Shown here one piece after another: positions 1-64,000 of a stretch of 64,000 nucleotides of DNA. The notes beneath the pieces are model-generated. The model was given only the letters and a program-made list of their open reading frames with translations. It ran no database searches and was not told where the DNA came from. Where the stretch lies: positions 3,224,001-3,288,000 of the forward strand of contig NZ_CP021235.1 in NCBI RefSeq assembly GCF_003585765.1, in the 5' to 3' direction. This DNA is from Pontibacter actiniarum. Its GTDB lineage: Bacteria; Bacteroidota; Bacteroidia; Cytophagales; Hymenobacteraceae. The stretch's first letter is position 1. Every line of letters starts with the position of its first letter. A program made the position numbers and the translations under genes.

Positions 1-1144
1 GGGCCAGGATCACCATGTTCGGGTCCGTGCCGCGCTCAAAGCGGAAAGAGGCATCGGTTTTCAGGTTGTGGGCCATGCCGGTGCGGCGCACCCAGCCTGG
101 CGAGAAATAGGCGCTCTCGATAAAGATGCTGCTCGTTTCGTCGGTTACGCCGGACTCCTCGCCCCCGAACACGCCGCCAATGGCCATCGGCCCTTCGGCG
201 TTGCAGATCATCAGGTCTGTGGCATGCAGCTTGCGCTCCACACCGTCCAGTGTCTTAAAGGTGGTGCCTGCCTCCACCGTTTTCACCACAATCTTACCGC
301 CTGTGATTTTATCGGCATCGAAGGCGTGCAACGGCTGCCCCAGCTCGTGCAGCACATAGTTGGTTACGTCCACCACGTTGTTGATGGGCGAGAGGCCGAT
401 GGCGCGCAGGCGTTTCTGCATCCACTCCGGCGACGGGCCAACTTTTATGCCTGACACCGTTACGCCGGCATAGCGTGGGCAGGCTTCTGCATCCTGTACC
501 TCCACCGCAATCGGGCGGGAGGTGTTGTTTACCTTAAAATCGCCCACCTTTGGCAGCTGCGCCTGCTCATGCAGCAGGGCCTGCAGGTCGCGGGCCACCC
601 CGAAGTGCGAGGCGGCATCGGCGCGGTTGGGCGTCAGCCCTATTTCAAACACTTTGTCAGAGCCCAGGCCGAAGAACTCCGCGGCTGGCGTACCGTTCGG
701 CAGGTCCGTGTCCAGCACCATGATGCCGGCGTGCGACGCCCCGATACCAATCTCATCCTCGGCGCAGATCATCCCTTCGGACACTGCCCCGCGAATCTTG
801 GACTTCTTGATCTTGAAGGGCTCTCCTCCGGCAGGGTAAAGCGTGCTGTTTACGGTGGCAACCACCACTTTCTGCCCGGCGGCCACATTTGGCGCACCGC
901 ACACGATCTGGCTTGGCTCAGCCGCGCCGATGTCTACGGTGGTAATGTTCAGGCGGTCAGCGTCCGGGTGGCGCTCACAGGTCAGCACCTCTCCTATCAC
1001 AATACCTTCCAGGCCTCCCTGCACCACGTCAAAGGTGTGGATTCCCTCCACCTCTAGCCCGGCACCGGTTAGCAGCGCACCTGTTTCTTCAGCACTTTTA
1101 TCAATATGTATGAGTTGTTTCAGCCAGTCGAATGAAATCAGCAT
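1..1144 (-). CDS. pheT: phenylalanyl-tRNA synthetase beta subunit, 3' part outside window
   Basis: PheT is the beta chain of the alpha2beta2 enzyme that charges tRNA-Phe in the cytoplasm. Reading the minus strand from the ATG at 1144-1142 gives about 381 residues: MLISFDWLKQLIHID, an EMAP/OB-fold tRNA-binding domain (around residues 40-150, with VGEVL-like and CGAPNVAAGQKV segments), then the B3/B4 editing region (PNRADAASHFGVARDL, NNVVDVTNYVLHELGQPLHAFD, GGVFGGEESGV, FRFERGTDPNMV). These are standard PheT signatures. The gene runs off the left edge, so roughly half of the usual 800-residue protein is missing for that reason only. A candidate -7 promoter element lies 54 nt upstream. Confidence 0.95.
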   Translation of the reverse strand, partial: MLISFDWLKQLIHIDKSAEETGALLTGAGLEVEGIHTFDVVQGGLEGIVIGEVLTCERHPDADRLNITTVDIGAAEPSQIVCGAPNVAAGQKVVVATVNSTLYPAGGEPFKIKKSKIRGAVSEGMICAEDEIGIGASHAGIMVLDTDLPNGTPAAEFFGLGSDKVFEIGLTPNRADAASHFGVARDLQALLHEQAQLPKVGDFKVNNTSRPIAVEVQDAEACPRYAGVTVSGIKVGPSPEWMQKRLRAIGLSPINNVVDVTNYVLHELGQPLHAFDADKITGGKIVVKTVEAGTTFKTLDGVERKLHATDLMICNAEGPMAIGGVFGGEESGVTDETSSIFIESAYFSPGWVRRTGMAHNLKTDASFRFERGTDPNMVILA

Positions 1145-1197
1145 ATTCTTTTCTGTTGATCTTTATGGTAGGGCCTTTTCTGAGGGCCCATGTTTTT

Positions 1198-1205
1198 CAA
1201 AATTA
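1198..1205 (-). promoter_or_regulatory. candidate Bacteroidota -7 element for pheT
   Basis: The minus strand reads TAATTTTG, an exact match to the Bacteroidota -7 consensus TAnnTTTG, 54 nt before the pheT start. I see no convincing TTG -33 box at the usual spacing, so this rests on one element and the location. Confidence 0.35.
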
Positions 1206-1366
1206 AGGATAATTCTGTTATAGAATGAAAGACAATTAGACAAAAGACTTGGGGAACCCGGAATCTAGCAGGCCTCTACCACTACCGTATAAAACGTTCT
1301 GGCCCTAAGCCAGCCCTTGTCCCGGTTTTATCTTTTGCCCTGAGCCCCTTCGTCTCACAGCCCGCT

Positions 1367-1987
1367 TTAATGCGTTCCTTCGTACGTTTTTTCCCCTACC
1401 GGAACAGCGATGTCCAGGCGGTTGTCTTTGGGCGGCACGGGGCACACATAATCAGGGTTGTAGGCACAGAAAGGGCTGTAGGCGCGGTTAAAGTCCAGCA
1501 TCACCGTTTCGTTCCCCTCCTCGAAGGGCACATCCATGAACCGCCCGCCGCCATACGTCTCAAAGCCGTTGGTCTTGTCGGTGAACGGCACAAAGAGCTG
1601 GTCTTTTTCTTCGCTCAGTTTCTTGTACAGGGTCAGTTTGTAGGGCTTGTCCTGCAGCTCGAACGCTGCCACTCCGTAGCGCAGGTACGGTTCGTAGCTG
1701 CCGTTGGTAAGCGGCATGAGCAGGGTGTCCTGCTGCGCCAGTTTCTCTACCCTGGCTTTTACCCGGTACGCCAGGTCCGGCTCGTAGTACACCAGGTTTT
1801 TAAAGGCGCGCCGGCCTTCGTCGTCGAAGGGGGTGTTGGCGCGGCTCCTGAACGAGAGATCCTTCTCCTCCCGCTCCTTTAGCAGGGGCTGTATGTAGTT
1901 GTCATCGTTAAAGAAGGCGTCTTTTGCGATGTAGATGAGCACCAGCGCCAGGCCGGCCAGCAGTATCAGTTTCAGCGGTCTCTGCAT
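1367..1987 (-). CDS. DUF1684 domain protein, membrane-anchored
   Basis: 206 residues. The N-terminus (MQRPLKLILLAGLALVLIYIA) is one hydrophobic segment after a basic start, so it is probably a signal anchor or uncleaved signal peptide. The rest matches the DUF1684 family: the C-terminal block FNRAYSPFCAYNPDYVCPVPPKDN, rich in Tyr, Pro and Cys, is the family hallmark, preceded by GGGRFMDVPFEEG. The biochemical role of DUF1684 is not established to my knowledge. Length is as expected for the extracytoplasmic version. It stands alone between pheT and a divergent esterase gene. About 220 bases separate it from pheT; apart from the pheT promoter candidate I see nothing there. Confidence 0.8.
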   Translation of the reverse strand: MQRPLKLILLAGLALVLIYIAKDAFFNDDNYIQPLLKEREEKDLSFRSRANTPFDDEGRRAFKNLVYYEPDLAYRVKARVEKLAQQDTLLMPLTNGSYEPYLRYGVAAFELQDKPYKLTLYKKLSEEKDQLFVPFTDKTNGFETYGGGRFMDVPFEEGNETVMLDFNRAYSPFCAYNPDYVCPVPPKDNRLDIAVPVGEKTYEGTH

Positions 1988-2194
1988 AAAACTCCGTTTT
2001 CTTGTTTCTGCAAAGGTCGGAAATTTTTAGAGAGGAAAGTAGCGCGCCGCCGGCTTCCTGGAGGCGCCGGTTGTGTTTTTGCGAATATTTGCATAACTAG
2101 ATAAGTCGTTCTGCGGGCGGCCGGTTTCCGTAGTACAAGCCAAAACCGCTCGGCGGCAAGTATAAACTATCTGTTGACCCATCCTTACTTCGCC

Positions 2195-4159
2195 ATGTTC
2201 TTTAAACCAAAACAGCTTAACCTAGCATTACTCTTCTTTCTCTCTTTAACAGGCACAGCCTTCGCGCAGGCCAGGCTCCCGAAGCTGATCGGCGACGGCA
2301 TGGTACTGCAGCGGAACGCCGAGGTCAAAATCTGGGGCTGGGCCGCTCCCCACGAAAAAGTCAGCGTGAGCTTCCGGAACAACAAGTACAAAACCGTGGC
2401 AGATGAGGCGGGCGACTGGGCAATCATGCTTAAGGACCTGCCTGCAGGCGGCCCCTACACCCTGAAGGTGGAGGCCAGCAACACGATCACACTCAACGAC
2501 ATCCTGGTTGGCGATGTGTGGGTTTGCTCCGGGCAGTCGAACATGGAGCTGCCTATGCGGCGCGTGCGGCCGCTCTACGGAGAGGAGATCGCCAACGCCT
2601 CCAATGACAACATCCGCTACTTTGCCGTGCCCCAGAAGTATGATTTCAACACAGCGCGCGAGGACCTGGAGGCAGGGCAATGGCAGAAGACAACCCCGGA
2701 GAGTGTTGAGGGCTTCTCGGCGGTAGCTTACTTCTTCGCAAAAGAGCTGCATGACAAGTATAAAGTACCGGTTGGGCTGATAAACGCCAGCCTGGGCGGC
2801 TCTCCGGCAGAGGCCTGGATCAGCGAAGACGCCCTGAAAGCCTTTCCGGAGCACTACCAGGAGGCCCAGCGCTTTAAGGACGGCACCCTGATTACCCGGA
2901 TCGAGCAGCAGGACAACGCGCGGCGGAATGCCTGGTATGCGCAGCTCAACCAAAAAGACAAAGGCCACCAGGGGCAGCAAAAGTGGTATGTCCCGCACCT
3001 GAACACCTCCGACTGGAAAACCATGCAGGTGCCGGGCTATTGGGCAGACGCAGCGCTTGGGCAGGAGAACGGGGTTGTGTGGTTCAGGAAAGAGGTAACA
3101 CTGCCTGCCAGCATGGCCGGGAAGCCCGCAGACCTGAACATGGGCCGCATTGTGGACGCTGACTCGGTTTTCGTGAACGGGCAGTTTGTTGGCACCACCG
3201 GCTACCAGTACCCTCCCCGCTGGTACAACGTGCCGGCAGGCGTGCTGAAAGAAGGCCAGAACACCATTGCAATCCGGATCATCAACGAGTCTGGCAAGGG
3301 TGGGTTCGTGCTGGACAAGCCCTACCAGCTGACGGTCGGCAAACAGGCCATCGACCTGAAAGGGGACTGGCAGTACAAGCTTGGGGCAGCTATGGAGCCG
3401 CTCGGCGGCCAAACGTTTGTCCGCTGGAAACCGACGGGGCTGTACAACGCCATGATCTCTCCGCTCCTCAACTACAGCATTAAAGGCGTGATATGGTACC
3501 AGGGAGAGTCTAACGCTGACACCCCCGAAGAGTACCGCACCCTGTTCCCGGCCCTTATCCGAAACTGGAGAGCCGAGTGGAACCAAGGAGAGTTTCCGTT
3601 CCTGTTTGTGCAGCTGGCCAACTACATGGAGGCAAAAGACAAGCCCTCCGAAAGTGGCTGGGCCATGTTGCGCGAGGCGCAGCAGCAGGCGCTCGCCCTC
3701 CCCAACACCGGAATGGCGGTAACCATAGACCTCGGGGAGTGGAACGACATACACCCCCTGCGCAAAAAGGAGGTGGGGCAAAGGCTGGCGCTCGCCGCCG
3801 AAAAGGTGGCCTACGGCGATAACGTCGTTCACGCTGGCCCCACCTACACCTCCATGCAGAAGAAGGGCAACAAAATTATCCTGAGCTTTGAGAACACAGG
3901 CAGCGGCCTGGTGGCAAAAGGCGGCGGGGAACTTAAGCGGTTCGCCATAGCGGGCCCGGACAAGCAGTTTACCTGGGCAAAAGCCAAAATCAAGGGGAAT
4001 AAAGTAACCGTTTGGAGCGACAGCATCTCCCACCCTGTGGCTGTTCGCTACGCCTGGTCAGACAACCCTGAAGGCGCCAACCTGTACAACAAGGAGGGCT
4101 TACCCGCCTCCCCTTTCAGAACAGACCAGGAGCAGGCCCCGCAGCAAGGGCAGCTTTAG
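2195..4159 (+). CDS. sialate O-acetylesterase-like secreted SGNH esterase
   Basis: 654 residues from the ATG at 2195, chosen over an in-frame TTG at 2174 because it begins a clean signal peptide (hydrophobic residues about 8-22, cleavage near TAFAQA). It is a SASA/SGNH acetylesterase of the 9-O-acetylesterase type: a beta-sandwich start (KLIGDGMVLQRN), the nucleophile in CSGQSNMELP (Ser115), the block VIWYQGESNAD, and the late catalytic Asp-His in DIHPLRKKEVGQRLA. A jelly-roll insertion (about residues 260-390) is typical. Such enzymes remove acetyl groups from sialic acids or from acetylated plant polysaccharides. With a xylan locus in the same window, acetyl-xylan is a plausible substrate, but the gene is 24 kb away, so this is inference. 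Confidence 0.85.
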   Translation: MFFKPKQLNLALLFFLSLTGTAFAQARLPKLIGDGMVLQRNAEVKIWGWAAPHEKVSVSFRNNKYKTVADEAGDWAIMLKDLPAGGPYTLKVEASNTITLNDILVGDVWVCSGQSNMELPMRRVRPLYGEEIANASNDNIRYFAVPQKYDFNTAREDLEAGQWQKTTPESVEGFSAVAYFFAKELHDKYKVPVGLINASLGGSPAEAWISEDALKAFPEHYQEAQRFKDGTLITRIEQQDNARRNAWYAQLNQKDKGHQGQQKWYVPHLNTSDWKTMQVPGYWADAALGQENGVVWFRKEVTLPASMAGKPADLNMGRIVDADSVFVNGQFVGTTGYQYPPRWYNVPAGVLKEGQNTIAIRIINESGKGGFVLDKPYQLTVGKQAIDLKGDWQYKLGAAMEPLGGQTFVRWKPTGLYNAMISPLLNYSIKGVIWYQGESNADTPEEYRTLFPALIRNWRAEWNQGEFPFLFVQLANYMEAKDKPSESGWAMLREAQQQALALPNTGMAVTIDLGEWNDIHPLRKKEVGQRLALAAEKVAYGDNVVHAGPTYTSMQKKGNKIILSFENTGSGLVAKGGGELKRFAIAGPDKQFTWAKAKIKGNKVTVWSDSISHPVAVRYAWSDNPEGANLYNKEGLPASPFRTDQEQAPQQGQL

Positions 4160-4174
4160 CCAAGGCCATAAAAC

Positions 4175-4205
4175 GTGAGGCGCTGCACCAAATGCAGCGC
4201 CTCAC
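4175..4205 (+). terminator. perfect 13-bp hairpin after the esterase gene
   Basis: GTGAGGCGCTGCA and its exact complement flank a 5-nt loop (CCAAA), 15 nt after the esterase stop. No real T-run follows (TGCTTGTT), so it is either an imperfect intrinsic terminator or an mRNA 3' stabiliser. Confidence 0.6.
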
Positions 4206-4309
4206 TGCTTGTTAGCGGCAACGCACTCACTTTTCGCCCTAAACACCTGTTGTACAAGAACCTGCCCTGCGGCAACTTAGTAAGTATGGGGTAAAACCTG
4301 CCACTTGCT

Positions 4310-5764
4310 ATGAAAACAAAAGACGCAGAAAAAGACGAGAAAAAAGAAATCCGCGCCTCCACTCCCGCACCGCCCAAGGGCAAAGACCGCTGGAAGTGGT
4401 ATGGACCGGGCCTGATCTGGATGCTTTCGTCGGTGGGTTCAGGCTCTGTGCTGTTTACGCCGCGCATCGGCTCCCGCTACGAGTACTCCCTGCTTTGGGT
4501 AGCCCTGGTGGTGTTTATACTTATGTGGGTGATGATCCGGGAGGTGGGCCGCTACACCGTAGTAACCGGCAAGTCCATTCTCGACGGGTTCCACGACCTG
4601 TCGGGCAGCAGCGGCTGGGCCATCTGGCTCATCTTTGTGCCCCAGCTCGTGGCCGCCGTCGTCACGATAGCCGGTATCGCTGCGCTGGCCGGAAGCGCCC
4701 TGATGATCGCCCTCCCCGGCAGCCAGCTGCTTTATGCGATCAGCCTGATCGTGTTCTCAATCGTGCTGGTGGTATCGGGACGGTACCGGTGGGTGGAGCG
4801 GGCCACAAACGCCCTGGCCGCGCTCCTGGTGCTCATTGTGGTCGTTACAGCGGTTAAGGTGATACCCTCGGGCCAGGCACTGCTGTCGGGCGCGGTTCCG
4901 TCTATCCCCCAGAACTTCGACATACAGTTTGTGCTGCCGTGGGTGGGGTTTATACTTGCCGGGGCGGCCGGTATCATGTGGTTCTCCTATTGGGTGGTGG
5001 CCCGCGAGTACGGCGGCCCGCAGGCATCGCCGGAAGACGTGGAGCATATCCCGGAAGACACCGGCGAAGAGCAGGAGCGCGCCGGGCGCCTGAAAGAGTG
5101 GTTCCGGATTATGGGTACCACAGCGGCCATTGGTGTTGCAGGCGGCGGGCTTATCATCGTTGCCTTCATGACACTGGGCGCGGAGCTGCTGGCCCCAAAA
5201 GGCATAGTGCCCCAAGGCATACAGGTAGCCGAAGACCTTACCCGCCTGCTGTCGGAGGTCTGGGGCAGGGCCGGTTTCTGGCTGCTTATTACAGCCATTG
5301 TCATTGCTTTGGGCGGCACGGTGTTAGCCAACCAGGACGGCTGGGGGCGCATGTTTGCAGATGCCTCCCTTATCCTGCTGGCACCCTGGTTCAGGAAAAC
5401 GGATAAAGTCGCCTACAACAACCGCCGCGACATCCACCCCTCTGATAAGGCCAACGGAAAGGAAAAGAGGCTCTATGACCTTGTCACCAAACGGCGGCAG
5501 CTAAAGAACGCCTATGCCATCGTCTTTTGTGCTGCCATCCCTGTTGCGCTGCTCTTTATCGTGCAGGACCCGGTAGCCATTCTTTCGATAGGAGGCGCAG
5601 TGGCCACCGCGCACACACCCATTGTGGTTTTCCTGACGCTGTACCTGAACCACCAGAGGCTTCCGAAAGCGCTCGCCCCCGGCTTCTTCACCAACTTTAT
5701 GATGGTTGTGGCGGGGATATTCTACCTTGGCTTTGCCCTGTTTTACTTCATCAGTAAGGTTTAG
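4310..5764 (+). CDS. Nramp-family-like metal transporter lacking the DPGN motif
   Basis: 484 residues, about 11 hydrophobic segments. The frame YGPGLIWMLSSVGSGSV...GSRYEYSLLW aligns with the TM1 region of Nramp/MntH carriers, and the overall size and order of helices fit. Canonical Nramp proteins bind Mn2+ or Fe2+ through the TM1 DPGN Asp and Asn and a TM6 Met. Here DPGN reads GSGS (residues 43-46), and the TM6 MPH reads MWF (around residue 223), so only the Met is retained. The soluble loop around residues 240-265 is acidic (PEDVEHIPEDTGEEQE). I infer an inner-membrane carrier whose substrate is probably not the usual Mn2+/Fe2+. The next gene starts 65 bp downstream and may be co-transcribed. 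Confidence 0.75.
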   Translation: MKTKDAEKDEKKEIRASTPAPPKGKDRWKWYGPGLIWMLSSVGSGSVLFTPRIGSRYEYSLLWVALVVFILMWVMIREVGRYTVVTGKSILDGFHDLSGSSGWAIWLIFVPQLVAAVVTIAGIAALAGSALMIALPGSQLLYAISLIVFSIVLVVSGRYRWVERATNALAALLVLIVVVTAVKVIPSGQALLSGAVPSIPQNFDIQFVLPWVGFILAGAAGIMWFSYWVVAREYGGPQASPEDVEHIPEDTGEEQERAGRLKEWFRIMGTTAAIGVAGGGLIIVAFMTLGAELLAPKGIVPQGIQVAEDLTRLLSEVWGRAGFWLLITAIVIALGGTVLANQDGWGRMFADASLILLAPWFRKTDKVAYNNRRDIHPSDKANGKEKRLYDLVTKRRQLKNAYAIVFCAAIPVALLFIVQDPVAILSIGGAVATAHTPIVVFLTLYLNHQRLPKALAPGFFTNFMMVVAGIFYLGFALFYFISKV

Positions 5765-5829
5765 CATGTAGCGCCGCCGCACAGGCCTCGCCCCTTTTCC
5801 CTGCCTATAGCCTTAAACTCTTTCAGCCT

Positions 5830-7680
5830 ATGCCACAGCCACAACAACCGTATGAAAGCCTGATCTCCCAGCTCGACCAACTGCACCAGGATGCCGTAGC
5901 GCTGGAGAAGAAGTTTGCCCCGGCCGTGAAGTCGGTGCACCCCAGGTTCCGCAAGAGCGCCAAGAACCTGCTGCACTACCTCGCCCTGCGCCAGCACGAC
6001 ATCCGGGAGCTCCAGGAGCAGCTGGCGCAGCTGGGCCTTTCATCGCTGGGGCGGGCGGAGGGGCACGTGCTGGCAAGCCTGCAGGCCGTGCGCCAGCAGC
6101 TCTGCCACTTGGCAGACTGCGCCGCCACACCGCAGCACCTGGCTGTCTCGTTTTTTGAGAACCGCACTTTGCTGGCCGCGCACACTAAGGCGCTGCTGGG
6201 GCCAAAGCCGCAGAACCGCAGCACCCGCATCATGGTTACGCTGCCCTCCGAGGCTGCCGACCATTACGAGCTGCTGCCGCGCCTGCTGAAGGCGGGCATG
6301 AACTGCGCCCGCATCAACTGCGCACACGATAACGAAAACGTGTGGCTGCGGATGATCCGCAACGTGAAAGAGGCAGAGAAGGAAACCGGCATCCCCTGTA
6401 AGATTCTAATGGACCTGATGGGGCCCAAGCTTCGGACAGGGCCGTTGCAGGAGGGCCCCAAGCTGCTGGTGATACACCCGGCGCACAACACCCTGGGGCA
6501 AACCACCGAGGCTGCCAAAGTATGGCTTGCCCCGCCCGCCGCTCTCCCGCCGAAGGAGGCAGATGCCTGGCTCCCCGTGGAGACGGACTGGCTGGCGCAG
6601 CTGCAGGAAGGCGACAGGCTGTACTTTACCGACACACGCAGCCGCAAGCGCTCGCTCACAGTCATCAAAAAAGAACGGAACGGCCTGCTCGCGCACCTGC
6701 TCAAAACCTCCTACATCACCACCGGCACAACCCTCAGCCTGAAAGGCGACAACTCCACCCAGCGCACGGCTACCGTCGGCGACCTGAAAGCGCTCGAGCT
6801 GCCCATCGTGCTTAAGAAGGACAGCTTTCTGGTGCTGACGCGGGAGCCCATACCAGGAGAGCCTGCCACCTATAACGCAGCCGGGCACGTAGAGCGGCCG
6901 GCGCATATCTCCTGCACCTTGCCCGAGGCCTTTACTCAGACCAAGGCAGGCCAGCCCATACTTTTTAACGACGGAAAAATTGAGGGGCAGCTACAGGAGG
7001 TGCACCCGGACAGGCTGCTGGTTAAGATTACCTACGCCAGCGCCAGCGGCAGCAAGCTCCGGGCCGACCAGGGCATTAACCTGCCGGAGAGCCAGATTCA
7101 CCTCGACGGCCTGACGGAAAAGGACCAGCAGGACCTGAAGTTCGTTGCCAAACATGCCGATATTGTTAACCTCTCCTTCGTGAACCACGCCAACACCGTG
7201 GAGGCGCTTTTTCGTGAGCTAAAGGCGCTGAAGGCGCAGGACTTGGGCGTAATGCTCAAGATTGAGACGAAAGAGGGCTTTCGGAACCTGCCGCACCTGC
7301 TCCTCACCGTTATGAAGAGCTACCCCGCCAGTATCATGATCGCCCGCGGCGACCTGGCCGTGGAGTGCGGGTGGCAGCGGCTGGCGGAGGTACAGGAGGA
7401 GATCCTTTGGCTGTGCGAGGCGGCGCACCTACCGGTGGTCTGGGCGACGCAGGTACTCGAAACGCTGGCAAAAAAAGGCAGGCCGTCCAGAGCCGAGATC
7501 ACCGACGCAGCCATGGCCCAGCGGGCTGACTGCGTTATGCTGAACAAAGGGCCACACGTGGTGCAGGCCATCGAGATGCTGCACGACATACTTGGGCGTA
7601 TGCAGGAGCACCAGAACAAGAAAACCTCCATGCTGCGCAGCCTGCACATCACAGACCTCAAGGACCTGCCACAGGGGTAA
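5830..7680 (+). CDS. pyruvate kinase-like protein with N-terminal extension
   Basis: 616 residues, longer than the usual 470-590. Residues 1-125 are an all-helical extension (ESLISQLDQLHQDAVALEKK, LRQHDIRELQEQLAQL). From residue 131 the pyruvate kinase barrel begins (TRIMVTLPSEAADHYELLPRLLKAGMNCARIN). The metal-binding KIE (KIETKEGF), MIARGDLAVECGW and ATQVLE motifs are kept. Other active-site positions differ: the RxNxSH phosphate-binding motif reads RINCAH, LDTKGPEIRTG reads MDLMGPKLRTG, and the SGETAKG loop reads NKGPHV. There is no room for the C-terminal allosteric domain, since the protein ends about 40 residues after that loop. Such proteins are commonly annotated as pyruvate kinase; whether this one converts PEP and ADP to pyruvate and ATP is uncertain. 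A real housekeeping pyruvate kinase is presumably elsewhere. Confidence 0.75.
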   Translation: MPQPQQPYESLISQLDQLHQDAVALEKKFAPAVKSVHPRFRKSAKNLLHYLALRQHDIRELQEQLAQLGLSSLGRAEGHVLASLQAVRQQLCHLADCAATPQHLAVSFFENRTLLAAHTKALLGPKPQNRSTRIMVTLPSEAADHYELLPRLLKAGMNCARINCAHDNENVWLRMIRNVKEAEKETGIPCKILMDLMGPKLRTGPLQEGPKLLVIHPAHNTLGQTTEAAKVWLAPPAALPPKEADAWLPVETDWLAQLQEGDRLYFTDTRSRKRSLTVIKKERNGLLAHLLKTSYITTGTTLSLKGDNSTQRTATVGDLKALELPIVLKKDSFLVLTREPIPGEPATYNAAGHVERPAHISCTLPEAFTQTKAGQPILFNDGKIEGQLQEVHPDRLLVKITYASASGSKLRADQGINLPESQIHLDGLTEKDQQDLKFVAKHADIVNLSFVNHANTVEALFRELKALKAQDLGVMLKIETKEGFRNLPHLLLTVMKSYPASIMIARGDLAVECGWQRLAEVQEEILWLCEAAHLPVVWATQVLETLAKKGRPSRAEITDAAMAQRADCVMLNKGPHVVQAIEMLHDILGRMQEHQNKKTSMLRSLHITDLKDLPQG

Positions 7681-7825
7681 TATTTTAATTATCAACCGCT
7701 TGCGATGCAAAAACACCGACTTTTACTGTACTTTCCAAAACTTTTTTTATACCTTTCTTCTGTTGAGGCGCTTCTGCCGTGAAGGCTAGTGCGCTTCAAC
7801 ACCTCACGTAAAACAGATACAGACG

Positions 7826-8440
7826 ATGGAAAACGCAAAGAAAATCCTTTTCCTGACCGGTGACTTCGCCGAAGACTATGAAACCATGGTGCCTTTTCAG
7901 ATGCTGCTCATGGTAGGCTACGAGGTGCACGCGGTATGCCCCGACAAGAAGAAGGGCGACACTATAAAAACGGCCATCCATGACTTTGAGGGTGACCAAA
8001 CCTACACCGAAAAGCCCGGTCACAACTTTACGCTTAACTACACTTTCTCGGAGGTGAACCCGTCTGATTACGCCGGGCTGGTGATTGCCGGCGGCCGCGC
8101 CCCGGAGTACCTGCGCCTGCACCAGGGGGTGATAGACGTGACCCGCCATTTTGCAGCGCATAACAAGCCGATTGCGGCCGTTTGCCACGGCATCCAAATC
8201 CTCACAGCTGCCCGTGTGGTAGAGGGCCGCCGCCTGACCGCCTACCCTGCCGTAGGGCCGGAGGTGGAACTGGCCGGCGGCACTTTCGTATCCGTAGAGC
8301 CAACCGAGGCTGTGGTAGACGGAAACCTGGTTACCTCTCCTGCCTGGCCCGGGCACCCGAAGTTTATTCGTGCGTTCCTGGATGTGCTTGGCGCTAAGAT
8401 TGAGCTGGGCACTCCTACGCAAATGGCCTCGGCTGTGTAG
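7826..8440 (+). CDS. DJ-1/PfpI family protein
   Basis: 204 residues, single domain, no signal peptide. The class I glutamine amidotransferase-like fold is clear: [25 protein letters not shown] at the start (conserved acidic Glu near residue 16-19), [13 protein letters not shown], and the nucleophile elbow [10 protein letters not shown] with Cys120-His121. Family members act as cysteine-dependent glyoxalases, deglycase-like enzymes, chaperones or peptidases in the cytoplasm; the sequence alone does not decide which. The gene stands alone and is followed by a clean hairpin. Confidence 0.85.
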
Positions 8441-8460
8441 CACCTTCTGATTTATACTTC

Positions 8461-8505
8461 AGCGCTGCCCTTCCGGCCATTGCAAAAGCCAGCAAGGGCA
8501 GCGCT
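8461..8505 (+). terminator. 12-bp hairpin after the DJ-1/PfpI gene
   Basis: AGCGCTGCCCTT and its exact complement are separated by 21 nt, starting 20 nt after the stop codon. No T-run follows. It is placed as a transcript end for the preceding gene and sits just before the next small gene at 8531. Confidence 0.5.
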
Positions 8506-8530
8506 ATTGCATACTTTAAACCATTGCCAG

Positions 8531-8764
8531 ATGAAAGACAGAACCATTGAGAAACTGCTTTACAAAGCTGCAGCCCTATTGGTTATCTGCGGAACCCTTG
8601 TCCGCATACTGCAGCTCTCTGACAATTACCTGGGGCTTTACCTGATGTTGGCGGGCCTCGTGCTGGGCGCAACCGGCATCTTCAGGCACATGGGCTACAT
8701 CAACAGCCTGGAGCAGCGGCAGAAGGCCATGAAAAATACGGCGCAGCAGCTGAAGAACAAGTAA
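8531..8764 (+). CDS. small two-helix membrane protein, unknown function
   Basis: 77 residues from ATG 8531 (an upstream in-frame ATG at 8480 would add a non-conserved-looking leader and lies inside the preceding hairpin). Two hydrophobic segments (LLYKAAALLVICGTLVRILQL and YLGLYLMLAGLVLGATGIF) are followed by a charged tail rich in Gln and Lys (EQRQKAMKNTAQQLKNK). I do not recognise a family. It is probably an inner-membrane protein with a cytoplasmic helical tail. Confidence 0.6.
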   Translation: MKDRTIEKLLYKAAALLVICGTLVRILQLSDNYLGLYLMLAGLVLGATGIFRHMGYINSLEQRQKAMKNTAQQLKNK

Positions 8765-8870
8765 GCCTGCGCCCGCACACCGGGCGGAGCGGCACCTTCC
8801 CAACCGTATGTATAGAACTCCCTCGCTTTTACTGCGTATCTTGCAGCCTTAACTATACCTATACTTACTC

Positions 8871-9071
8871 ATGGACGGTAAAAAACGCGCCAATATTAAG
8901 CCCGGCACCCATGTCAACATTGTGCAAAAGCAGGACCAGCGCTCCGGCGACCTCACTGAAGGCTACGTGCAGGACATCCTCACCAACTCCCCCACGCACC
9001 CGCACGGCATTAAAGTAAGGCTGGAGACCGGCGAAGTAGGTCGTGTGCAGGAAATCCTTCCGGAAGATTAA
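8871..9071 (+). CDS. ywbE: YwbE family protein
   Basis: 66 residues matching the YwbE/DUF2196 family, which is about 60-70 residues long and of unknown function. The conserved core is visible: IKPGTHVNIVQKQDQRSG, then LTEGYVQDILTNSPTHPHGIKVRLETGEVGRVQEI. It is a small cytoplasmic beta-rich (KOW-like) protein with no signal sequence. It is convergent with radC, 71 bp away. Confidence 0.85.
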   Translation: MDGKKRANIKPGTHVNIVQKQDQRSGDLTEGYVQDILTNSPTHPHGIKVRLETGEVGRVQEILPED

Positions 9072-9142
9072 AGGCCCCCTTGCCTGCACCAGTCAGCAGG
9101 CGCAGCGGTAGCCAAAACGACAGCCTTGCTCAAGGCAGGGGC

Positions 9143-9865
9143 TCACAGCAAGCCTTCATCGGCAAAGCTGTAGTAGTCGTTTTCCGTAAAGATGATGTGG
9201 TCGAGCACGGGGAGGTCGAGGAACTGGCCTGCCTCTTTCATTTTTTTGGTTAAGGCGATATCGGCGGCACTGGGTTTGGTGTTGCCGCTGGGGTGGTTAT
9301 GCACCAGTATAATAGAGCTTGCCAGCTGCTCCAGCGCTTTCTTAAAGATGATCTTCGGGTCGGCCACGGTGCCGGCCACACCTCCTGAGCTGATGCTTTC
9401 CTTTTTCATCACCACATTGGCACGGTTCAACAGTATGATCCAGAACTCCTCGTGCGGCAGGTCGAGCAGCTGCGGCTTTATGTAGTTGTAGATATCTGTC
9501 GAGCAGGTGATGCGGCTTTTGGCAGCGGACACAGTCTCCTTACGGCGGCGGCCAAGCTCCAACGCACTCACGATAGAAATAGCTTTGGCCTCCCCTATCC
9601 CCGGGTGCTTTGTCAGGTCCTTCACACTTAGCCTGGCCAGCTCGTTTAAATCGTTCCCCACGGCCGCCAGTATGATTTTCCCTACATCCACCGCTGTGAG
9701 CCTGGCGGTACCAGAGCCGATCAGGATGGCGATGAGCTCGGCATCCGAAAGGGCGGCTTTCCCCTTTAGCAGGAGCTTCTCCCGCGGGCGGTCTTCCTCG
9801 GCCCAGGTTTTAATGTTGAGCGGCTGCAGGTATGGCAGGGCGGCAGTGGCTTCGTTCTCTTTCAC
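9143..9865 (-). CDS. radC: RadC/YeeS-type JAB domain protein
   Basis: 240 residues, normal full length. An N-terminal helix-hairpin-helix region (residues about 25-105: LLLKGKAALSDAELIAILIGSGT, KHPGIGEAKAISIVSALELGRR) precedes the JAB/MPN metalloprotease-like domain with HNHPSGNTKPSAAD, whose His189, His191 and Asp202 are the expected zinc ligands. RadC was first linked to DNA repair, but its exact biochemical role remains unsettled. Monocistronic; divergent from the metallophosphoesterase gene with 136 bp between. Confidence 0.93.
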   Translation of the reverse strand: MKENEATAALPYLQPLNIKTWAEEDRPREKLLLKGKAALSDAELIAILIGSGTARLTAVDVGKIILAAVGNDLNELARLSVKDLTKHPGIGEAKAISIVSALELGRRRKETVSAAKSRITCSTDIYNYIKPQLLDLPHEEFWIILLNRANVVMKKESISSGGVAGTVADPKIIFKKALEQLASSIILVHNHPSGNTKPSAADIALTKKMKEAGQFLDLPVLDHIIFTENDYYSFADEGLL

Positions 9866-10001
9866 TTACGGTACAGATTTTGATATGACAGAAGATGCAA
9901 GTGCAAGCACTTTATTCTGTAAATAGTTCAGTTTGCACCCTGTATTTTAACAAATTCATACTTTAGGAATAAAACCACTGTCGCCAAACAAAAGCGGCAA
10001 A

Positions 10002-11252
10002 ATGTGGTTAAACATCGATATGCGACGATACTTATCTTTTGGAGTGGTTGTACTGCTCCTGCTGCTGGTGGACCTGTACGTGTTTCAGGCCATCAAAACC
10101 GTAACCCAAAACCTGGCCCCCACTACGCAACGGGTGATCTTTGTACTTTACTGGGCTGTTTTCGTTATTACCGCAGGCACGTTCACGCTGGCCTCTGCCA
10201 CACGCGGCACCCCGCCCAGTGCGTTTCAGACGTACCTGGCGAGCACGCTGTTCATCATTTTTGCCTCTAAGCTGGTGGTGGTGCTTTTCCTGCTGCTGGA
10301 TGATGCGGTACGGGTGGGCAAGATGGTGCTGAACTCCACCAACGGCGAGGCCGCCTTTGACCCGTCCCGCAACAAGTTCCTGAACCAGATGGGCCTGCTG
10401 GTGGCAGCCGTGCCTTTCACAGCGTTTATATATGGCATGGTGAAGGGCGCCTACGATTACCGTGTAAAGCGTGTAACGCTGCGCTTCCCAAACCTTCCCG
10501 CTGCTTTTGAAGGCTATAAAATGCTCCAGATCTCAGACCTCCACACCGGAAGCTTTAACTCCACCGGCCCTTTAAAGGAGGCCGTGCAGCTTATTAACAA
10601 GCAGGAGGCAGACCTGGTGTTCTTCACCGGCGATCTGGTGAACAATGTGGCGTCGGAGCTTCGGGAGCACCTCAGTACACTGAGTGGCATCAAGGCCAAA
10701 ACAGCGGTCTACTCCGTGCTGGGTAACCACGACTACGGCGATTACGTGGCCTGGCCAAGCCAGGAGGCGAAGCGGGAGAACCTGCGCACCCTCATTAACA
10801 GCCACGGGCAGATGGGCTGGCAAATCCTGCTCAACGAAAACAGGATCATCGAAAAAGACGGGGAGCAGATTGCCGTGCTTGGTGTGGAGAACTGGGGCAA
10901 CCGGGCTGGTTTCCCCAAGTATGGCCGCCTGGAAGACGCCTACCGCGGCACTGAAAACGTGCCGTTCAAGGTGCTGCTCTCACACGACCCCTCGCACTGG
11001 GATGGGGAAGTAAACCAAAAGTACAACGACATCGACCTCATGCTTTCGGGGCATACCCACGGCATGCAGTTTGGCGTGAACATCCCCGGCCTGAAGTGGA
11101 GCCCGGTGCAGTACGTGTACAAGCAGTGGGCGGGCCTGTACAAAAGAGGGCGCCAGCACCTGTACGTGAACACAGGCCTAGGCTTCCTGGGCTATCCCGG
11201 CCGTGTGGGCTTCTTGCCGGAGATCACGGTGTTTGAGCTTAAGAGAGCCTAG
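10002..11252 (+). CDS. membrane-anchored metallophosphoesterase
   Basis: 416 residues; translation may begin at 10002 or at the internal ATG 10020 (MRRYLSFG). The first 150 residues contain four hydrophobic segments (MRRYLSFGVVVLLLLLVDLYVF, VIFVLYWAVFVITAGTFTL, LFIIFASKLVVVLFLLLD, MGLLVAAVPFTAFIYGM). The calcineurin-like phosphoesterase domain follows with all motifs: ISDLHTGSF (Asp179, His181), FFTGDLVNN, LGNHDYGDY (Asn242, His243), LLSHDPSHWD and SGHTHGMQFG. The domain is typical of the YkuE-like group. By the usual topology the catalytic domain would be attached to the inner membrane; the natural phosphoester substrate is unknown. Confidence 0.85.
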   Translation: MWLNIDMRRYLSFGVVVLLLLLVDLYVFQAIKTVTQNLAPTTQRVIFVLYWAVFVITAGTFTLASATRGTPPSAFQTYLASTLFIIFASKLVVVLFLLLDDAVRVGKMVLNSTNGEAAFDPSRNKFLNQMGLLVAAVPFTAFIYGMVKGAYDYRVKRVTLRFPNLPAAFEGYKMLQISDLHTGSFNSTGPLKEAVQLINKQEADLVFFTGDLVNNVASELREHLSTLSGIKAKTAVYSVLGNHDYGDYVAWPSQEAKRENLRTLINSHGQMGWQILLNENRIIEKDGEQIAVLGVENWGNRAGFPKYGRLEDAYRGTENVPFKVLLSHDPSHWDGEVNQKYNDIDLMLSGHTHGMQFGVNIPGLKWSPVQYVYKQWAGLYKRGRQHLYVNTGLGFLGYPGRVGFLPEITVFELKRA

Positions 11253-11399
11253 TGCAGCCTGGTTTATAGCCGTGCTGCGCAGCTCCGCCTGGCCCTGCTG
11301 AACATTAAAACCTGCGCCCCCGTAATACCAGTTGAACCCTTTTGCGCCCAAGACCAAGAGTCTGAGAGGGTGCATTACACCAAACACCCCTATATTGTT

Positions 11400-11840
11400 A
11401 TGAGGAAAAAAATCATTCCGGTACTTACGATAGCGTCTCTGTGCTTTGCCACGTCCTGCGGCTACGACAAGACAGGCACTACCACAGAGGTAATAAACTC
11501 GAATGCCGACGAGAGTGTGAACCCACTCCACATCCGTGGCTATGGCAACAGAGAGCCAGATCTGGACAGCGGCCGCCCAGCCCCGAAGCCAAACCAGTAC
11601 TACGCCTTCAGCACGACCAACTTACCGCCAGAGGTACGACAGGAGCTGGATGGGCAGGTGGCTGTGGAGATGGTGCAGACATACTACGACCCGGAAAGGC
11701 AGCTGAGTGATTTGGATGTAAAATACAACCGACAGACAGCCTCGCGCCCGGCCGCCAACGTACAGGAATCCGGCACAGACGTAGGTGACACGACAGAGGT
11801 CGGTGCCGCTACTGTTCCGGTTGGCTCTTTACCAGACTAA
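11400..11840 (+). CDS. small lipoprotein, unknown function
   Basis: 146 residues from ATG 11400, chosen because it directly opens a lipoprotein signal peptide: MRKKIIPVLTIASLCFATSCGYDKTG, with lipobox ATSC. The remainder is hydrophilic, Thr/Pro/Asp-rich and low in complexity (PLHIRGYGNREPDLD, QTYYDPERQLSDLD), with no domain I can recognise. It is probably exported and lipid-anchored. A strong terminator follows. Confidence 0.7.
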   Translation: MRKKIIPVLTIASLCFATSCGYDKTGTTTEVINSNADESVNPLHIRGYGNREPDLDSGRPAPKPNQYYAFSTTNLPPEVRQELDGQVAVEMVQTYYDPERQLSDLDVKYNRQTASRPAANVQESGTDVGDTTEVGAATVPVGSLPD

Positions 11841-11863
11841 GCTCCGTACCCCCGGAACATACC

Positions 11864-11901
11864 AAAGCCTGCGGCGTAACTGTTGCAGGCTTTTACTTTT
11901 T
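11864..11901 (+). terminator. intrinsic terminator after the lipoprotein gene
   Basis: A 9-bp stem (AAAGCCTGC with GCAGGCTTT, 12-nt loop) is followed by TACTTTTTT, 23 nt past the stop codon at 11838-11840. This has both hairpin and T-run. Confidence 0.8.
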
Positions 11902-12028
11902 TAGCACTGCTGCCATTTAGTTTGTACTTTTACATAGCCCTTGTTCTATATATTTGGCGGTTGGCATACTTTTTGGCCGCTTGGGGCGTAGTAATAAGGC
12001 AGAAGCCGCAGCAACACGAACACTTTAC

Positions 12029-12676
12029 ATGCACCGACCCCCACTCCTGTACATTCTAACCCTGATGCTGCTCGCATTTTGCCAGCCTGCCGTAGCGCAG
12101 AAAAGCATCCGGATAAGTGGAACAGTGCTGCAGCCCGACCGCACAACCCCCATCCCCGGTGCTACCATCGTAAAGGTGAACACAAATATGGGGGTGGTTT
12201 CGGATGAGCAGGGCAAGTTTCTGATTGATGTCGCCCAGACAGACACACTGATGATCAGAGCCCTGGGGTTTAAGCCGCTGTTGTACTTGCCCAAAGCCTT
12301 GCCCGTGTCAGAGCTGCGCGTAAATATTGTGCTGCAGGAGGATAGTGTGATGCTGGGCGAGGTGGAAGTTACCAGCCGCCCCTCCAAAGAAATGATAGAC
12401 CGTGCCCTGCGCAACATGAAGCGCGAGCGGACCAGCCAGGCCAAGAACCCCAACTTTGTACCGTTGCCGGAACTGCCGCCACCGCCACCGCCGCCCGCGC
12501 CTACCATACTCAACCCGCTAAACCTGATGTACGACATGTTCTCCAGCGAAGGCAAGCAGAAGCGCCAACTGCAGGAGTACCTGCAACGGCTGGAGGCAGA
12601 ACGGCAGCTAAAGGAACAGGCAAAGGAAAAGCAGGAATACAACAAGTACTTTAAAAACAACGAGGGATACCAGTAG
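12029..12676 (+). CDS. secreted carboxypeptidase-regulatory-like domain protein
   Basis: 215 residues from ATG 12029, preferred over upstream starts because it opens a signal peptide (LLYILTLMLLAFCQPAVAQ). Residues about 22-100 form a CarboxypepD_reg-like beta-sandwich (IRISGTVLQPDRTTPIPGATIVKVNT..GVVSDEQGKFLIDV), the same module found at the N-terminus of TonB-dependent receptors. A polyproline run (PELPPPPPPPAPT, about residue 150) and a Gln/Glu/Lys-rich helical tail follow. No receptor barrel or plug is present, so this is a stand-alone periplasmic or outer-membrane-associated module. Function unknown. Confidence 0.75.
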   Translation: MHRPPLLYILTLMLLAFCQPAVAQKSIRISGTVLQPDRTTPIPGATIVKVNTNMGVVSDEQGKFLIDVAQTDTLMIRALGFKPLLYLPKALPVSELRVNIVLQEDSVMLGEVEVTSRPSKEMIDRALRNMKRERTSQAKNPNFVPLPELPPPPPPPAPTILNPLNLMYDMFSSEGKQKRQLQEYLQRLEAERQLKEQAKEKQEYNKYFKNNEGYQ

Positions 12677-12681
12677 CCCGG

Positions 12682-12712
12682 CTTCGCCTGCAGTGTTGCA
12701 CTGCAGGCGAAG
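12682..12712 (+). terminator. perfect 14-bp hairpin
   Basis: CTTCGCCTGCAGTG and its exact complement around a 3-nt loop (TTG), 6 nt after the preceding stop. Only a weak T-rich tail follows (TGCTTTA). Confidence 0.65.
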
Positions 12713-12896
12713 TTGCTTTACAGGGTGCCCGCCTGTAGCCTCCGGAGGAACGTTACAGGTAGCCGCTGCCCCAAAATGCGTCGGCAAAAGTATAGCCGGC
12801 GCAGGCTTGGTAACGCCGCCGCCCCAGCACCGGCTACGGCAGGCCGTCCGAACAATAGCCTGCTGCGTAAGTTAAAGTTACACAAACACTTTAGCG

Positions 12897-13796
12897 ATGA
12901 AGATTGGATACCCCTGCATAAACGAAACCCTCGACTGTAGCTCCTCCCGCACTTTCCGCCTGGCCTCCTACTCCGAGGAGCGCCTGGTGGAGACCGTGGA
13001 GCAGAATCTGGCTTGCCTGCGCCGCATACTGGAGTACAATGTGCAGCACGGCCTGCTGTTTTTCCGCCTCACCTCCGACCTGGTGCCCTTCGCCTCACAC
13101 GCGGTAAACCAGTACAACTGGCAAGAACACTTTAAGATGACCTTCCGGCGACTGGGCAGCTATATAAAAAGCAACAACATGCGCATCTCCATGCACCCCG
13201 ACCAGTTCGTGGTTCTAAACTCGCCGAAGGAGGAAACGGTGCGCAACAGCATTGCAGAGCTCGTTTACCAGGGCACGGTACTGGACCTGATGGGGCTGGA
13301 CACCACTGCCAAACTGCAGATCCACGGCGGCGGTGCCTACGGAGACAAGCCCGCGGCCATTCAGCGCTTCGCCGAAGTATACCACACCATGCTGCCCGAT
13401 GCGGTGAAGGCACGCCTTTGCGTGGAGAACGATGACCGCACCTATACTTTGCAGGACTGCCTGGAGCTGCACACCTTGACAGGCATGCCCGTGGTTTTTG
13501 ATAACCTGCACCACGAGTGCGTGAACAACGGGGAGCCGATGCGTGAGGCTGTCCAGATGGCCGCGGCCACCTGGGATGCCGAAAAGGACGGCATTCTGAT
13601 GATGGACTACAGCTCCCAGGCACCCGGCGAACGGAAGGGCAAGCATGTGCAGCATATAGAGGAGCAGCTCTTCCATGACTTCATGGCCGAAACCCAGGGG
13701 CTGGACATGGACATTATGCTGGAGATCAAAGACAAAGAAGAAAGCGCCCTGAAAGCACTGGAAGTGGCAAAAGCCCTGAACCGGCTAAAAGTATGA
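12897..13796 (+). CDS. uvsE: UV DNA damage endonuclease
   Basis: 299 residues, the usual size for bacterial UVDE. It nicks DNA immediately 5' of UV photoproducts and other lesions, giving an excision route independent of UvrABC. Family blocks in order: MKIGYPCINETLDC, NLACLRRILEYNVQHGLLFFRLTSDLVPFASH, MRISMHPDQFVVLNSP, LQIHGGGAYGDK, LCVENDDRTYTLQDCLEL, VFDNLHHECVN and MLEIKDKEESALKAL. The His, Glu and Asp residues in these blocks are metal ligands of the TIM barrel. Its 3' end overlaps the convergent DUF4112 gene by 12 nt. Confidence 0.95.
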   Translation: MKIGYPCINETLDCSSSRTFRLASYSEERLVETVEQNLACLRRILEYNVQHGLLFFRLTSDLVPFASHAVNQYNWQEHFKMTFRRLGSYIKSNNMRISMHPDQFVVLNSPKEETVRNSIAELVYQGTVLDLMGLDTTAKLQIHGGGAYGDKPAAIQRFAEVYHTMLPDAVKARLCVENDDRTYTLQDCLELHTLTGMPVVFDNLHHECVNNGEPMREAVQMAAATWDAEKDGILMMDYSSQAPGERKGKHVQHIEEQLFHDFMAETQGLDMDIMLEIKDKEESALKALEVAKALNRLKV

Positions 13797-14282
13797 GGCC
13801 AGCCAGCTGAACACCCAATCCGCCAGCTCCCACAGCGCCCACAGCAACAGCGCGAAGAGCACCACAACGGCAACGGCTACGCCAATAACTACATTCTTGC
13901 CGCTGCCCTGGTACTTGCCCTCTTCGTAGTGCCTGCGCAAAAGCCGCACGTTACGCTCGTTGGCCTTAAAAAAGAAGTCGAAAATGTTGCCCAAGATCGG
14001 GATACTGCCAATCAGGGCATCCAGTGCGCTATTGATGAGCATAAGCGCGACCAACTTGCCGCTGGCCCCGTGGCGGGCCATGGTCATGACCAGAGTGGCC
14101 GACATGGCGAAAGAGGCCAGGTCGCCGGCAACCGGTAGCAGCCCCAACAGCGGGTCCAGCCCGAAGCGGAAGCGCGTGCCCGGCACCCTGAACTGGTTAT
14201 CCATCAGGTGTACCATGTGCTCCACCCACTTGAGCCTTTCAGAACGGGGAGTGCGGGTATAATGTGATTCGTTTGTTGCCAT
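13785..14282 (-). CDS. DUF4112 domain membrane protein
   Basis: 165 residues. Family features: VHLMDNQFRVPGTRFRFGLDPLLGLLPVAGDL near residues 25-55, then ALIGSIPILGNIFDFFFKANERNVRLLRRH (about 90-120), and a C-terminal hydrophobic segment (VVIGVAVAVVVLFALLLWALW). DUF4112 proteins are small membrane-associated proteins of unknown function. The stop lies inside the uvsE coding region on the other strand (12-nt overlap), so no intergenic terminator fits between them. Confidence 0.85.
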   Translation of the reverse strand: MATNESHYTRTPRSERLKWVEHMVHLMDNQFRVPGTRFRFGLDPLLGLLPVAGDLASFAMSATLVMTMARHGASGKLVALMLINSALDALIGSIPILGNIFDFFFKANERNVRLLRRHYEEGKYQGSGKNVVIGVAVAVVVLFALLLWALWELADWVFSWLASYF

Positions 14283-14316
14283 ACGCGCTTATACGCGGGC
14301 AGCACCTAAAAGTATG

Positions 14317-14565
14317 TTACCGCCGGAAGCTGCTGCCGGGGCGCAGAAGCGAGTGGCGTTGCCACTGTGCCTTGCGCTGTTTCTTGGCCGCCGCGCGGTA
14401 GTACTTCGTTCTTTTGTTTTGCTTCCTGAGCGACTTGGCAGACTTTTTCCCCGAAAAGATTTTCAGCGCCGTGAACGGACCACCTTTGGCGGGAGCCTCG
14501 GCAAAAGCCGGCGCGGAAAGCGCTGAGACAAAGAATGCAAGGGCAATAGCAAGTACTTTGGCCAT
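14317..14565 (-). CDS. small basic secreted protein, unknown
   Basis: 82 residues: a signal peptide (MAKVLAIALAFFVSALSAPAFAEA) followed by a very basic mature part rich in Lys and Arg (SGKKSAKSLRKQNKRTKYYR, KKQRKAQWQRHS). The predicted mature peptide is about 60 residues with a high positive charge. I know no family; alternatives are a cationic periplasmic protein or a mis-called frame, but the clean signal peptide supports a real gene. Confidence 0.5.
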   Translation of the reverse strand: MAKVLAIALAFFVSALSAPAFAEAPAKGGPFTALKIFSGKKSAKSLRKQNKRTKYYRAAAKKQRKAQWQRHSLLRPGSSFRR

Positions 14566-14739
14566 AACTAAACAGGTTTACATGGGTGTTTCAATCAAGC
14601 ACTCCCACTGTTAGCTTATAACACAAATTTTTACTTGATAAATTCATTCTTCACACAAAAAGCTGCAACTCCGCCTGCACTGCCCCGGAGCCCGGGCTTC
14701 ACCTCCATACAGGAACAGCAAAAGCATGGTAGCCGCTCA

Positions 14740-14783
14740 TAAAAAAGAGCTACAGTAGCCGCTCCTGCAGCCTCTGTAGCTCT
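14740..14783 (-). terminator. intrinsic terminator for the small lipoprotein gene
   Basis: On the minus strand AGAGCTACAG and its exact complement (10 bp, 18-nt loop) are followed by a T6 run (AAAAAA on the plus strand at 14741-14746). It lies 26 nt downstream of the stop of the gene at 14809-15081. Confidence 0.8.
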
Positions 14784-14808
14784 ATCCTTGGGGAGGGAGG
14801 AGGTTAGC

Positions 14809-15081
14809 CTAGTGCTTTCCCTTCTTGCCTTTCCCGTGTTGTTCCTTCACAATGATGGTAGTGGTGTTGCCCTTGCCCTTGTGCTTGGTGTGGCCAGGGT
14901 TGGTCGTGCGGGGGTGATGCGGGTTATTGCTGTTTTTGTACCAGCCTTTGTGCAAGCCGTTGTCATGGCTGCCTTTCTTCACAACCACTACCTTCTTATC
15001 TGATTTACGGTGCACCACGCACGACGACAGCACCGTCGCCAGCCCCAGCACCCAAAGGGCCTTCGTTAAAGTATATTTCAT
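14809..15081 (-). CDS. small His/Lys-rich lipoprotein
   Basis: 90 residues from the ATG at 15081 (an in-frame start 40 codons upstream gives no sensible signal). MKYTLTKALWVLGLATVLSSCVVHRKS is a lipoprotein signal peptide with lipobox LSSC. The mature part is short, basic and rich in His, Lys, Gly and Asn (GSHDNGLHKGWYKN, ending KEQHGKGKKGKH). The His-rich tail could bind metal, but that is speculation. No family recognised. Confidence 0.6.
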   Translation of the reverse strand: MKYTLTKALWVLGLATVLSSCVVHRKSDKKVVVVKKGSHDNGLHKGWYKNSNNPHHPRTTNPGHTKHKGKGNTTTIIVKEQHGKGKKGKH

Positions 15082-15285
15082 AAAGTAGCTAAAAGATTTC
15101 GAGTGCTTAACGCAGAAACAGAGCATACCTTGTGTGCCCAACATTGGCCCTTTAATAACGGCCAGTACTGTGCCGGAGGCAGCGTTCTGCTTAAAATACA
15201 AACTAATATAACCATAATCCGTTACAGCAAACGAATACAGGCGGTATGGAGGGCAAGGTAACTCAAAAGAAGAAAAATTGTACCT

Positions 15286-16101
15286 GTGAGACAGCTAAAT
15301 TATTTACTCCTAATCTGCTTCGGCGGTGCGTTGTTCCTATCCTGTAGCCAGCACGCTCCCGCACCACAGAACGAGGTAGCGGTTCATGTTATACTTGGGC
15401 AGTCTAACAGCATTGGCCGCGCCTACGCCAGCCAGCTACCCAGGGAGCTGCGCGCCCCGCTGGACAGCTGCTACATTTATAACGTTTCGCGCAAGAGGTT
15501 TGAGGTGATAGAGGCTGGCGTTAACACACAGTCGCAGGCAGGGCAGTTCGGCCCCGTTGTAAAGGCGGCACAGCTGCTGCGCGATCACCAGCAGCGCGAA
15601 GTATACTTTGTGGTGGCCGGGTACGGCAACACGCAGCTCTACAGCTCCGGCAGCGAACCGGACTGGAACGCGGACTCGCATGAGCTCACCCAGGAGGTGC
15701 TACGGGTGCTGGAGCAGTCACAGCAGGCCCTTAAAGCGGAGGGCAAAACGGCGGTCTTTAAAAGTGTGACCTGGTGGCAGGGCGAGAACGACGCCAAAAG
15801 CTCGGAAAAGGCTGCTGCCTACGGCCAGAACGAGGCGGCTTTCTTTACCTTTCTGGACCAGACCCCTTACCTGCACAGCGCCAAGCGCGTTGTGTACAAG
15901 CTTTTCCCGGAGCCCAGCGTGATGCCCTATGCCGACAAGGTGAACGCCGCCAAGGCCAAGCGCGCCTCCTCAGATGCCAAAACACTGTCTCTGATCGACA
16001 CGCGAAAGTATGAATTAAACCCCCAGGACAAGCTGCACGCCACGGCAAAAGGGCAGGTGCAGGCAGGCACGGATCTTTTTAAGGCAATTAAAAACCTATA
16101 G
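15286..16101 (+). CDS. SASA/SGNH-type esterase, lipoprotein
   Basis: 271 residues starting at a GTG (15286); the start is supported by the lipoprotein signal peptide RQLNYLLLICFGGALFLSCSQ that follows directly. The SASA-type hydrolase domain shows VHVILGQSNSIGRA, with the predicted nucleophile Ser in GQSN, and TWWQGENDAKSSEKA (second oxyanion block). A late DKLHATAKGQ probably supplies the catalytic Asp/His. These are carbohydrate acetyl-esterase-like proteins, here predicted to be outer-membrane or periplasmic. It is monocistronic and unrelated in position to the larger esterase at 2.2 kb. Confidence 0.75.
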   Translation: MRQLNYLLLICFGGALFLSCSQHAPAPQNEVAVHVILGQSNSIGRAYASQLPRELRAPLDSCYIYNVSRKRFEVIEAGVNTQSQAGQFGPVVKAAQLLRDHQQREVYFVVAGYGNTQLYSSGSEPDWNADSHELTQEVLRVLEQSQQALKAEGKTAVFKSVTWWQGENDAKSSEKAAAYGQNEAAFFTFLDQTPYLHSAKRVVYKLFPEPSVMPYADKVNAAKAKRASSDAKTLSLIDTRKYELNPQDKLHATAKGQVQAGTDLFKAIKNL

Positions 16102-16172
16102 ATCAAGAGGTAAGTATAAATAAGCAGGAGGATCGGGACCACCCTGACCTGTAACCTTACTGACAGCTTTCC

Positions 16173-16424
16173 ATGAACCTATCCCATTTCAACAAGAAGC
16201 CCCTGGAGCAACGCGCGGACATCATCCTGAAGCACGGCGTGTACCTGGCGGTGCGGTATAGGTCGCAGTACATTATCCGCCTGTATTACGTGGGGCAGTC
16301 TTTTGCAGAAGTGTGGTATGAGCCGCGCAGAGACAGGTTTGTACTGGTGCGCATCCTCAGTAACCAGGTGGGGCTGCAGCCATACCTGGAGATGGTGGAT
16401 ATTTCCGATATTTACCAGGAGTAG
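16173..16424 (+). CDS. small conserved-looking protein, unknown
   Basis: 83 residues, no signal or membrane segment. The sequence is well balanced and mixed alpha/beta in appearance (KKPLEQRADIILKHGVYLAVRYRS, YIIRLYYVGQSFAEVWYEP, ending VDISDIYQE). I do not recognise a named family. It sits alone between the SGNH esterase and a strong hairpin. Confidence 0.6.
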   Translation: MNLSHFNKKPLEQRADIILKHGVYLAVRYRSQYIIRLYYVGQSFAEVWYEPRRDRFVLVRILSNQVGLQPYLEMVDISDIYQE

Positions 16425-16573
16425 CAAGCCATGCCGCTTCCCTTGCCTCTCCTCATCCCTCTCTTCTTCATAACACAAGACAACCACAGCTTCAAAAACC
16501 TTCCCCTTCAGGGCAACCACCTTATAGTGCAGCTTTAGCAGCAGCAGAACTCTTTGCCACCTCTCGCTTAAGT

Positions 16574-16632
16574 AGCAAGCGGCTCTTGCGGGCTGTAGCC
16601 ATGGTAGCTACAGCCCGCAAGAGCCGCTTGCT
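16574..16632. terminator. perfect 26-bp inverted repeat between convergent genes
   Basis: Arms 16574-16599 and 16607-16632 are exact complements around a 7-nt loop (CATGGTA). The arms are GC-rich (CGGCTCTTGCGGGCTGTAGC core). It lies between the small plus-strand gene and the minus-strand DsbA-like gene, so it can serve both strands. Neither side has a T-run, which is unusual for such a long stem. The rest of 16425-16665 holds nothing else I can identify. Confidence 0.65.
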
Positions 16633-16665
16633 GCTGTACTTTATACTTCTTGTGTAAGCTTCTTT

Positions 16666-17460
16666 TTAAGCAACACCGGCTCCCAGCGCTTCCTGCACTT
16701 CGCGTGCTGTGGCATCATGCCAGTAGGCTTTGTATGCCTCTTCGTCGGTAGCCTGTTTGGTGGGCTGTAGGTTCGGCTCAACTTGCTCCAGTGCTGTCTG
16801 CAGTGCTTCGTAAGGCCGGTAACCCACTATCATCACCCCGTTCTCCTCCCCTGCTTTTTTGATGGTGAGGGTCGGAAAGCGGCTGATGCCGTGCAGGCGC
16901 ACCTTCTGCAGGTCCTGCTCAAAGGCGCTGCGGGCATCTTTGCTGCCCATGTCCTGCTGCAGCTTTTCGCCGTCCAGCAGGCCGGGCTGCGCCTTTGCCA
17001 GCTCATGCCCCACTTTCTGCAGCACCTCCCAGTCCGAGATGTCTTTGCCGTGCAGCATAACCGCCTCCCGCACTTTGCGCAGGTAAACCTCTGCTGCCGT
17101 CGGCGACTGCATCTCAGCGGCCTTTACCGCAATACAGGCCGGGTACGACGACTTTGGCGGGTTCTGGTACCACACCTTATCCTGGATGGGCATGCCGGAT
17201 TTATACTTTACCTCCAGCCACAAAGGCCCCATTTGCAGGGGTCGGTTCACGGAGTTCATCGGGTCGTTAAAGCTGTCCCAGTTGGCAATAAGGCCGCCCA
17301 TAATGTAGCGCCACTTTACTTTGCCGCTGTACTCGAAGCGCAGCCTGCGCCACTGGGGCTCAAAAGCCCAGCTCCAACAGCAAAGAGGGTCGGTGTAGAC
17401 CTCAATCTCCACCGACCCTGCTTCTTGGTTTTTCTCTTGTTTGTTCTCTTTATCGATCAT
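16666..17460 (-). CDS. DsbA-family thioredoxin-fold protein (FrnE/SpxH-like)
   Basis: 264 residues, no signal peptide, so cytoplasmic. The start VEIEVYTDPLCCWSWAFEPQWRRLRFEY is the thioredoxin-fold entry of DsbA-like proteins of the FrnE/YjbH (SpxH) group, and a cis-Pro region is seen in GISRFPTLTIKK. The active site reads C27-C28-W29-S30-W31, not a C-x-x-C, so a conventional dithiol cycle is doubtful; related SpxH proteins act as protease adaptors or redox factors. It lies 24 bp downstream of the manganese catalase gene on the same strand, so the two are probably one operon, suggesting an oxidative-stress role (inference). Confidence 0.8.
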   Translation of the reverse strand: MIDKENKQEKNQEAGSVEIEVYTDPLCCWSWAFEPQWRRLRFEYSGKVKWRYIMGGLIANWDSFNDPMNSVNRPLQMGPLWLEVKYKSGMPIQDKVWYQNPPKSSYPACIAVKAAEMQSPTAAEVYLRKVREAVMLHGKDISDWEVLQKVGHELAKAQPGLLDGEKLQQDMGSKDARSAFEQDLQKVRLHGISRFPTLTIKKAGEENGVMIVGYRPYEALQTALEQVEPNLQPTKQATDEEAYKAYWHDATAREVQEALGAGVA

Positions 17461-17484
17461 TCTTTTCTATTACTCCCGCTGCTG

Positions 17485-18429
17485 TTAGCAGTTGTTGGGA
17501 TATTCACACCAATGGTTTTCTCCCTTTGGTACGGCAGCTTTCACTTTTTTGCTGCGTTCTTCGCTTAAAGCTTTGTCTTTTGCGTGAACACCGGCCATTG
17601 TGCGGTCTGTACCTTTGGGCTCCGTATGCGAAATCATACCGTTTGACTCCACCACGTGGCTGAACGGCTCCTCAATATACTGCCAAGTTTCACCAAGGTT
17701 CGGCGTCTTTCCTTCGTTCCAAGGGCCTCTGGCGTCAGCGCCGCTCGACATGTTGAAGTATTTGTTGCTGTAGCGCGGATCACCCTGCAGCACCCCTGGC
17801 GGGAAGTTAGGCTGTATGGTGTTCAGGGCAGCATCGAACATCTCATAGTGCGCCACCTCACGAGTCATCAGGAAGGTAAGCGTCTCTTTCACGTAAGGGT
17901 CATCCGTAAACTGCATCAGGTACTCATACACAATCTTGGCCCTTGACTCAGCAGCCATGTCAGAGCGCAGGTCTACAGTCGGGTCGCCGTTCGCGTTCAC
18001 GTACGTACCTGACCAAGGCACCCCCTGGCTGTTAACGACCTGCGGGCCGCCGCCGCTCAGCACCAGGAACTGCGGGTTCATCATGGCACTGTGTATGAAT
18101 TCCTCTTTCTTCGCCTTTCCGTCCAGCAACTGCATAATCTCAGACTCTTCGGCAGCGTTCTTCAGCTCTCCGTTGATCGGGCCCAGTAGCATCTGTATGG
18201 TGGCACCCACAATCTCCAGGTGGCTGAACTCTTCTGTGGCGATGTCCATCAGCATGTCATACTTATCCGGGTGTGGCTGCCGCATCGCGAACGCCTGCGT
18301 AAAATATTGCATAGCTGCTGCCAACTCTCCGTTAGCGCCACCAAACTGCTCCAGCAACATACTGGCAAAAGCTGGGTCGGGGCGAGAGACTCTGGCGTTG
18401 AACTGTAACTCCTTTACGTGGTAAAACAT
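17485..18429 (-). CDS. katN: manganese catalase
   Basis: 314 residues, normal for non-heme dimanganese catalases, which split H2O2 into water and O2 in the cytoplasm. The ferritin-like four-helix core carries the ligands: Glu35 in GGANGELAAAM, Glu67 and His70 in ATEEFSHLEIVGA, and the second Glu-His pair in MTREVAHYEMFDAAL. The C-terminal region (LGETWQYIEEPFSHV...ENHWCEYPNNC) is longer than the core, as in clade members. It is preceded by a perfect Shine-Dalgarno site and followed closely by the DsbA-like gene. No peroxide regulator is adjacent. Confidence 0.93.
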   Translation of the reverse strand: MFYHVKELQFNARVSRPDPAFASMLLEQFGGANGELAAAMQYFTQAFAMRQPHPDKYDMLMDIATEEFSHLEIVGATIQMLLGPINGELKNAAEESEIMQLLDGKAKKEEFIHSAMMNPQFLVLSGGGPQVVNSQGVPWSGTYVNANGDPTVDLRSDMAAESRAKIVYEYLMQFTDDPYVKETLTFLMTREVAHYEMFDAALNTIQPNFPPGVLQGDPRYSNKYFNMSSGADARGPWNEGKTPNLGETWQYIEEPFSHVVESNGMISHTEPKGTDRTMAGVHAKDKALSEERSKKVKAAVPKGENHWCEYPNNC

Positions 18430-18432
18430 TTG

Positions 18433-18440
18433 TCCTCCTT
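18433..18440 (-). promoter_or_regulatory. strong Shine-Dalgarno site for katN
   Basis: The minus strand reads AAGGAGGA ending 3 nt before the ATG. Bacteroidota genes rarely use Shine-Dalgarno pairing and I see no comparable site before other genes here, so it stands out. Confidence 0.6.
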
Positions 18441-18787
18441 TTTAAATGATTTAACAAAACTTTGTCGATTCATTTAAACGCACTGAGAACAATGGCAGCA
18501 AAACGAGGCCTTACTTTTAAGTGAAGGGATGTTCAGCAGGTGTGGGAGTAGCTTTTATGGGAGTGAACGCAAAACAGCCGTGTATAACAAGGATTGCCTC
18601 ATTTTTGGTAAAATGGAGTGTTTGCCGCCTAAAAGCCAGCAGAGCAGGCACGGGGGCCGGGAAACAGAGGCAACAGCATGCGCCACCCCTACCACGGCGC
18701 CCGGCTAAAGGTCACAGGCAGGTAAGCGAAGTCGTTATGATAGCGCAGGAAGCAGCACGGGGTAGCCTGCCTTAGGAAGGGCGGGAA
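18441..18787. other. intergenic stretch between katN and hemA, nothing identified
   Basis: The 347 bases upstream of katN and downstream of hemA hold a katN leader that is AT-rich close to the gene (18441-18480). No promoter consensus, RNA or credible small gene could be supported. An 84-codon frame on the plus strand looks compositional. Confidence 0.5.
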
Positions 18788-20050
18788 CTAGGCATTCTCC
18801 GTTTCGAGACTGAACAGCGCGCTCAGGCCATCCAGCAGCGCCTCTGTCTCGCCACGCTGGCAGGCTGCCTTTAGCTCCAGCGCCGGCAGCTTCACGATCT
18901 TGTTCAGCATGCCTTTGGTAACAGCCTCCACAGCGGCTCGCTCTGCTTCGCCGAGGTTCTTCAGGTAGCGGGCCATCTCCTGCTGGCGGATCTCCTCCAG
19001 CTTACTTTTAAACTGCTGCAGCGCCGGAGACATCGCCATTTCCTTGGCCCAGGCCATAAAATCGGCTACTGTTTCCGCCACAATGGCTTTTACCTGCGGC
19101 ACGGAGGCCAGGCGTATTTCCAGGGCTGCGGAGGCGCGGCTACGGATGTTATCGATGTTGCGCACCTTTACCCCTGGCAGCGTCTCCAGCTCCGGGTCAA
19201 CGCTGCGCGGCATAGAAAGGTCGATAAAGAACTTGGGGGTATGCAACGTATGGCTTTCCAGGCTCTTCTTGCTGATGTAGAAGCAATCGCCGGGCACAGA
19301 GGAGATCACCACATCCGCTTTCTCAATCTCCTCCCACACGTTTTCCCAGTACACGGCCGTAGCATTCGTGCGGAGGGCCAGCTCCAGGGCTTTGTGGTGC
19401 GTTCGGTTGGCAATGATGATGTTCTGTACCGTTGATTTCTGGAAGTTGTCGCACACATCGGCGCCGATCTCCCCTACGCCAATCATCAGCACGCGCGGGT
19501 TCTCTATCCCTCTTGTTAGTTCCTCCACCAGCTCCACCGCCGCGTACGACACGGAGGCAGCGCCATCGCGGAAGGCTGTTTCGTTCACAACGCGCTTGTT
19601 GGCCGCAAAAATGGTGTGCAGCAGCCTGTGCAGGAAAGGGCCGGCCATGTTGGCGTCGGCCGTCCACTGGTAGGCCTTCTTTACCTGGTTCAGGATCTGC
19701 ATATCGCCCACCACCTGCGAGTGCAGGCCCAGCGCCACGTAGCACAGGTGCGCTATCGCCTCCTGGTGCGCGGTTATACTTCTAAAGTAAGGCGAAACCT
19801 CCCTGGTGGCGATAAAGCCCTTCTCGATGGCGATAAGTTTGATCAGTTGCTGAGAAAGATCCTCCGCAGCAGCGTAGTACACCTCCGTGCGGTTGCAGGT
19901 GGAGAGCACCAGCACATCGCTAGCCTCGGTAAACTCCTGTATCTTGTCGAGCAGGTTTTTACAGGCTATCTCGTTTAGCGATACGGCTTCACGAACGGCA
20001 ATAGGGGCGTCTTTGTAGGATAAGGTCAGTACCTTGAATCTGTTCTGCAT
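18788..20050 (-). CDS. hemA: glutamyl-tRNA reductase
   Basis: 420 residues, full length. It reduces glutamyl-tRNA to glutamate-1-semialdehyde, the first committed step of C5-pathway heme synthesis. The N-terminal catalytic domain has the nucleophile Cys52 in VLSTCNRTEVYYA; LGLHSQVVGDMQILNQVKKAY is the substrate-binding block; the NADPH domain has VLMIGVGEIGADVCDNF; a helical dimerisation domain ends the protein. Small changes from textbook signatures (VGDMQI for GExQI) are seen in Bacteroidota. It is the only tetrapyrrole gene here and lies 139 bp downstream of the receiver-CRP regulator on the same strand, so it could be read from the signalling operon. Confidence 0.95.
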   Translation of the reverse strand: MQNRFKVLTLSYKDAPIAVREAVSLNEIACKNLLDKIQEFTEASDVLVLSTCNRTEVYYAAAEDLSQQLIKLIAIEKGFIATREVSPYFRSITAHQEAIAHLCYVALGLHSQVVGDMQILNQVKKAYQWTADANMAGPFLHRLLHTIFAANKRVVNETAFRDGAASVSYAAVELVEELTRGIENPRVLMIGVGEIGADVCDNFQKSTVQNIIIANRTHHKALELALRTNATAVYWENVWEEIEKADVVISSVPGDCFYISKKSLESHTLHTPKFFIDLSMPRSVDPELETLPGVKVRNIDNIRSRASAALEIRLASVPQVKAIVAETVADFMAWAKEMAMSPALQQFKSKLEEIRQQEMARYLKNLGEAERAAVEAVTKGMLNKIVKLPALELKAACQRGETEALLDGLSALFSLETENA

Positions 20051-20189
20051 GGTCTTTCTCTAAATACTATGCAAAATTCTAAAATTCTGACGTCCAGAAA
20101 CATGACAATCGTCAGTTCTTGGCAAGACCTTCGTCACTTCTCCCGCTGCCCTGGCGCCGGAACACGGCAAAGCCTGCAGCACCAACCCT

Positions 20190-21251
20190 TTAGTTGCGCA
20201 TGCGGCTAAGCTTGTCCAGGTTCAGGATGGTGATGCGGCTGCCCTGGCTATCGATCAGCTTCTCATCTTTGAAGTCGGCCAGCGTGCGGATCACAGTTTC
20301 TTTGGAGGCCCCCACGATACTAGCCAGATCCTCCCTCGAAATGGAGATCTGCTTAGTGGCGTGCTCCTCCCGCTCATACTGCTTGTCGACCAGCAGCAGG
20401 GCCTCGGCCACGCGCTTGCGCACGGAGTTGTAGGCCAGCTTCAGCAGGCGCTCCTCCCGGTCTGCCAGGTTGTCGGACAGGATTTTGATGAACTTGCTGG
20501 CCACATCGCGGTTACGGTCCAGCAGCGAGAAGAAATCCTCCCGCGGAATAATGTATATCTCCGCCTCTTCCATCGCCATGGCCGACTCGCGGTAGGTGGT
20601 GTCCTCCAGCAGGTCGAGGTAGCCGATAAAGTCGCCTTCTTTGTACAGGTTGGTTATGTACTCGCGCCCCTCCTCGTTCGATTTAAAGGCCTTAACCTTG
20701 CCTTTGCTCAGGAAGTACAGCGCGTTGGGCCTGTTGCCCTCCATAAACAGGAACTGCTTTTTCTTCAGCGTCGTCAGTTTGCGGTTGTCGGAGATCAGCT
20801 TCTCCAGCTCCTCGTAGCCTTTGGCCTCCTCAATAAAGCCGTTCAGCCCCTCCACGTTCTTCTGGAAATCCGTTTTCAGGATCTCGTTTTTCTTCAGGCG
20901 TATTTCAATGGCATCCAGCAGCTCCACATCGTCAAAGGGCTTGGTCAGGTAATCGTCGGCACCCAGGTTCATCCCTTTCCGGAAGTCCTCTTTCTCAGAC
21001 TTGGCTGTCAGGAAGATGAAGGGGATGCCGGCGGTGTCGGGGTTCTTGCTGAGCAGGTGCAGCACGCCGTAGCCATCCAGCTGCGGCATCATGATATCGC
21101 ACACAATCAGGTCGGGGTGCTCTTTCCGGGCCAGGTCCACGCCGGTTCTGCCGTTATCGGCCTCCACCACCTCGTAGTTGGCCAGCATCAGAATCTCCGC
21201 TGTGTTTTCCCTGATTTCGTGGTTGTCTTCTATCAACAATATCTTTTTCAT
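20190..21251 (-). CDS. response regulator with CRP/FNR-type output (REC-cNMP-HTH)
   Basis: 353 residues in three parts. Residues 1-120 are a receiver with phospho-acceptor Asp52 (VCDIMMPQLDGYG) and Lys in LTKPFDD. Residues about 150-260 are a cyclic-nucleotide-binding-type beta roll (KKKQFLFMEGNRPNALYFLSKGKVKAF, YKEGDFIGYLDLLEDTTY). Residues about 265-350 are a CRP-type winged helix (SVRKRVAEALLLV, ISREDLASIVGASKETVIRTLADFKDEKLI). No FNR-like cysteine cluster is present. Direct fusion of a receiver to a CRP domain is uncommon compared with separate FixJ and FixK proteins. Its ATG overlaps the stop of the upstream kinase by 4 nt (ATGA), so the two are translationally coupled. Confidence 0.92.
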   Translation of the reverse strand: MKKILLIEDNHEIRENTAEILMLANYEVVEADNGRTGVDLARKEHPDLIVCDIMMPQLDGYGVLHLLSKNPDTAGIPFIFLTAKSEKEDFRKGMNLGADDYLTKPFDDVELLDAIEIRLKKNEILKTDFQKNVEGLNGFIEEAKGYEELEKLISDNRKLTTLKKKQFLFMEGNRPNALYFLSKGKVKAFKSNEEGREYITNLYKEGDFIGYLDLLEDTTYRESAMAMEEAEIYIIPREDFFSLLDRNRDVASKFIKILSDNLADREERLLKLAYNSVRKRVAEALLLVDKQYEREEHATKQISISREDLASIVGASKETVIRTLADFKDEKLIDSQGSRITILNLDKLSRMRN

Positions 21252-22480
21252 GCTTCAGCTGTGTTTGGAATGGTGATGGTGAAGGTGGTGCCTTCGCCTA
21301 ACTCGCTCTGGTACTCCAGCTTGCCGTCCATCACTTCTACATATTTCTTTACAATATTCAGCCCCAGGCCTGTGCCCTGGATGTTGGTAACGTTCTGAGC
21401 CCGGAAGAACGGCGTAAACAGGTGCGCCTGATCGGCCTTTGGGATACCGATGCCCTGGTCCTGCACCGCCACCAGCGCCGCTCCGTTTGCTATACTTGTC
21501 GTAAAGCGGATGGTTTTGCCTTCCGCCGAGTACTTGCTGCCGTTCGACAGCAGGTTGAGCAGTATGTTTTTGAGTAACTGCTTGTCGATGTTGACGGTCC
21601 TTTCCTCTCCCTCGTGCTGGTAGGCTATCTGCTGCCCAGCCTTCAGGTAGCCCTGCATTTCCTCCACCACCTCTTTGGCAAAGGCCTTGAGGTTAAACGT
21701 GGTGGGCACGTTGTATATCTTGCCCTCTTCCGCTTTGCTGATGGAGAGGAAATCATTCAGTATGTTGGTCAGGTTACTCACCGAGGACTTGATCCGCTCA
21801 ACGTGCTTCTGCCTTTTCTCGTCGTCGGCCTCTGTTTTATACTTGCTGATGAGCGAGGCGGAAGAGAGAACGGTGCTCAGCGGCGTCCGGAACTCATGCG
21901 AGGCAATGGTCACGAACCTGGACTTGAGCTCGTGCAGCTCCTTCTCTTTCTGCAGTGCCTTGTGTATCTCCTGCTGCGCCTCATAAAGGCTCCTGTTCGT
22001 GTTCTCCAGCTTTCGGATGGCCTCGGCCAGCTCCTGCGTGCGTGCCTCCACGCGCTGCTCCAGCTCCTCGTTCAGCGTCTGGATCTCGGCCAGGCTCATG
22101 GCGTGCTCAATGCTGTAGCGGATGGAGCGCTCCAGGTCGAAGGGGTTGAAGGTGCCTTTCACCAGGTAGTCCAGCGCACCGGCCCGCATGGCTTTCTCGT
22201 CGGTTTCGAGGTCGCTCTGCCCGGTCAGCAGAATAAAAGGAGCCTTTGCCCCCTCCTGCACCGCCCGGGTAATCAGCTGCAGGCCGTCCTGCGCGCCCAG
22301 GTAAAAGTCCACCAGGTACACATCGTGCCTCCCCTCCCGTATCAGCGCGAGCGCCTCCTCAAACGACGACGTCCAGTCGAGCACATAGTTGCGCCTCGGG
22401 ATATCGTCCATAATGTCCCGGGTGATGATGTAGTCATCCTCGTCGTCGTCGATCAGCAGAACTTTGATTTTCTCAGCCAT
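21248..22480 (-). CDS. receiver-histidine kinase hybrid (REC-HisKA-HATPase)
   Basis: 410 residues, no membrane segments, so soluble. Residues 1-125 are a receiver (LLIDDDEDDY; phospho-acceptor Asp58 in VDFYLG; Lys in LVKGTFNP). A coiled coil (about 130-185, EIQTLNEELEQRVEARTQELAEAIRKLEN) links to the HisKA domain with His195 in ASHEFRTPLSTVL. The HATPase follows with LLNLLSNGSKYS (N box), VQDQGIGIP (G1) and GTGLGLNIVKKYV (G2). An N-terminal receiver placed before a kinase suggests it is itself phosphorylated by another kinase, probably the one at 23-24.6 kb, and passes the signal on to the receiver-CRP protein. Confidence 0.92.
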   Translation of the reverse strand: MAEKIKVLLIDDDEDDYIITRDIMDDIPRRNYVLDWTSSFEEALALIREGRHDVYLVDFYLGAQDGLQLITRAVQEGAKAPFILLTGQSDLETDEKAMRAGALDYLVKGTFNPFDLERSIRYSIEHAMSLAEIQTLNEELEQRVEARTQELAEAIRKLENTNRSLYEAQQEIHKALQKEKELHELKSRFVTIASHEFRTPLSTVLSSASLISKYKTEADDEKRQKHVERIKSSVSNLTNILNDFLSISKAEEGKIYNVPTTFNLKAFAKEVVEEMQGYLKAGQQIAYQHEGEERTVNIDKQLLKNILLNLLSNGSKYSAEGKTIRFTTSIANGAALVAVQDQGIGIPKADQAHLFTPFFRAQNVTNIQGTGLGLNIVKKYVEVMDGKLEYQSELGEGTTFTITIPNTAEA

Positions 22481-22577
22481 AGGAAAGGGAAAGGGTTAAA
22501 AACTGGGAGCTACAAAGGCAGGGAGGCGGGGGCAACGCATGGTGCTGCTAGCGCTCTGCCGCCCCCCTTTTTGCCAT

Positions 22578-23027
22578 TCAAGGCTTGGGGAGCTCCACTA
22601 TTTCGAACCAGTACTTGCTCAGCGTCCTCATAACGTCTACCAGTGAGGCGAAAGTTACCGGCTTGGTGATAAAGGAGCTGACGCCCAGGTCATAGGTGCG
22701 CAGCACATCTTCCTCTGCCTTGGAAGTGGTCAGTACCACCACCGGTATCACCCGCAGGTGCTCGTCCTCCTTAATCTCCTTCAGCGCCTCGCGGCCGTCC
22801 TTTTTAGGCATGTTCAGGTCCAGCAGGATGAGGCCCGGGGTCGGGTACTTCTCTTTATCCGTGTACTTGCCGCGGTTGTGCAGGTAGTCGATCAGTTCCT
22901 CGCCGTTCTCCACAAACTGCATCTGGTTGGTCAGGCGGCTCTCCTCCAGGGCCTCCTTTACCAGCATGCGGTCCTCGGCGTCGTCGTCGGCAATAAGTAT
23001 GATAATGGTTTTTCTGTTTGCGCTCAT
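22578..23027 (-). CDS. single-domain response regulator (Rcp1-like)
   Basis: 149 residues, receiver domain only. Acidic pocket IADDDAED, phospho-acceptor Asp70 in LILLDLNMPKKDGRE, Thr in VVLTTSKAEED and Lys in SSFITKPVTF. The extended loop NGEELIDYLHNRGKYTD is typical of Rcp1-like regulators that partner phytochrome-type and other soluble kinases. No output domain, so it is likely a phosphotransfer intermediate between the PAS kinase (11 bp upstream) and the downstream hybrid. Confidence 0.9.
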   Translation of the reverse strand: MSANRKTIIILIADDDAEDRMLVKEALEESRLTNQMQFVENGEELIDYLHNRGKYTDKEKYPTPGLILLDLNMPKKDGREALKEIKEDEHLRVIPVVVLTTSKAEEDVLRTYDLGVSSFITKPVTFASLVDVMRTLSKYWFEIVELPKP

Positions 23028-23038
23028 GGTGCTACTGC

Positions 23039-24583
23039 TTAATCCTGAAGGTGTCTTTTTGCTAAAGTTACTATAAAAGTGGTGCCTATGCCCGCCTGGC
23101 TGTGGGCTGTAATGTCGCCGCCGTGCCGCACGGCAATCTTGCGGCAGATGGCCAGGCCAATGCCCGAGCCCTCATACTTCTGCCCCTCCAGGCGCTGGAA
23201 GATGTTGAAGATGCGGTCCAGGTACTTCTCGTCGAACCCGATGCCGTTGTCCTGCACATGGATCTCCACCATCTCATCGCCCGGGGTGGAGGTCATGCGG
23301 GCCTTGCCCTGCAGTTCTCTGGCAAATATATTGATCTGCGGCTGCTCATTCTCTTTCCTGAATTTGATGGCGTTGCTCACCAGGTTCTGGAACAGCTGCC
23401 GCAGCTGGGTCGGGTCTGCCTCTATGTGCGGCAGCGGCGCGCGCTGTATCTGCGCCCCTGTCTTCTCGATGGTAATCTCCAGGTCCGAGAGCACATCCGT
23501 GAGCACGCTGTCCAGCGACACCTGCACAAAGGCTTTCGACTTGGAGGTGACGCGGGAGAAGTCCAGCAGGTCGTTGATCAGGTTCTGCATCCGCGAGGCG
23601 GCGTTCAGCATACGGTCTACGTAGTCCTTGCCCTGGTCGCTCAGCTTCTCGTACTCCTTTGTTTTCAGCCTGTCGCCGAAGGCCTGTATTTTGCGCAGCG
23701 GCTCCTGCAAATCGTGCGAAGACACGTAGGCGAAGTCCTGCAGCTCGCGGTTGCTGCGCTCCAGCTCGGCGGCATAGCGGCGCAGCCGCTCCTCGCTCAG
23801 CTTCTGCTGCGTAATGTCATGTATAAAGCCTGTGTATACTTTGCGGTCGGTGAGCTGCACCTCGCTTATACTTAAGTACAGCGGAAAGATGGTGCCGCTC
23901 TTCTTCAGCCCCGACACCTCACGCCCTATGCCGATGATGCGCCTCTCACCCGTTTCATGGTAATGGTGCATGTAGTTGTCGTGCAGGCTCTGGTCGGGCT
24001 CAGGCATGAGCATGTTTATCTTCCTGCCGATCAGCTCGTGCTCCTCGTACTCAAAGAGCCTGGCGGCCGCGGGGTTCACCATCTCCATCACGCCCCGCCT
24101 ATCGATGGTAATAATGCCGTCGACCGCGGTTTGTATGATAGAGTTGATCTTGCTCTCACTTTCGCGCAGGGCCTCCTCGGTTTTCTTCAGGTCGGAGATA
24201 TCGTGCACAATGCCCGTGAAGATGATTTTGTCCTGCAGCTTTACCTCGGCTATACTCAGGAAAAAAGGGAAGAGGGAGCCGTCCTTCTTCTTGCCCAGCA
24301 CTTCCCGGCCTTTGCCAATAATCTGCCCCTCGCCTGTCTGCATGTACCGCTTGATGTAGCCGTCGTGCAGGCCATGGTCGGGCTCGGGCATGAGCATGTG
24401 CACATTCCGGCCGATCATCTCCTCGGGCTCATAGCCAAAGATACGGGCCGCAGCAGGGTTCGCGCTTTCCATTCTGCCCTCTGTATCAATGGTAATAATG
24501 CCGTCTACGGCGGTCTCTATGATCGCTTTCAGGCGCGATTGGTCGTCAACGTTTCTGTAGCGGTTTTGCAAGGAGTCTTCCAA
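23039..24583 (-). CDS. soluble histidine kinase with two FixL-like PAS domains
   Basis: 514 residues, no transmembrane segment. Two tandem PAS domains (about 18-130 and 145-258) are near repeats. Each carries the FixL-type block: MLMPEPDHGLHDGYIKRY...IIGKGREV with His73 and Arg93, and MLMPEPDQSLHDNYMHHY...IIGIGREV with His201 and Arg221. In rhizobial FixL the equivalent His is the proximal heme ligand and the Arg senses O2. A HisKA domain (His290 in SSHDLQEPLRKIQAFG) and a HATPase of the bacteriophytochrome/FixL type follow (NLVSNAIKFR, VQDNGIGFDEKY, FQRLEGQKYEGSGIGLAICRK). Heme binding is inferred from motif only; many PAS proteins share parts of it. First gene of a four-gene operon. Confidence 0.9.
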   Translation of the reverse strand: MEDSLQNRYRNVDDQSRLKAIIETAVDGIITIDTEGRMESANPAAARIFGYEPEEMIGRNVHMLMPEPDHGLHDGYIKRYMQTGEGQIIGKGREVLGKKKDGSLFPFFLSIAEVKLQDKIIFTGIVHDISDLKKTEEALRESESKINSIIQTAVDGIITIDRRGVMEMVNPAAARLFEYEEHELIGRKINMLMPEPDQSLHDNYMHHYHETGERRIIGIGREVSGLKKSGTIFPLYLSISEVQLTDRKVYTGFIHDITQQKLSEERLRRYAAELERSNRELQDFAYVSSHDLQEPLRKIQAFGDRLKTKEYEKLSDQGKDYVDRMLNAASRMQNLINDLLDFSRVTSKSKAFVQVSLDSVLTDVLSDLEITIEKTGAQIQRAPLPHIEADPTQLRQLFQNLVSNAIKFRKENEQPQINIFARELQGKARMTSTPGDEMVEIHVQDNGIGFDEKYLDRIFNIFQRLEGQKYEGSGIGLAICRKIAVRHGGDITAHSQAGIGTTFIVTLAKRHLQD

Positions 24584-25074
24584 AGTATAGCTTTTTTATA
24601 AAGGTAACTACTCTTGCCGTAACAGGCAAAGCGCCTCCTCTCTTCTGGCGTAGCCACTACCAGCCGGCCGGCACACAGGCAGTGCAACCGACTGACAGTC
24701 GAACGAACGGCGCTGACTTTCCTGAAAGGGGCAAACATAAGCGGGGCCGCCACCAGTGTGGGAGTTCCCCTGCACAAGTATAAGGGAAAGCAGACAGGTA
24801 TAAAATGATTAATGTCAGTTTCCTCGCTTTTATCCTAAATAAGCCCAGCCATCCCTTACGCCGGGAGAGCCAGAAAGGGTGCCCTTTTCGCGGCTGGAGC
24901 CTTTCTGCCACCCCTTCCGGCTGCCTTTACCAGAATATGACTTACAGCCATACTGGTTGGTGCTATTCTATGAAACGTTCAAAATATCCCCGGGCAGGAA
25001 AACTCATACCAGCTAGTTTACGAACAAGCAGAATAAGCCAAAGCGAAGATGAGAAACACGTAAGCCCTAGCAAT
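24584..25074. other. divergent promoter region, kinase operon / proline dehydrogenase
   Basis: 491 bases between the minus-strand kinase and the plus-strand proline dehydrogenase. One possible -7 element for the kinase operon is listed separately. An open frame extends the dehydrogenase upstream to 24805, but its residues look non-coding (mixed, basic) and I do not include it. No hairpin or operator palindrome stood out. Confidence 0.5.
24732..24739 (-). promoter_or_regulatory. candidate -7 element for the kinase operon
   Basis: The minus strand reads TATGTTTG, an exact TAnnTTTG match, about 150 nt before the kinase start. No matching -33 box was found at the usual distance, so this is tentative. 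Confidence 0.3.
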
Positions 25075-26274
25075 ATGAAACAAACTGCCACCTTCCGACA
25101 GCCTGCCGGCTTCTTTGACCCGAACAACCTGCAGGTGACGTTCAGCACAAAATCCAATAAAGAACTTAAGCTCGCGTACTGGCTTTTCAACATGATGGGC
25201 AAGCCCGGTCTGGTAAAGGCCGGCGGCCTGGCCACGGTCTGGGCGCTCAAACTGGGGCTGCCTATCAAGGGGCTCATCCGCAACACGGTGTACAGGCACT
25301 TCTGCGGGGGAGAGACCGTGCAGGAGGCCCAGCAGGTTATAGAGAAGCTGGCCGCAGCCCGCGTGCACACCGTGCTGGACTATGCCGCCGAAGCGCAGGA
25401 GACAGAGGCGGGCTTTGATGCCGTGCAAGAGGAGATTCTAAACAACATTGAGCTGGCCCGCGACACGAAGGCCTTCTCCTACATCAGCATTAAACTAACT
25501 GGCATCGGGCCGAACGAGGTGTTTGAGAAGCTGCACAAACAGGAGGCCCTGACCCAGGAAGAGCAGCAGGCCTTTAAAAGAACGGAAAAGAGGCTGGACA
25601 GCATTTGCAAAGCAGCTGCCGGAGCCGACCTGAAAGTATACATCGATGCGGAGGAGTGCTGGTTGCAGCGGCCCATGGATGAGCTGGCCGAGGAAATGAT
25701 GCGCCGCTACAACACCGGGCACGCCGTCGTGTTTAACACCCTGCAGATGTACCGCACCGACCGCGTCAGCTACCTGCAGGACTGCCTGGCGCGCTTTGCG
25801 CAGGAGCCTGTTTTTTTGGGGGTGAAACTCGTGCGCGGCGCCTACCTGGAAAAGGAGCAGGAGCGGGCGAAAGAGCACGGCTACCCCTGCCCCGTGTTCA
25901 CGAAAAAGGAGGAAACGGACAAAAGCTTTAACCGCGCCATTGACATCTGCCTGGACAACCTGGACAGGGTAGAGCTGTGCGCCGCCACCCATAACCAGGA
26001 GAGCATCTCCTACCTGACCGAGCGCATCCAGAGAGACGAGATCAAGAACCACCTGCAGCGCATCCATTTCTCGCAGCTCTACGGCATGAGCGATAACCTG
26101 ACTTTTAACCTGGCCGACGCCGGCTACAACGTATCCAAGTACCTGCCTTACGGGGAGGTGGCAACCACAGTGCCCTACCTGATACGCCGCGCCGAGGAGA
26201 ACACCTCCATCGCCGGGCAAATGAGCCGTGAGCTATCGTTTCTGGCGCAGGAAATACAGCGGCGCGACCTGTAG
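25075..26274 (+). CDS. proline dehydrogenase, monofunctional
   Basis: 399 residues from ATG 25075 (MKQTATFRQPAGFFDPNN), the start that matches where the family begins. It oxidises proline to pyrroline-5-carboxylate with FAD, feeding electrons to quinone. Family blocks: SYISIKLTGIGPNEVF, DLKVYIDAEECWLQ, HAVVFNTLQMYRTDRVSYLQD, GVKLVRGAYLEKEQERA, AATHNQESISYL, HFSQLYGMSDNLTFNLADAGYNVSKYLPYGEV and the C-terminal YLIRRAEENTSIAGQMSREL that binds substrate and flavin. No P5C dehydrogenase is fused or adjacent. It is divergent from the sensor operon, but no regulatory link is shown. Confidence 0.93.
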   Translation: MKQTATFRQPAGFFDPNNLQVTFSTKSNKELKLAYWLFNMMGKPGLVKAGGLATVWALKLGLPIKGLIRNTVYRHFCGGETVQEAQQVIEKLAAARVHTVLDYAAEAQETEAGFDAVQEEILNNIELARDTKAFSYISIKLTGIGPNEVFEKLHKQEALTQEEQQAFKRTEKRLDSICKAAAGADLKVYIDAEECWLQRPMDELAEEMMRRYNTGHAVVFNTLQMYRTDRVSYLQDCLARFAQEPVFLGVKLVRGAYLEKEQERAKEHGYPCPVFTKKEETDKSFNRAIDICLDNLDRVELCAATHNQESISYLTERIQRDEIKNHLQRIHFSQLYGMSDNLTFNLADAGYNVSKYLPYGEVATTVPYLIRRAEENTSIAGQMSRELSFLAQEIQRRDL

Positions 26275-26330
26275 TTGGCTCTGTAGCCGCCGCGAGGCAC
26301 GACTCTCCAGAACGGGAAACTGTGGACGCG

Positions 26331-26378
26331 AGACAAACCAAAAGCGCAGGGCCGTTGCCCTGCGCTTTTGGTTTGTCT
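26331..26378. terminator. 22-bp hairpin between convergent genes
   Basis: AGACAAACCAAAAGCGCAGGGC and its exact complement close on a 4-nt loop (CGTT). It lies between proline dehydrogenase (plus) and cytochrome oxidase subunit I (minus), so it probably ends both transcripts. AT-rich outer arms on both sides give T-rich 3' ends on either strand. Confidence 0.75.
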
Positions 26379-26396
26379 CTATGCTGCAGATGCCCG

Positions 26397-28217
26397 CTAC
26401 TCCAGCTCTCTTTCCCGTGGCATGTTGGAGGAGGTTGTCTGGGAGAAAGGCACATGCTGTGGAATGTAGTCTTCCACAGCACCGGGCTTGCTGTAGTCAT
26501 AAGGCCAGCGGTAGACAACCGGTATCTTGCCAGGCCAGTTGCCGTGCCCGGGCAGTACGGGCGTTGTCCACTCCAGCGTGTTGGAGTGCCAAGGGTTAGC
26601 CGTAGCTCTGCGCCCACGGAAAATGCTGTAGATAAAGTTGAACAGAAAGATAAACTGCGCCACAAAGGCCATGATGGCAGCGATACTTACAAAGGTGTTC
26701 ATATCGGTAAAGATATTGAAGGTCTCAAAGCCCGTCCAGTTATAGTACCTTCTCGGGAAACCGGCGATACCCATGTAGTGCATGGGCATGAACACCAGGT
26801 ATGAAGCGGCAAACGTCAGCCAGAAGTGCACGTACCCCAGCTTCTCATCCATCATGCGGCCAAACATCTTCGGGAACCAGTGGTAAACGCCTGCAAACAT
26901 ACCGAAGAAGGCCGCCGCCCCCATTACCAGGTGGAAGTGGGCTACCACGAAGTATGTGTCGTGCAGCTGAATATCCAAAGAGGAGTTACCCAGGATAATG
27001 CCCGTTAAGCCGCCCGAGATAAAGAGCGACACGAAGCCTATCGCAAACATCATCGCCGTTGTGAAACGGATGTTGCCCCGCCACAGAGTGGCCAGCCAGT
27101 TAAACACCTTCACCGCCGAAGGCACGGCAATAATCAGGGTCAGGAACATGAAAACGGACCCCAGGAACGGGTTCATGCCCGTTACGAACATGTGGTGCGC
27201 CCATACAACAAAAGACAGCACGGAGATGCCGATCATAGAGCCGATCATGGCGCGGTAGCCGAAGATCGGCTTACGTGCGTTCGTGGCGATCACCTCCGAC
27301 ACGATTCCGAACGCCGGAAGTATAACAATGTATACCTCGGGGTGCCCCAGGAACCAGAACAAGTGCTGGAACAGGATCGGGCTTCCCCCTGTGTTGGTCA
27401 GCGCCTCACCTGCAATGTAGATGTCGGACAGGAAGAAGCTGGTACCGAAGCTGCGGTCGAAGATCAGCAGCAGCGCGGCGGAGAACAGCACCGGGAAGGC
27501 CAGCAGCCCCAGGATAGCCGTAAAAAAGAACGCCCAGATGGTCAGCGGCAGCTTCGACATGGCCATGCCCTCTGTGCGCAAGTTGATTACCGTGGTGATA
27601 TAGTTCACCCCGCCCAGCAGCTGCGACACAATGAACAGCGCCATCGCGATCAGCCACATGGTCATGCCGGACATGGAGCCCTGGATAGCCTGCGGCAGGG
27701 CGCTCAGCGGCGGGTACACCGTCCAGCCACCGGCTGCAGGGCCCGTATCAATAAAGAGGGAGGCGAAAAGTATGATGCTGGACAGGAAGAAGATCCAGAA
27801 AGAGAGCATGTTCATGAAGCCGGAGGCCATGTCGCGGGCACCGATCTGCAGCGGAATCAGGAAGTTGGAGAAGGTACCGCTCAGCCCGGCCGTGAGCACG
27901 AAGAACACCATGATGGTGCCGTGCATCGTTACCAGCGCCAGGTAAAACTCCGGGTTCAGTTTGCCGTTCTCGATCCAGTTACCCAGGATCGGCTCCAGGA
28001 AAGTGAAGGTGGCCTCGGGCCAGCCCAACTGCAGGCGGAAAAGTATAGAGAGAAAGCTGCCTATAAACGCCCAGGCCATACCAGTGAACAGGTACTGCCT
28101 GCTAATCGTTTTGTGATCCTGGCTGAAAATGTACTTCTCGAAAAAATTCTGATCGTGGTGATGCTCCTCATGCTCCTCATGCGCTACTCCAGGGCGTGTA
28201 ATATCAGTACTGGCCAT
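26397..28217 (-). CDS. ctaD: cytochrome c oxidase subunit I (heme-copper oxidase, A type)
   Basis: 606 residues, 12 or more transmembrane segments. It is the catalytic subunit of the terminal oxidase and reduces O2 at a heme a3-CuB centre while pumping protons. Ligands and channel residues are present: the low-spin heme His in TMHGTIMVF, the CuB His with cross-linking Tyr in WFLGHPEVYIVILP (Glu kept), the CuB pair in VVWAHHMFVTG, the heme ligands in HDTYFVVAHFHLVMG, and the K-channel Lys in PSAVKVFNWLATLW. It starts with a His/Glu-rich leader (HEEHEEHHHDQNF). The other subunits are not adjacent, which is notable because they are normally clustered. Confidence 0.95.
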   Translation of the reverse strand: MASTDITRPGVAHEEHEEHHHDQNFFEKYIFSQDHKTISRQYLFTGMAWAFIGSFLSILFRLQLGWPEATFTFLEPILGNWIENGKLNPEFYLALVTMHGTIMVFFVLTAGLSGTFSNFLIPLQIGARDMASGFMNMLSFWIFFLSSIILFASLFIDTGPAAGGWTVYPPLSALPQAIQGSMSGMTMWLIAMALFIVSQLLGGVNYITTVINLRTEGMAMSKLPLTIWAFFFTAILGLLAFPVLFSAALLLIFDRSFGTSFFLSDIYIAGEALTNTGGSPILFQHLFWFLGHPEVYIVILPAFGIVSEVIATNARKPIFGYRAMIGSMIGISVLSFVVWAHHMFVTGMNPFLGSVFMFLTLIIAVPSAVKVFNWLATLWRGNIRFTTAMMFAIGFVSLFISGGLTGIILGNSSLDIQLHDTYFVVAHFHLVMGAAAFFGMFAGVYHWFPKMFGRMMDEKLGYVHFWLTFAASYLVFMPMHYMGIAGFPRRYYNWTGFETFNIFTDMNTFVSIAAIMAFVAQFIFLFNFIYSIFRGRRATANPWHSNTLEWTTPVLPGHGNWPGKIPVVYRWPYDYSKPGAVEDYIPQHVPFSQTTSSNMPRERELE

Positions 28218-28431
28218 AGTTTGGGATTTTTATATGCGACATTTTATACTTAATATTCTCATCATCAACCCGGTAACAAGTCATTTTATTATTTCATACA
28301 TACTGCATAAGCTGCCCAAAAGATGTAACTTTTTAGTTAAAAAACATTCCTGAGCTTAGCCTACTCACGGTTTAGTTCAAAAAAGACTGCCGCATGTAAC
28401 AAAAGCATAAGCAAAAACAGGCACCTGCTAA

Positions 28432-28478
28432 AAAGCAGTAGCCCCCTTACAACTGGCTTGTAAGGGGGCTACTGCTTT
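28432..28478 (-). terminator. terminator of the GH43/GH115 transcript
   Basis: A 21-bp perfect stem (AAAGCAGTAGCCCCCTTACAA and its complement) with a 5-nt loop, 17 nt past the GH43 stop, followed by a short T-run on the minus strand. The remaining 28218-28431 is an AT-rich leader of ctaD in which I see no clear consensus. Confidence 0.8.
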
Positions 28479-28495
28479 AGGCGGCTTTGGGGCCG

Positions 28496-29599
28496 CTACA
28501 CTTCTGGCTGTGCAACCATAGCATCTATCGTTTGGATTGTGCCATCTGGGTTATACTTCAGCTCCGTTACCTTCACGCTTCTCAATGGCGTCTTACCACC
28601 AGAAAGGGAGCTGTCGTGGAAGAACAGGTACCACTTACCATCTTTCTCCACGATAGAGTGGTGGTTAGTCCAGCCAAGAACAGGCTTCAGGATTACGCCC
28701 TGGTACGTAAACGGACCAACAGGGCTATCGCCGATGGCATAGGCAATGTTGTGCGTATCGCCGGTAGAGTATGAGAAGTAATACTTGCCGTTATACTTAT
28801 GCACCCACGCCGCCTCAAAGAAACGTTTTTCGTTGTCTTTCGCTAGCAGGGGCTTACCATCTTTATCTAGAATCTGGATGTCCTTCACCTCGCCGTCAAA
28901 GCTCATCAGGTCGCTGCTCAGTTTAGCCACTTTAGGGCTAAGCGCCGGCTGGTCATCAGCAGGATACTCATCTTTCTCATTATACTCGCCGCTGCTCCAA
29001 CGCTGCAGCTGGCCACCCCAGATACCACCGAAGTACATGTAGTAGTCACCGTTATCATCTTTGAAAACAGCTGGGTCTATACTATAGCTGCCTTCTATCG
29101 GGGTTGGCTGCGCTTTGAATGGTCCTGTTGGAGAAGAGCTTGTAGCCACACCAATTCTGAAAACGTCCTGCTTATCCTTAGCAGGAAAGAACAGGTAATA
29201 GGTACCATCTTTCTCAGTTGCATCCGGAGCCCACATCTGTCTGCCAGCCCAAGGCACATCCTTGATATCAAGTGCCACATCATGCAACTTTACTTTGCCA
29301 CCCACGCTGTCCATCGACATCACGCGGTAATCTCTCATCGCAAAGTGAGAGCCATCGTCTTTCTCAGGAATGCCTGCATCTATATCGTGTGATGGGTAAA
29401 CGTAGATTTTACCGTTGAACACATGCGCAGATGGGTCGGCCGTATAGATTTCAGTTACCAGCGGAGAGATAGGTGAAGTTTCCTCTGCAACTGGTTCTTC
29501 GGTTTGAACTTCGGTACTGGTGCTTTGGCAACCGGTAGCTAGCAGCGATGCAACCAGCAACGCAAAACCCGAGTGCTTGAGAGTCTTTTTTGCGATCAT
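28496..29599 (-). CDS. glycoside hydrolase family 43 lipoprotein
   Basis: 367 residues. The signal peptide ends in a lipobox (LLATGCQS, Cys24), so it is predicted to be an outer-membrane or periplasmic lipoprotein. The five-bladed propeller shows the three GH43 acids: base Asp55 in YTADPSAHVF, pKa-modulating Asp175 in SIDPAVFKDD and general acid Glu262 in FFEAAWVHKYNG. GH43 enzymes release xylose or arabinose from xylan, arabinan or their oligomers. The context, next to a second GH43 and GH115, points to glucuronoarabinoxylan, with xylosidase or arabinofuranosidase activity both possible. Its base composition is lower in GC than the downstream uxaC/uxuA genes. Confidence 0.9.
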   Translation of the reverse strand: MIAKKTLKHSGFALLVASLLATGCQSTSTEVQTEEPVAEETSPISPLVTEIYTADPSAHVFNGKIYVYPSHDIDAGIPEKDDGSHFAMRDYRVMSMDSVGGKVKLHDVALDIKDVPWAGRQMWAPDATEKDGTYYLFFPAKDKQDVFRIGVATSSSPTGPFKAQPTPIEGSYSIDPAVFKDDNGDYYMYFGGIWGGQLQRWSSGEYNEKDEYPADDQPALSPKVAKLSSDLMSFDGEVKDIQILDKDGKPLLAKDNEKRFFEAAWVHKYNGKYYFSYSTGDTHNIAYAIGDSPVGPFTYQGVILKPVLGWTNHHSIVEKDGKWYLFFHDSSLSGGKTPLRSVKVTELKYNPDGTIQTIDAMVAQPEV

Positions 29600-29633
29600 G
29601 TTAGATTTATAGTTGTTAGTAAGGTTATCAATT

Positions 29634-31361
29634 TTACTTCTGTTGCTTCATAGATGTAGCAGCATCTTTATAAATGGCATCATCTCCGGTGTAGTCAAAC
29701 CAATCGAAGGTAGCTTGGCTGGTAGATGGTTTGTCTTGCGATGTGGCATACATACCGATGGTAGTGCCTACAAAACCGCCTGCTTTCCGTGTGCTCAGGT
29801 AGGTGCCGTCTACATTATCTCTTAGCAACTTCCAGTCACCTTCTTTTGTGGCATAAAAGAAATTATACTTACCGCCATCAAAGGCTACCTTTAACAGAAG
29901 CGGCTGTTTGCTTTCTTTTTTGCTCAGCTGTGTTTCTGCCAGCACAGTGCCATCAGCCTTCTTTAGCTGCACCACCTGCTTGCCACCCGATAGTGTTTTG
30001 CCTAGGGCATAGTAGTTCTTCTCTCCCTGGAAGGCAGCTATACCTGCAAATTCATTCTCGCTGGCTGGTTTAAACTCCATTTTAGTGCTGGCGCTACCGT
30101 TTAGGTGCTGTTGCCTTCTGGCAACAAATGATGGATTACTTTTTCCTGACAGCGTTTCCGGGCGAAGATTAAGCGTCAAGCTGCCATTTGGCTGAGTCAA
30201 ACTATACCAGTCAGACTGAGGCGTGCGCAGCGTTAGCCAGTACATCGGCAGCTTACTCTCCTTAAAGTCTTCTCTATAGGTAAAGTTTCCGTTCAGCGGG
30301 AAGTCACTCTTCTGCCCCTGTGGCAGGTTCGGGCGGGTATAGGAATACTTTACCAGGTCACTTTCAGCATTGATAATCGGCCAGCCATCTTTCCAGGTAA
30401 CAGGTGCCAGGAACGTTTCACGACCGATGTTGTAGTGATCTTCTGTATCGTAAGGGCGTGTAGCCAGGAAGATTGCCCACCACTCTCCGTTCTGCGTCTG
30501 CACCAAGTCAGCGTGGCCTGTGGCAGAAACTGGGTTAGGGCGGTCGTTTGGCAGGTGGCGCTGCGTCAGGATCGGGTTTTTCTCGTAAGGCTTATACGGT
30601 CCATTTACCTTTTCGCTTCGCAAGATAACTTCAGAGTGATTCACACTTGTGCCACCTTCTGCAGCCATTAAATAGTAGTAACCGTTGTGCTTGTATATGT
30701 GCGGGCCTTCGATCCAAACTGGCTTTTTGGAAAGGTCTACACCACCATTTACCAGTATTTCTGGAGCACTTACCGTCTTCAGGTTTTTATAGTCAAACTC
30801 CTGCATACGGATGGTACGATGCCCATCATAAAGCGGCTTGTTATCTGGTGACTCGCTATTGTAAATGATATAAGCTTTGCCACCTTCATCAAAAAACAAC
30901 GATGGATCTATGCCATTTACCTCCGGCAACCATACCGGGTCTGACCAAGGACCCGCCGGATTTTTAGCCGTTACTACGAAGTTTCCGCCTTTATCAATCA
31001 AAGTGGTTACCATATAAAACGTACCATCGTGGTGCGCAATTGCCGGGGCAAAAATACCTCTCGATACGCCCAGCCCTTCCGTGTCCAGTTGCTCAGGCCT
31101 GTCCAGAATGTTACCAATCTGCTTCCAATTTACAAGGTCTTTGCTGTGGAAGATAGGCACACCAGGGTAGTAGGAAAAGGTAGAGGTGATCAGGTAATAA
31201 TCCTCGCCTACTCTACATATACTTGGGTCTGGGTAGAAGCCGGGCAGTATCGGGTTTGTAAACTTCTCCTGTGCCGTTGCCGAAGTTGCCCCTAACAAAG
31301 TACAGGCAAAGACTCCTGCTGCAAAACTGAGTCTTTTTAATGCGCTGCTGTAATTAGCCAT
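29634..31361 (-). CDS. GH43 beta-xylosidase-like enzyme, two domains
   Basis: 575 residues with a cleavable signal peptide (TLLGATSATAQEKF). The GH43 propeller has Asp45 (FYPDPSICRVGEDYYL), Asp152 (NGIDPSLFFDEGG) and Glu218 (WIEGPHIYKHNG). The C-terminal 200 residues are a beta-sandwich (YWLTLRTPQSDWYSL ... FVGTTIGMYATSQ) as in beta-xylosidases of the GH43 subgroup with a DUF1349-like or XynB C-terminal domain. Start block TNPILPGFYPDPSI and SYYPGVPIFHSKDLVNWKQIG are typical of non-reducing-end beta-xylosidases. It lies 34 bp from the other GH43 gene and 31 bp from GH115, one operon. Confidence 0.92.
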   Translation of the reverse strand: MANYSSALKRLSFAAGVFACTLLGATSATAQEKFTNPILPGFYPDPSICRVGEDYYLITSTFSYYPGVPIFHSKDLVNWKQIGNILDRPEQLDTEGLGVSRGIFAPAIAHHDGTFYMVTTLIDKGGNFVVTAKNPAGPWSDPVWLPEVNGIDPSLFFDEGGKAYIIYNSESPDNKPLYDGHRTIRMQEFDYKNLKTVSAPEILVNGGVDLSKKPVWIEGPHIYKHNGYYYLMAAEGGTSVNHSEVILRSEKVNGPYKPYEKNPILTQRHLPNDRPNPVSATGHADLVQTQNGEWWAIFLATRPYDTEDHYNIGRETFLAPVTWKDGWPIINAESDLVKYSYTRPNLPQGQKSDFPLNGNFTYREDFKESKLPMYWLTLRTPQSDWYSLTQPNGSLTLNLRPETLSGKSNPSFVARRQQHLNGSASTKMEFKPASENEFAGIAAFQGEKNYYALGKTLSGGKQVVQLKKADGTVLAETQLSKKESKQPLLLKVAFDGGKYNFFYATKEGDWKLLRDNVDGTYLSTRKAGGFVGTTIGMYATSQDKPSTSQATFDWFDYTGDDAIYKDAATSMKQQK

Positions 31362-31392
31362 AGTTTTATACTTTCTGATACGGAATAACGAC

Positions 31393-34350
31393 TTACTTTA
31401 CTGCTGATGTTGCTGTTTCCGGGCGGCCACTCTCTGGTGGGCCAAGGTAGCTAGGTTTAGCACCGTCTGTTTCCACTACTATTTTCTGCAGCACCACTCC
31501 CGGGTCTACCATCCATACTTTCAATACATGCTGTCCTGGCTTCTCCACCTTGTGCTTCGACTGCGTCACGATAATGTTGTTACCTACCCACTCGTCCCAA
31601 GACTGTGTGGTGTTGTCCTTGTGAATGTTCACGATTTGCGGCGCTGCATCATCGATAGCCACAGCATAACGCAAGCCATCCGATTCGTTATAGTTAAGTG
31701 TTGGTGATACCAGTAGCTTCACGTTTACTTCACCGCTGTTGAGCAGGTACATGTCATACTCCAGTCGTGGACTATCTGATCCTGGCTTTTTGGATTTTGC
31801 AGTTACCGGAAAAGGAGCCACTGCTGATGCTGTGCGGCCCAGGTCAGGAATAACTTTCCATTGTGCATCGCCAGCCTCTATAGTGCGAGAGAAATTCTCA
31901 GCATTCATGGCTACATAGCCGTTGCTCTCTACAAAGCCTTTTACATTGTCAGCGGTAAGGTTAGCCGGGTTGTTGACTACTGCCTGTACTACCACACGCT
32001 TGCCATTAGGACCGGTAATAGTAACTGGCACACGCTGCTTACCCTTCGGTGCCTGCTTCCAGTTCACGCTCACAAACAGGCGCTGCTGGTCGTTTACTGC
32101 GCCTTGTTTCTGGTCTACCTGCAGCCACTCTGCTCCTGTTTGTACGGTATAGGTAAATGGCTTCTGCCCACGGTTAAAGATCTCGATGTAGTAAGACTGT
32201 TGTCCAAAAGGAGTTAATTCAGGTAACACTGCCTCGCCTTTAGCATTTGGCCACCAGTTTTCTGATCCTTCTATGGCCACGCCCATCTCAGAGCCAGCAG
32301 GAAGTGTAATTTCTTTCACCTCTGGCAATACATCCTTATCTGGTTGCTGCCAATAAGTATAGCTAATGTGCGTTTGGTCCATCATGTGGCTCCATTTACC
32401 GTTCGCAATGTCTTCGTTGTAGATTCTGGAAAGCTCCTGGTCTACATCAAAAAGTTCTTTAGCCTTTGTAGCATAACTGTTTGCAGCAGCACGGCCTTGC
32501 TTAGCGTAAAGTCTGTTTTTCGCTACTGCCAAGTATAAAGCGTTTAAATTAGCGCTTGCTTTTACCGGGTGCAGCACCAGTTGAAAGTATGCATCTTTAT
32601 AATCTTGCGGCATCTTCTTGTAAAGCTGCTCTGCCTTCTCGGCCAGTTGCAGGTATTCAGCTACCACGCTTTCTGCTTCGCGATAGTTTGTAAGGCTATA
32701 GGTTTCTGGTGATAAAAGCTCAGGTTTACGACGCGAATTATACTTGCCATACTTAGCTAGCAGCTCCGCAATCTCTGTTGCATACTGCTGCGGGAACTGC
32801 TGTGCTGCCCACTGCTTTGTGTATTCATCCAGGCGCTCTGCCGGCCACTTTTCAGGGTTCCAGGCATAGTCCAGGAAGAAGGATGTCGGAAACTCCATTG
32901 GCTTAATATCGCCCACATTCACAATCCAGATTTTGTTAGCGTTATGCTCGTACGCCAGGTGCATCTGCTCCCAGATACGTGGCAGCGGGTTCGTGTTGAT
33001 CCACTTATAGTTTCTAGGGCCACCTACATAATCGAAGTGGTAGTACACCCCGAAACCGCCTGCATGTTGCTTTGCTCCTGCCTTAGGCAGTTTACGGAGG
33101 TTACCCCAGTTATCGTCTGCTAAAAGTAGCGTTACATCATCTGGCACACGCATGCCTTTGTCGTAGTAATCCTGCACCTCTTTGTAAAGTGCCCATATCT
33201 GTGGCGTTTCAGAAGCAGGTTTGCCAGTTACATCAGCTATAATTTTGCGTTGGTCATCTACAATCTGCTCCAGCAGAGCGATGTTGCTGTCTTCGCTCAT
33301 TGGCTCATCACCGTCGCCACGCATGCCTATTGTTACGATGCTCTCGTTCTTGCCCATGCGTGCTATACCATCTCTCCAAAACTTCTGCAGGTTTTCTTTA
33401 TTGGTCTGATAGTTCCACTTGCCAGTTCCAAAGCGTCTCCACTCGTCGTGGGCACGGGAAAGTGGTTCGTGGTGGGAAGTACCGATCACTACGCCATACT
33501 CGTTGGCTAACTCCGGGTTTTTAGGATCATCATCATAAAAAGCTCTTCCCCACATAGCTGGCCATAGGTAGTTACCTTTCAGGCGAAGTACAAGCTCAAA
33601 CACATTGGCATAAAACTTAGAGTTAAAGCCACCGAATTTTTCTGTAGCCCAACCTGCCAAAGCGGGGGCCTCATCGTTAATAAAGATGCCTCTGTACTTT
33701 ACTTTTGGCTCCCCATCAGTATGACGTCCCGGCGTTACGTATAAGTTTTGCTGTTGCTTTACCGGCACATCCGCCCAATAATACCATGGCGATACACCGA
33801 TTTGTGCAGACACATCATAGATACCGAAGATCGTACCACGCTTATCGCTACCGGCAATTACCAGCGCTTGGTCTACCCCGCGCATTGGCTTGTCTACTAC
33901 CTGTACCAGGTAGGTTTCCCACTTGCCGGCTATACCCGATACATCGAGCTTTTTACTCTTTACCAGCTTATCAATTACTGGACTTTTGCCAAGTGTACCA
34001 ATTAATACTACTTGCTTTGCCTTTGGAGCTTTTTTGTCTATCGTTAAGTTTGGCTGCACCTTGGTTACACGGTTTACGTCTGCCTGTAAGTCTTTAGCCG
34101 CTCTGACTACTCCGGCAAAATCTTCGCTGCTCACATACAGAGGAGCCGCCTTGCCAGATGCTGCCAGCGCAAAGGAACCTTTGCTATTGGTTGAGGAGAT
34201 GTAGGTATCGCCATTGGCAGCAGCCTGTGTTAACTGCGGCATCAGCACAAAGCCAAACACCAGCAGTAAGGCATACACATGCTTCGCCCACGGCAGGCGC
34301 CTTGCCCTTTTCTGCGTTTTACAAGTAGTAGCTAAAAGAGAGTACTTCAT
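31393..34350 (-). CDS. GH115 alpha-glucuronidase
   Basis: 985 residues, full length. A signal segment (ALLLVFGFVLMPQLTQAAANG) follows a basic N-terminus. Domain order fits GH115: an N-terminal domain (residues about 55-190, with VVLIGTLGKSPVID and ALVIAGSDKRGTIFGIYDVSAQIGVSPWYYWADVP), the TIM barrel (KYRGIFINDEAPALAGW, LKGNYLWPAMWGRAFYDD, GVVIGTSHHEPLSRAHDEW, TIGMRGDGDEPM, NKIWIVNVGDIKPMEFPTSFFLDYAW), a helical region and a C-terminal beta domain (residues about 830-985). GH115 removes (4-O-methyl)glucuronic acid from internal as well as terminal xylose units of glucuronoxylan. First gene of the low-GC three-gene block. Confidence 0.95.
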   Translation of the reverse strand: MKYSLLATTCKTQKRARRLPWAKHVYALLLVFGFVLMPQLTQAAANGDTYISSTNSKGSFALAASGKAAPLYVSSEDFAGVVRAAKDLQADVNRVTKVQPNLTIDKKAPKAKQVVLIGTLGKSPVIDKLVKSKKLDVSGIAGKWETYLVQVVDKPMRGVDQALVIAGSDKRGTIFGIYDVSAQIGVSPWYYWADVPVKQQQNLYVTPGRHTDGEPKVKYRGIFINDEAPALAGWATEKFGGFNSKFYANVFELVLRLKGNYLWPAMWGRAFYDDDPKNPELANEYGVVIGTSHHEPLSRAHDEWRRFGTGKWNYQTNKENLQKFWRDGIARMGKNESIVTIGMRGDGDEPMSEDSNIALLEQIVDDQRKIIADVTGKPASETPQIWALYKEVQDYYDKGMRVPDDVTLLLADDNWGNLRKLPKAGAKQHAGGFGVYYHFDYVGGPRNYKWINTNPLPRIWEQMHLAYEHNANKIWIVNVGDIKPMEFPTSFFLDYAWNPEKWPAERLDEYTKQWAAQQFPQQYATEIAELLAKYGKYNSRRKPELLSPETYSLTNYREAESVVAEYLQLAEKAEQLYKKMPQDYKDAYFQLVLHPVKASANLNALYLAVAKNRLYAKQGRAAANSYATKAKELFDVDQELSRIYNEDIANGKWSHMMDQTHISYTYWQQPDKDVLPEVKEITLPAGSEMGVAIEGSENWWPNAKGEAVLPELTPFGQQSYYIEIFNRGQKPFTYTVQTGAEWLQVDQKQGAVNDQQRLFVSVNWKQAPKGKQRVPVTITGPNGKRVVVQAVVNNPANLTADNVKGFVESNGYVAMNAENFSRTIEAGDAQWKVIPDLGRTASAVAPFPVTAKSKKPGSDSPRLEYDMYLLNSGEVNVKLLVSPTLNYNESDGLRYAVAIDDAAPQIVNIHKDNTTQSWDEWVGNNIIVTQSKHKVEKPGQHVLKVWMVDPGVVLQKIVVETDGAKPSYLGPPESGRPETATSAVK

Positions 34351-34407
34351 AAGATGCGTTGTTTACAGAGGTTAATGGCTTTTCTACAGGCGGGGTTACC
34401 TGCTATG

Positions 34408-35727
34408 CTAAAGCGCAACAGGCTTCATTTTAGGAGACAGGAAGTGTATCACCAGCCAGGCCACCAGGTAGGCGCTGCCACAGATCAGGAAGATGATGTT
34501 GTAGCCCGCCGTCAGGTTGCCGAGCACTTTGTAGTAATCCAGCACAAAGCCGATGAACAGCGGGAAAAGCGCTCCGCTCAGGGAGCCTGCCATGCCTCCG
34601 ATACCTACCACAGAACTCACGGCACGCTTTGGGAACATGTCAGACACGATGGTATAGATGTTGGCGCTCCAGGCCTGGTGCGCGGCGGCGGCCATACTTA
34701 TTAAGCCAACGGCAACCCACATATCAGAAGTATAACGGGCCAGCATAATCGGCACTACCAGCAGGGCGATTATGAGCATGGCTGTTTTTCGGGCCTTGAA
34801 CACAGGCCAGCCTTTCCGGATAAAGTACGACGACAGGTAGCCTCCGCCGATACTGCCGATGGTGGTAGCGGTGTATACAATGGCCAGCGGCAAGCCGAGG
34901 CTGCTCAGGTTCAGGTCGAAGGTAGAGCTAAAGTAGGACGGCAGCCAGAACAGGAAGAAGTACCAGATAGGGTCTGTGAAGAACTTCCCGCAGACAAACA
35001 CCCAGGTCTGCCTGATGAACAGCAGCCTCGACCACTTCAGAGGCCTTTGGTTTTCCTCGGCAGGGGCCTCGTCGTTATCGCTGTGGATGTAGTCGTACTC
35101 CCCCTTGCCCAGGCGCTTTTGCTTTGCGGGCACCTCATAGAATATAAACCAGAACACCAGCCACACAAAACCGATGGCGCCGGTTGCGATAAACGCTTCC
35201 TCCCACCCGTAGGTAACCACTATCCAGGGCACCAGGATCGGGGCAGCGATAGCCCCCACGTTAGCGCCGCAGTTGAACAGGCCTGTCGCCAGTGCCCTTT
35301 CTTTTTTGGGAAACCACTCTGCCACGGTCTTAACAGCAGCCGGAAAGTTACCCGACTCCCCCACGCCCAGCGCGCCACGTGCCACGGCAAAACCGAAGGT
35401 AGACCGTGCCACCGCATGCGCCATGGCGGCCAGGCTCCACACGATAATGGAAAGCGAATAGCCGGCCTTGGTGCCCACCTTGTCTATGATCCTCCCAAAA
35501 ACAACCATGCCCAGGGCATACGAGGCGGTAAAGGCTGTTACAATCGCGCCGTAGTCGCTCTCGGTCCAGTTGAACTGCTCTTCGAGCACGGGTTTAAGAA
35601 TGCCCACTACCTGCCTGTCGAGGTAATTGATGGTGGTAGCAAAAAACACTAAGGCGCAAATGGTCCAGCGGTAAGAGCCAATCTTTACCCTTTCTGTGGT
35701 TGGTTTAGACATAAGAGGTGAGCTCAT
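34408..35727 (-). CDS. MFS hexuronate transporter (ExuT-like)
   Basis: 439 residues, 12 predicted membrane segments. The ACS/ExuT branch of the major facilitator superfamily is recognised by TTINYLDRQVVGILKPVLEEQFNWTESDYG, YALGMVVFGRIIDKVGTKAGYS, ARGALGVGESGNFPAAVKTVAEWFPKKERALATGLFNCGANVGAI. These import galacturonate or glucuronate with H+ across the inner membrane. Its place just downstream of uxaC and uxuA, and just upstream of alpha-glucuronidase GH115, supports glucuronate (or 4-O-methyl-glucuronate) as substrate. Gap to uxaC is 27 bp. Confidence 0.9.
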   Translation of the reverse strand: MSSPLMSKPTTERVKIGSYRWTICALVFFATTINYLDRQVVGILKPVLEEQFNWTESDYGAIVTAFTASYALGMVVFGRIIDKVGTKAGYSLSIIVWSLAAMAHAVARSTFGFAVARGALGVGESGNFPAAVKTVAEWFPKKERALATGLFNCGANVGAIAAPILVPWIVVTYGWEEAFIATGAIGFVWLVFWFIFYEVPAKQKRLGKGEYDYIHSDNDEAPAEENQRPLKWSRLLFIRQTWVFVCGKFFTDPIWYFFLFWLPSYFSSTFDLNLSSLGLPLAIVYTATTIGSIGGGYLSSYFIRKGWPVFKARKTAMLIIALLVVPIMLARYTSDMWVAVGLISMAAAAHQAWSANIYTIVSDMFPKRAVSSVVGIGGMAGSLSGALFPLFIGFVLDYYKVLGNLTAGYNIIFLICGSAYLVAWLVIHFLSPKMKPVAL

Positions 35728-35754
35728 AGTTGGGGAGGTTACATGGGGTTAGTG

Positions 35755-37227
35755 CTAGTTAAAAGGAAAGTAATTTTTAGCGTTGTTATAGCAGATGTCC
35801 TGCACCATCTTACCGATCCAGGGCAGGTCGGTAGGTAGCAGGCCTTGCTCCACATCGTTACCGAAGACGTTGCAAACCAATCTTCGGAAGTACTCGTGGC
35901 GCGAGTAAGACAAGAAGCTGCGCGAGTCCGTCAGCATACCGATAAAGCAGCTGATCAGCCCCATGGTCGACAGCGTGTCCAGTTGCGCCTTCATGCCATC
36001 CAGCTGGTCCAGGAACCACCAGGCCGAGCCGAACTGCATTTTGCCTCTAATGCCACCGCCCTGGAAGTTGCCGATCATCGTGGCGAAAGCGGCGTTATCG
36101 GCGGGGTTCAGGTTGTAGATCACCGTTTTCGCCAGCTGCCCGGCTGCCTCCAGCTCATTGAAAAAAGCAGCCATGGTAACCGCCTGCGGGAAGTCGCCTA
36201 TCGAATCATAGCCGGTGTCCGGGCCGTTTGCCTGCAGCATGCGGGTGTTGGTATTGCGCAAAGCTCCCACGTGGAACTGCTGCACCCACCCTCTCTGGTA
36301 GTACATTTTGCACAGCTCCAGCAAAACAAAGTGGCAAAACGCATCCTGGCTGGCAGCGGCACTGTCGTCGTTACCGGCCAGCACGGCGGCAAAGTCCTGC
36401 TCCAATCCTGCCTTGCCTTTACCCGCCAGCGGCAGGCAGGACAGGCCGTGGTCCGACACGCGGCACCCGTTGCGGTGGAAGTACTCTACGCGCTGCTGCA
36501 GCGCCTCCAGCAGGGTGTCTATACTTGTGATGGCCACGCCGCTTGCCTCTGACAATTGTTTGATGTAGGCTCTGAAGCTGTCGCCCCCGCCAAGGTTCAT
36601 CGCTTTGTCGGGGCGGAAGGAAGGAAGTACTTTTACACCTAAACCAGAGCTTGCGATCTGTTGGTGATAAGCCAAGGTATCCACGGGGTCGTCCGTGGTG
36701 CCGACCATCTCTACATTGTAGTGCTCCAGCAAGCCCTGCGGTGTAAAGCCTGGCTGCTGCAGCAAGTTGTTACAGTGCGCGTACACCTCGCGGGCATTCT
36801 CGCCTGTCAGCAGGTCTGTAACCCCGAAAGGGTTCTTTAGCTCCATGTGCGCCCAGTGGTAGAGCGGGTTACGCATGGTATAAGGCACGGCCTCTGCCCA
36901 GGCCACAAACTTCTCTTCGTCGCTGGCATCTCCGGTAATATACTTCTCTTCGATGCCCAGCGTGCGCAGCGCGCGCCATTTGTAGTGGTCGCCGGCAAGC
37001 CAGATCTGTGTCATGTTCTGGAAGTTCTCGTTCTTAGCGATCACCTCCGGCGACAGGTGGCAATGGTAATCGATAACAGGCAGCCCTTTGGCGTACTCGT
37101 GGTACAACAGCCGGGCTGTCTCTGTCTGTAGCAGGAAGTCGTCGCTCAAAAAGCTGTTTGCCTGTTGCGGGTACAGCTTTTTACTAGCGGGCTCCTGTAA
37201 AGGTGTGTTTTTGATCATGTAAGTCAT
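35755..37227 (-). CDS. uxaC: glucuronate isomerase
   Basis: 490 residues. It converts D-glucuronate to D-fructuronate. Family blocks: VIDYHCHLSPEVIAKN (metal His55 and His57), DHYKWRALRTLGI, FGVTDLLTG, EMVGTTDDPVDTLAYH, VLPSFRPDKAMN, HVGALRNTNTRML and SCFIGMLTDSRSFLSYSRHEYFRRLVCN. The start is either MTYMIKN (37227) or the ATG three codons on; both lie inside the 3' end of uxuA on the same strand (44-nt overlap for the longer form), implying coupled translation. Confidence 0.95.
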   Translation of the reverse strand: MTYMIKNTPLQEPASKKLYPQQANSFLSDDFLLQTETARLLYHEYAKGLPVIDYHCHLSPEVIAKNENFQNMTQIWLAGDHYKWRALRTLGIEEKYITGDASDEEKFVAWAEAVPYTMRNPLYHWAHMELKNPFGVTDLLTGENAREVYAHCNNLLQQPGFTPQGLLEHYNVEMVGTTDDPVDTLAYHQQIASSGLGVKVLPSFRPDKAMNLGGGDSFRAYIKQLSEASGVAITSIDTLLEALQQRVEYFHRNGCRVSDHGLSCLPLAGKGKAGLEQDFAAVLAGNDDSAAASQDAFCHFVLLELCKMYYQRGWVQQFHVGALRNTNTRMLQANGPDTGYDSIGDFPQAVTMAAFFNELEAAGQLAKTVIYNLNPADNAAFATMIGNFQGGGIRGKMQFGSAWWFLDQLDGMKAQLDTLSTMGLISCFIGMLTDSRSFLSYSRHEYFRRLVCNVFGNDVEQGLLPTDLPWIGKMVQDICYNNAKNYFPFN

Positions 37228-38392
37228 TATTAAAAAGCGATTTCTCTATTCCCATCTCCAGGCCCCGCAACTCCGCAAGGCCCCGCAGCCTGCCAATGGC
37301 AGAATAGCCAGGGTTGGTCGTTTTCACCAGGTCGTCCAGCATCTGGTGGCCGTGGTCGGGGCGGAAAGGGATAGGCAGCTCACGCTGCTGGTTAATGGCG
37401 ATCAGCTCTTTCATCACGCCGTACATATCCACGTCGCCAGCCAGGTGGTCTGACTCGTAGAAATTGCCCTGTTCATCTTTCAGCACATTGCGCAGGTGGG
37501 CGAAGTATACCCGGTGCCCTACTGCCTTTATAATTTCAACGGGGTTGTTGTGGCCGCCTGCGCCGAGGGAGCCCGTGCAGAAACAGATACCATTGGCCGG
37601 GCGATCCACTCTGTTAATAATGTGCAGCAGGTCTTCTTTGGAGCTGGCAACGCGCGGCAAGCCAAGTATAGCATAAGGCGGGTCGTCCGGATGAATGGTC
37701 ATGTTGATGCCTGTTTCCTCGCATACATCCATGATGGACTCCAGGAAGTAAGCCAGATTCTCCCGCAGCCCTTCGTGCCCAATGCTCTTGTAGATTTCTA
37801 TACTTTGCAGCAGTTGCGGTATCATTACGCTACCCTCTGTAGGCACGCCCATCAGGATGATATCACTCAGGGCAGCAAGCTGCTCTTCGGTAGCCTTTTC
37901 ATGCCGTTCTTTTGCCTGGGCTACTATTTCAGCTGCATAGTCGTTTTCAGCACCTTCACGCTTCAGGATGAACATATCAAACATGGCCAGGTCAGCCCAG
38001 TTAAAGTATAGCGCCTTTGCTCCGTTCGATAGCTCCAGGGCCAAGTTCGTACGGGTCCAGTCCAGCACGGGCATAAAGTTGTAGCAGACAGTGGAGATGC
38101 CACAAGCTGCCAGGTTTCGGAGCGTCTGGCGGTAGTTATCCAGGTATACTTCACAGTCAGCGCTACGGGTTTTGATAGCCTCGTGCACCGGTACGCTCTC
38201 CACCACCACCCACTGCAGGCCGGCGGCTTCGATTATATTTTTCCGTTCCTGTATTTCCGCTACGGGCCATACTTCGCCATGCGGTATGTGGTGCAGGGCA
38301 CTCACGACACCCGTTGCGCCGGCTTGCTTTACATCCTGCAAGGAAACCGGGTCATTGGGGCCGTACCATCTCCAGCTTTGTATTAGGGGCAT
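37184..38392 (-). CDS. uxuA: mannonate dehydratase
   Basis: 402 residues, normal length. It dehydrates D-mannonate to 2-keto-3-deoxygluconate. Family blocks: QSWRWYGPNDPVSLQDVKQAGATGVVSALHHIPHGEVW at the start, CYNFMPVLDWTRTNL, NMTIHPDDPPYAILGLPRVASS, GICFCTGSLGAG, YFAHLRNVL and FRPDHGHQMLDDL, with the His, Cys and Asp that bind the metal. It is promoter-proximal in the uxuA-uxaC-transporter group; about 330 bases lie upstream. Confidence 0.95.
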   Translation of the reverse strand: MPLIQSWRWYGPNDPVSLQDVKQAGATGVVSALHHIPHGEVWPVAEIQERKNIIEAAGLQWVVVESVPVHEAIKTRSADCEVYLDNYRQTLRNLAACGISTVCYNFMPVLDWTRTNLALELSNGAKALYFNWADLAMFDMFILKREGAENDYAAEIVAQAKERHEKATEEQLAALSDIILMGVPTEGSVMIPQLLQSIEIYKSIGHEGLRENLAYFLESIMDVCEETGINMTIHPDDPPYAILGLPRVASSKEDLLHIINRVDRPANGICFCTGSLGAGGHNNPVEIIKAVGHRVYFAHLRNVLKDEQGNFYESDHLAGDVDMYGVMKELIAINQQRELPIPFRPDHGHQMLDDLVKTTNPGYSAIGRLRGLAELRGLEMGIEKSLFNNDLHDQKHTFTGAR

Positions 38393-38721
38393 AGTATTTT
38401 TCTGTAGTTAGGTTTTATGCTGCCTCAGCAGCGGCATTTTCTTGTTAGCTCAGGGCAGCGCCGTGGCACTACAGGCACAGCTGCGCCTAAGCAAAATAGA
38501 GGTAAAAAGGAGCCAGCAGCGCCCTTTTACCTCACTCACTCTAAACTAAAATTAATCAACCATTTCTTTCTGTTGGCGTGATAGCAGCGCCGTAAAAGGC
38601 TCTCTTGCTGTAGCCTCTGTGCACGGCGTCGGCTGCCTGTGTTACGGCGCTGGTTTGCAAAGCTTGGCAGGTTTCCGCCCAACCTGAGCGCTACCCGCCA
38701 AGCCTTACTCTACCAGTTTGG
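38393..38721. other. intergenic region uxuA / susD
   Basis: 329 bases. Downstream of susD (minus strand) there is a nested, imperfect stem around 38655-38704 (GCTTGGC paired with GCCAAGC, and inner CAGGTT with AACCTG) that could end the SusCD transcript. The AT-rich part (38540-38580) may hold the uxuA promoter, but no TAnnTTTG match was found. Confidence 0.4.
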
Positions 38722-40674
38722 TTAGTACCCCGGATTCTGATAGGCCGCTTTCTCTGCCGGAGAAAGATCCATGGCATCCAGCTGGTTTATCGGAATAGGG
38801 CGCAGGTAGTGGTATGGCTGAATGTTGCGTGTCACGGTTTGAGGCGTATGGTCTCCGTACCGGATTCCGCCAATTCTGTAAGTAGACGCAAGGTCTTCCC
38901 ACTTCTGGGTGCGTATCAGGTCATACCAGCGATAGCCCTCGCCATAGTACTCGCGCGAACGCTCAGCCAGGATATAATCGATATCAATAGTTGCCGGAGT
39001 GGCAGCCACCAGCTCTGCGCTATGGTCTTCCATTTTAGGCTGGTTTCCGTTGTTATCCCAGCGCCACTTGCCGGCACGGGCGCGAATCACGTTGATCAGT
39101 TCTCTGGCGCTTCTGCTGCCCGTTGCTCCCTTCACGGCCGCCTCGGCCGCGATAAAGTACAGCTCCGAGAATTTGGCAATGTTAAACGGACGCGTGCTCG
39201 CAGCATTCGGCTGGCCCAGGCCATTACCATTGTCGGTGCGGTAAGGGCCAAGCTTCCAAAGCCCCGGGTACACAATTCTGCTAATGCCGCTTGGCGCTAT
39301 CACAAAGTCAGACCTGCCCGGTAGCTCTCCCGCACCTACGTTGCTCTTACCTCCCTCACCAGGGGCAGGGTAGTTAATCTGCGCCGTTGGTTCTTCGTCC
39401 AGAAAAGTCAGGATGGCACCACCCGGAGAAACCGGCAAGCCGTTGGCATTGTACACAACAGGTGCGTTAACCCCGCCTTTAGGCCAGTTGCCACGGTACA
39501 CGGTTGTAAAGGTGCCGTCGTAGCGCGAATCGTTGGTTTTGTCGGCAAAAGTGTTGGTGATGGCACCAATTGTAGGTGCCATACGTGTCCATGGGCGGCC
39601 CAAAGCCTGATCCGCCTCCCGCTGCACAGAGCTTATAGTAGACTGCCACTTCGGATCTGTAGCGCTTCTGATGTTGGTGTAGTTCCAGGTCATCATCCAG
39701 CCGGCAAAGTTCTCAGGGGCGGTACCGTTACTCCAGCTCAGGCTGGACCCGTTGTAGAACTCGCTCGACTCGGTGTGGTCTGCGTACAGCAGGATTTCCA
39801 TGTTGCGGTCGTTTGAGGCGACGTTAACATCATAGTAGGTATCCATCAAACGGAAATTCCCCGGCTCGTCGATGGCGGCTGTTGCCACATCGTATGCCTG
39901 CTGAAAATACCACTGGGCACTCTGTCCGTCTGGGTCCGTACGGGGCGCCTCCGGGTAGGTCGGAATGTTATCCGGGTTTTCCAGCCACCATCCGTAGGTC
40001 AGGTACGCTTTGGCCAGGTAAAGGCGTGCCAGTGTTTTTGTTACGCCACCGGTTACACGGCCTTTAAGCGGCAGGTCCTCCACCGCTTGTCTCAGGTCCG
40101 GGAAGATCGCTTTGGTATAAACCTCTGGCACGGTATTGCGCACAGAGCTCCTCACAGGGTTGTTGTTGAACTTCAGCTCCCCCGCACCCAGGTCCAGCGG
40201 CACGCCCCCGAACGTTTGCACCAGCATAAAGTAGTCGAACGCGCGGAAGAACCTTGCTTCGGCAATAACCGCGTCAGGCACAGTTCCCAGCTCGGATGCG
40301 TTTTCGATAACCCCGTTGGCAGTGTTGATGTTAGAGAACGCGGCACCCCACAGCACGTCGGCGCGGCTGTCGGTAGGCGTGATCTCACCCTCGCCTGAGA
40401 CGTCCATCACCTTAAAGTTCTGGTCTGCACTCTGGCCGTAGGTTACCTCATCGGTGCCGGTTTCAGTAGTGTTGTAGTAGTAAGCCTGCCCGTAGACGTA
40501 GCGCAGGTGGGCATACATAGAGTTTACGCCACCATAAATGCCTCTCTCGGTTTTAAAGAAACCCGGCTCGTAAATACTGCGTGGCTGTTCTTCCAGAATA
40601 TCCTCACAAGAGGTCAGGGACAGCGCCACCATCAAGGCTGTTCCTATAAATGCTTTATTCCTAAAAAGTTTCAT
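38722..40674 (-). CDS. susD: SusD/RagB family glycan-binding lipoprotein
   Basis: 650 residues. Lipoprotein signal peptide ending LSLTSCEDI. SusD features: ILEEQPRSIYEPGFFKTERG near the start, EARFFRAFDYFMLVQTFGGVPLDLG (the conserved helical TPR core), KTLARLYLAKAYLTYGWW, FAGWMMTWNYTN, and the C-terminal FNIAKFSELYFIAAEAAVKGATG...RELINVIRARAG, LAERSREYYGEGYRWYDLIRT, YLRPIPINQLDAM. It sits on the cell surface and delivers oligosaccharide to SusC. It is larger than average (about 500-600) and lies 13 bp after susC. By context the ligand is a xylo- or glucuronoxylo-oligosaccharide. Confidence 0.95.
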   Translation of the reverse strand: MKLFRNKAFIGTALMVALSLTSCEDILEEQPRSIYEPGFFKTERGIYGGVNSMYAHLRYVYGQAYYYNTTETGTDEVTYGQSADQNFKVMDVSGEGEITPTDSRADVLWGAAFSNINTANGVIENASELGTVPDAVIAEARFFRAFDYFMLVQTFGGVPLDLGAGELKFNNNPVRSSVRNTVPEVYTKAIFPDLRQAVEDLPLKGRVTGGVTKTLARLYLAKAYLTYGWWLENPDNIPTYPEAPRTDPDGQSAQWYFQQAYDVATAAIDEPGNFRLMDTYYDVNVASNDRNMEILLYADHTESSEFYNGSSLSWSNGTAPENFAGWMMTWNYTNIRSATDPKWQSTISSVQREADQALGRPWTRMAPTIGAITNTFADKTNDSRYDGTFTTVYRGNWPKGGVNAPVVYNANGLPVSPGGAILTFLDEEPTAQINYPAPGEGGKSNVGAGELPGRSDFVIAPSGISRIVYPGLWKLGPYRTDNGNGLGQPNAASTRPFNIAKFSELYFIAAEAAVKGATGSRSARELINVIRARAGKWRWDNNGNQPKMEDHSAELVAATPATIDIDYILAERSREYYGEGYRWYDLIRTQKWEDLASTYRIGGIRYGDHTPQTVTRNIQPYHYLRPIPINQLDAMDLSPAEKAAYQNPGY

Positions 40675-40687
40675 CTTTGTCTTTTAC

Positions 40688-43600
40688 TTAAAATGTGACA
40701 TTGAGACCAACCAGGTAGTTGCGCGTTGAAGGCGCGTTCGTGCCAATCGTCAGCAGGCGGCTCGGAACACCGTTACCGGTTGACGCCACGTTTTGGTCAG
40801 CATAGGAGTTAGTTTCAGGGTCCATGCCTGAGGCTTTGTGGTAAGGTGAGAACAGCACAAACGGGTTCTGCGCAGTGGCGTAAACCCGCAGGTTCTGAAT
40901 GCCCACTTTCCCCAGCCAGTTGTTATTCTCAAAGTTATAGCCAAGTGTGATCGTGCGGATCTTCAGGTATGACGCGTCGAAGTAGCCCAGCGTGCTGGCA
41001 TACTTAAGGTTGTCGCCACTTCTCAGGCTTGCCGGGTTTGGATATTCTGCGCCGGTGTTCTCCGGTGTCCAGTAGTCCACAGCCACGTTGTTGCGGCGCC
41101 CGTTCAGCATGTTCAGGTAACCAGACGCGCCGTAGAGTGTGCTATTAAGAATACCACCGCTCTGGAAAGCCGCCACAGCGCTCAGGTCAAAGCCTTTGTA
41201 GCCTACGCGGGTGTTAAAACCGCCCTGGAAATCAGGGTTCGCGTTCATGATCTGTCTGTCGTCCGCGTTGATAGCCCGTACCGGCGTTCCGTCTTCGTTA
41301 TACCCGCCGGTGTATTTCACCTTGATCATACCAAGGGTGGCGTTAGGGTCTTTTTCGTTTGGCTCCAGAATGTTTCTGTACGGGTCGCCCTCCTGCCAGA
41401 GGCCAACCTTCTCGTAGTCGTAGATAACGTTGACAGGATGCCCAACGAACAGCCAGTTGGCCTTGTCTTCATCCGACCCCGAGGCAAGCGAGGTGATTTT
41501 GTTGCGGTTGCCGTAGATGTTTACCCCAGCTTCCCAGGTCCAGCCGTTTGCGTTCTCAATGATCACCCCGTTGAGCGAGAGCTCAAGGCCTTTGTTCTGC
41601 ATCGACCCTATGTTAGCCGTGTAGCTGTCCACGCCCGATGTAGGGGGCAGCCCCAGGCTCAGCAGAATATCCTCGGTATCCGTTACATAGTACTCTACTG
41701 TACCCGATAGGCGGTTATTCAGGATCGCAAAGTCCACTCCGTAGTTCCATGTTTTGGAGTACTCCCAACCCAGGTTAGGGTTAGGCAACTGCGATACATA
41801 GTACCCGGTTGTGAAGTCATCGGGGCCAAAGTTGTAAGGTCTGGTGGCTAAGAGCCCAAGCGTAGAGTATGGTGTGATGGCCTGGTTAGAGGTTTGTCCG
41901 TAGCCTGCACGCAGTTTCAGCATGTCTACTAAGCCGACATTCTCCATAAACGACTCCCTGGCGATGTTCCAGCCAGCCGACACAGCAGGATAAGTATGCC
42001 ATTTGTGCCCCGGTGCCAATCTGGAAGAACCATCGGAACGTACGGTTACGCTCAGCATGTAACGGTCGTCGTAGGAGTACATCGCGCGGCCCATCCACGA
42101 CAGCAGGCCCCACTGTGTGTATATTTGCTCATCAGGGTCAACGATGATTTCGTCAGCGGCACGCCCTATGTTGTAGAACTGGAAAGCGTCTGTCGGGATG
42201 TCTCTTCCCGCTATGAGGGATCTGTCATACTGCTCTTGCGAGGCAGAGTACAGGCCCACGACGTTCACGTTATGCTTCCCCGCAAAGGTGCGGTCGTAGG
42301 TCAGCAGGTTTTCAATGGTCCAGTTGGTTGTCACCGTGTTGCCAAGAGAAGCAGTTGAAACGGCTGTTGAGTCAGCGGTGTTTATTCCGCGCCCTGTGTA
42401 GGCTCCGTTGCGGCTCTGGCGGTAGTTTAAGCCCAGGTTAGCCCGGTACTTCAAGCCCTCCACTCCCGGTATTTGCACTTCGCCGTACAGGGTGTTGTAG
42501 GTGGCAAAGGCCCTGGTCTCATTCAACCACTCATCCTCTAAGTCCTCTACTCTGTCTTTTGTGTAAACCCAGTAATCATCCTGCGGCATCTTCACCACTC
42601 TTTTCAGTGTACCGTCCGGATTGTACGGGTTGGCAAGCGGCGACAGGCTCAGGGTATTGTACAAGCCCACATTAGACCCTTCGGTAACGTTGTAGTTGTT
42701 GTATGAGTTGATCCCAACACGCACATACTTCCCAAGTCCCTGGTCAAAGCTGCCTCGGATAGAATAACGCGTGAACTGCTGCGTAGGCACCACGCCCTTA
42801 TCCTTAAAGTAGCCAGCGCTAAAGTTATAGTGCCCCTGCTCTGTACCACCCGAAATACCTATGTCGTGGCTTGTGGTGATACCGGTTCTGTACAGCAAGT
42901 CCTGCCAGTCTGTGTCGATATCCTCCGCCTCGTCCAGGCCCATTTTCCCTTCAAGCTGCGCGGGGCCGGAAGCCTCACGCAGGGCCAGGAGTTCTGGTCC
43001 GCTCATCATGTCGTAGCGTGCAAAAACGTCTTTCACGCCGAAAAAGCTGTTGTAGCTAATCTGTGGCTTCTGCCCTGCCTTTCCCGACTTGGTTGTTACC
43101 AGCACAACGCCGTTCGCACCGCGCGAGCCGTAAATAGCTGTCGCAGAGGCATCCTTCAGGATGTCAATGCTCTTAATGTCGCTGGGGTTGATGTCGGAGA
43201 CAGACCCGGGAAAAGGAATTCCGTCCAGCACCACCAGCGGGTCGTTTCCGCCGGAGATAGAGCGCGTACCGCGAATCCGGATTTGCATGGAGGCACCCGG
43301 CTGAGAGGATGACTGCGAGAACTCCACACCTGGCAAACGGCCCTGCAAAGCCTGCGTAATGTTTCCTGACGGCACCTGGGTAATCTCGTCTGCACTGATG
43401 GAAGCAACAGAGCCTGTTACAGCCTCTGCCCGCTGCGCACCATAGCCAATAACCACTACCTCTTCAAGCGCCTTCGCATCTACACCCAAAGCTACGTTGA
43501 TCGTTGACTTACCATTTACAGGCACCTCCTGCGACTGGTACCCGATGTAGGTAAATACAAGCGTACCGCTACCGTTCGGCAGGTTTAGCGTATAGTTGCC

Positions 43601-43837
43601 CTGCGCATCCGTAGGGGTTGCCGTGGTGGTGCCTTTCAGCAGGACCGTTACCCCGGGCAGGCCTACGCCCGCCTCAGCGTCCGTCACACGCCCCGACACG
43701 CTGAAAGAGCCGCTTTGCGCCATTACCTGGGAGCTTACCGCAACATAGGCAAGCAGCACAAGCGCAAGTTTTATGACCTCCGGTACACGTACCCGCCTGG
43801 TCAACAGTTTGAGATTTAGTGTAAAATCACATTTCAT
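40688..43837 (-). CDS. susC: SusC/RagA TonB-dependent outer-membrane transporter
   Basis: 1049 residues from the ATG at 43837, chosen over a longer frame because it leads into the signal region (KLALVLLAYVAVSSQVMAQSG). Next come the carboxypeptidase-like domain (FSVSGRVTDAEAGVGLPGVTVLLKG), the SusC signature area ALEEVVVIGYGAQ, the plug (ALQGRLPGVEFSQSSSQPG, GGNDPLVVLDGIPFPG, IDILKDASATAIYGSRGANGVVLVTTK) and a 22-strand barrel ending in NYLVGLNVTF with terminal Phe. It imports glycan fragments across the outer membrane powered by TonB. Paired with SusD. Confidence 0.96.
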   Translation of the reverse strand: MKCDFTLNLKLLTRRVRVPEVIKLALVLLAYVAVSSQVMAQSGSFSVSGRVTDAEAGVGLPGVTVLLKGTTTATPTDAQGNYTLNLPNGSGTLVFTYIGYQSQEVPVNGKSTINVALGVDAKALEEVVVIGYGAQRAEAVTGSVASISADEITQVPSGNITQALQGRLPGVEFSQSSSQPGASMQIRIRGTRSISGGNDPLVVLDGIPFPGSVSDINPSDIKSIDILKDASATAIYGSRGANGVVLVTTKSGKAGQKPQISYNSFFGVKDVFARYDMMSGPELLALREASGPAQLEGKMGLDEAEDIDTDWQDLLYRTGITTSHDIGISGGTEQGHYNFSAGYFKDKGVVPTQQFTRYSIRGSFDQGLGKYVRVGINSYNNYNVTEGSNVGLYNTLSLSPLANPYNPDGTLKRVVKMPQDDYWVYTKDRVEDLEDEWLNETRAFATYNTLYGEVQIPGVEGLKYRANLGLNYRQSRNGAYTGRGINTADSTAVSTASLGNTVTTNWTIENLLTYDRTFAGKHNVNVVGLYSASQEQYDRSLIAGRDIPTDAFQFYNIGRAADEIIVDPDEQIYTQWGLLSWMGRAMYSYDDRYMLSVTVRSDGSSRLAPGHKWHTYPAVSAGWNIARESFMENVGLVDMLKLRAGYGQTSNQAITPYSTLGLLATRPYNFGPDDFTTGYYVSQLPNPNLGWEYSKTWNYGVDFAILNNRLSGTVEYYVTDTEDILLSLGLPPTSGVDSYTANIGSMQNKGLELSLNGVIIENANGWTWEAGVNIYGNRNKITSLASGSDEDKANWLFVGHPVNVIYDYEKVGLWQEGDPYRNILEPNEKDPNATLGMIKVKYTGGYNEDGTPVRAINADDRQIMNANPDFQGGFNTRVGYKGFDLSAVAAFQSGGILNSTLYGASGYLNMLNGRRNNVAVDYWTPENTGAEYPNPASLRSGDNLKYASTLGYFDASYLKIRTITLGYNFENNNWLGKVGIQNLRVYATAQNPFVLFSPYHKASGMDPETNSYADQNVASTGNGVPSRLLTIGTNAPSTRNYLVGLNVTF

Positions 43838-43931
43838 AAGTGCTAGAATTTTGATTAGAACTGCTTTAAGGTGTATAGTTTCTCCTAGCAGGCACCACCG
43901 AACGGAGAGGGCCGTGCTATGCCGCATGTAG

Positions 43932-46163
43932 TTATTTCACAGTAAAAGTCGCTTCTGCCGGCCTGCCTGCCCCGAGGGCCTCGCTGCGCTTGCCGGGTAC
44001 CGCGCCGCCCACAAAAACCTTGAACCGCCCCGGCTCTATTTTCCGCTGCCCGTGCTCATCCACCATCTCCATCATTTCCGGCGTAACGGTAAAGGCCACT
44101 TTTGCAGAGGCCCCAGGCTCCAGCTTCACCCGCCGAAAAGCCTTCAGGGAGTAGAGCGGCACGGCAGCGCTTGCCTGCTCATCAGTCAGGTAAAGCTGCA
44201 CGACTTCCTCTCCTTCGTGTTCTCCGTCGTTTGTCACCGTGGCTTCCAGGGTAAGGGCTTGGTTTTTCCTGATTTTGGCGGACGCCAGTTTCATGTCGCT
44301 ATACCTGAAGCTGGCGTAGCTCAGGCCAAAGCCAAAAGGATACATTGGCTCTGCCTGCATGTAGCGGTAGGTCCGGCCTGCCATGCTGTAGTCTTCGTAA
44401 GCCGGCAGCTGGTCCAGCGATTTAGGAAAGGTAACCGGCAGTTTGCCAGAGGGGGAGGCTGCCCCAAAGATGATATCCGCTACGGCGTTGCCGCCTTCTT
44501 CCCCCGGGTACCACGCCAGCAGCACCGCGTCCGAAAGCTCGTGCACCTCCGACAGGTTCATGGGGCTACCCCCGGTAATAACTGTTATGATTGGTTTTGT
44601 ATGTCCTTCGCGAAGCTTCCTCAGAAAGTCGAGCTGGTTTTCCGGGAGGTTATAGTCCAGGCGGTCACCGTAGTGGGGCGAAGCAATGGATTCGCCTTCC
44701 TCCCCTTCCAGCACCCCTGTAAGCCCCAGCACAACAATGGTAGCGTCGGATGTCTTTGCCCCGCCTGTTGTCCAGTCCACCGGGTTTACATTTTCTCTGT
44801 CCAGCAGCGTGCCCGGCTTGTAGTGCAGCTGGCTTCCGGGGCTGATCTGCGCCGTAAGCCCCTCCAGTATGGTAACCATGTTAGGGTTAACCCCATAGTA
44901 GTTGCCGAGCAGTGCATCGATGCTGGCGGCGTTGGGGCCAACCACAAAGTAGCGCGGCAGGTTGTTCTGCAGCGGCAGCACGCCATTGTTCTTCAGCATC
45001 ACCACAGACTTCAGGGCTGCCTCCTTGGCCAGCGCCCTGTGGGCTTTGCTGTTTACTACGGTTGCTGGGATGCTCTCATAAGGATTTGTGCCTGCCGGGT
45101 CGAACATGCCCAGCTTAAACCGCGTCGCCAGGAGCGTGGCCAGAGCCCCGTCAATCTCCTCCTCTGTGACCAACCCTTGCTTTACAGCCTCCACCAGGCT
45201 GGGGTATACATCGCCGCAGTTCAGGTTTACCCCCCTTTTCAGTGCCAGGGCCGCCGCCTCTACAGCGTTTGCGGCAACAGCATGGCCCTTATAAAAGTCA
45301 GCAAGGGCTCCGCAGTCTGAAACCACGTGCCCCTTAAATCCCCACTCCCGGCGCAGGACATCATTCAGCAAAAAGTCGTTTCCGCAGCAAGGCTCCCCGT
45401 TGGTGGCGTTGTATGCACACATTACAGCCTCCACATCTGCCTCCACCAGGGCCTTAAAAGCCGGCAGGTACGTTTCGCGCATGTCCTTGACAGATGCCTG
45501 CGCGTTAAACTCATGCCGCAGCCGCTCCGGCCCACTGTGCACGGCGTAATGCTTGGCGCAGGCCGCCACTTTTAAATGGTTGGGATCCGTCCCCTGCAGG
45601 CCCTTCACAAAGGCAACACCCAGCACGGAGGTAAGGTAAGGGTCTTCGCCGTACGTCTCCTGCCCCCTTCCCCACCGCGGGTCCCGAAAGATGTTCACGT
45701 TGGGGGTCCAGAAGGTCAGGCCGGCATACTTTTGGCGATGGCCGCGTGCCACAGCGGCATTGTACATGGCGCGCGCCTCATCCGAAACAGCGCTGGCCAC
45801 TCTAAAGGCCAGGTCCTCGTCAAAGGTGGCCCCGAGGCCAATGGCCTGCGGAAACACAGTGGCCGCACCTGCGCGCCCTACGCCATGCAGCGCCTCATTC
45901 CACCAGTCATAGGCAGGAATCCCCAGGCGCTCAACAGCAGGCGAGCTGCTGGTCATCTGCTGCGCCTTCTCCTCAAGCGTCAGTTGTGAGAGCAGGCTCT
46001 TCACCCGCAGGTCCACGGGCTTCGACACATCTTTGTAAACAGGCAGCTCCTGCGCCCTGCACCCGATTGCGAACAAAAGCGCAAGTACGCATGCTAGGCT
46101 CCGAGCCACTCCTCCTGTCAATGCTGTTTTTCCTGTCTTCGCCAACTTCGTTTCGTTTATCAA
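43932..46163 (-). CDS. GH3 beta-xylosidase/beta-glucosidase, exported
   Basis: 743 residues with signal sequence (ACVLALLFAIGCRAQELP; possible lipobox AIGC). The N-terminal barrel has ERLGIPAYDWWNEALHGVGRAG, VNIFRDPRWGRGQETYGEDPYL, the Lys204-His205 pair in CAKHYAVHSGPE, and the nucleophile Asp283 in HVVSDCGALADF. The alpha/beta sandwich holds VLGLTGVLEGEEGE and LLAWYPGEEGGNAVADIIFGA; a fibronectin-III-like domain ends it. The YDWWNEALHGV motif is typical of GH3 xylan beta-xylosidases. It is divergent from the LacI regulator, with operator-like palindromes between. Confidence 0.93.
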   Translation of the reverse strand: MINETKLAKTGKTALTGGVARSLACVLALLFAIGCRAQELPVYKDVSKPVDLRVKSLLSQLTLEEKAQQMTSSSPAVERLGIPAYDWWNEALHGVGRAGAATVFPQAIGLGATFDEDLAFRVASAVSDEARAMYNAAVARGHRQKYAGLTFWTPNVNIFRDPRWGRGQETYGEDPYLTSVLGVAFVKGLQGTDPNHLKVAACAKHYAVHSGPERLRHEFNAQASVKDMRETYLPAFKALVEADVEAVMCAYNATNGEPCCGNDFLLNDVLRREWGFKGHVVSDCGALADFYKGHAVAANAVEAAALALKRGVNLNCGDVYPSLVEAVKQGLVTEEEIDGALATLLATRFKLGMFDPAGTNPYESIPATVVNSKAHRALAKEAALKSVVMLKNNGVLPLQNNLPRYFVVGPNAASIDALLGNYYGVNPNMVTILEGLTAQISPGSQLHYKPGTLLDRENVNPVDWTTGGAKTSDATIVVLGLTGVLEGEEGESIASPHYGDRLDYNLPENQLDFLRKLREGHTKPIITVITGGSPMNLSEVHELSDAVLLAWYPGEEGGNAVADIIFGAASPSGKLPVTFPKSLDQLPAYEDYSMAGRTYRYMQAEPMYPFGFGLSYASFRYSDMKLASAKIRKNQALTLEATVTNDGEHEGEEVVQLYLTDEQASAAVPLYSLKAFRRVKLEPGASAKVAFTVTPEMMEMVDEHGQRKIEPGRFKVFVGGAVPGKRSEALGAGRPAEATFTVK

Positions 46164-46341
46164 CTTTTAGCTTCAGATCATTTTATGGTGTCTTGCTCCG
46201 CAACAGGCTACACATCAAAGCATTGCCTGTTTCTTCACACTGCAAAGAGAACCGATTTAAGGGAGCCAATCCTCTTCGTACTTACCGAAGCACTCTACTG
46301 CTCAACTAGTAGTGAGTGCTTCCTTACCACACTGTAAACAT

Positions 46342-46349
46342 CAAACATA
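46342..46349 (-). promoter_or_regulatory. candidate -7 element for the GH3/SusCD arm
   Basis: The minus strand reads TATGTTTG, an exact TAnnTTTG match, 179 nt upstream of the GH3 start. The operator-like palindrome at 46361-46374 lies immediately upstream, between where the -7 and -33 boxes would be, as expected for repression. The -33 box itself is not clear. Confidence 0.4.
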
Positions 46350-46360
46350 TTTTTTACTTT

Positions 46361-46374
46361 CGCAACCGATTGCA
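46361..46374. promoter_or_regulatory. LacI-family operator candidate 1
   Basis: CGCAACCGATTGCA, a 14-bp near-palindrome with the central CG typical of LacI/PurR operators. It is the near-exact reverse complement of candidate 2 (13 of 14 positions), and both lie in the divergent promoter region of a lacI-type gene. Confidence 0.65.
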
Positions 46375-46597
46375 GAAACTTTTTTTTCCAACAAAGCCGT
46401 ACAAGCTGCAAAAAGTATCAAAATCACCTTCTTTAATACCAAGCCAGCATCAGAAAACAGGAATACATGACCGCATAAGTATATTTTTCTACCCAAAAAT
46501 GACGCATTGCAAAAAAAATGCTGTACATTGTGGTGACTAAGCGCTCACTGTCGCAACTTTAACTCGATTAATTACGGATTATATCGCAGAATAGCAT

Positions 46598-46611
46598 TGC
46601 AATCGGTTGCA
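46598..46611. promoter_or_regulatory. LacI-family operator candidate 2
   Basis: TGCAATCGGTTGCA, half-sites TGCAA/TTGCA around a central CG, 39 nt before the regulator ATG, well placed for autoregulation. Its centre is 237 bp from candidate 1, a spacing that would permit looping. Confidence 0.65.
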
Positions 46612-46650
46612 TTACTTAAATTCGGCAGGCATCGTTACAAAAAAATTATC

Positions 46651-47694
46651 ATGGAGAAAGAAGTAACCATTTATGATATAGCAAAAGAGTTGTCCATTTC
46701 CCCCACCACGGTGAGTAGAGGCCTGAACAACCACCCTGCGGTTAACAAGAACACAAAGCAGAAGATTATTGACGTGGCCAGCCAAATGGGGTATCGCTCT
46801 AACACTTTTGCCAGCAAGCTCAGAAAGCAGCGCACCAACACGATTGGGGTGATCGTACCCCGGCTGGACAGTAACTTTCAGTCTTGTGTGATGGCAGGCA
46901 TGGAGAAGGTGGCGAACGAGGCAGGCTACAACCTGATCATAAGCCAGTCACTGGAAACGGTTCAGAAGGAGATCGCCAACGCGAGAACCATGTTCGACAA
47001 CCGGGTAGACGGCCTGCTGGTGTCCATTGCCTACGACACAGAGAACATAGACCACTTTGAGCCTTTCTTCAGCAAGGGCATTCCGGTGCTTTTCTACGAC
47101 AGGGTGCCGGAGCATAAGAAGTGCACCAGCATCGTGATAGACAACATACAGGCCGCCTACAAGGCCACCGCCCACCTGGTGGAGCAGGGCTGCAGCAATA
47201 TCGTGCACATCAGCGGCAACCTGAAGGTGAATGTATACAAAGACAGACTCAAGGGCTTTAAGTACGCCTTAATGGACAGCGACCTGCCTTTCAGCGAGTC
47301 CTCCGTTATCACAACGAACCTAAACGAAGAGGCGGGCATACAGGCTGCCAAGCAGATCCTGCAGATGAACCCGAGACCGGACGGCATTTTTGTAGCCAAC
47401 GACAACTGCGCCGTCAGCTGCGTGAAGACACTCAAGCAAGCCGGCGTTCGCATACCCGAAGACATCGCCGTGGTAGGCTTCAACAACGACCCCATTACCC
47501 GGGTGATTGAACCAAACCTGACGTCCGTGGACTACCCGGGCAATGAAATGGGCGAAGTAGCCGTCAGGAGCCTTATCAACTACCTGGACGGCATGTCAGA
47601 TGTAAGCCTCACGAACACGATCACGCTCCGTTCCGAGCTGGTTGTGCGCGAGTCCACGACAAGAACCGGGGCGACAGGCGCTGTTGCGCCCTAA
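46651..47694 (+). CDS. LacI-family transcriptional regulator of the xylan locus
   Basis: 347 residues from ATG 46651. The start is fixed by the helix-turn-helix: VTIYDIAKELSISPTTVSRGLNNHPAVNKNTKQKII, with the hinge helix ASKLRKQRTNTIGVIVP. The ligand-binding domain is of the periplasmic-binding-protein type (VDGLLVSIAYDT, GIPVLFYDRVPE, VIDNIQAAYKATAHLVEQGC, RPDGIFVANDNCAVSCVKTLKQAGVRIPEDIAVVGFNNDPI). It probably represses both arms until a sugar or sugar-acid inducer binds. Most Bacteroidota polysaccharide loci instead use hybrid two-component systems, ECF sigma factors or SusR/AraC types, so a LacI regulator placed between the arms is worth noting. Confidence 0.93.
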   Translation: MEKEVTIYDIAKELSISPTTVSRGLNNHPAVNKNTKQKIIDVASQMGYRSNTFASKLRKQRTNTIGVIVPRLDSNFQSCVMAGMEKVANEAGYNLIISQSLETVQKEIANARTMFDNRVDGLLVSIAYDTENIDHFEPFFSKGIPVLFYDRVPEHKKCTSIVIDNIQAAYKATAHLVEQGCSNIVHISGNLKVNVYKDRLKGFKYALMDSDLPFSESSVITTNLNEEAGIQAAKQILQMNPRPDGIFVANDNCAVSCVKTLKQAGVRIPEDIAVVGFNNDPITRVIEPNLTSVDYPGNEMGEVAVRSLINYLDGMSDVSLTNTITLRSELVVRESTTRTGATGAVAP

Positions 47695-47745
47695 GCCCCC
47701 TGTGCAGCTCTTAAACCCCTTGTTTCACTACCAAACGTACACAGC

Positions 47746-49911
47746 ATGAAGCGAAAGCCTGTTTCCCTTTTACTGCTCCTGTTATTTTTGTTATCCGCAA
47801 ACCACCGGCTGCTGGCCGAAGATGGCTATAGGCTGTGGCAAAGGTATGAGCAGGTGCAGGATGCCGCCCGGCTGCAGGCCTACCGCCAGGCACTGAACGA
47901 ACTGGTTGTACAGGGGAACTCGCCCACCCTTACGGTGGCGCAACAGGAACTGCAAACAGGGCTTAGCAGCTTGCTGGGCCAGCCATTAGCGGCTGTAAAG
48001 AGCCCCACGAAGCAAAACATACTGGTGGCCGGCACCCCTTCCGGCTCTGCCCTTGTAAAAGAACTGGCCACAGCGGCCAGGCTAAAGCCGCTCGGGGAGG
48101 AAGGCTACCTGCTGCTCACCACCGCTAAAGACGGAAAGCAGTACACCGTTATCGCCGCCAACACCGACATCGGCGTGCTGTACGGAAGCTTTCATTTTCT
48201 GCGGCTGCTACAGACACAGCAGGACATCGGGAAGCTATCGCTCGCGAGCAGCCCTAAAATCAAACACCGCGTGCTGAACCACTGGGACAACCTGGACAGA
48301 ACCGTAGAACGCGGCTACTCCGGCTTTTCGCTTTGGGACTGGCACCGCCTCCCGGGCTACATAGACCAGCGCTACCTCGACTATGCAAGGGCCAACGCTT
48401 CTGTCGGCATCAACGGCACTGTGCTGACGAACGTGAATGCCAACGCCCTGGTGCTTACCCAGGATTACCTTAAAAAAGTAGCCGCACTGGCAGACGCCTT
48501 CCGCCCCTACGGCCTGAAAGTATACTTAACCGCCCGCTTTAGCGCCCCCATCGAGATCGGCGGCCTGAAAACGGCCGACCCGCTGGACCCGCAGGTACAG
48601 GCCTGGTGGAAACAGAAGGCAGACGAGATTTATACATTGATCCCGGACTTCGGCGGCTTTTTGGTGAAGGCAAACTCAGAGGGGCAGCCAGGGCCGCAGA
48701 ACTACGGCAGAACACACGCAGACGGCGCCAACATGCTGGCCGATGCCGTCGCCCCGCATAAGGGCATTGTGATGTGGCGCGCCTTCGTTTACAGCGAAGA
48801 TGAGCCCGATGACCGCGCCAAGCAGGCGTACAACGAGTTTAAGCCGCTGGACGGCCAGTTCAGAGACAATGTGCTGGTACAGGTGAAGAACGGGGCCATC
48901 GACTTTCAGCCGCGCGAGCCCTTCCATCCGCTTTTCGGCGCTATGCCGAAGACACCGCTGATGCTGGAGCTGCAGATCACGCAGGAGTACCTGGGGCAGG
49001 GCACCACGCTGGCCTACCTCTCCCCCATGTACAAAGAAACGCTGGCGTCTGACACCTACGCGAAGGGCAAAGGCACCACGGTTGCCAAAGTGGTCGACGG
49101 TTCTGTTGACAAGCATCGGCTGACCGGTATAGCAGGCGTAGCCAACATCGGCACCGACCGCAACTGGACCGGCCACCAGTTCGGGCAGGCCAACTGGTAC
49201 TCCTTCGGCCGCCTCGCCTGGGACCATGCCCTCTCCCCCGAAGCCATTGCAGACGAGTGGATCAAAATGACTTTCACCGGCGAGCAGGAGTTTGTGGCAC
49301 CGGTAAAGAACATGATGATGAACTCGCATGAGGCCGTGGTAAACTACATGACCCCGCTTGGGCTGCACCACATCATGGGCTGGTCGCACCACTACGGCCC
49401 CGGTCCCTGGATCAAGGACAAGCACCGCGCCGACTGGACTTCCGTGTACTACCACCGCGCCGACGAAAAGGGGATCGGTTTTGACCGCACTGCCTCCGGC
49501 AGCAACGCCGTCAACCAGTACTTCCCCCCTGTCGCCAAAGAGTTTGGCAGCCTGAAACGGTGCCCCGAAAAGTACCTGCTCTGGTTCCACCACGTGGACT
49601 GGGACCATCAGGTAAACTCGGGCAGAACGCTCTGGAACGAGCTCTGCTACCGCTACAGCAGCGGCGTAGACTCGGTGCGCCAGATGCAAAAGACATGGGA
49701 CAGCCTGGAGGGCATGGTGGACCGGGAGCGCTTCTCGCATGTGAAGCAGTTCCTGGCGATACAGGAGCAGGAGGCGGCGTGGTGGCGCGATGCCTGCCTG
49801 CTGTACTTCCAGACATTCTCTAAAAGGCCGATACCGCAGGATTTGGAAAAACCGGCGCATACCCTGGACTACTACATGAGCCTGGACCCGCAGTTTGTTC
49901 CGGGCATATAA
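47746..49911 (+). CDS. GH67 alpha-glucuronidase
   Basis: 721 residues with signal peptide (LLLLLFLLSANHRLLAEDG), so periplasmic or exported. GH67 features: an N-terminal alpha/beta domain, then the barrel with LNHWDNLDRTVERGYSGFSLWDW, RYLDYARANASVGINGTVLTNVNAN, FGGFLVKANSEGQPGPQNYGR (catalytic acid Glu near residue 311), FHPLFGAMPKTPLMLELQITQEYLGQGT and the C-terminal helical domain HIMGWSHHYGPGPW. GH67 enzymes cut 4-O-methylglucuronate only from the non-reducing terminal xylose of short oligosaccharides, complementing GH115 of the left arm. 51 bp after the regulator. Confidence 0.95.
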   Translation: MKRKPVSLLLLLLFLLSANHRLLAEDGYRLWQRYEQVQDAARLQAYRQALNELVVQGNSPTLTVAQQELQTGLSSLLGQPLAAVKSPTKQNILVAGTPSGSALVKELATAARLKPLGEEGYLLLTTAKDGKQYTVIAANTDIGVLYGSFHFLRLLQTQQDIGKLSLASSPKIKHRVLNHWDNLDRTVERGYSGFSLWDWHRLPGYIDQRYLDYARANASVGINGTVLTNVNANALVLTQDYLKKVAALADAFRPYGLKVYLTARFSAPIEIGGLKTADPLDPQVQAWWKQKADEIYTLIPDFGGFLVKANSEGQPGPQNYGRTHADGANMLADAVAPHKGIVMWRAFVYSEDEPDDRAKQAYNEFKPLDGQFRDNVLVQVKNGAIDFQPREPFHPLFGAMPKTPLMLELQITQEYLGQGTTLAYLSPMYKETLASDTYAKGKGTTVAKVVDGSVDKHRLTGIAGVANIGTDRNWTGHQFGQANWYSFGRLAWDHALSPEAIADEWIKMTFTGEQEFVAPVKNMMMNSHEAVVNYMTPLGLHHIMGWSHHYGPGPWIKDKHRADWTSVYYHRADEKGIGFDRTASGSNAVNQYFPPVAKEFGSLKRCPEKYLLWFHHVDWDHQVNSGRTLWNELCYRYSSGVDSVRQMQKTWDSLEGMVDRERFSHVKQFLAIQEQEAAWWRDACLLYFQTFSKRPIPQDLEKPAHTLDYYMSLDPQFVPGI

Positions 49912-49930
49912 ACATACAACACACTTATCT

Positions 49931-50689
49931 ATGGATTCTAATTCTAACGCAGCGACGAAAACGGCCCTTGTAACAGGCGGGGCATCCGGCTTGGGCTATG
50001 CCATCGCAGAGAAATTTGTGCAGCAAAATATCCGCACGATCATCATCGGCAGAAACGAGCAGAAGCTGCAGGCGGCCAAGGAGAAGTTCGGCAGCCTGTG
50101 CTCTTATGTCGTTTTCGACCTGACGAACCTGGCAGGGATTCCGACCCTCGTTGCCAACCTGGAGCAGGAGCACGGCAAGATCGACATATTGGTCAACAAC
50201 GCGGGCATTAACATGAAGAAGCCATTTACAGAGGTAACCGACGAAGAGTTCCAGCGGATTATACTTACCAACGTGACAGCCGTGTTTGCCCTCAGCCGTG
50301 AGGTGGTAAAAACCATGCTGCCGCACCAGAGCGGGGCAATCGTCAATATCAGCTCCATGGCGGCCCAGTACGGCATTCCGAAAGTGATCGCCTACACGGC
50401 CTCTAAAACGGCTATCGAGGGCATGACCCGCTCCATGGCCGTGGACCTGTCGCCGCAAGGCATACGGGTAAACTGCGTTGCTCCCGGCTTTATCGCCACC
50501 GACATGTCGGCCAAGGCGCTTGACAACGACCCGGAGCGCAAGAACAAGGTGCTGTCGCGCACGCCGATGGGCAAATTAGGCACACCAGCCGATGTGGCAG
50601 AAGCCGTTTACTACTACGCCACAGAGGGCGCCAGGTACGTAACAGGCACCGTGCTTCCTGTAGATGGGGGCAACTCGATCGGGTTTTAG
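49931..50689 (+). CDS. SDR oxidoreductase, likely D-fructuronate reductase
   Basis: 252 residues from ATG 49931. Classical short-chain dehydrogenase: TALVTGGASGLGYAIAEKF (NAD(P) site), DILVNNAGINMKKPF, catalytic Ser141/142, Tyr155 and Lys159 (YTASK), and DLSPQGIRVNCVAPGFIATDMS. Close in style to gluconate 5-dehydrogenase/KduD and to the SDR enzyme of the Bacillus uxu operon. The locus has uxaC and uxuA but no UxuB of the long-chain mannitol-dehydrogenase type, so this gene fills the missing reduction of fructuronate to mannonate (inference from pathway gap and context). 19 bp after GH67. Confidence 0.85.
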   Translation: MDSNSNAATKTALVTGGASGLGYAIAEKFVQQNIRTIIIGRNEQKLQAAKEKFGSLCSYVVFDLTNLAGIPTLVANLEQEHGKIDILVNNAGINMKKPFTEVTDEEFQRIILTNVTAVFALSREVVKTMLPHQSGAIVNISSMAAQYGIPKVIAYTASKTAIEGMTRSMAVDLSPQGIRVNCVAPGFIATDMSAKALDNDPERKNKVLSRTPMGKLGTPADVAEAVYYYATEGARYVTGTVLPVDGGNSIGF

Positions 50690-50703
50690 CGCTGTAACCG
50701 CAC

Positions 50704-50741
50704 GCTACCGGCTGCAAAGCGGCATGCTTTGCCCCGGTAGC
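50704..50741 (+). terminator. intra-operon hairpin between SDR and GH10 genes
   Basis: GCTACCGG pairs with CCGGTAGC and inner GCAAAGC with GCTTTGC around a GGCAT loop, 14 nt after the SDR stop. There is no T-run, so it may be a partial terminator or an RNA processing/stability element that sets different levels for the GH67-SDR and GH10-xylBA segments. Confidence 0.5.
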
Positions 50742-50786
50742 TTACCGCCTGCTTTTACCCTGTCTTTCACCGTTCAAAACCGGATC

Positions 50787-51965
50787 ATGAAAAAACACAA
50801 CGCCTTACTCGCCTCCTCGCTTCTGCTCGCGGCCATCGCATTCGGCTGCACAGAGGCACAGCCTGCTGCCACGGAGGAAGCAGCACAGGAGCAGGCTGCC
50901 ACCGCGCCTGCTTCCCTAAAGGATGCTTTTGAGCAGGACTTTCATGTGGGCGCGGCGCTCAACGGCTACCAGGCCAGCGGCAAAGACGCGAAAGCCACCG
51001 CTATTATTACCCGGCAGTTTAACACCATCAGCCCGGAGAACCTGCTGAAGTGGGGCTCTGTGCACCCGCAGCCGGGGGAGTATACCTTTGGGCCAGCCGA
51101 CGAGTACGTGGCCCTGGGCGAGAAGCACAACATGTTCGTCGTGGGCCATACCTTGGTTTGGCACAACCAGACGCCGAACTGGGTGTTTGAAGACGGCAAG
51201 GGCAAGCCCGCCAGCAAAGAGGCCCTGCTACAGCGCATGGAAGACCACATCAACACCGTGGCCGGACGCTACAAAGGCAGGGTCGACGGCTGGGATGTGG
51301 TAAACGAGGCACTGAACGACGACGGCACCCTGCGCGAATCCAAGTGGCACAGCATCATCGGGGAGGAGTACCTGGAGAAGGCCTTCCGCCTGGCACATAA
51401 GGCCGCCCCGGACGCGGAGCTCTACTACAACGACTATAACCTCTGGAAACCGGCCAAGCGCGACGGTGCCATTCGCCTGGTGCAGCACCTGCAGCGCCAA
51501 GGCGTGCAGGTAGACGGCATCGGCATGCAGGGGCACTGGGGGCTGGAGCATCCCTCCATCGGGCAGATCGAGGAAAGCATCCTGGCTTTCTCAAAGCTGG
51601 GGAAGGTAATGATCACAGAGCTCGACATCGACGTGCTGCCGAACCCAAGCAACCGCAACGGCGCCGACATCGACGCGACCTTCGACTTCGACGAGAAGTA
51701 TAACGTGTACACCAACGGCCTGCCGGACTCCGTGCAGCAGCAACTTGCCCGGCGCTACGCCGACATCTTTGCGCTCTTTCACAAGCACCGCGACAAGATC
51801 AGCCGCGTTACTTTCTGGGGCGTGACCGATGCGAACTCCTGGCTGAACGACTGGCCCATACAGGGGCGCACCAGCCATCCGCTGCTCTTTGACCGCAACT
51901 ACAACCCGAAACCGGCCTTTGAAGCGGTATTAAACTCTGTCTCTACAAACTCACCTGCTCAATAG
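50787..51965 (+). CDS. GH10 endo-1,4-beta-xylanase, lipoprotein
   Basis: 392 residues from ATG 50787, which opens a lipoprotein signal (SLLLAAIAFGCTEAQ, Cys21). A short Ala/Glu/Gln-rich linker (about 22-42) leads to a complete GH10 barrel: FHVGAALNGYQ, NTISPENLLKWGSVHPQPGEYTF, VGHTLVWHNQTPNWVF, the acid/base Glu174 in GWDVVNEALND, GIGMQGHWGL, the nucleophile Glu278 in VMITELDIDVLP, and FWGVTDANSWLND. It cuts the xylan backbone and tolerates side chains. The lipobox and linker suggest a surface-anchored or periplasmic enzyme. No extra binding module. Confidence 0.95.
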   Translation: MKKHNALLASSLLLAAIAFGCTEAQPAATEEAAQEQAATAPASLKDAFEQDFHVGAALNGYQASGKDAKATAIITRQFNTISPENLLKWGSVHPQPGEYTFGPADEYVALGEKHNMFVVGHTLVWHNQTPNWVFEDGKGKPASKEALLQRMEDHINTVAGRYKGRVDGWDVVNEALNDDGTLRESKWHSIIGEEYLEKAFRLAHKAAPDAELYYNDYNLWKPAKRDGAIRLVQHLQRQGVQVDGIGMQGHWGLEHPSIGQIEESILAFSKLGKVMITELDIDVLPNPSNRNGADIDATFDFDEKYNVYTNGLPDSVQQQLARRYADIFALFHKHRDKISRVTFWGVTDANSWLNDWPIQGRTSHPLLFDRNYNPKPAFEAVLNSVSTNSPAQ

Positions 51966-51968
51966 TAT

Positions 51969-53453
51969 ATGCTTTTATTAGGTATAGATATAGGAACATC
52001 ATCTATCAAAGTATCTGTGGTAGATGCACAAACACAGGATTGCCTGGCCTCGGCGCAGTACCCCGAAGAGGAGTCGGACATTATCTCCCCCAAGCCGGGC
52101 TGGGCCGAGCAATCGCCGGAGATGTGGTGGGAACACGCCAAGGCAGCCATACACAAAGCCAATGCCACAGGCGTGTACAACCCAAAGGACATTGGCGCCA
52201 TTGGCATCGCCTACCAGATGCATGGCCTGGTGGTGGTGAACAAGGAGCAGCAGCCGCTGCGCAACTCCATCATCTGGTGCGACAGCCGCGCCGTGGAGAT
52301 CGGTAACAAGGCCTTTAAGGCTATCGGCGAAGAGAAAAGCCTGTCGCGCCTGCTTAACTCACCGGGCAACTTCACGGCCTCCAAGCTGGCGTGGGTAAAG
52401 GCAAACGAGCCGGAGCTGTACTACAACATCGATAAGATCATGCTCCCCGGCGACTTTGTGGCCATGAAACTGACCCGCAGCATCACCACCAGCGTTTCGG
52501 CGCTCTCGGAAGGTGTGTTCTGGGACTTCAAGGAGGATCAGCTCTCGGGCGATGTGCTCGACTACTATAAATTTGAGAAGTCCCTTATCCCGGAGATCAA
52601 CCCGGTATTCTCGGAGCACGGCACGGTGCAGCAGGATGTGGCAGACGAGCTGGGCCTGAAGGCAGGCATACCGGTTACCTACAAATCCGGCGACCAGCCG
52701 AACAACGCGCTTTCGCTCAACGTGCTGAAGCCGGGAGAGGTAGCCGCAACGGCCGGCACCTCCGGCGTGATCTACGGCGTGAGCGACAAACTGATCTACG
52801 ACCCTCAGTCGCGGGTGAACACCTTTGCCCACGTAAACTACGGGGAGCAGCAAAAGCGCCTGGGCGTGCTGCTCTGCATCAACGGCACGGGCAGCATAAA
52901 CCGCTGGATCAGGAACACGGCCGGTGCAGGCCTAAGCTACAGCGACATGAACGAGCTGGCCGGCAGCGTCAGCATCGGCAGCAACGGCCTGCGGGTCATC
53001 CCGTTCGGCAACGGCGCTGAGCGCATGCTCAACAACAAGATCGTCGGCACGCACTTCCACAACATAGACCTGAACCTGCACTCCCGGGCGCACATGTTCC
53101 GGGCTGTGCAGGAGGGCATTGCCTTCGCCTTCCGCTACGGGCTGGACATTATGCGCGAGAGCGGCATGAACCCGAGCATTATCCGGGCGGGCAAAGCCAA
53201 CCTGTTCCTGAGCAAGACCTTTACAGAGGCCTTTGTGAACGCCACCCACGTGCCGGTGGAGCTGTACCAGAACGACGGCAGCGTGGGCGCCGCCCTGGGC
53301 GCCGGTATCGGCGTAAAGGCCTTCAGCTCTGAGGAAGAGGCCTTCACCAACAGCAAGAAGCTGCAGGTGGTCGAGCCGCGGGCGATGGAGCAGTACGAAC
53401 CGGCCTACCAGGAGTGGAAAGCGCTGCTGGAGAAACAACTGAATCAAAACTAA
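51969..53453 (+). CDS. xylB: xylulokinase
   Basis: 494 residues, FGGY kinase. It phosphorylates D-xylulose to xylulose-5-phosphate. [20 protein letters not shown] is the ATPase phosphate-1 motif; [11 protein letters not shown] and IIWCDSRA are substrate-side blocks; the catalytic base is Asp242 in [22 protein letters not shown] and [14 protein letters not shown] are nucleotide blocks. The start lies 3 nt after the xylanase stop, so the two are translationally linked. xylA follows 35 bp on. Confidence 0.95.
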
Positions 53454-53488
53454 CCTCAACTATAAAACAAGGTAAACTATCTAACTTT

Positions 53489-54820
53489 ATGGCAAATAAC
53501 ACCTTAACCCAGACAGAATACTTCAAGGGCATTGACAAGATTAAGTACGAGGGCCCGGAGTCTGACAACCCGCTGGCGTACCGCTGGTACGACGAGAACC
53601 GCATGGTGGCGGGCAAAACCCTGAAAGACCACCTGCGCTTCGCCGTGGCCTACTGGCACTCCTTTAACGCAGACGGCTCTGACCCTTTCGGCGGCCCGAC
53701 CCTTAAGTTTCCCTGGAACGAGAAGGCGGACCCGATCGCCAGAGCCAAAGACAAGATGGATGCGGCCTTCGAGTTCATCACCAAAATAGGCATGCCTTAC
53801 TACTGCTTCCATGACGTGGACGTGGTGGACTACACCGACAACGTTGCCGAGAACGAGCGCAGGCTGCAGACGATGGTGGAATATGCGCAGCAGAAGCAGC
53901 AGGAGACCGGGGTAAAGCTGCTGTGGGGCACCGCCAACGTGTTCTCGCACAGCCGCTACATGAACGGCGCCTCCACCAACCCCGACTTCCATGTGCTGAC
54001 GCATGCGGCGGCGCAGGTGAAAGCCGCCCTGGATGCCACCATTGCCCTGAACGGCGAGAACTACGTGTTCTGGGGTGGCCGCGAAGGCTACATGACGCTG
54101 CTGAACACGAACATGAAGCGCGAGCAGGAGCACTTTGCCAAGTTCCTGCACACGGCCAAGGACTATGCGCGCAAACAAGGCTTTAAAGGCACCTTCTTTA
54201 TTGAGCCGAAGCCGATGGAGCCAACCAAGCACCAGTACGACTACGACGCGGCCACGGTAATCGGCTTCCTGCGCCAGTACGACCTGCTGGACGACTTTAA
54301 GCTGAACATCGAGGTGAACCATGCCACGCTGGCCGGCCATACTTTCCAGCACGAGCTGCAGGTGGCCTCCGACGCCGGTCTGCTGGGCTCTATCGACGCC
54401 AACCGCGGCGACTACCAGAACGGCTGGGACACCGACCAGTTCCCCAACAACCTCAACGAGCTGACGGAGGCCATGCTGGTGTTCCTGGATGCCGGTGGCG
54501 TGAAAGGAGGCGGCATTAACTTCGACGCCAAGATCCGCCGAAACTCCACAGACCCTGCCGACCTGTTCTATGCCCACATCGGCGGCGCCGACACCTTCGC
54601 CAGAGCCTTGATCACGGCAGACAACATCCTGCAGAAGTCTGACTACAGAAAGATCCGCGAGGAGCGCTACGCCTCTTTCGACAGCGGCAAGGGCAAAGCG
54701 TTTGAAGAAGGCAAGCTGAGCCTGGAGGACCTGCGCAACTATGCGGCGGAGCAGGGCGAGCCAGAAGTAAGAAGCGGCCGCCAGGAGTACCTGGAAAACC
54801 TGATCAACAGGTACATCTAA
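53489..54820 (+). CDS. xylA: xylose isomerase, class II
   Basis: 443 residues from ATG 53489; an upstream in-frame start would overlap xylB. It converts D-xylose to D-xylulose. Class II length and N-terminus ([25 protein letters not shown]). Catalytic region [12 protein letters not shown] (His108, Asp111), [39 protein letters not shown] with metal-binding Glu, [19 protein letters not shown] and [20 protein letters not shown]. All metal ligands are recognisable, so it should be active. Second gene of the xylBAE set. Confidence 0.96.
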
Positions 54821-54859
54821 GCCATTGTAGGCATACTGTAACCATAAAAAGATTCCTCT

Positions 54860-56299
54860 ATGGAAAACCAATCGAACCACACCGCCATGAACCTGCCCTA
54901 CATCGTGGGCATTACGCTGGCGGCAACGCTGGGCGGGCTGCTCTTTGGGTATGACACCGCCGTTATCTCGGGGGCCATCGGGTCGCTGAGGACGTACTTT
55001 GACCTGAACGATGTGCAGGAAGGCTGGGCAGCGTCCAGCGCGCTGGTGGGCTGCATTGGAGGTGCCGCCATAGCAGGTTGGCTCGCAGACAGGTTTGGGC
55101 GTAAGCCCGGCCTGCTTGCAGCGGCTTTGCTGTTCACGATCTCAGCCATCGGCTCCGCCATTCCCGACACCTTCACCGAGTTCATTGTCTACCGCATCAT
55201 AGGCGGGGTGGGCGTGGGTATCGCCTCTATGCTGTCGCCGATGTACATTGCCGAGATCGCACCGGAGCACCTGCGCGGCCGGCTGGTGTCGCTTAACCAG
55301 TTTGCCATTGTGTTCGGTATGCTGGTGGTGTACTTCGTGAACTACGGCATCGCCATGCAGGGCGATGCCGCCTGGAACGTAGAAACGGGCTGGCGCTGGA
55401 TGTTCGGCAGCGAAACCATCCCTGCCGCCCTGTTTTTCCTGCTGCTGCTGTTTGTGCCGCAGAGCCCGCGCTGGCTTATGCTGGTGGGCCGGGAGCAACA
55501 GGCAGACACGGTGCTCTCCAGGATCATGAACCCGGGCTACGCCAAGAAAGCGCTGGCCGAGATCAAGCACTCGCTGCACCAGGACCGGGCCCTGCCTAAG
55601 GTCAGGATCATTGGCCAGGGCTTCGGCTGGGTCGTGTTTATCGGCATCATGCTGAGCGTTTTTCAGCAGATCACAGGTATAAACGTGATCCTGTACTATG
55701 CCCCAAGAATCTTTAGCCAGCTGGGCGGAGGCACCACAGACACTGCTCTGCTGCAGACCATTGTGGTAGGCGCCGTTAACTTGGTCTTTACCGTGATAGC
55801 CATACTTACCGTGGACCGCCTGGGCAGAAAGCCGCTGATGATCTACGGCTCGCTGGGCATGGGCATCTGTATTACGGCAGTGGGCACCACCGCCTACTTG
55901 CAGATTACCGATAGCTGGATCCTGATCTTCATGCTGGGCTACATCGCCAGCTTTGCGCTGTCGCTCGGCCCGGTGGTGTGGGTGCTGCTTTCGGAGATTT
56001 TCCCGAACCAGATCCGCGGCAGGGCCATGGCCATTGCGGTGGCGGCCCAGTGGATCTCCAACTTCGCCGTTAGCCAAACCTTCCCGATGATGATGGGCAA
56101 CTCCTTCCTGATGGACAACTTCCACGGTGGTTTCCCCTTCTGGTTGTACGGCGCGATGTGCGTGGTAACGATCCTGTTTGTCTGGAAGTTTGTGCCTGAA
56201 ACCAAGGGCCGGAAGCTGGAAGACATGGAGGCGCTCTGGAGAAAAAAATCAGAGCTGGTACCAGAGGAGCCCGCTCTGGCAGGCCAAAGCAACGTATAG
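54860..56299 (+). CDS. xylE: D-xylose:H+ symporter, MFS sugar porter
   Basis: 479 residues, 12 membrane helices. Sugar-porter motifs: GGLLFGYDTAVISGAIGSL (helix 1), GWLADRFGRKPGLL (RxGRR loop), GVGVGIASMLSPMYIAEIAPEHLRGRLVSLNQF, PQSPRWLML (PESPR variant), QQITGINVILYYAPRIF, TVDRLGRKPLM and FVPETKGRKLEDME (PETKG). It resembles XylE and imports xylose with a proton. Context, immediately after xylA, supports xylose; other pentoses or hexoses cannot be excluded. Confidence 0.92.
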   Translation: MENQSNHTAMNLPYIVGITLAATLGGLLFGYDTAVISGAIGSLRTYFDLNDVQEGWAASSALVGCIGGAAIAGWLADRFGRKPGLLAAALLFTISAIGSAIPDTFTEFIVYRIIGGVGVGIASMLSPMYIAEIAPEHLRGRLVSLNQFAIVFGMLVVYFVNYGIAMQGDAAWNVETGWRWMFGSETIPAALFFLLLLFVPQSPRWLMLVGREQQADTVLSRIMNPGYAKKALAEIKHSLHQDRALPKVRIIGQGFGWVVFIGIMLSVFQQITGINVILYYAPRIFSQLGGGTTDTALLQTIVVGAVNLVFTVIAILTVDRLGRKPLMIYGSLGMGICITAVGTTAYLQITDSWILIFMLGYIASFALSLGPVVWVLLSEIFPNQIRGRAMAIAVAAQWISNFAVSQTFPMMMGNSFLMDNFHGGFPFWLYGAMCVVTILFVWKFVPETKGRKLEDMEALWRKKSELVPEEPALAGQSNV

Positions 56300-56341
56300 G
56301 CCTGCTGCAAACAAGGCAACAGCCTTTTAAATGACATATCG

Positions 56342-56404
56342 GCGGGAGCCTGTAGGGCCGGTCAGGTTTACGCTGGCAGTGCCTCACAGGCTCCCGCTGT
56401 TTTT
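56342..56404 (+). terminator. intrinsic terminator after xylE
   Basis: GCGGGAGCCTGT and its exact complement (12 bp, 32-nt loop) are followed by TGTTTTTA, 43 nt after the xylE stop. It separates the xylBAE transcript from kdgK-kdgA, though read-through is possible. Confidence 0.75.
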
Positions 56405-56427
56405 ACCCCACTCCAACTGACCTATAC

Positions 56428-57459
56428 ATGAAGAATGGAAAGATACTGACCTTCGGGGAGCTCCTCTGGCGCGTGGCCTCCGCAGCCAAGGGTGCAGAGG
56501 AACCCACGGAGGGCCTGATGCAGATGCACCCGGGCGGCGCAGAAGCCAACGTGGCGGCCGCCCTGGGCCGCTGGCAGCTGCCCTGCTCTTACTTTAGCTG
56601 CCTGCCTGAAAACGAGCTGGCCACCAGGGCCCTCACCGAGCTGGCGAACTGCGGCGTTGACACCAGCCCGGTCCTCAGGCAGGGAGACCGCATGGGCTTG
56701 TACTTTCTGCTGACAGCCAACGGCCTGAGCACCGGGCAGGTGGTGTACGATAGAAAGCACTCCGCTTTCAGCCAGCTCGCGCCCGGGCAGCTCGACTGGG
56801 AAAGCCTGCTGCAAGGCTATACCTGGTTTCACTGGAGCGCCATCTCCCCTGCCCTTAACGCAAACACGGCGGCCCTGTGCAAGGAGGCGCTTACCGCCGC
56901 CAGGAAACTGGGGCTGACGGTATCAGTGGACCTCAACCACCGGAACCGCCTCTGGGACTATGGCCAATCGCCGCGGGAGGTTATGCCGGAGCTGGTGGCT
57001 TTGTGTGATGTGGTTATGGGCAACATCTGGGCCGCCCACACCATGCTGGGCACTCCCCTTGCCGCAGGCCTAGGCCGCGAAACAGAGCAGCAGACTTACC
57101 TCCGGCATGCAGCGCAGGCCGCCGCCGACATACAGCAGCAGTTTCCGCAGTGCAGGCATGTGGCCTTCACCTTCCGGTTTATGGACAGCCCGAACCACAA
57201 CCTCTTTTACGGCACCTACCACCACGGCACCCGGCACTACACCTCCGCAACGCACGAAACACAGGAGCTGGTGGATCGGATCGGGAGCGGCGACGCCTTT
57301 ATGGCAGGTTTGATTTACGGCCTCTACCAGCAGCTGGACGGCCAGGCCGTGGTTGACTTTGCCACTTCCGCCGCGTTTCAGAAGCTCTTTGTTTCCGGAG
57401 ACTTTGGCAAGCACACCGTAACGCAAATAAAAGCACACATGGCTTCTGCCGAGGCCTAA
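56428..57459 (+). CDS. kdgK: PfkB-family sugar kinase, likely 2-keto-3-deoxygluconate kinase
   Basis: 343 residues, ribokinase/PfkB fold. MKNGKILTFGELLWRVA at the start, HPGGAEANVAAALGRW (PfkB signature 1, sugar binding), VSVDLNHRNRLWDY, and the anion hole with catalytic Asp in DRIGSGDAFMAGLIYG (about residue 290). In this pathway it phosphorylates KDG to KDPG. Assignment as KdgK rests on the fold, the adjacent kdgA (20 bp) and the upstream uxuA producing KDG; the family alone also includes fructokinases. Confidence 0.88.
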   Translation: MKNGKILTFGELLWRVASAAKGAEEPTEGLMQMHPGGAEANVAAALGRWQLPCSYFSCLPENELATRALTELANCGVDTSPVLRQGDRMGLYFLLTANGLSTGQVVYDRKHSAFSQLAPGQLDWESLLQGYTWFHWSAISPALNANTAALCKEALTAARKLGLTVSVDLNHRNRLWDYGQSPREVMPELVALCDVVMGNIWAAHTMLGTPLAAGLGRETEQQTYLRHAAQAAADIQQQFPQCRHVAFTFRFMDSPNHNLFYGTYHHGTRHYTSATHETQELVDRIGSGDAFMAGLIYGLYQQLDGQAVVDFATSAAFQKLFVSGDFGKHTVTQIKAHMASAEA

Positions 57460-57479
57460 CAATTTATACTTCATCAACT

Positions 57480-58151
57480 ATGGCAACCGATACAAGACAG
57501 GCACTGCAGCAGATACTGGCAACGCCCACCATACCCGTGTACTATAACAGCAATCCGGAGGAGTGCAAGGCTGTGCTTAGCGCGTGCTACGAAGGCGGCA
57601 TCCGGGTATTTGAGTTTACAGACCGGGGCGCAGCGGCGCTCGATAATTTTAAGGTACTAAAAGAACTGGCCCAGGCGCGCTACCCTGACCTGAAGCTGGG
57701 CATCGGCACCATAAAAGACAGTGCCAGGGCAGAGGCCTACATAGCGGCAGGTGCAGACTTCATCGTGTGCCCCATTATGGATGCCGCCGTTGCGCAGACC
57801 GTGCAGCGCCACGAACTGCTCTGGATACCCGGCTGCATGACTCCCACGGAGATTGCACAGGCAGAGAAGGCCGGGGCACAGCTGGTGAAACTGTTTCCGG
57901 GCAGTGTGCTGGGCGTGGAGTTCCTGAAGGCCATCAAAGCCCTGTTCCCGGACCTCCTGTTTATGCCTACCGGCGGCGTGGCGCCCACGGCCGAAAGTAT
58001 ACACGAGTGGTTCTCCGCCGGCGTGAAGGCGGTGGGGCTCGGCTCTAAGCTGTTTGAACCCGACACTACCTCCGGCAGCGGCCACGCATGGCTGAGCGCG
58101 CGCTGCCGGCAGCTGCTGGAATGGGCGCAGAACAACAAAGGGGGGAGCTAA
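57480..58151 (+). CDS. kdgA: KDPG/KHG aldolase
   Basis: 223 residues, normal length. It cleaves 2-keto-3-deoxy-6-phosphogluconate to pyruvate and glyceraldehyde-3-phosphate. Class I aldolase barrel: Glu45 in IRVFEFTDRG, LGIGTIKDSARAEAYIAAGADFIVCP, GCMTPTEIAQAEKAGAQLVKLFPG with the Schiff-base Lys137, and LLFMPTGGVAP. The stop codon sits inside a terminator-like stem. Last gene of the locus. Confidence 0.95.
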   Translation: MATDTRQALQQILATPTIPVYYNSNPEECKAVLSACYEGGIRVFEFTDRGAAALDNFKVLKELAQARYPDLKLGIGTIKDSARAEAYIAAGADFIVCPIMDAAVAQTVQRHELLWIPGCMTPTEIAQAEKAGAQLVKLFPGSVLGVEFLKAIKALFPDLLFMPTGGVAPTAESIHEWFSAGVKAVGLGSKLFEPDTTSGSGHAWLSARCRQLLEWAQNNKGGS

Positions 58152-58162
58152 GCAGCTCCCCC
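58141..58162 (+). terminator. short hairpin overlapping the kdgA stop codon
   Basis: GGGGGAGCT and AGCTCCCCC form a perfect 9-bp stem with AAGC loop; the stop codon (58149-58151) lies in it. A weak T-rich tail follows (TCTGCTTT). Confidence 0.55.
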
Positions 58163-58606
58163 TCTGCTTTGTCGCCTGCCTACAGCACAAGCATGCACGG
58201 CTTTCCCTTCCAAAACATTGCCTTTGCCTCTCCAAACTCTTTTCCCTGCTGCGCCCTGACCACCCGATGCAGTGCTTTTTACGCCGCTATTCTCCTCCCC
58301 CAGCCTGCGCGTTTCTTACATCCGAAGCCCTTCCTTACCTGTGCTATAGCTGCTTTTTGCTAACTGGCAATGATGCAGATCATGTTTGCAGCTGAGCCTG
58401 CTCATACCCCGGCACTTTTGCCTGCTATACCTTTCAGCTTTATTTCCAGCTACTGAAGCTTCGGGCCCCAGCGCTGTAAAAAGTGCCGGGGCAGACAGAG
58501 AGATTCTGCCATGCTTCTGGCAGCTGCCCTGTGGCACCTTTCTGCTCTGCAGCAGGCGGGGGCTTCGCTAAAACTCAAAAACCATTACACTTTACCAGTA
58601 CACGAC
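58152..58606. other. intergenic region with a large inverted repeat
   Basis: 455 bases between kdgA and the next gene. It contains a 13-bp exact inverted repeat (58407-58419 and 58479-58491) enclosing smaller complementary blocks; see the repeat entry. No credible gene otherwise. Confidence 0.6.
58407..58491. repeat. long-range inverted repeat, possible structured RNA
   Basis: CCCCGGCACTTTT and its exact complement AAAAGTGCCGGGG are 59 nt apart. Inside, TCAGC and GCTACTGA-like and AGCTT/AAGCT segments could form further helices. It lies about 115 nt before the next start codon, so it may shape that gene's leader. Confidence 0.5.
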
Positions 58607-60424
58607 ATGGCACACACCTCACCTCATGAATTTCACATACCCGTTATGGGCCTTGCTTTTTCAGTTGACTCACCGCTGAAGGTGGCGCGCTTCGGGATCT
58701 CCTCGGTGGTATCGCTCAGCGACGACGGCCTGCTGGAGCAGATGCGCGAATACTACAGCGGCAAGTACGGAAAGCCTTTCGTGCCCATCACCACCAAAGA
58801 GGAGGACTACCGCGCAAAACGTGTAACGGCTTACCTCAACCTGCTGGATGAGCTTGTTGCACAGCAAATGGTTGAAATGGCGGACCAGGAGTTTACCCCT
58901 GACTCTGACCTGACAAAGTACTTCCAGATGCTCCCGAAAAGCGCTATGCAAAAGGAACACTACCTGGAGATGCTCTACACCAACGACCCGTTCAGAAGGG
59001 CGCACCTGCAGGGCGAGCTGGTGGATAGCCTGGTGCCCGGGAGCATAGATGTGAACATCATGACGAAGCTGGACAAAACCAACTACGGCGCCGACGGAGA
59101 GCCGCTGCCACAGGAGTACTCGGACGCCATGGCGGGCTTGCGCGGCTTTGCGAACAGCACAGTGCGCTCTTCTGTCGTTTTCTCGGCGGGCATGAACATG
59201 CGGCTGTACGGCTACATGGAGCACTTCCCCTGCTTTTACCCTGACGCGGCAGGTACGCTGGCCAAAAAGATAGTGATCAAGGTGAGCGACTACCGCTCGG
59301 CGATGGTGCAGGGCAAGATACTGGCGAAAAAGGGCCTATGGGTGTCGGAGTTCAGGGTGGAGTCGGGCCTGAACTGCGGCGGCCATGCCTTTGCCACCGA
59401 CGGCTACCTGATCGGCCCCATCCTGGAGGAGTTTAAACAGAACCGCGAGGCGCTGCGCCTGGAGCTTTACAGCCTGTTCAGCGCTGCACTCGCAGCCAAA
59501 GGCATGCACGTGCCGGTCGATATCCCGGCGCAGAAGCTAACGGTGCAGGGCGGCATTGGAACGGCGGAGGAGCATACTTTTCTGAAGGAGCACTACGGGG
59601 CCGACGCCACCGGCTGGGGAACGCCTTTCCTGCTTGTGCCGGAGGCAACCACCGTGGACGAGCCCACCCTGCAGCAGTTGGCGGCGGCGAAGGCAGAAGA
59701 CCTGTACTTAAGCCCGATCTCCCCGCTGGGGGTGCCGTTCAACACGCTCCGCAACAGCTCCAACGAGCTCCTTAAAAAGGAGCGTGCCGAGCGCGGAAAG
59801 CCGGGCAGCCCCTGCGTAAAAAAGCACCTGGTGTCCAGCACCGAGTTCACGGAAGAGCCCATCTGCACGGCTTCGCGCAAGTACCAGCGCCGCAAGCTGG
59901 AGCAGCTGCAGGCCCAGCAGCTCGATACCCTTACCTACATCACCGAAGAAGCCAAGGTGCTGGCCAAAGAGTGCCTCTGCGAAGGCTTGGCCAACTCGGC
60001 GGCGCAGCTGTACAACATCAGCAAAAAAGCCGCAACCAAAGCGGTCTCCATCTGCCCCGGCCCCAACCTGGCTTACTTTTCGGGTATCTTTAAGCTGCAG
60101 GAGATGGTGGGCCACATTTACGGTCGCTTCAACGCCCTGAACAGCACGTACCGGCCCCACATGTTTGTAAACGAGCTGCAGATGTACATTGCCTACTGGA
60201 AGAATAAGAAGGAGGAGCAGTTACATACCCTTACCGACAAACAGTACAAGTCTCTGCAGGCCTTCTGGGAGAACCTGCAGCAGGGCATCCAGTACTACAA
60301 GCAGCAACTGCCCGCCATCTTTAAAGGCGAGCTGGAGCGGCAGGTGATTATGCTGGACGAGCTGCTGGAGGCCGAAGACCAGCTCCTGCTGGCCCGCCTG
60401 GACAAAGCCACAGCGGTAGCCTAA
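58607..60424 (+). CDS. large conserved-looking cytoplasmic protein, unknown function
   Basis: 605 residues from ATG 58607 (an in-frame start at 58511 adds residues that look non-coding). No signal peptide or membrane segment. It begins with FHIPVMGLAFSVDSPLKVARFGISSVVSLSDDGLLEQM. The central part (about 190-290) has GMNMRLYGYMEHFPCFYPDAAGTLAKKIVIKVSDYRSAMVQGKILAKKGLW and ESGLNCGGHAFATDGYLIGPILEEF, whose Gly-rich and KVSD blocks recall FMN-binding TIM-barrel enzymes such as glutamate synthase, but I cannot place it in a family. A Cys-rich later stretch includes AKECLCEGLANSA and SICPGPNLAYFSGIFKLQEMVGHIYGRF. Monocistronic with its own terminator. Confidence 0.75.
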   Translation: MAHTSPHEFHIPVMGLAFSVDSPLKVARFGISSVVSLSDDGLLEQMREYYSGKYGKPFVPITTKEEDYRAKRVTAYLNLLDELVAQQMVEMADQEFTPDSDLTKYFQMLPKSAMQKEHYLEMLYTNDPFRRAHLQGELVDSLVPGSIDVNIMTKLDKTNYGADGEPLPQEYSDAMAGLRGFANSTVRSSVVFSAGMNMRLYGYMEHFPCFYPDAAGTLAKKIVIKVSDYRSAMVQGKILAKKGLWVSEFRVESGLNCGGHAFATDGYLIGPILEEFKQNREALRLELYSLFSAALAAKGMHVPVDIPAQKLTVQGGIGTAEEHTFLKEHYGADATGWGTPFLLVPEATTVDEPTLQQLAAAKAEDLYLSPISPLGVPFNTLRNSSNELLKKERAERGKPGSPCVKKHLVSSTEFTEEPICTASRKYQRRKLEQLQAQQLDTLTYITEEAKVLAKECLCEGLANSAAQLYNISKKAATKAVSICPGPNLAYFSGIFKLQEMVGHIYGRFNALNSTYRPHMFVNELQMYIAYWKNKKEEQLHTLTDKQYKSLQAFWENLQQGIQYYKQQLPAIFKGELERQVIMLDELLEAEDQLLLARLDKATAVA

Positions 60425-60444
60425 CGCATACACGCTCAGCAACA

Positions 60445-60500
60445 GCGCCCGCACACATTGCCCTGCTCAGCCGGGGCCAAGGTGTGCGGGCGCTTCTTTT
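60445..60500 (+). terminator. intrinsic terminator
   Basis: GCGCCCGCACA and its exact complement (11 bp, 27-nt loop) followed by TTCTTTT, 21 nt past the stop of the 605-residue protein. Confidence 0.75.
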
Positions 60501-60554
60501 ACCCAAAATACGCGGGCACCCGGCCAAGCGCCTTTTGTGCTTCGTTACCCCCTC

Positions 60555-61100
60555 CTACCCCACATACGCCCGCAGCTCACGGTATACTTCGGCCAGTCGC
60601 CGGGGCGGGAAATGTGCGTTGAGGCCACTGGGGTTAGGCAGCACCCATACTTGTGTGGTACCGATCATCAGCCCCTGCAGGCCCACACCGCTGCTCTTCT
60701 GCCCGAAGGCTGCCTGGTAAACGGAGATCCCGAGCAGGGCCAGCACCTGCGGTTTATACTCGTGCACCTTCTGCACCAGCTGCTCCCCTCCCAGCCTCAG
60801 CTCCTCTTTGCTCAGATCGGCGGCGGCTACGGTGGCCCTGTCTACCACGTTGGTAATGCCATAGCCCAGGGGCAAAAGCTCCTGCTGCTCTTCCGGCAGA
60901 AACAGTTTGGGGGTAAAGCCAGCGGCAAACAGGGTTGGCCAGAAACGGTTGCCGGGGCGCGCAAAGTTGTACTTCACCACAGCTGTGTACACGCTCGGGT
61001 TTATGCCACAGAACAGCACCTTCAGGTCCGGGGCAATTACATCGGGCACTGTTAGCCCTACAGCGGCGGCCAGTTCGTCCTTGGTTGGTTTGTACGGCAT
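60555..61100 (-). CDS. mug: G/U mismatch-specific DNA glycosylase
   Basis: 181 residues. Family 2 uracil-DNA glycosylase: removes U or T from G mismatches and ethenocytosine. Motif 1 reads VLFCGINPSVYTAVVKYNFARPGNRFWPTL (GINPS at 32-36, with catalytic Asn34), and motif 2 reads WVLPNPSGLNAHFPP. Length and order match Mug. It has an N-terminal extension (KPTKDELAAAVGLTVPDVIAPD) typical of the longer Mug homologues. Monocistronic and convergent with the preceding gene. Confidence 0.93.
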   Translation of the reverse strand: MPYKPTKDELAAAVGLTVPDVIAPDLKVLFCGINPSVYTAVVKYNFARPGNRFWPTLFAAGFTPKLFLPEEQQELLPLGYGITNVVDRATVAAADLSKEELRLGGEQLVQKVHEYKPQVLALLGISVYQAAFGQKSSGVGLQGLMIGTTQVWVLPNPSGLNAHFPPRRLAEVYRELRAYVG

Positions 61101-61797
61101 GCAGTGCGTCAGTTTGATTGGATTTTAGTAACGAAAGCCGGTGCAGGCGGGGTGCGTTTGTGTTGATGTCTCCACGAAAATCGAATTGAGAAAAGTACTT
61201 GTTCTTAAACACGCCGGCGGGCTTTAACTAAAAAAAGCACCACAACAATAAATGATATTTCATATATTGCTATACATATTGTTCCAGCTATAAAACAAAC
61301 ATCTTTCATGACAGAAGAATAACCAGAAGTTAGAATAGTAACTTATATCAAGAAGATAGGTGCTGATACGACAGAGCTATCTATACACGAGTTTGAGCAG
61401 ATTTCTAATATATGGAAATACCACGTATGAATCGAAGACATTAGGACGCTAAACATAGGTCAAGTAACAGATTCGCACTTTGCCTACACTATAAGGCTTA
61501 CGCTCCAGGAAAAGCACAAGCCCTGGCGCGACTAGCGGTGCGGCTAACGTCCTAGCAAGCCTATAGCTACCAGCACCTCTACTTTGTTTAGGACTCGCCT
61601 GTATGCTGGCACCCCTAACAAGTAAAGCTTTGTGATGGCATCGCGTTCCACAAGTTTGGTTTCCTGCTTTATCTTTTGCCGCTGGCTTTTCCGCTATAAT
61701 AGCTAGCAAAGAAGAAGACTTAACTCTATTTGTTTTAGAATTAAAAAATCAACTTTAAGTCTTTCCAAATATTTAAAACAAACTTAACTAACAACAT
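61101..61797. other. AT-richer intergenic stretch upstream of DUF4145 gene
   Basis: 697 bases without an intact gene. 61200-61310 and 61700-61797 are strongly AT-rich. The only protein-like signal is the broken frame at 61308-61535. An 86-codon frame on the minus strand (61449-61709) looks compositional. Confidence 0.5.
61308..61535 (+). pseudogene. decayed small gene, family unknown
   Basis: Reading from ATG 61308 in one frame gives protein-like sequence interrupted by TAA at 61320 and TGA at 61428: MTEE, stop, PEVRIVTYIKKIGADTTELS and IHEFEQISNIWKYHV, stop, IEDIRTLNIGQVTDSHFAY, TIRLTLQEKHKPWRD, stop at 61533. The continuous hydrophilic, protein-like reading across both stops suggests a gene of about 75 codons broken by two nonsense mutations. 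I recognise no family. Confidence 0.45.
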
Positions 61798-62493
61798 ATG
61801 AGATGGACCTGTCCGTTTTGCGACCATAAAGTTTTCATTGATAAGGCTAACTATTATGAAAGTGTGTCTACGCTTTTAATTGAAAATAAGCACGGGAGGA
61901 GGCAGCTCACAACAGCATGGATTGTTTGCCCTAATGACACATGTAAAGAGTACTCACTCTTCACAATCCTACACGCTCAAGTGTGGAGTCCACAAGCGAC
62001 CAAATGGTTACAAGGAGAACTTCTCCAAACATGGCCGCTAGTTCCACAGTCTTCTGCAAAGGTTTTCCCAGAATACGTCCCTCTAGGTGTAAGAGAAGAC
62101 TATAACGAAGCTTGTGCAATTCGTAATCTTAGCCCCAAAGCATCTGCCACACTTGCTCGTAGGTGCTTGCAAGGCATGATCCGTAACTTTTACGGAGTAA
62201 GTAAACGGACACTTTTCGACGAGATTGAAGCAATAAAAGATAAAGTAGATCCTATGACATGGGCATCTATCGATGCGACGAGGAAGATTGGAAACATCGG
62301 AGCTCATATGGAGAAGGACATCAACGTAATCGTTGATGTAGACTCGAAAGAGGCACAGGTATTAATTAATTTGATTGAGATACTTATCAAGGACTGGTAC
62401 ATAAATAGACACGATAGAGAGGAAATGTTAAAAAGTGTAGTCAGTATAGCAGAGGAAAAAACGGAGATGAAAAAGGCAAAGCCGACTGAATAG
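61798..62493 (+). CDS. DUF4145 domain protein with N-terminal zinc ribbon
   Basis: 231 residues. The first 50 residues form a probable zinc ribbon: WTCPFC (Cys5, Cys8) and IVCPNDTC (Cys44, Cys49). Residues about 95-200 are the helical DUF4145 domain: DYNEACAIRNLSPKASATLARRCLQGMIRNFYG, IDATRKIGNIGAHMEKDINV and ALINLIEILIKDWY-like end (VLINLIEILIKDWY). DUF4145 occurs alone and fused to restriction or other nuclease-associated proteins; its function is not firmly known. The gene is AT-rich, unlike most of the window, and sits among decayed frames, so recent horizontal arrival is likely. Confidence 0.85.
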   Translation: MRWTCPFCDHKVFIDKANYYESVSTLLIENKHGRRQLTTAWIVCPNDTCKEYSLFTILHAQVWSPQATKWLQGELLQTWPLVPQSSAKVFPEYVPLGVREDYNEACAIRNLSPKASATLARRCLQGMIRNFYGVSKRTLFDEIEAIKDKVDPMTWASIDATRKIGNIGAHMEKDINVIVDVDSKEAQVLINLIEILIKDWYINRHDREEMLKSVVSIAEEKTEMKKAKPTE

Positions 62494-62636
62494 CCTCAAG
62501 CTATCCTTAACCATATTTAGAAAAAGGAGACTCCCCCTCTGTTGAGAGCAGGGGCTTAACTTTGGCAATAACAATAGATAACAATTCAGACAATACAACC
62601 GACGCAATACATGGCAAGGAATAGTCAGAAAAATGA

Positions 62637-62861
62637 AAGCTTTTTATCAAGCACTACAGGAGATTAAAACAGACCTATAGAATTTTTCCGAGAGAGAAAG
62701 CAAAGTACGAAAGCAAAGAGCAAGACAGGCTTCATAACCACCACATGCTTATATATAGCGACTGTTTTGTACAGTTTGATTTGATTAAGGAAACAGATTT
62801 GCCTCAATATATCCAAGATGGATACAACGCTACTTTTCAAAAAGTTTGGGGCAGTCTGTAG
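62637..62861 (+). pseudogene. open remnant frame, possibly a gene fragment
   Basis: A 75-codon stretch open in one frame from a TGA at 62634 to a TAG at 62859, with its only ATG at 62745 (38 codons). It reads protein-like: YRRLKQTYRIFPREKAKYE, then MLIYSDCFVQFDLIKETDLP and QYIQDGYNATFQKVWGSL. It could be a very small gene (62745-62861) or, more likely, a 3' fragment of a lost one. No family recognised. Confidence 0.35.
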
Positions 62862-62910
62862 TCTAATAAGGATAGTCTAATTTATGTGTGATAAAGACTA
62901 GATACGGCAG

Positions 62911-63337
62911 CCTTTTCTGGAGGAGGTGGAGCGCCTGATCAAAGAAGGCCCTCCAAGAGCTTTTCGAAGGTGAGGTGGCCGATGGCTGCGGATTACCGGC
63001 CTACAAACTCTCCGACTTCCGCAAGGGCAGTGCCGAGATGATGCTGCTTGTGCTGACTAACTTCGTTCAGACCTTCCGCCAGTACGGTGTGAGTTACGGC
63101 TACATATAGGATGACCAGCGCGGAAGCCGATGGTGCCGTACGAGGCGCTGCAGAAGCTTGAGTAGGAGCCGGAGGAGGCGCACAAGCTGCTAACGGCTGC
63201 ATCACCTAAACTACCACTAGAGAACCTTCAGCAGCTACTGAAGATTGCCACTACCACCTGGTGCTGCGCGATACACGCTAGATCGACAACCTCTACCTAG
63301 TGGACCTGCGCATCACGCAGGATAGATTTACCCAGAA
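62911..63337 (+). pseudogene. decayed gene with frameshifts and stops, family unknown
   Basis: Protein-like segments occur in successive frames: PFLEEVERLIKE (from 62911), then after a frame change near 62948 LQELFEGEVADGCGLPAYKL and SDFRKGSAEMMLLVLTNF, FRQYGVSYGYI, TAG at 63107, DDQRG, another frame change, PMVPYEALQKLE, TAG, EPEEAHKLLTAASPKLPLEN, then YHLVLRDTR, TAG, IDNLYLVDLRITQDRF. At least three in-frame stops and two or more frameshifts separate them, so the gene is long dead. GC content here is high again, unlike the DUF4145 gene. I cannot name the family. Confidence 0.55.
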
Positions 63338-63339
63338 AA

Positions 63340-63378
63340 CAAAAAGGGGCCCTTACATTACGTAAGAGCCCCTTTTTT
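63340..63378 (-). terminator. terminator of the tmRNA gene
   Basis: AAAAAGGGGCCCTTAC faces GTAAGAGCCCCTTTTTT (16 bp with one mismatch, short loop ATTAC), giving a T-run on either strand. It starts about 10 nt past the tmRNA 3' end on the minus strand. Confidence 0.85.
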
Positions 63379-63388
63379 AAAATAGTTG

Positions 63389-63757
63389 TGGAGATGCAGG
63401 GATTCGAACCCTGGTCCAGACAAGGAAATCGTCGGGCTTTCTACATGCTTAGACGCTAGTTGGATTGTCGGGAGTTTGCGGGCCTAGGTCAAGCCTATGC
63501 GCACTCCTTAGATGCTTAAGTTTCGCCTGTGCATCACACCGCTACACAGACTAGTAAAACGAGTCGAAGCCTCTAATGTGCAAGCAGTTTCACGAAACCT
63601 GCACGAGACTATGGCAATTGCTTAGTACCTAGACTAGGCAGCCATGGCGTAATTAGATTCGCCAGTTATTGTTCGAACGAATTTTTGACAGGTGGTACGT
63701 TCATCACCCGGCATGCTTACACGCAATCTGCGCAAGCTGTCAATTCCGGTCATCCCC
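63389..63757 (-). ncRNA. ssrA: tmRNA
   Basis: 369 nt. It rescues ribosomes stalled on broken mRNA and tags the product for proteolysis. On the minus strand the 5' end GGGGATGACCGGAATTGACAG and the 3' end GGTTCGAATCCCTGCATCTCCA are typical: 7-bp acceptor stem GGGGAUG/CAUCUCC (one G-U), T-loop GGTTCGAATCC, discriminator A. CCA is not encoded. The tag reading frame (63663-63634) reads GESNYAMAA then TAG; the preceding codon is ACT, and GEESYAMAA/GENNYALAA-type tags are known in Bacteroidota. One-piece, not permuted. Confidence 0.95.
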
Positions 63758-63808
63758 ATTAAGTTAAAGAACGATGTTCTTGTGTTTTATACTTCAAGAA
63801 GTATGCCA

Positions 63809-63816
63809 CAAAGGTA
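63809..63816 (-). promoter_or_regulatory. candidate -7 element for ssrA
   Basis: The minus strand reads TACCTTTG, an exact TAnnTTTG match, 52 nt before the tmRNA 5' end; a short processed leader would be expected. No clear -33 box. The rest of 63758-64000 shows no gene. Confidence 0.4.
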
Positions 63817-64000
63817 TACATTTTATGGCACACTTCCTTCCGTGTAAGTACATCTTTAACACAATACAACCGCTGCGGGTTTCATGTGCACCCAGAATTT
63901 ACTGCAAGCGCCCCACCTCTTCCCTGCATTTGCCTGGCTCCGGCGGCACGAAAAACGCCCGGCACCCGCAACTGGCAGCTGCTCCTATTTCCCGTTTAGA

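Follow-up and report, generated by a model that had tools for sequence, protein, structure and literature searches.

A candidate low-oxygen switch in Pontibacter composed of a tandem-PAS kinase, two further receiver proteins, and a receiver-CRP regulator

A four-gene operon of Pontibacter actiniarum probably encodes a low-oxygen switch for the cbb3 oxidase and heme synthesis in Pontibacter and its kin, a functional counterpart of FixL-FixJ-FixK with a different architecture. We analyzed a 64,000-nucleotide stretch of its genome (GCF_003585765.1, NZ_CP021235.1, positions 3,224,001 to 3,288,000), referred to here as the window, to which all coordinates below refer. In the mechanism that we propose from sequence comparisons, O2 would leave heme in the PAS domains of the first kinase, which, as in FixL, would then autophosphorylate. 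Phosphate or a regulatory signal would pass to the receiver of a second kinase, either directly or via a bare receiver acting as a carrier or sink, and the second kinase would phosphorylate its closely coupled neighbor, the receiver-CRP protein; this last step is suggested by the coupling of the two genes and by two-gene relatives. Phosphorylated receiver-CRP would bind tandem TGAY-N4-RTCA palindromes spaced 22 to 23 bp apart and activate ccoNO, ccoG, a ccoI-like gene, nirK, and an additional hemA; in many relatives it would also activate the operon that encodes it.

The operon and its tandem-PAS kinase

All five genes considered here are on the minus strand. The operon opens with the tandem FixL-type PAS histidine kinase (23039..24583; 514 amino acids with a TTG start as called; Pfam two PAS, HisKA, and HATPase_c; PDB matches to FixL), followed by the bare receiver (22578..23027; Pfam Response_reg), the receiver-histidine kinase (21248..22480; Pfam Response_reg, HisKA, and HATPase_c), and the receiver-CRP protein (20190..21251; Pfam Response_reg, cNMP_binding, and HTH_Crp), which is the proposed terminal regulator. 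The proposed target hemA, encoding glutamyl-tRNA reductase (18788..20050; NCBIfam TIGR01035 over cut-off), lies downstream. The four genes, their order, and the PAS residues His73, Arg93, His201, and Arg221 are exactly as an earlier sequence-only reading had them, and the order is conserved in all 20 fetched close loci and in 62 of the best 80 named loci. That hemA follows on the same strand also agrees with 17 of the 20 close loci, at a distance of 95 to 660 bp in 16 and 2534 bp in one, and hemA is present in 47 of the 62 four-gene named loci.

The first kinase is supported as an O2- or heme-type sensor with putative heme PAS domains. Pfam and alignment place PAS1 at about residues 15 to 130, PAS2 at about 143 to 260, HisKA at 281 to 347, and HATPase_c at 390 to 509. 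Over 126 gap-free residues, PAS1 is 42.9% and PAS2 43.7% identical to the BjFixL heme domain, and each contains the BjFixL-type proximal His and O2-contacting Arg. Each PAS domain taken singly also matched the fold of the BjFixL heme domain (TM 0.91 to 0.93, normalized by target; rmsd 1.2 to 1.5). Because the AF2 model of the double PAS was of low confidence (pLDDT 67.5), we used the structure match for the single domains and not for their relative placement. Two PAS domains that each retain His and Arg were found in 55 of the 62 kinases at four-gene named loci, and Arg in both pockets is what would be expected of an O2 sensor. Retention of the His does not prove heme, and about 40% of the sequences in the FixL/DosP PAS cluster are without it (PMC10468136).

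The P. actiniarum genome has 37 PAS matches, and by sequence the next best match to PAS2 after PAS1 is 26% identical. A tree was built from the window, 16 double-PAS loci that we selected, and 27 further PAS domains; it rests on a small number of columns and leaves many forks open. In it, PAS2 formed one clade (support 95) and PAS1 formed one clade apart from a very long row (support 99), with PAS1 closer to some single-PAS kinases than to PAS2 (87 to 90).

It is possible, though we lean against it, that only one of the two PAS domains binds heme and that the other serves in structure or dimerisation, as does PAS-A of BjFixL, which carries no heme. Natural single-PAS kinases are consistent with this arrangement: the kinase of locus L031 has one PAS domain, apparently the first half of PAS1 joined to the second half of PAS2, and those of L251, L258, L260, and L265 show a single PAS domain carrying His and Arg. 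Against it, His, Arg, and the IIG-x-GR motif are present in both domains of all 56 aligned double-PAS proteins (the window and 55 relatives) without exception, which favors two heme-type domains.

Receivers, the second kinase, and the receiver-CRP protein

The phospho-acceptor Asp and the Thr and Lys of the bare receiver are invariant in 21 of 21 aligned rows. The receiver-kinase comprises a receiver (residues 7 to 109), HisKA (186 to 253) with the motif HEFRTPL, and HATPase_c (299 to 406); these motifs are conserved and the ATP-binding motifs retained. As the sequence-only reading had claimed for its relay, Pfam lists no HPt domain in any of the four operon proteins, and the HisKA of the second kinase could serve as the phosphotransfer intermediate in place of HPt. 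The receiver-CRP gene overlaps the receiver-kinase gene or lies within 5 bp of it in 20 of 20 loci.

A role for the bare receiver as a phosphate sink or an inhibitor of the first kinase, with no step in the relay, falls just short of an even call. The spacing of the genes speaks for such a role, with the bare receiver tied to the first kinase gene (14 bp or less in 20 of 20 loci) and separated from the receiver-kinase gene by a gap that varies from 14 to 1907 bp among close loci. On the other side are the maintenance of the bare receiver in its place throughout the conserved four-gene loci and its invariant phospho-acceptor residues, which fit either role.

The receiver-CRP protein combines a cNMP_binding domain (PF00027) with a Crp-type helix-turn-helix (PF13545). 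The cAMP-contact residues of CRP are E72, R82, S83, T127, and S128; in an alignment to Escherichia coli CRP, R82 is kept and the other four positions hold Y, E, R, and E. An FNR-type N-terminal cysteine cluster is absent, the receiver domain occupying that end, and no Cys occurs between the receiver and the cNMP domain. Pfam likewise revealed no FixJ-type (REC-LuxR) protein in the operon, in which receivers are bare, kinase fused, or CRP fused.

CRP-type palindromes and the predicted regulon

We scanned for the CRP-type palindrome TGAY-N4-RTCA, designating a site 8/8 when all positions matched. The window contains three 8/8 palindromes (at 20101, 24804, and 58369) relative to a naive expectation of 3.9, so a lone palindrome in the window proves nothing, and our argument depends instead on conservation, on tandem spacing, and on counts across the genome. 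The hemA promoter has a proximal palindrome, TGAC-N4-GTCA (20101..20116, minus strand), at -66 from the start codon and, a further 22 bp upstream, a distal 7/8 palindrome (20123..20138, minus strand). All 48 named hemA loci have an 8/8 site between -63 and -71 (shuffle rate, 0.0007), and in 43 of them a distal partner of 6/8 or better precedes the proximal site by 22 to 23 bp. This hemA is one of three in the genome, the further copies being 52% and 32% identical to it.

Upstream of the first kinase, an 8/8 site within 350 bp occurs in 33 of 55 relatives compared to 2.2% in shuffles, and the 350 bp preceding the bare receiver and the receiver-kinase contain one in 0 of 55 and 1 of 57, respectively. 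The kinase promoter in the window has only one palindrome, and a distant one (24804..24819, minus strand). This possible autoregulatory site, for which no tandem partner was seen in the window, is in the region that the kinase operon shares with proline dehydrogenase and is assignable to neither. The consensus scan gave a clear palindrome result, unlike the counting of exact inverted repeats alone, in which a repeat was common to at most 4 of 20 kinase loci and 2 of 18 hemA loci, and another repeat to at most 5 of 21 receiver-kinase loci.

The sequence-only reading had also drawn manganese catalase and a CoxI-type oxidase gene into the relay and had expected a shared CRP-type site. Both genes are nearby, but the window scan detected no 8/8 site upstream of either. 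A relay of the O2 or heme type ending in a CRP protein with a receiver is supported, whereas control of the catalase and CoxI-type genes is not. Gene order and a shared CRP-type site, the two points on which that reading had offered itself for refutation, both turned out in its favor, the site being present at hemA and, in 33 of 55 relatives, also upstream of the operon.

Genome-wide, the site leads to genes that the earlier reading had not proposed: the four places in P. actiniarum with a perfect tandem are ccoG, ccoNO, and the ccoI-like gene, which belong to the cbb3 oxidase system, and nirK; the hemA tandem has one mismatch. Allowing up to two mismatches, 14 tandem places were found versus 7 for the reversed pattern. 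A two-mismatch tandem at the nos operon was set aside as indistinguishable from noise, because places with two mismatches number 8 and the control total is 7. All 24 ccoNO promoters examined have at least one 8/8 site, and 21 have a perfect tandem. Perfect tandem places number 77 in 23 ccoNO-bearing genomes versus 4 in 9 genomes lacking ccoNO, with 1 control place in all 32. The consensus sequences of the ccoNO and hemA promoters share TTTG at the same offset past the proximal site. The Bacteroidota promoter consensus is -33/-7, and we estimate that the proximal palindrome would be at -41 from the transcription start. FixK-type regulons are marked by CRP-type palindromes before the genes for cbb3 oxidase, its assembly, and heme synthesis, a trait that the regulon predicted here shares. 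The sites recur at a conserved position, and receiver-CRP is the protein that we infer to bind them.

The distribution of receiver-CRP agrees with this assignment. In a sample of 60 family genomes, ccoNO was found in 46 of 53 with receiver-CRP and in none of the 7 without a detected one (detection here meaning a full-length match at E 1e-40 among up to 34 scored candidates in each genome; Fisher p = 9e-6, which overstates independence because family genomes are related). With a close receiver-CRP, 33 of 34 genomes have ccoNO, the sole miss being G039, which is 78% complete; with only a distant full-length receiver-CRP, 13 of 19 have it and six do not.

We consider it quite improbable that the array is heme or redox responsive but that another CRP/FNR protein binds the tandem sites, the site at hemA being a coincidence of neighborhood. 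Several relatives do encode a bare CRP protein 3 to 5 kb from ccoNO that is 43 to 48% identical to the CRP portion and might act at the sites too. Moreover, of the 7 genomes in which no receiver-CRP was detected, 3 contain one perfect tandem site each, and in G047, one of these 7, hemA has a lone 8/8 site at -170. However, only one other protein in the P. actiniarum genome scores above the HTH_Crp_2 cut-off (a model that may miss CRP-like proteins), and we rejected it as the binder: its recognition helix is different, and it had no match at E 1e-30 in the 13 ccoNO-bearing genomes with only a distant receiver-CRP or in G037 and G045, which have tandem sites at their ccoNO promoters. The frequent site upstream of the operon itself also argues for receiver-CRP.

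The identity of the targets bears on the signal as well. The first kinase may sense heme supply rather than oxygen, with PAS occupancy reporting heme and hemA as the feedback target; the additional hemA is the most consistent neighbor and target, and the heme affinities of two FixL-type PAS domains could be unequal. We regard this as unlikely, since ccoNO, ccoG, the ccoI-like gene, and nirK are low-oxygen genes and most of the kinases retain the pocket Arg in both PAS domains. FixLJ-FixK regulons contain low-oxygen genes of the same sort (PMC7888657; PMC6710368). Oxygen sensing remains our preferred reading.

Relation to known systems and significance

Like FixL-FixJ-FixK of rhizobia and hFixL-FxkR-FixK of Rhizobium leguminosarum, the predicted Pontibacter system has a FixL-type heme-PAS kinase at the top and a CRP/FNR protein at the bottom. 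As in these systems, its targets would be the cbb3 oxidase, assembly genes of the fixGHIS type, and denitrification genes, reached through CRP-type palindromes. It differs in having no FixJ/LuxR-type regulator, in carrying two FixL-type PAS domains in one kinase, in interposing a second kinase with a receiver as input, and in using promoters of the Bacteroidota type. In addition, a receiver is fused straight onto the CRP protein, so phosphate, rather than the production of more FixK, would govern activity. The description of the operon as a condensed FixL-FixJ-FixK is thus apt as an analogy but not as descent, because the operon is without FixJ and the receiver-kinase core matches the kinases of two-gene kinase/receiver-CRP pairs of Bacteroidota.

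These pairs, found among loci L051 to L090 and L251 to L273 of other Bacteroidota, share with Pontibacter a receiver-CRP protein and the core of the adjoining kinase. Their kinases usually carry a PAS domain, sometimes of the FixL type, and 31 of the 32 adjoining kinases found in L051 to L090 have PAS. In Pontibacter, a receiver occupies the PAS position and the heme-type PAS domains are on a separate kinase. A cco gene lies within the fetched stretch in 11 of the 40 loci L051 to L090 and in 4 of the 18 named loci that lack the complete set of four genes in order. The bare receiver is placed as in the RcaE-RcaF-RcaC and Spo0F-Spo0B-Spo0A phosphorelays, in which a bare receiver stands between the sensor kinase and the final regulator. 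Unlike in those relays, no HPt or Spo0B-type phosphotransferase was seen among the four Pontibacter proteins, so only the second kinase itself could supply the His intermediate.

Our literature search, made by title and largely without subscription papers, found no title on a receiver-CRP regulator of cbb3 in Bacteroidota, no description of low-O2 switching of cbb3 and denitrification genes in this phylum, and no published description of the two-gene pairs. With confidence somewhat below even, we tentatively propose that the Bacteroidota possess an oxygen master switch of their own: a receiver-CRP protein that works with neither FixJ nor a separate FixK and whose original sensor was a heme PAS domain on its kinase. 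In Pontibacter and its kin, a receiver would have replaced that PAS domain and a separate double-heme kinase would feed it, with two hemes reading oxygen, or oxygen and heme supply, to drive the cbb3 oxidase, nitrite reductase, and a dedicated extra hemA.

The analysis yields a candidate regulator, a likely binding site, a promoter architecture, and a target list that are testable in culturable Pontibacter. It also offers a bacterial case for asking what two FixL-type PAS domains do in one kinase, with the natural single-PAS kinase of L031 and the two-gene relatives as ready comparisons. A sensor swap may also have taken place, in which a PAS domain on the kinase of the regulator gave way to a receiver that takes its input from a distinct kinase with two PAS domains.

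Gene order and tandem PAS domains of the proposed relay operon

The relay operon lies on the minus strand and encodes, with domains assigned by Pfam, a two-PAS histidine kinase (the first kinase; 23039-24583), a bare receiver (22578-23027), a receiver-kinase (the second kinase; 21248-22480), and a receiver-CRP protein (20190-21251). Downstream on the same strand is hemA (glutamyl-tRNA reductase; 18788-20050), which passed its NCBIfam cut-off. Pfam detected no HPt domain in the four operon proteins. The sequence-only reading had named conservation of gene order as a check, and we observed the four-gene order in all 20 close loci fetched and in 62 of 80 named loci (the best 80 of 327 confirmed relatives). 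The 18 named loci without this order include several on short contigs (L242, L248, L256, and L264). Genera with the order are Pontibacter, Rufibacter, Adhaeribacter, Cesiribacter, Nafulsella, Rhodocytophaga, Xanthocytophaga, Imperialibacter, and Flammeovirga. A record titled uncultured Thalassobius (Pseudomonadota; L268) also bears a Bacteroidota four-gene operon; this metagenome assembly may be mixed or carry the wrong name.

In the close loci, the genes formed two tight pairs, first kinase-bare receiver (gap of -7 to 14 bp) and receiver-kinase-receiver-CRP (-4 to 5 bp), separated by 14 to 1907 bp. Same-strand hemA followed in 17 of the 20 close loci, at 95-660 bp in 16 and at 2534 bp in one. 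Of the remaining three, two (G012 and G028) had a hemA orthologue 9 to 12 kb downstream, and a close orthologue was not found in the third (G049). Elsewhere in the window, three long minus-strand genes (28496-34350) presumably encode secreted glycoside hydrolases, two of which (28496-31361) we take to resemble GH43; all three are apparently unrelated to the relay.

The residues previously assigned to the first kinase (His73, Arg93, His201, and Arg221) proved exact. Over 126 gapless residues, PAS1 and PAS2 were 42.9% and 43.7% identical to the heme domain of the rhizobial protein BjFixL; their mutual identity was 58.7%. Compared by fold with BjFixL, single PAS domains gave target-normalised TM-scores of 0.91-0.93 from a source model of low overall confidence. 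PAS matches in the Pontibacter genome numbered 37, and the best match to PAS2 after PAS1 was only 26% identical. Both PAS domains with His and Arg were present in 55 of the 62 four-gene loci, and these columns were invariant in both domains of 56 aligned double-PAS proteins (the window and 55 loci). Kinases of L251, L258, L260, and L265 have a single PAS keeping His and Arg, in that of L252 one PAS match is good and the other degenerate, and those of L268 and L273 have one PAS retaining His without Arg. One PAS with His and Arg was likewise found in another genome of the genus (L031, G049:C1:1016291-1033349; kinase ORF 9935-11191, minus strand); judged from its sequence, it is apparently a natural single-PAS version, fused from the N-terminal half of PAS1 and the C-terminal half of PAS2.

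One study (PMC10468136) groups FixL with DosP in a single PAS cluster; >9700 of the cluster's sequences (60%) retain the histidine, and heme is suggested for these members as a prediction rather than proof. By analogy with FixL, the PAS domains of the first kinase would bind heme, O2 would be the ligand, and the kinase would be active without O2. Heme may be held by one or both PAS domains, and the bare receiver may be a relay step between the two kinases, a sink, or an inhibitor. In Rhizobium leguminosarum, a second study (PMC7888657) describes hFixL acting through FxkR to induce FixK and, in turn, fixNOQP. The proposed likeness to FixL-FixJ-FixK probably holds for the way of working but not for membership, because the Pontibacter operon lacks a FixJ-type regulator and its CRP protein doubles as the response regulator.

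The receiver-CRP family and its probable partner kinase

Across the phylum, at least 43 of 296 genomes had a receiver-CRP match with an E-value of 1e-50 or lower, with up to 7 candidates scored per genome. Within the family, 55 of 60 genomes had a match at 1e-40 (up to 34 candidates scored per genome) and 53 had one of full length, with at least 74% identity in 34 of these and only a distant protein (43-51%) in 19. The recognition helix, SKETVIR, varied by a single substitution at one position over 21 rows and resembles SRETVGR of E. coli CRP, and four of five cAMP-contact positions were not kept in an alignment with that protein. This pattern fits phosphorylation rather than cAMP as the input of receiver-CRP.

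In 32 of the 40 loci L051-L090, we detected a kinase adjoining receiver-CRP. In L064 it is itself a receiver-kinase, with a core 40% identical to that of the window receiver-kinase; in the other 31, a PAS match precedes the core, which is 45-53% identical. Eleven adjoining kinases carry a FixL-type PAS (score >140 with the window-family profile), nine in L051-L090 plus those of L262 and L270. Since the receiver-kinase core resembles those of adjoining kinases and is only 24% identical to the core of the first kinase, receiver-kinase and receiver-CRP belong together as a pair, giving good support to the second kinase as the partner of receiver-CRP. A receiver occupies the sensor place of the receiver-kinase, where it may have replaced a PAS domain. 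Some four-gene loci (L251, L260, and L268) encode a longer receiver-kinase with an additional stretch between receiver and core.

Palindromic sites at hemA, the operon, and respiratory genes

A CRP-type site upstream of hemA, proposed as a check by the sequence-only reading, was found as a full match to TGAY-N4-RTCA (an 8/8 site). This palindrome lies at -63 to -68 relative to the start codon in 18/18 loci and at -63 to -71 in 48/48 named loci, versus 0.07% of shuffled hemA promoters. An upstream partner matching at least 6/8 positions, 22-23 bp away, was present in 43 of the 48. A second hemA (51-53% identical) in four operon-bearing genomes had no palindrome there (0/4; L112, L128, L129, and L138). 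Besides the window copy, the Pontibacter genome carries two further glutamyl-tRNA reductase genes, 52 and 32% identical to it (G000:C1:4146313-4147560 and 1966152-1967381), and of the three the window copy alone has an 8/8 site within 300 bp upstream.

Among the named loci with numbers up to L250, 33 of 55 had an 8/8 site within 350 bp ahead of the first kinase versus 2.2% in shuffles, with a partner palindrome 22-23 bp upstream in 31 regions; the operon may therefore be autoregulated. The same count was 0/55 ahead of the bare receiver and 1/57 ahead of the receiver-kinase. Between the first kinase and proline dehydrogenase, the window itself has a single palindrome.

A search of the Pontibacter genome for such tandems found 14 places with at most two mismatches, versus 7 for the reversed pattern. 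Four tandems were perfect, upstream of ccoG, ccoNO (cbb3 oxidase), a ccoI-like gene, and nirK (nitrite reductase), and that of hemA had one mismatch. Equivalog or subfamily NCBIfam cut-offs were passed by ccoG, ccoNO, nirK, and hemA; the ccoI-like gene passed only a general P-type ATPase model, and its name comes from context. The nirK gene, with a C-terminal cytochrome c-like part, and its perfect tandem lie in a denitrification cluster (L135, G000:C1:1582001-1600000) with a Sec-dependent nosZ and a 767-aa protein without an NCBIfam match that is presumably NorB. On contig 2 (L136, G000:C2:5001-20000), a one-mismatch tandem at 7206-7239 lies 177 bp ahead of a gene without an NCBIfam match, beside what we take to be metal-efflux genes.

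All 24 ccoNO promoters (our genome and the 23 ccoNO-bearing of 32 picked genomes) had an 8/8 site, and 21 had a perfect tandem. Perfect tandems numbered 77 in the 23 picked genomes with ccoNO versus 4 in the 9 without, and a control pattern occurred once in all 32. The ccoNO and hemA consensus share TTTG at equal offset past the proximal site. Bacteroidota promoters have a -7 box, from which we estimate the proximal palindrome to lie at about -41, a class II activator position.

The probable binding protein and the proposed output of the relay

Among the 60 family genomes, ccoNO was present in 33/34 with a close receiver-CRP, in 13/19 whose sole full-length receiver-CRP is distant, and in 0/7 with none detected (any versus none, Fisher p = 9e-6, computed without correction for relatedness). 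Genera g3, g5, and g6 each contain both states. The fetched stretch included a cco gene in 11 of the 40 wider loci and in 13 of the 80 named ones.

Two proteins of the Pontibacter genome passed the HTH_Crp_2 cut-off, receiver-CRP and one other. The other had no E 1e-30 match in the 13 genomes with ccoNO and only a distant receiver-CRP, and had one in 2 of the 7 without detected receiver-CRP. Against receiver-CRP as the binder, 3 of these 7 have one tandem site, and in seven of the more distant relatives, including G047 from the 7 without detected receiver-CRP, a lone site precedes hemA at -161 to -176. In several relatives, the sites may also be served by a bare CRP protein (43-47% identical to the CRP portion of receiver-CRP from the window) encoded 3 to 5 kb from ccoNO (G018:C3, G058:C1, G046:C13, and G055:C1); at the same cut-off, no such protein was found in the Pontibacter genome. 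Binding of the tandem sites by receiver-CRP is a well-supported inference, and there is similarly good support for low-oxygen respiration as the output of the relay.
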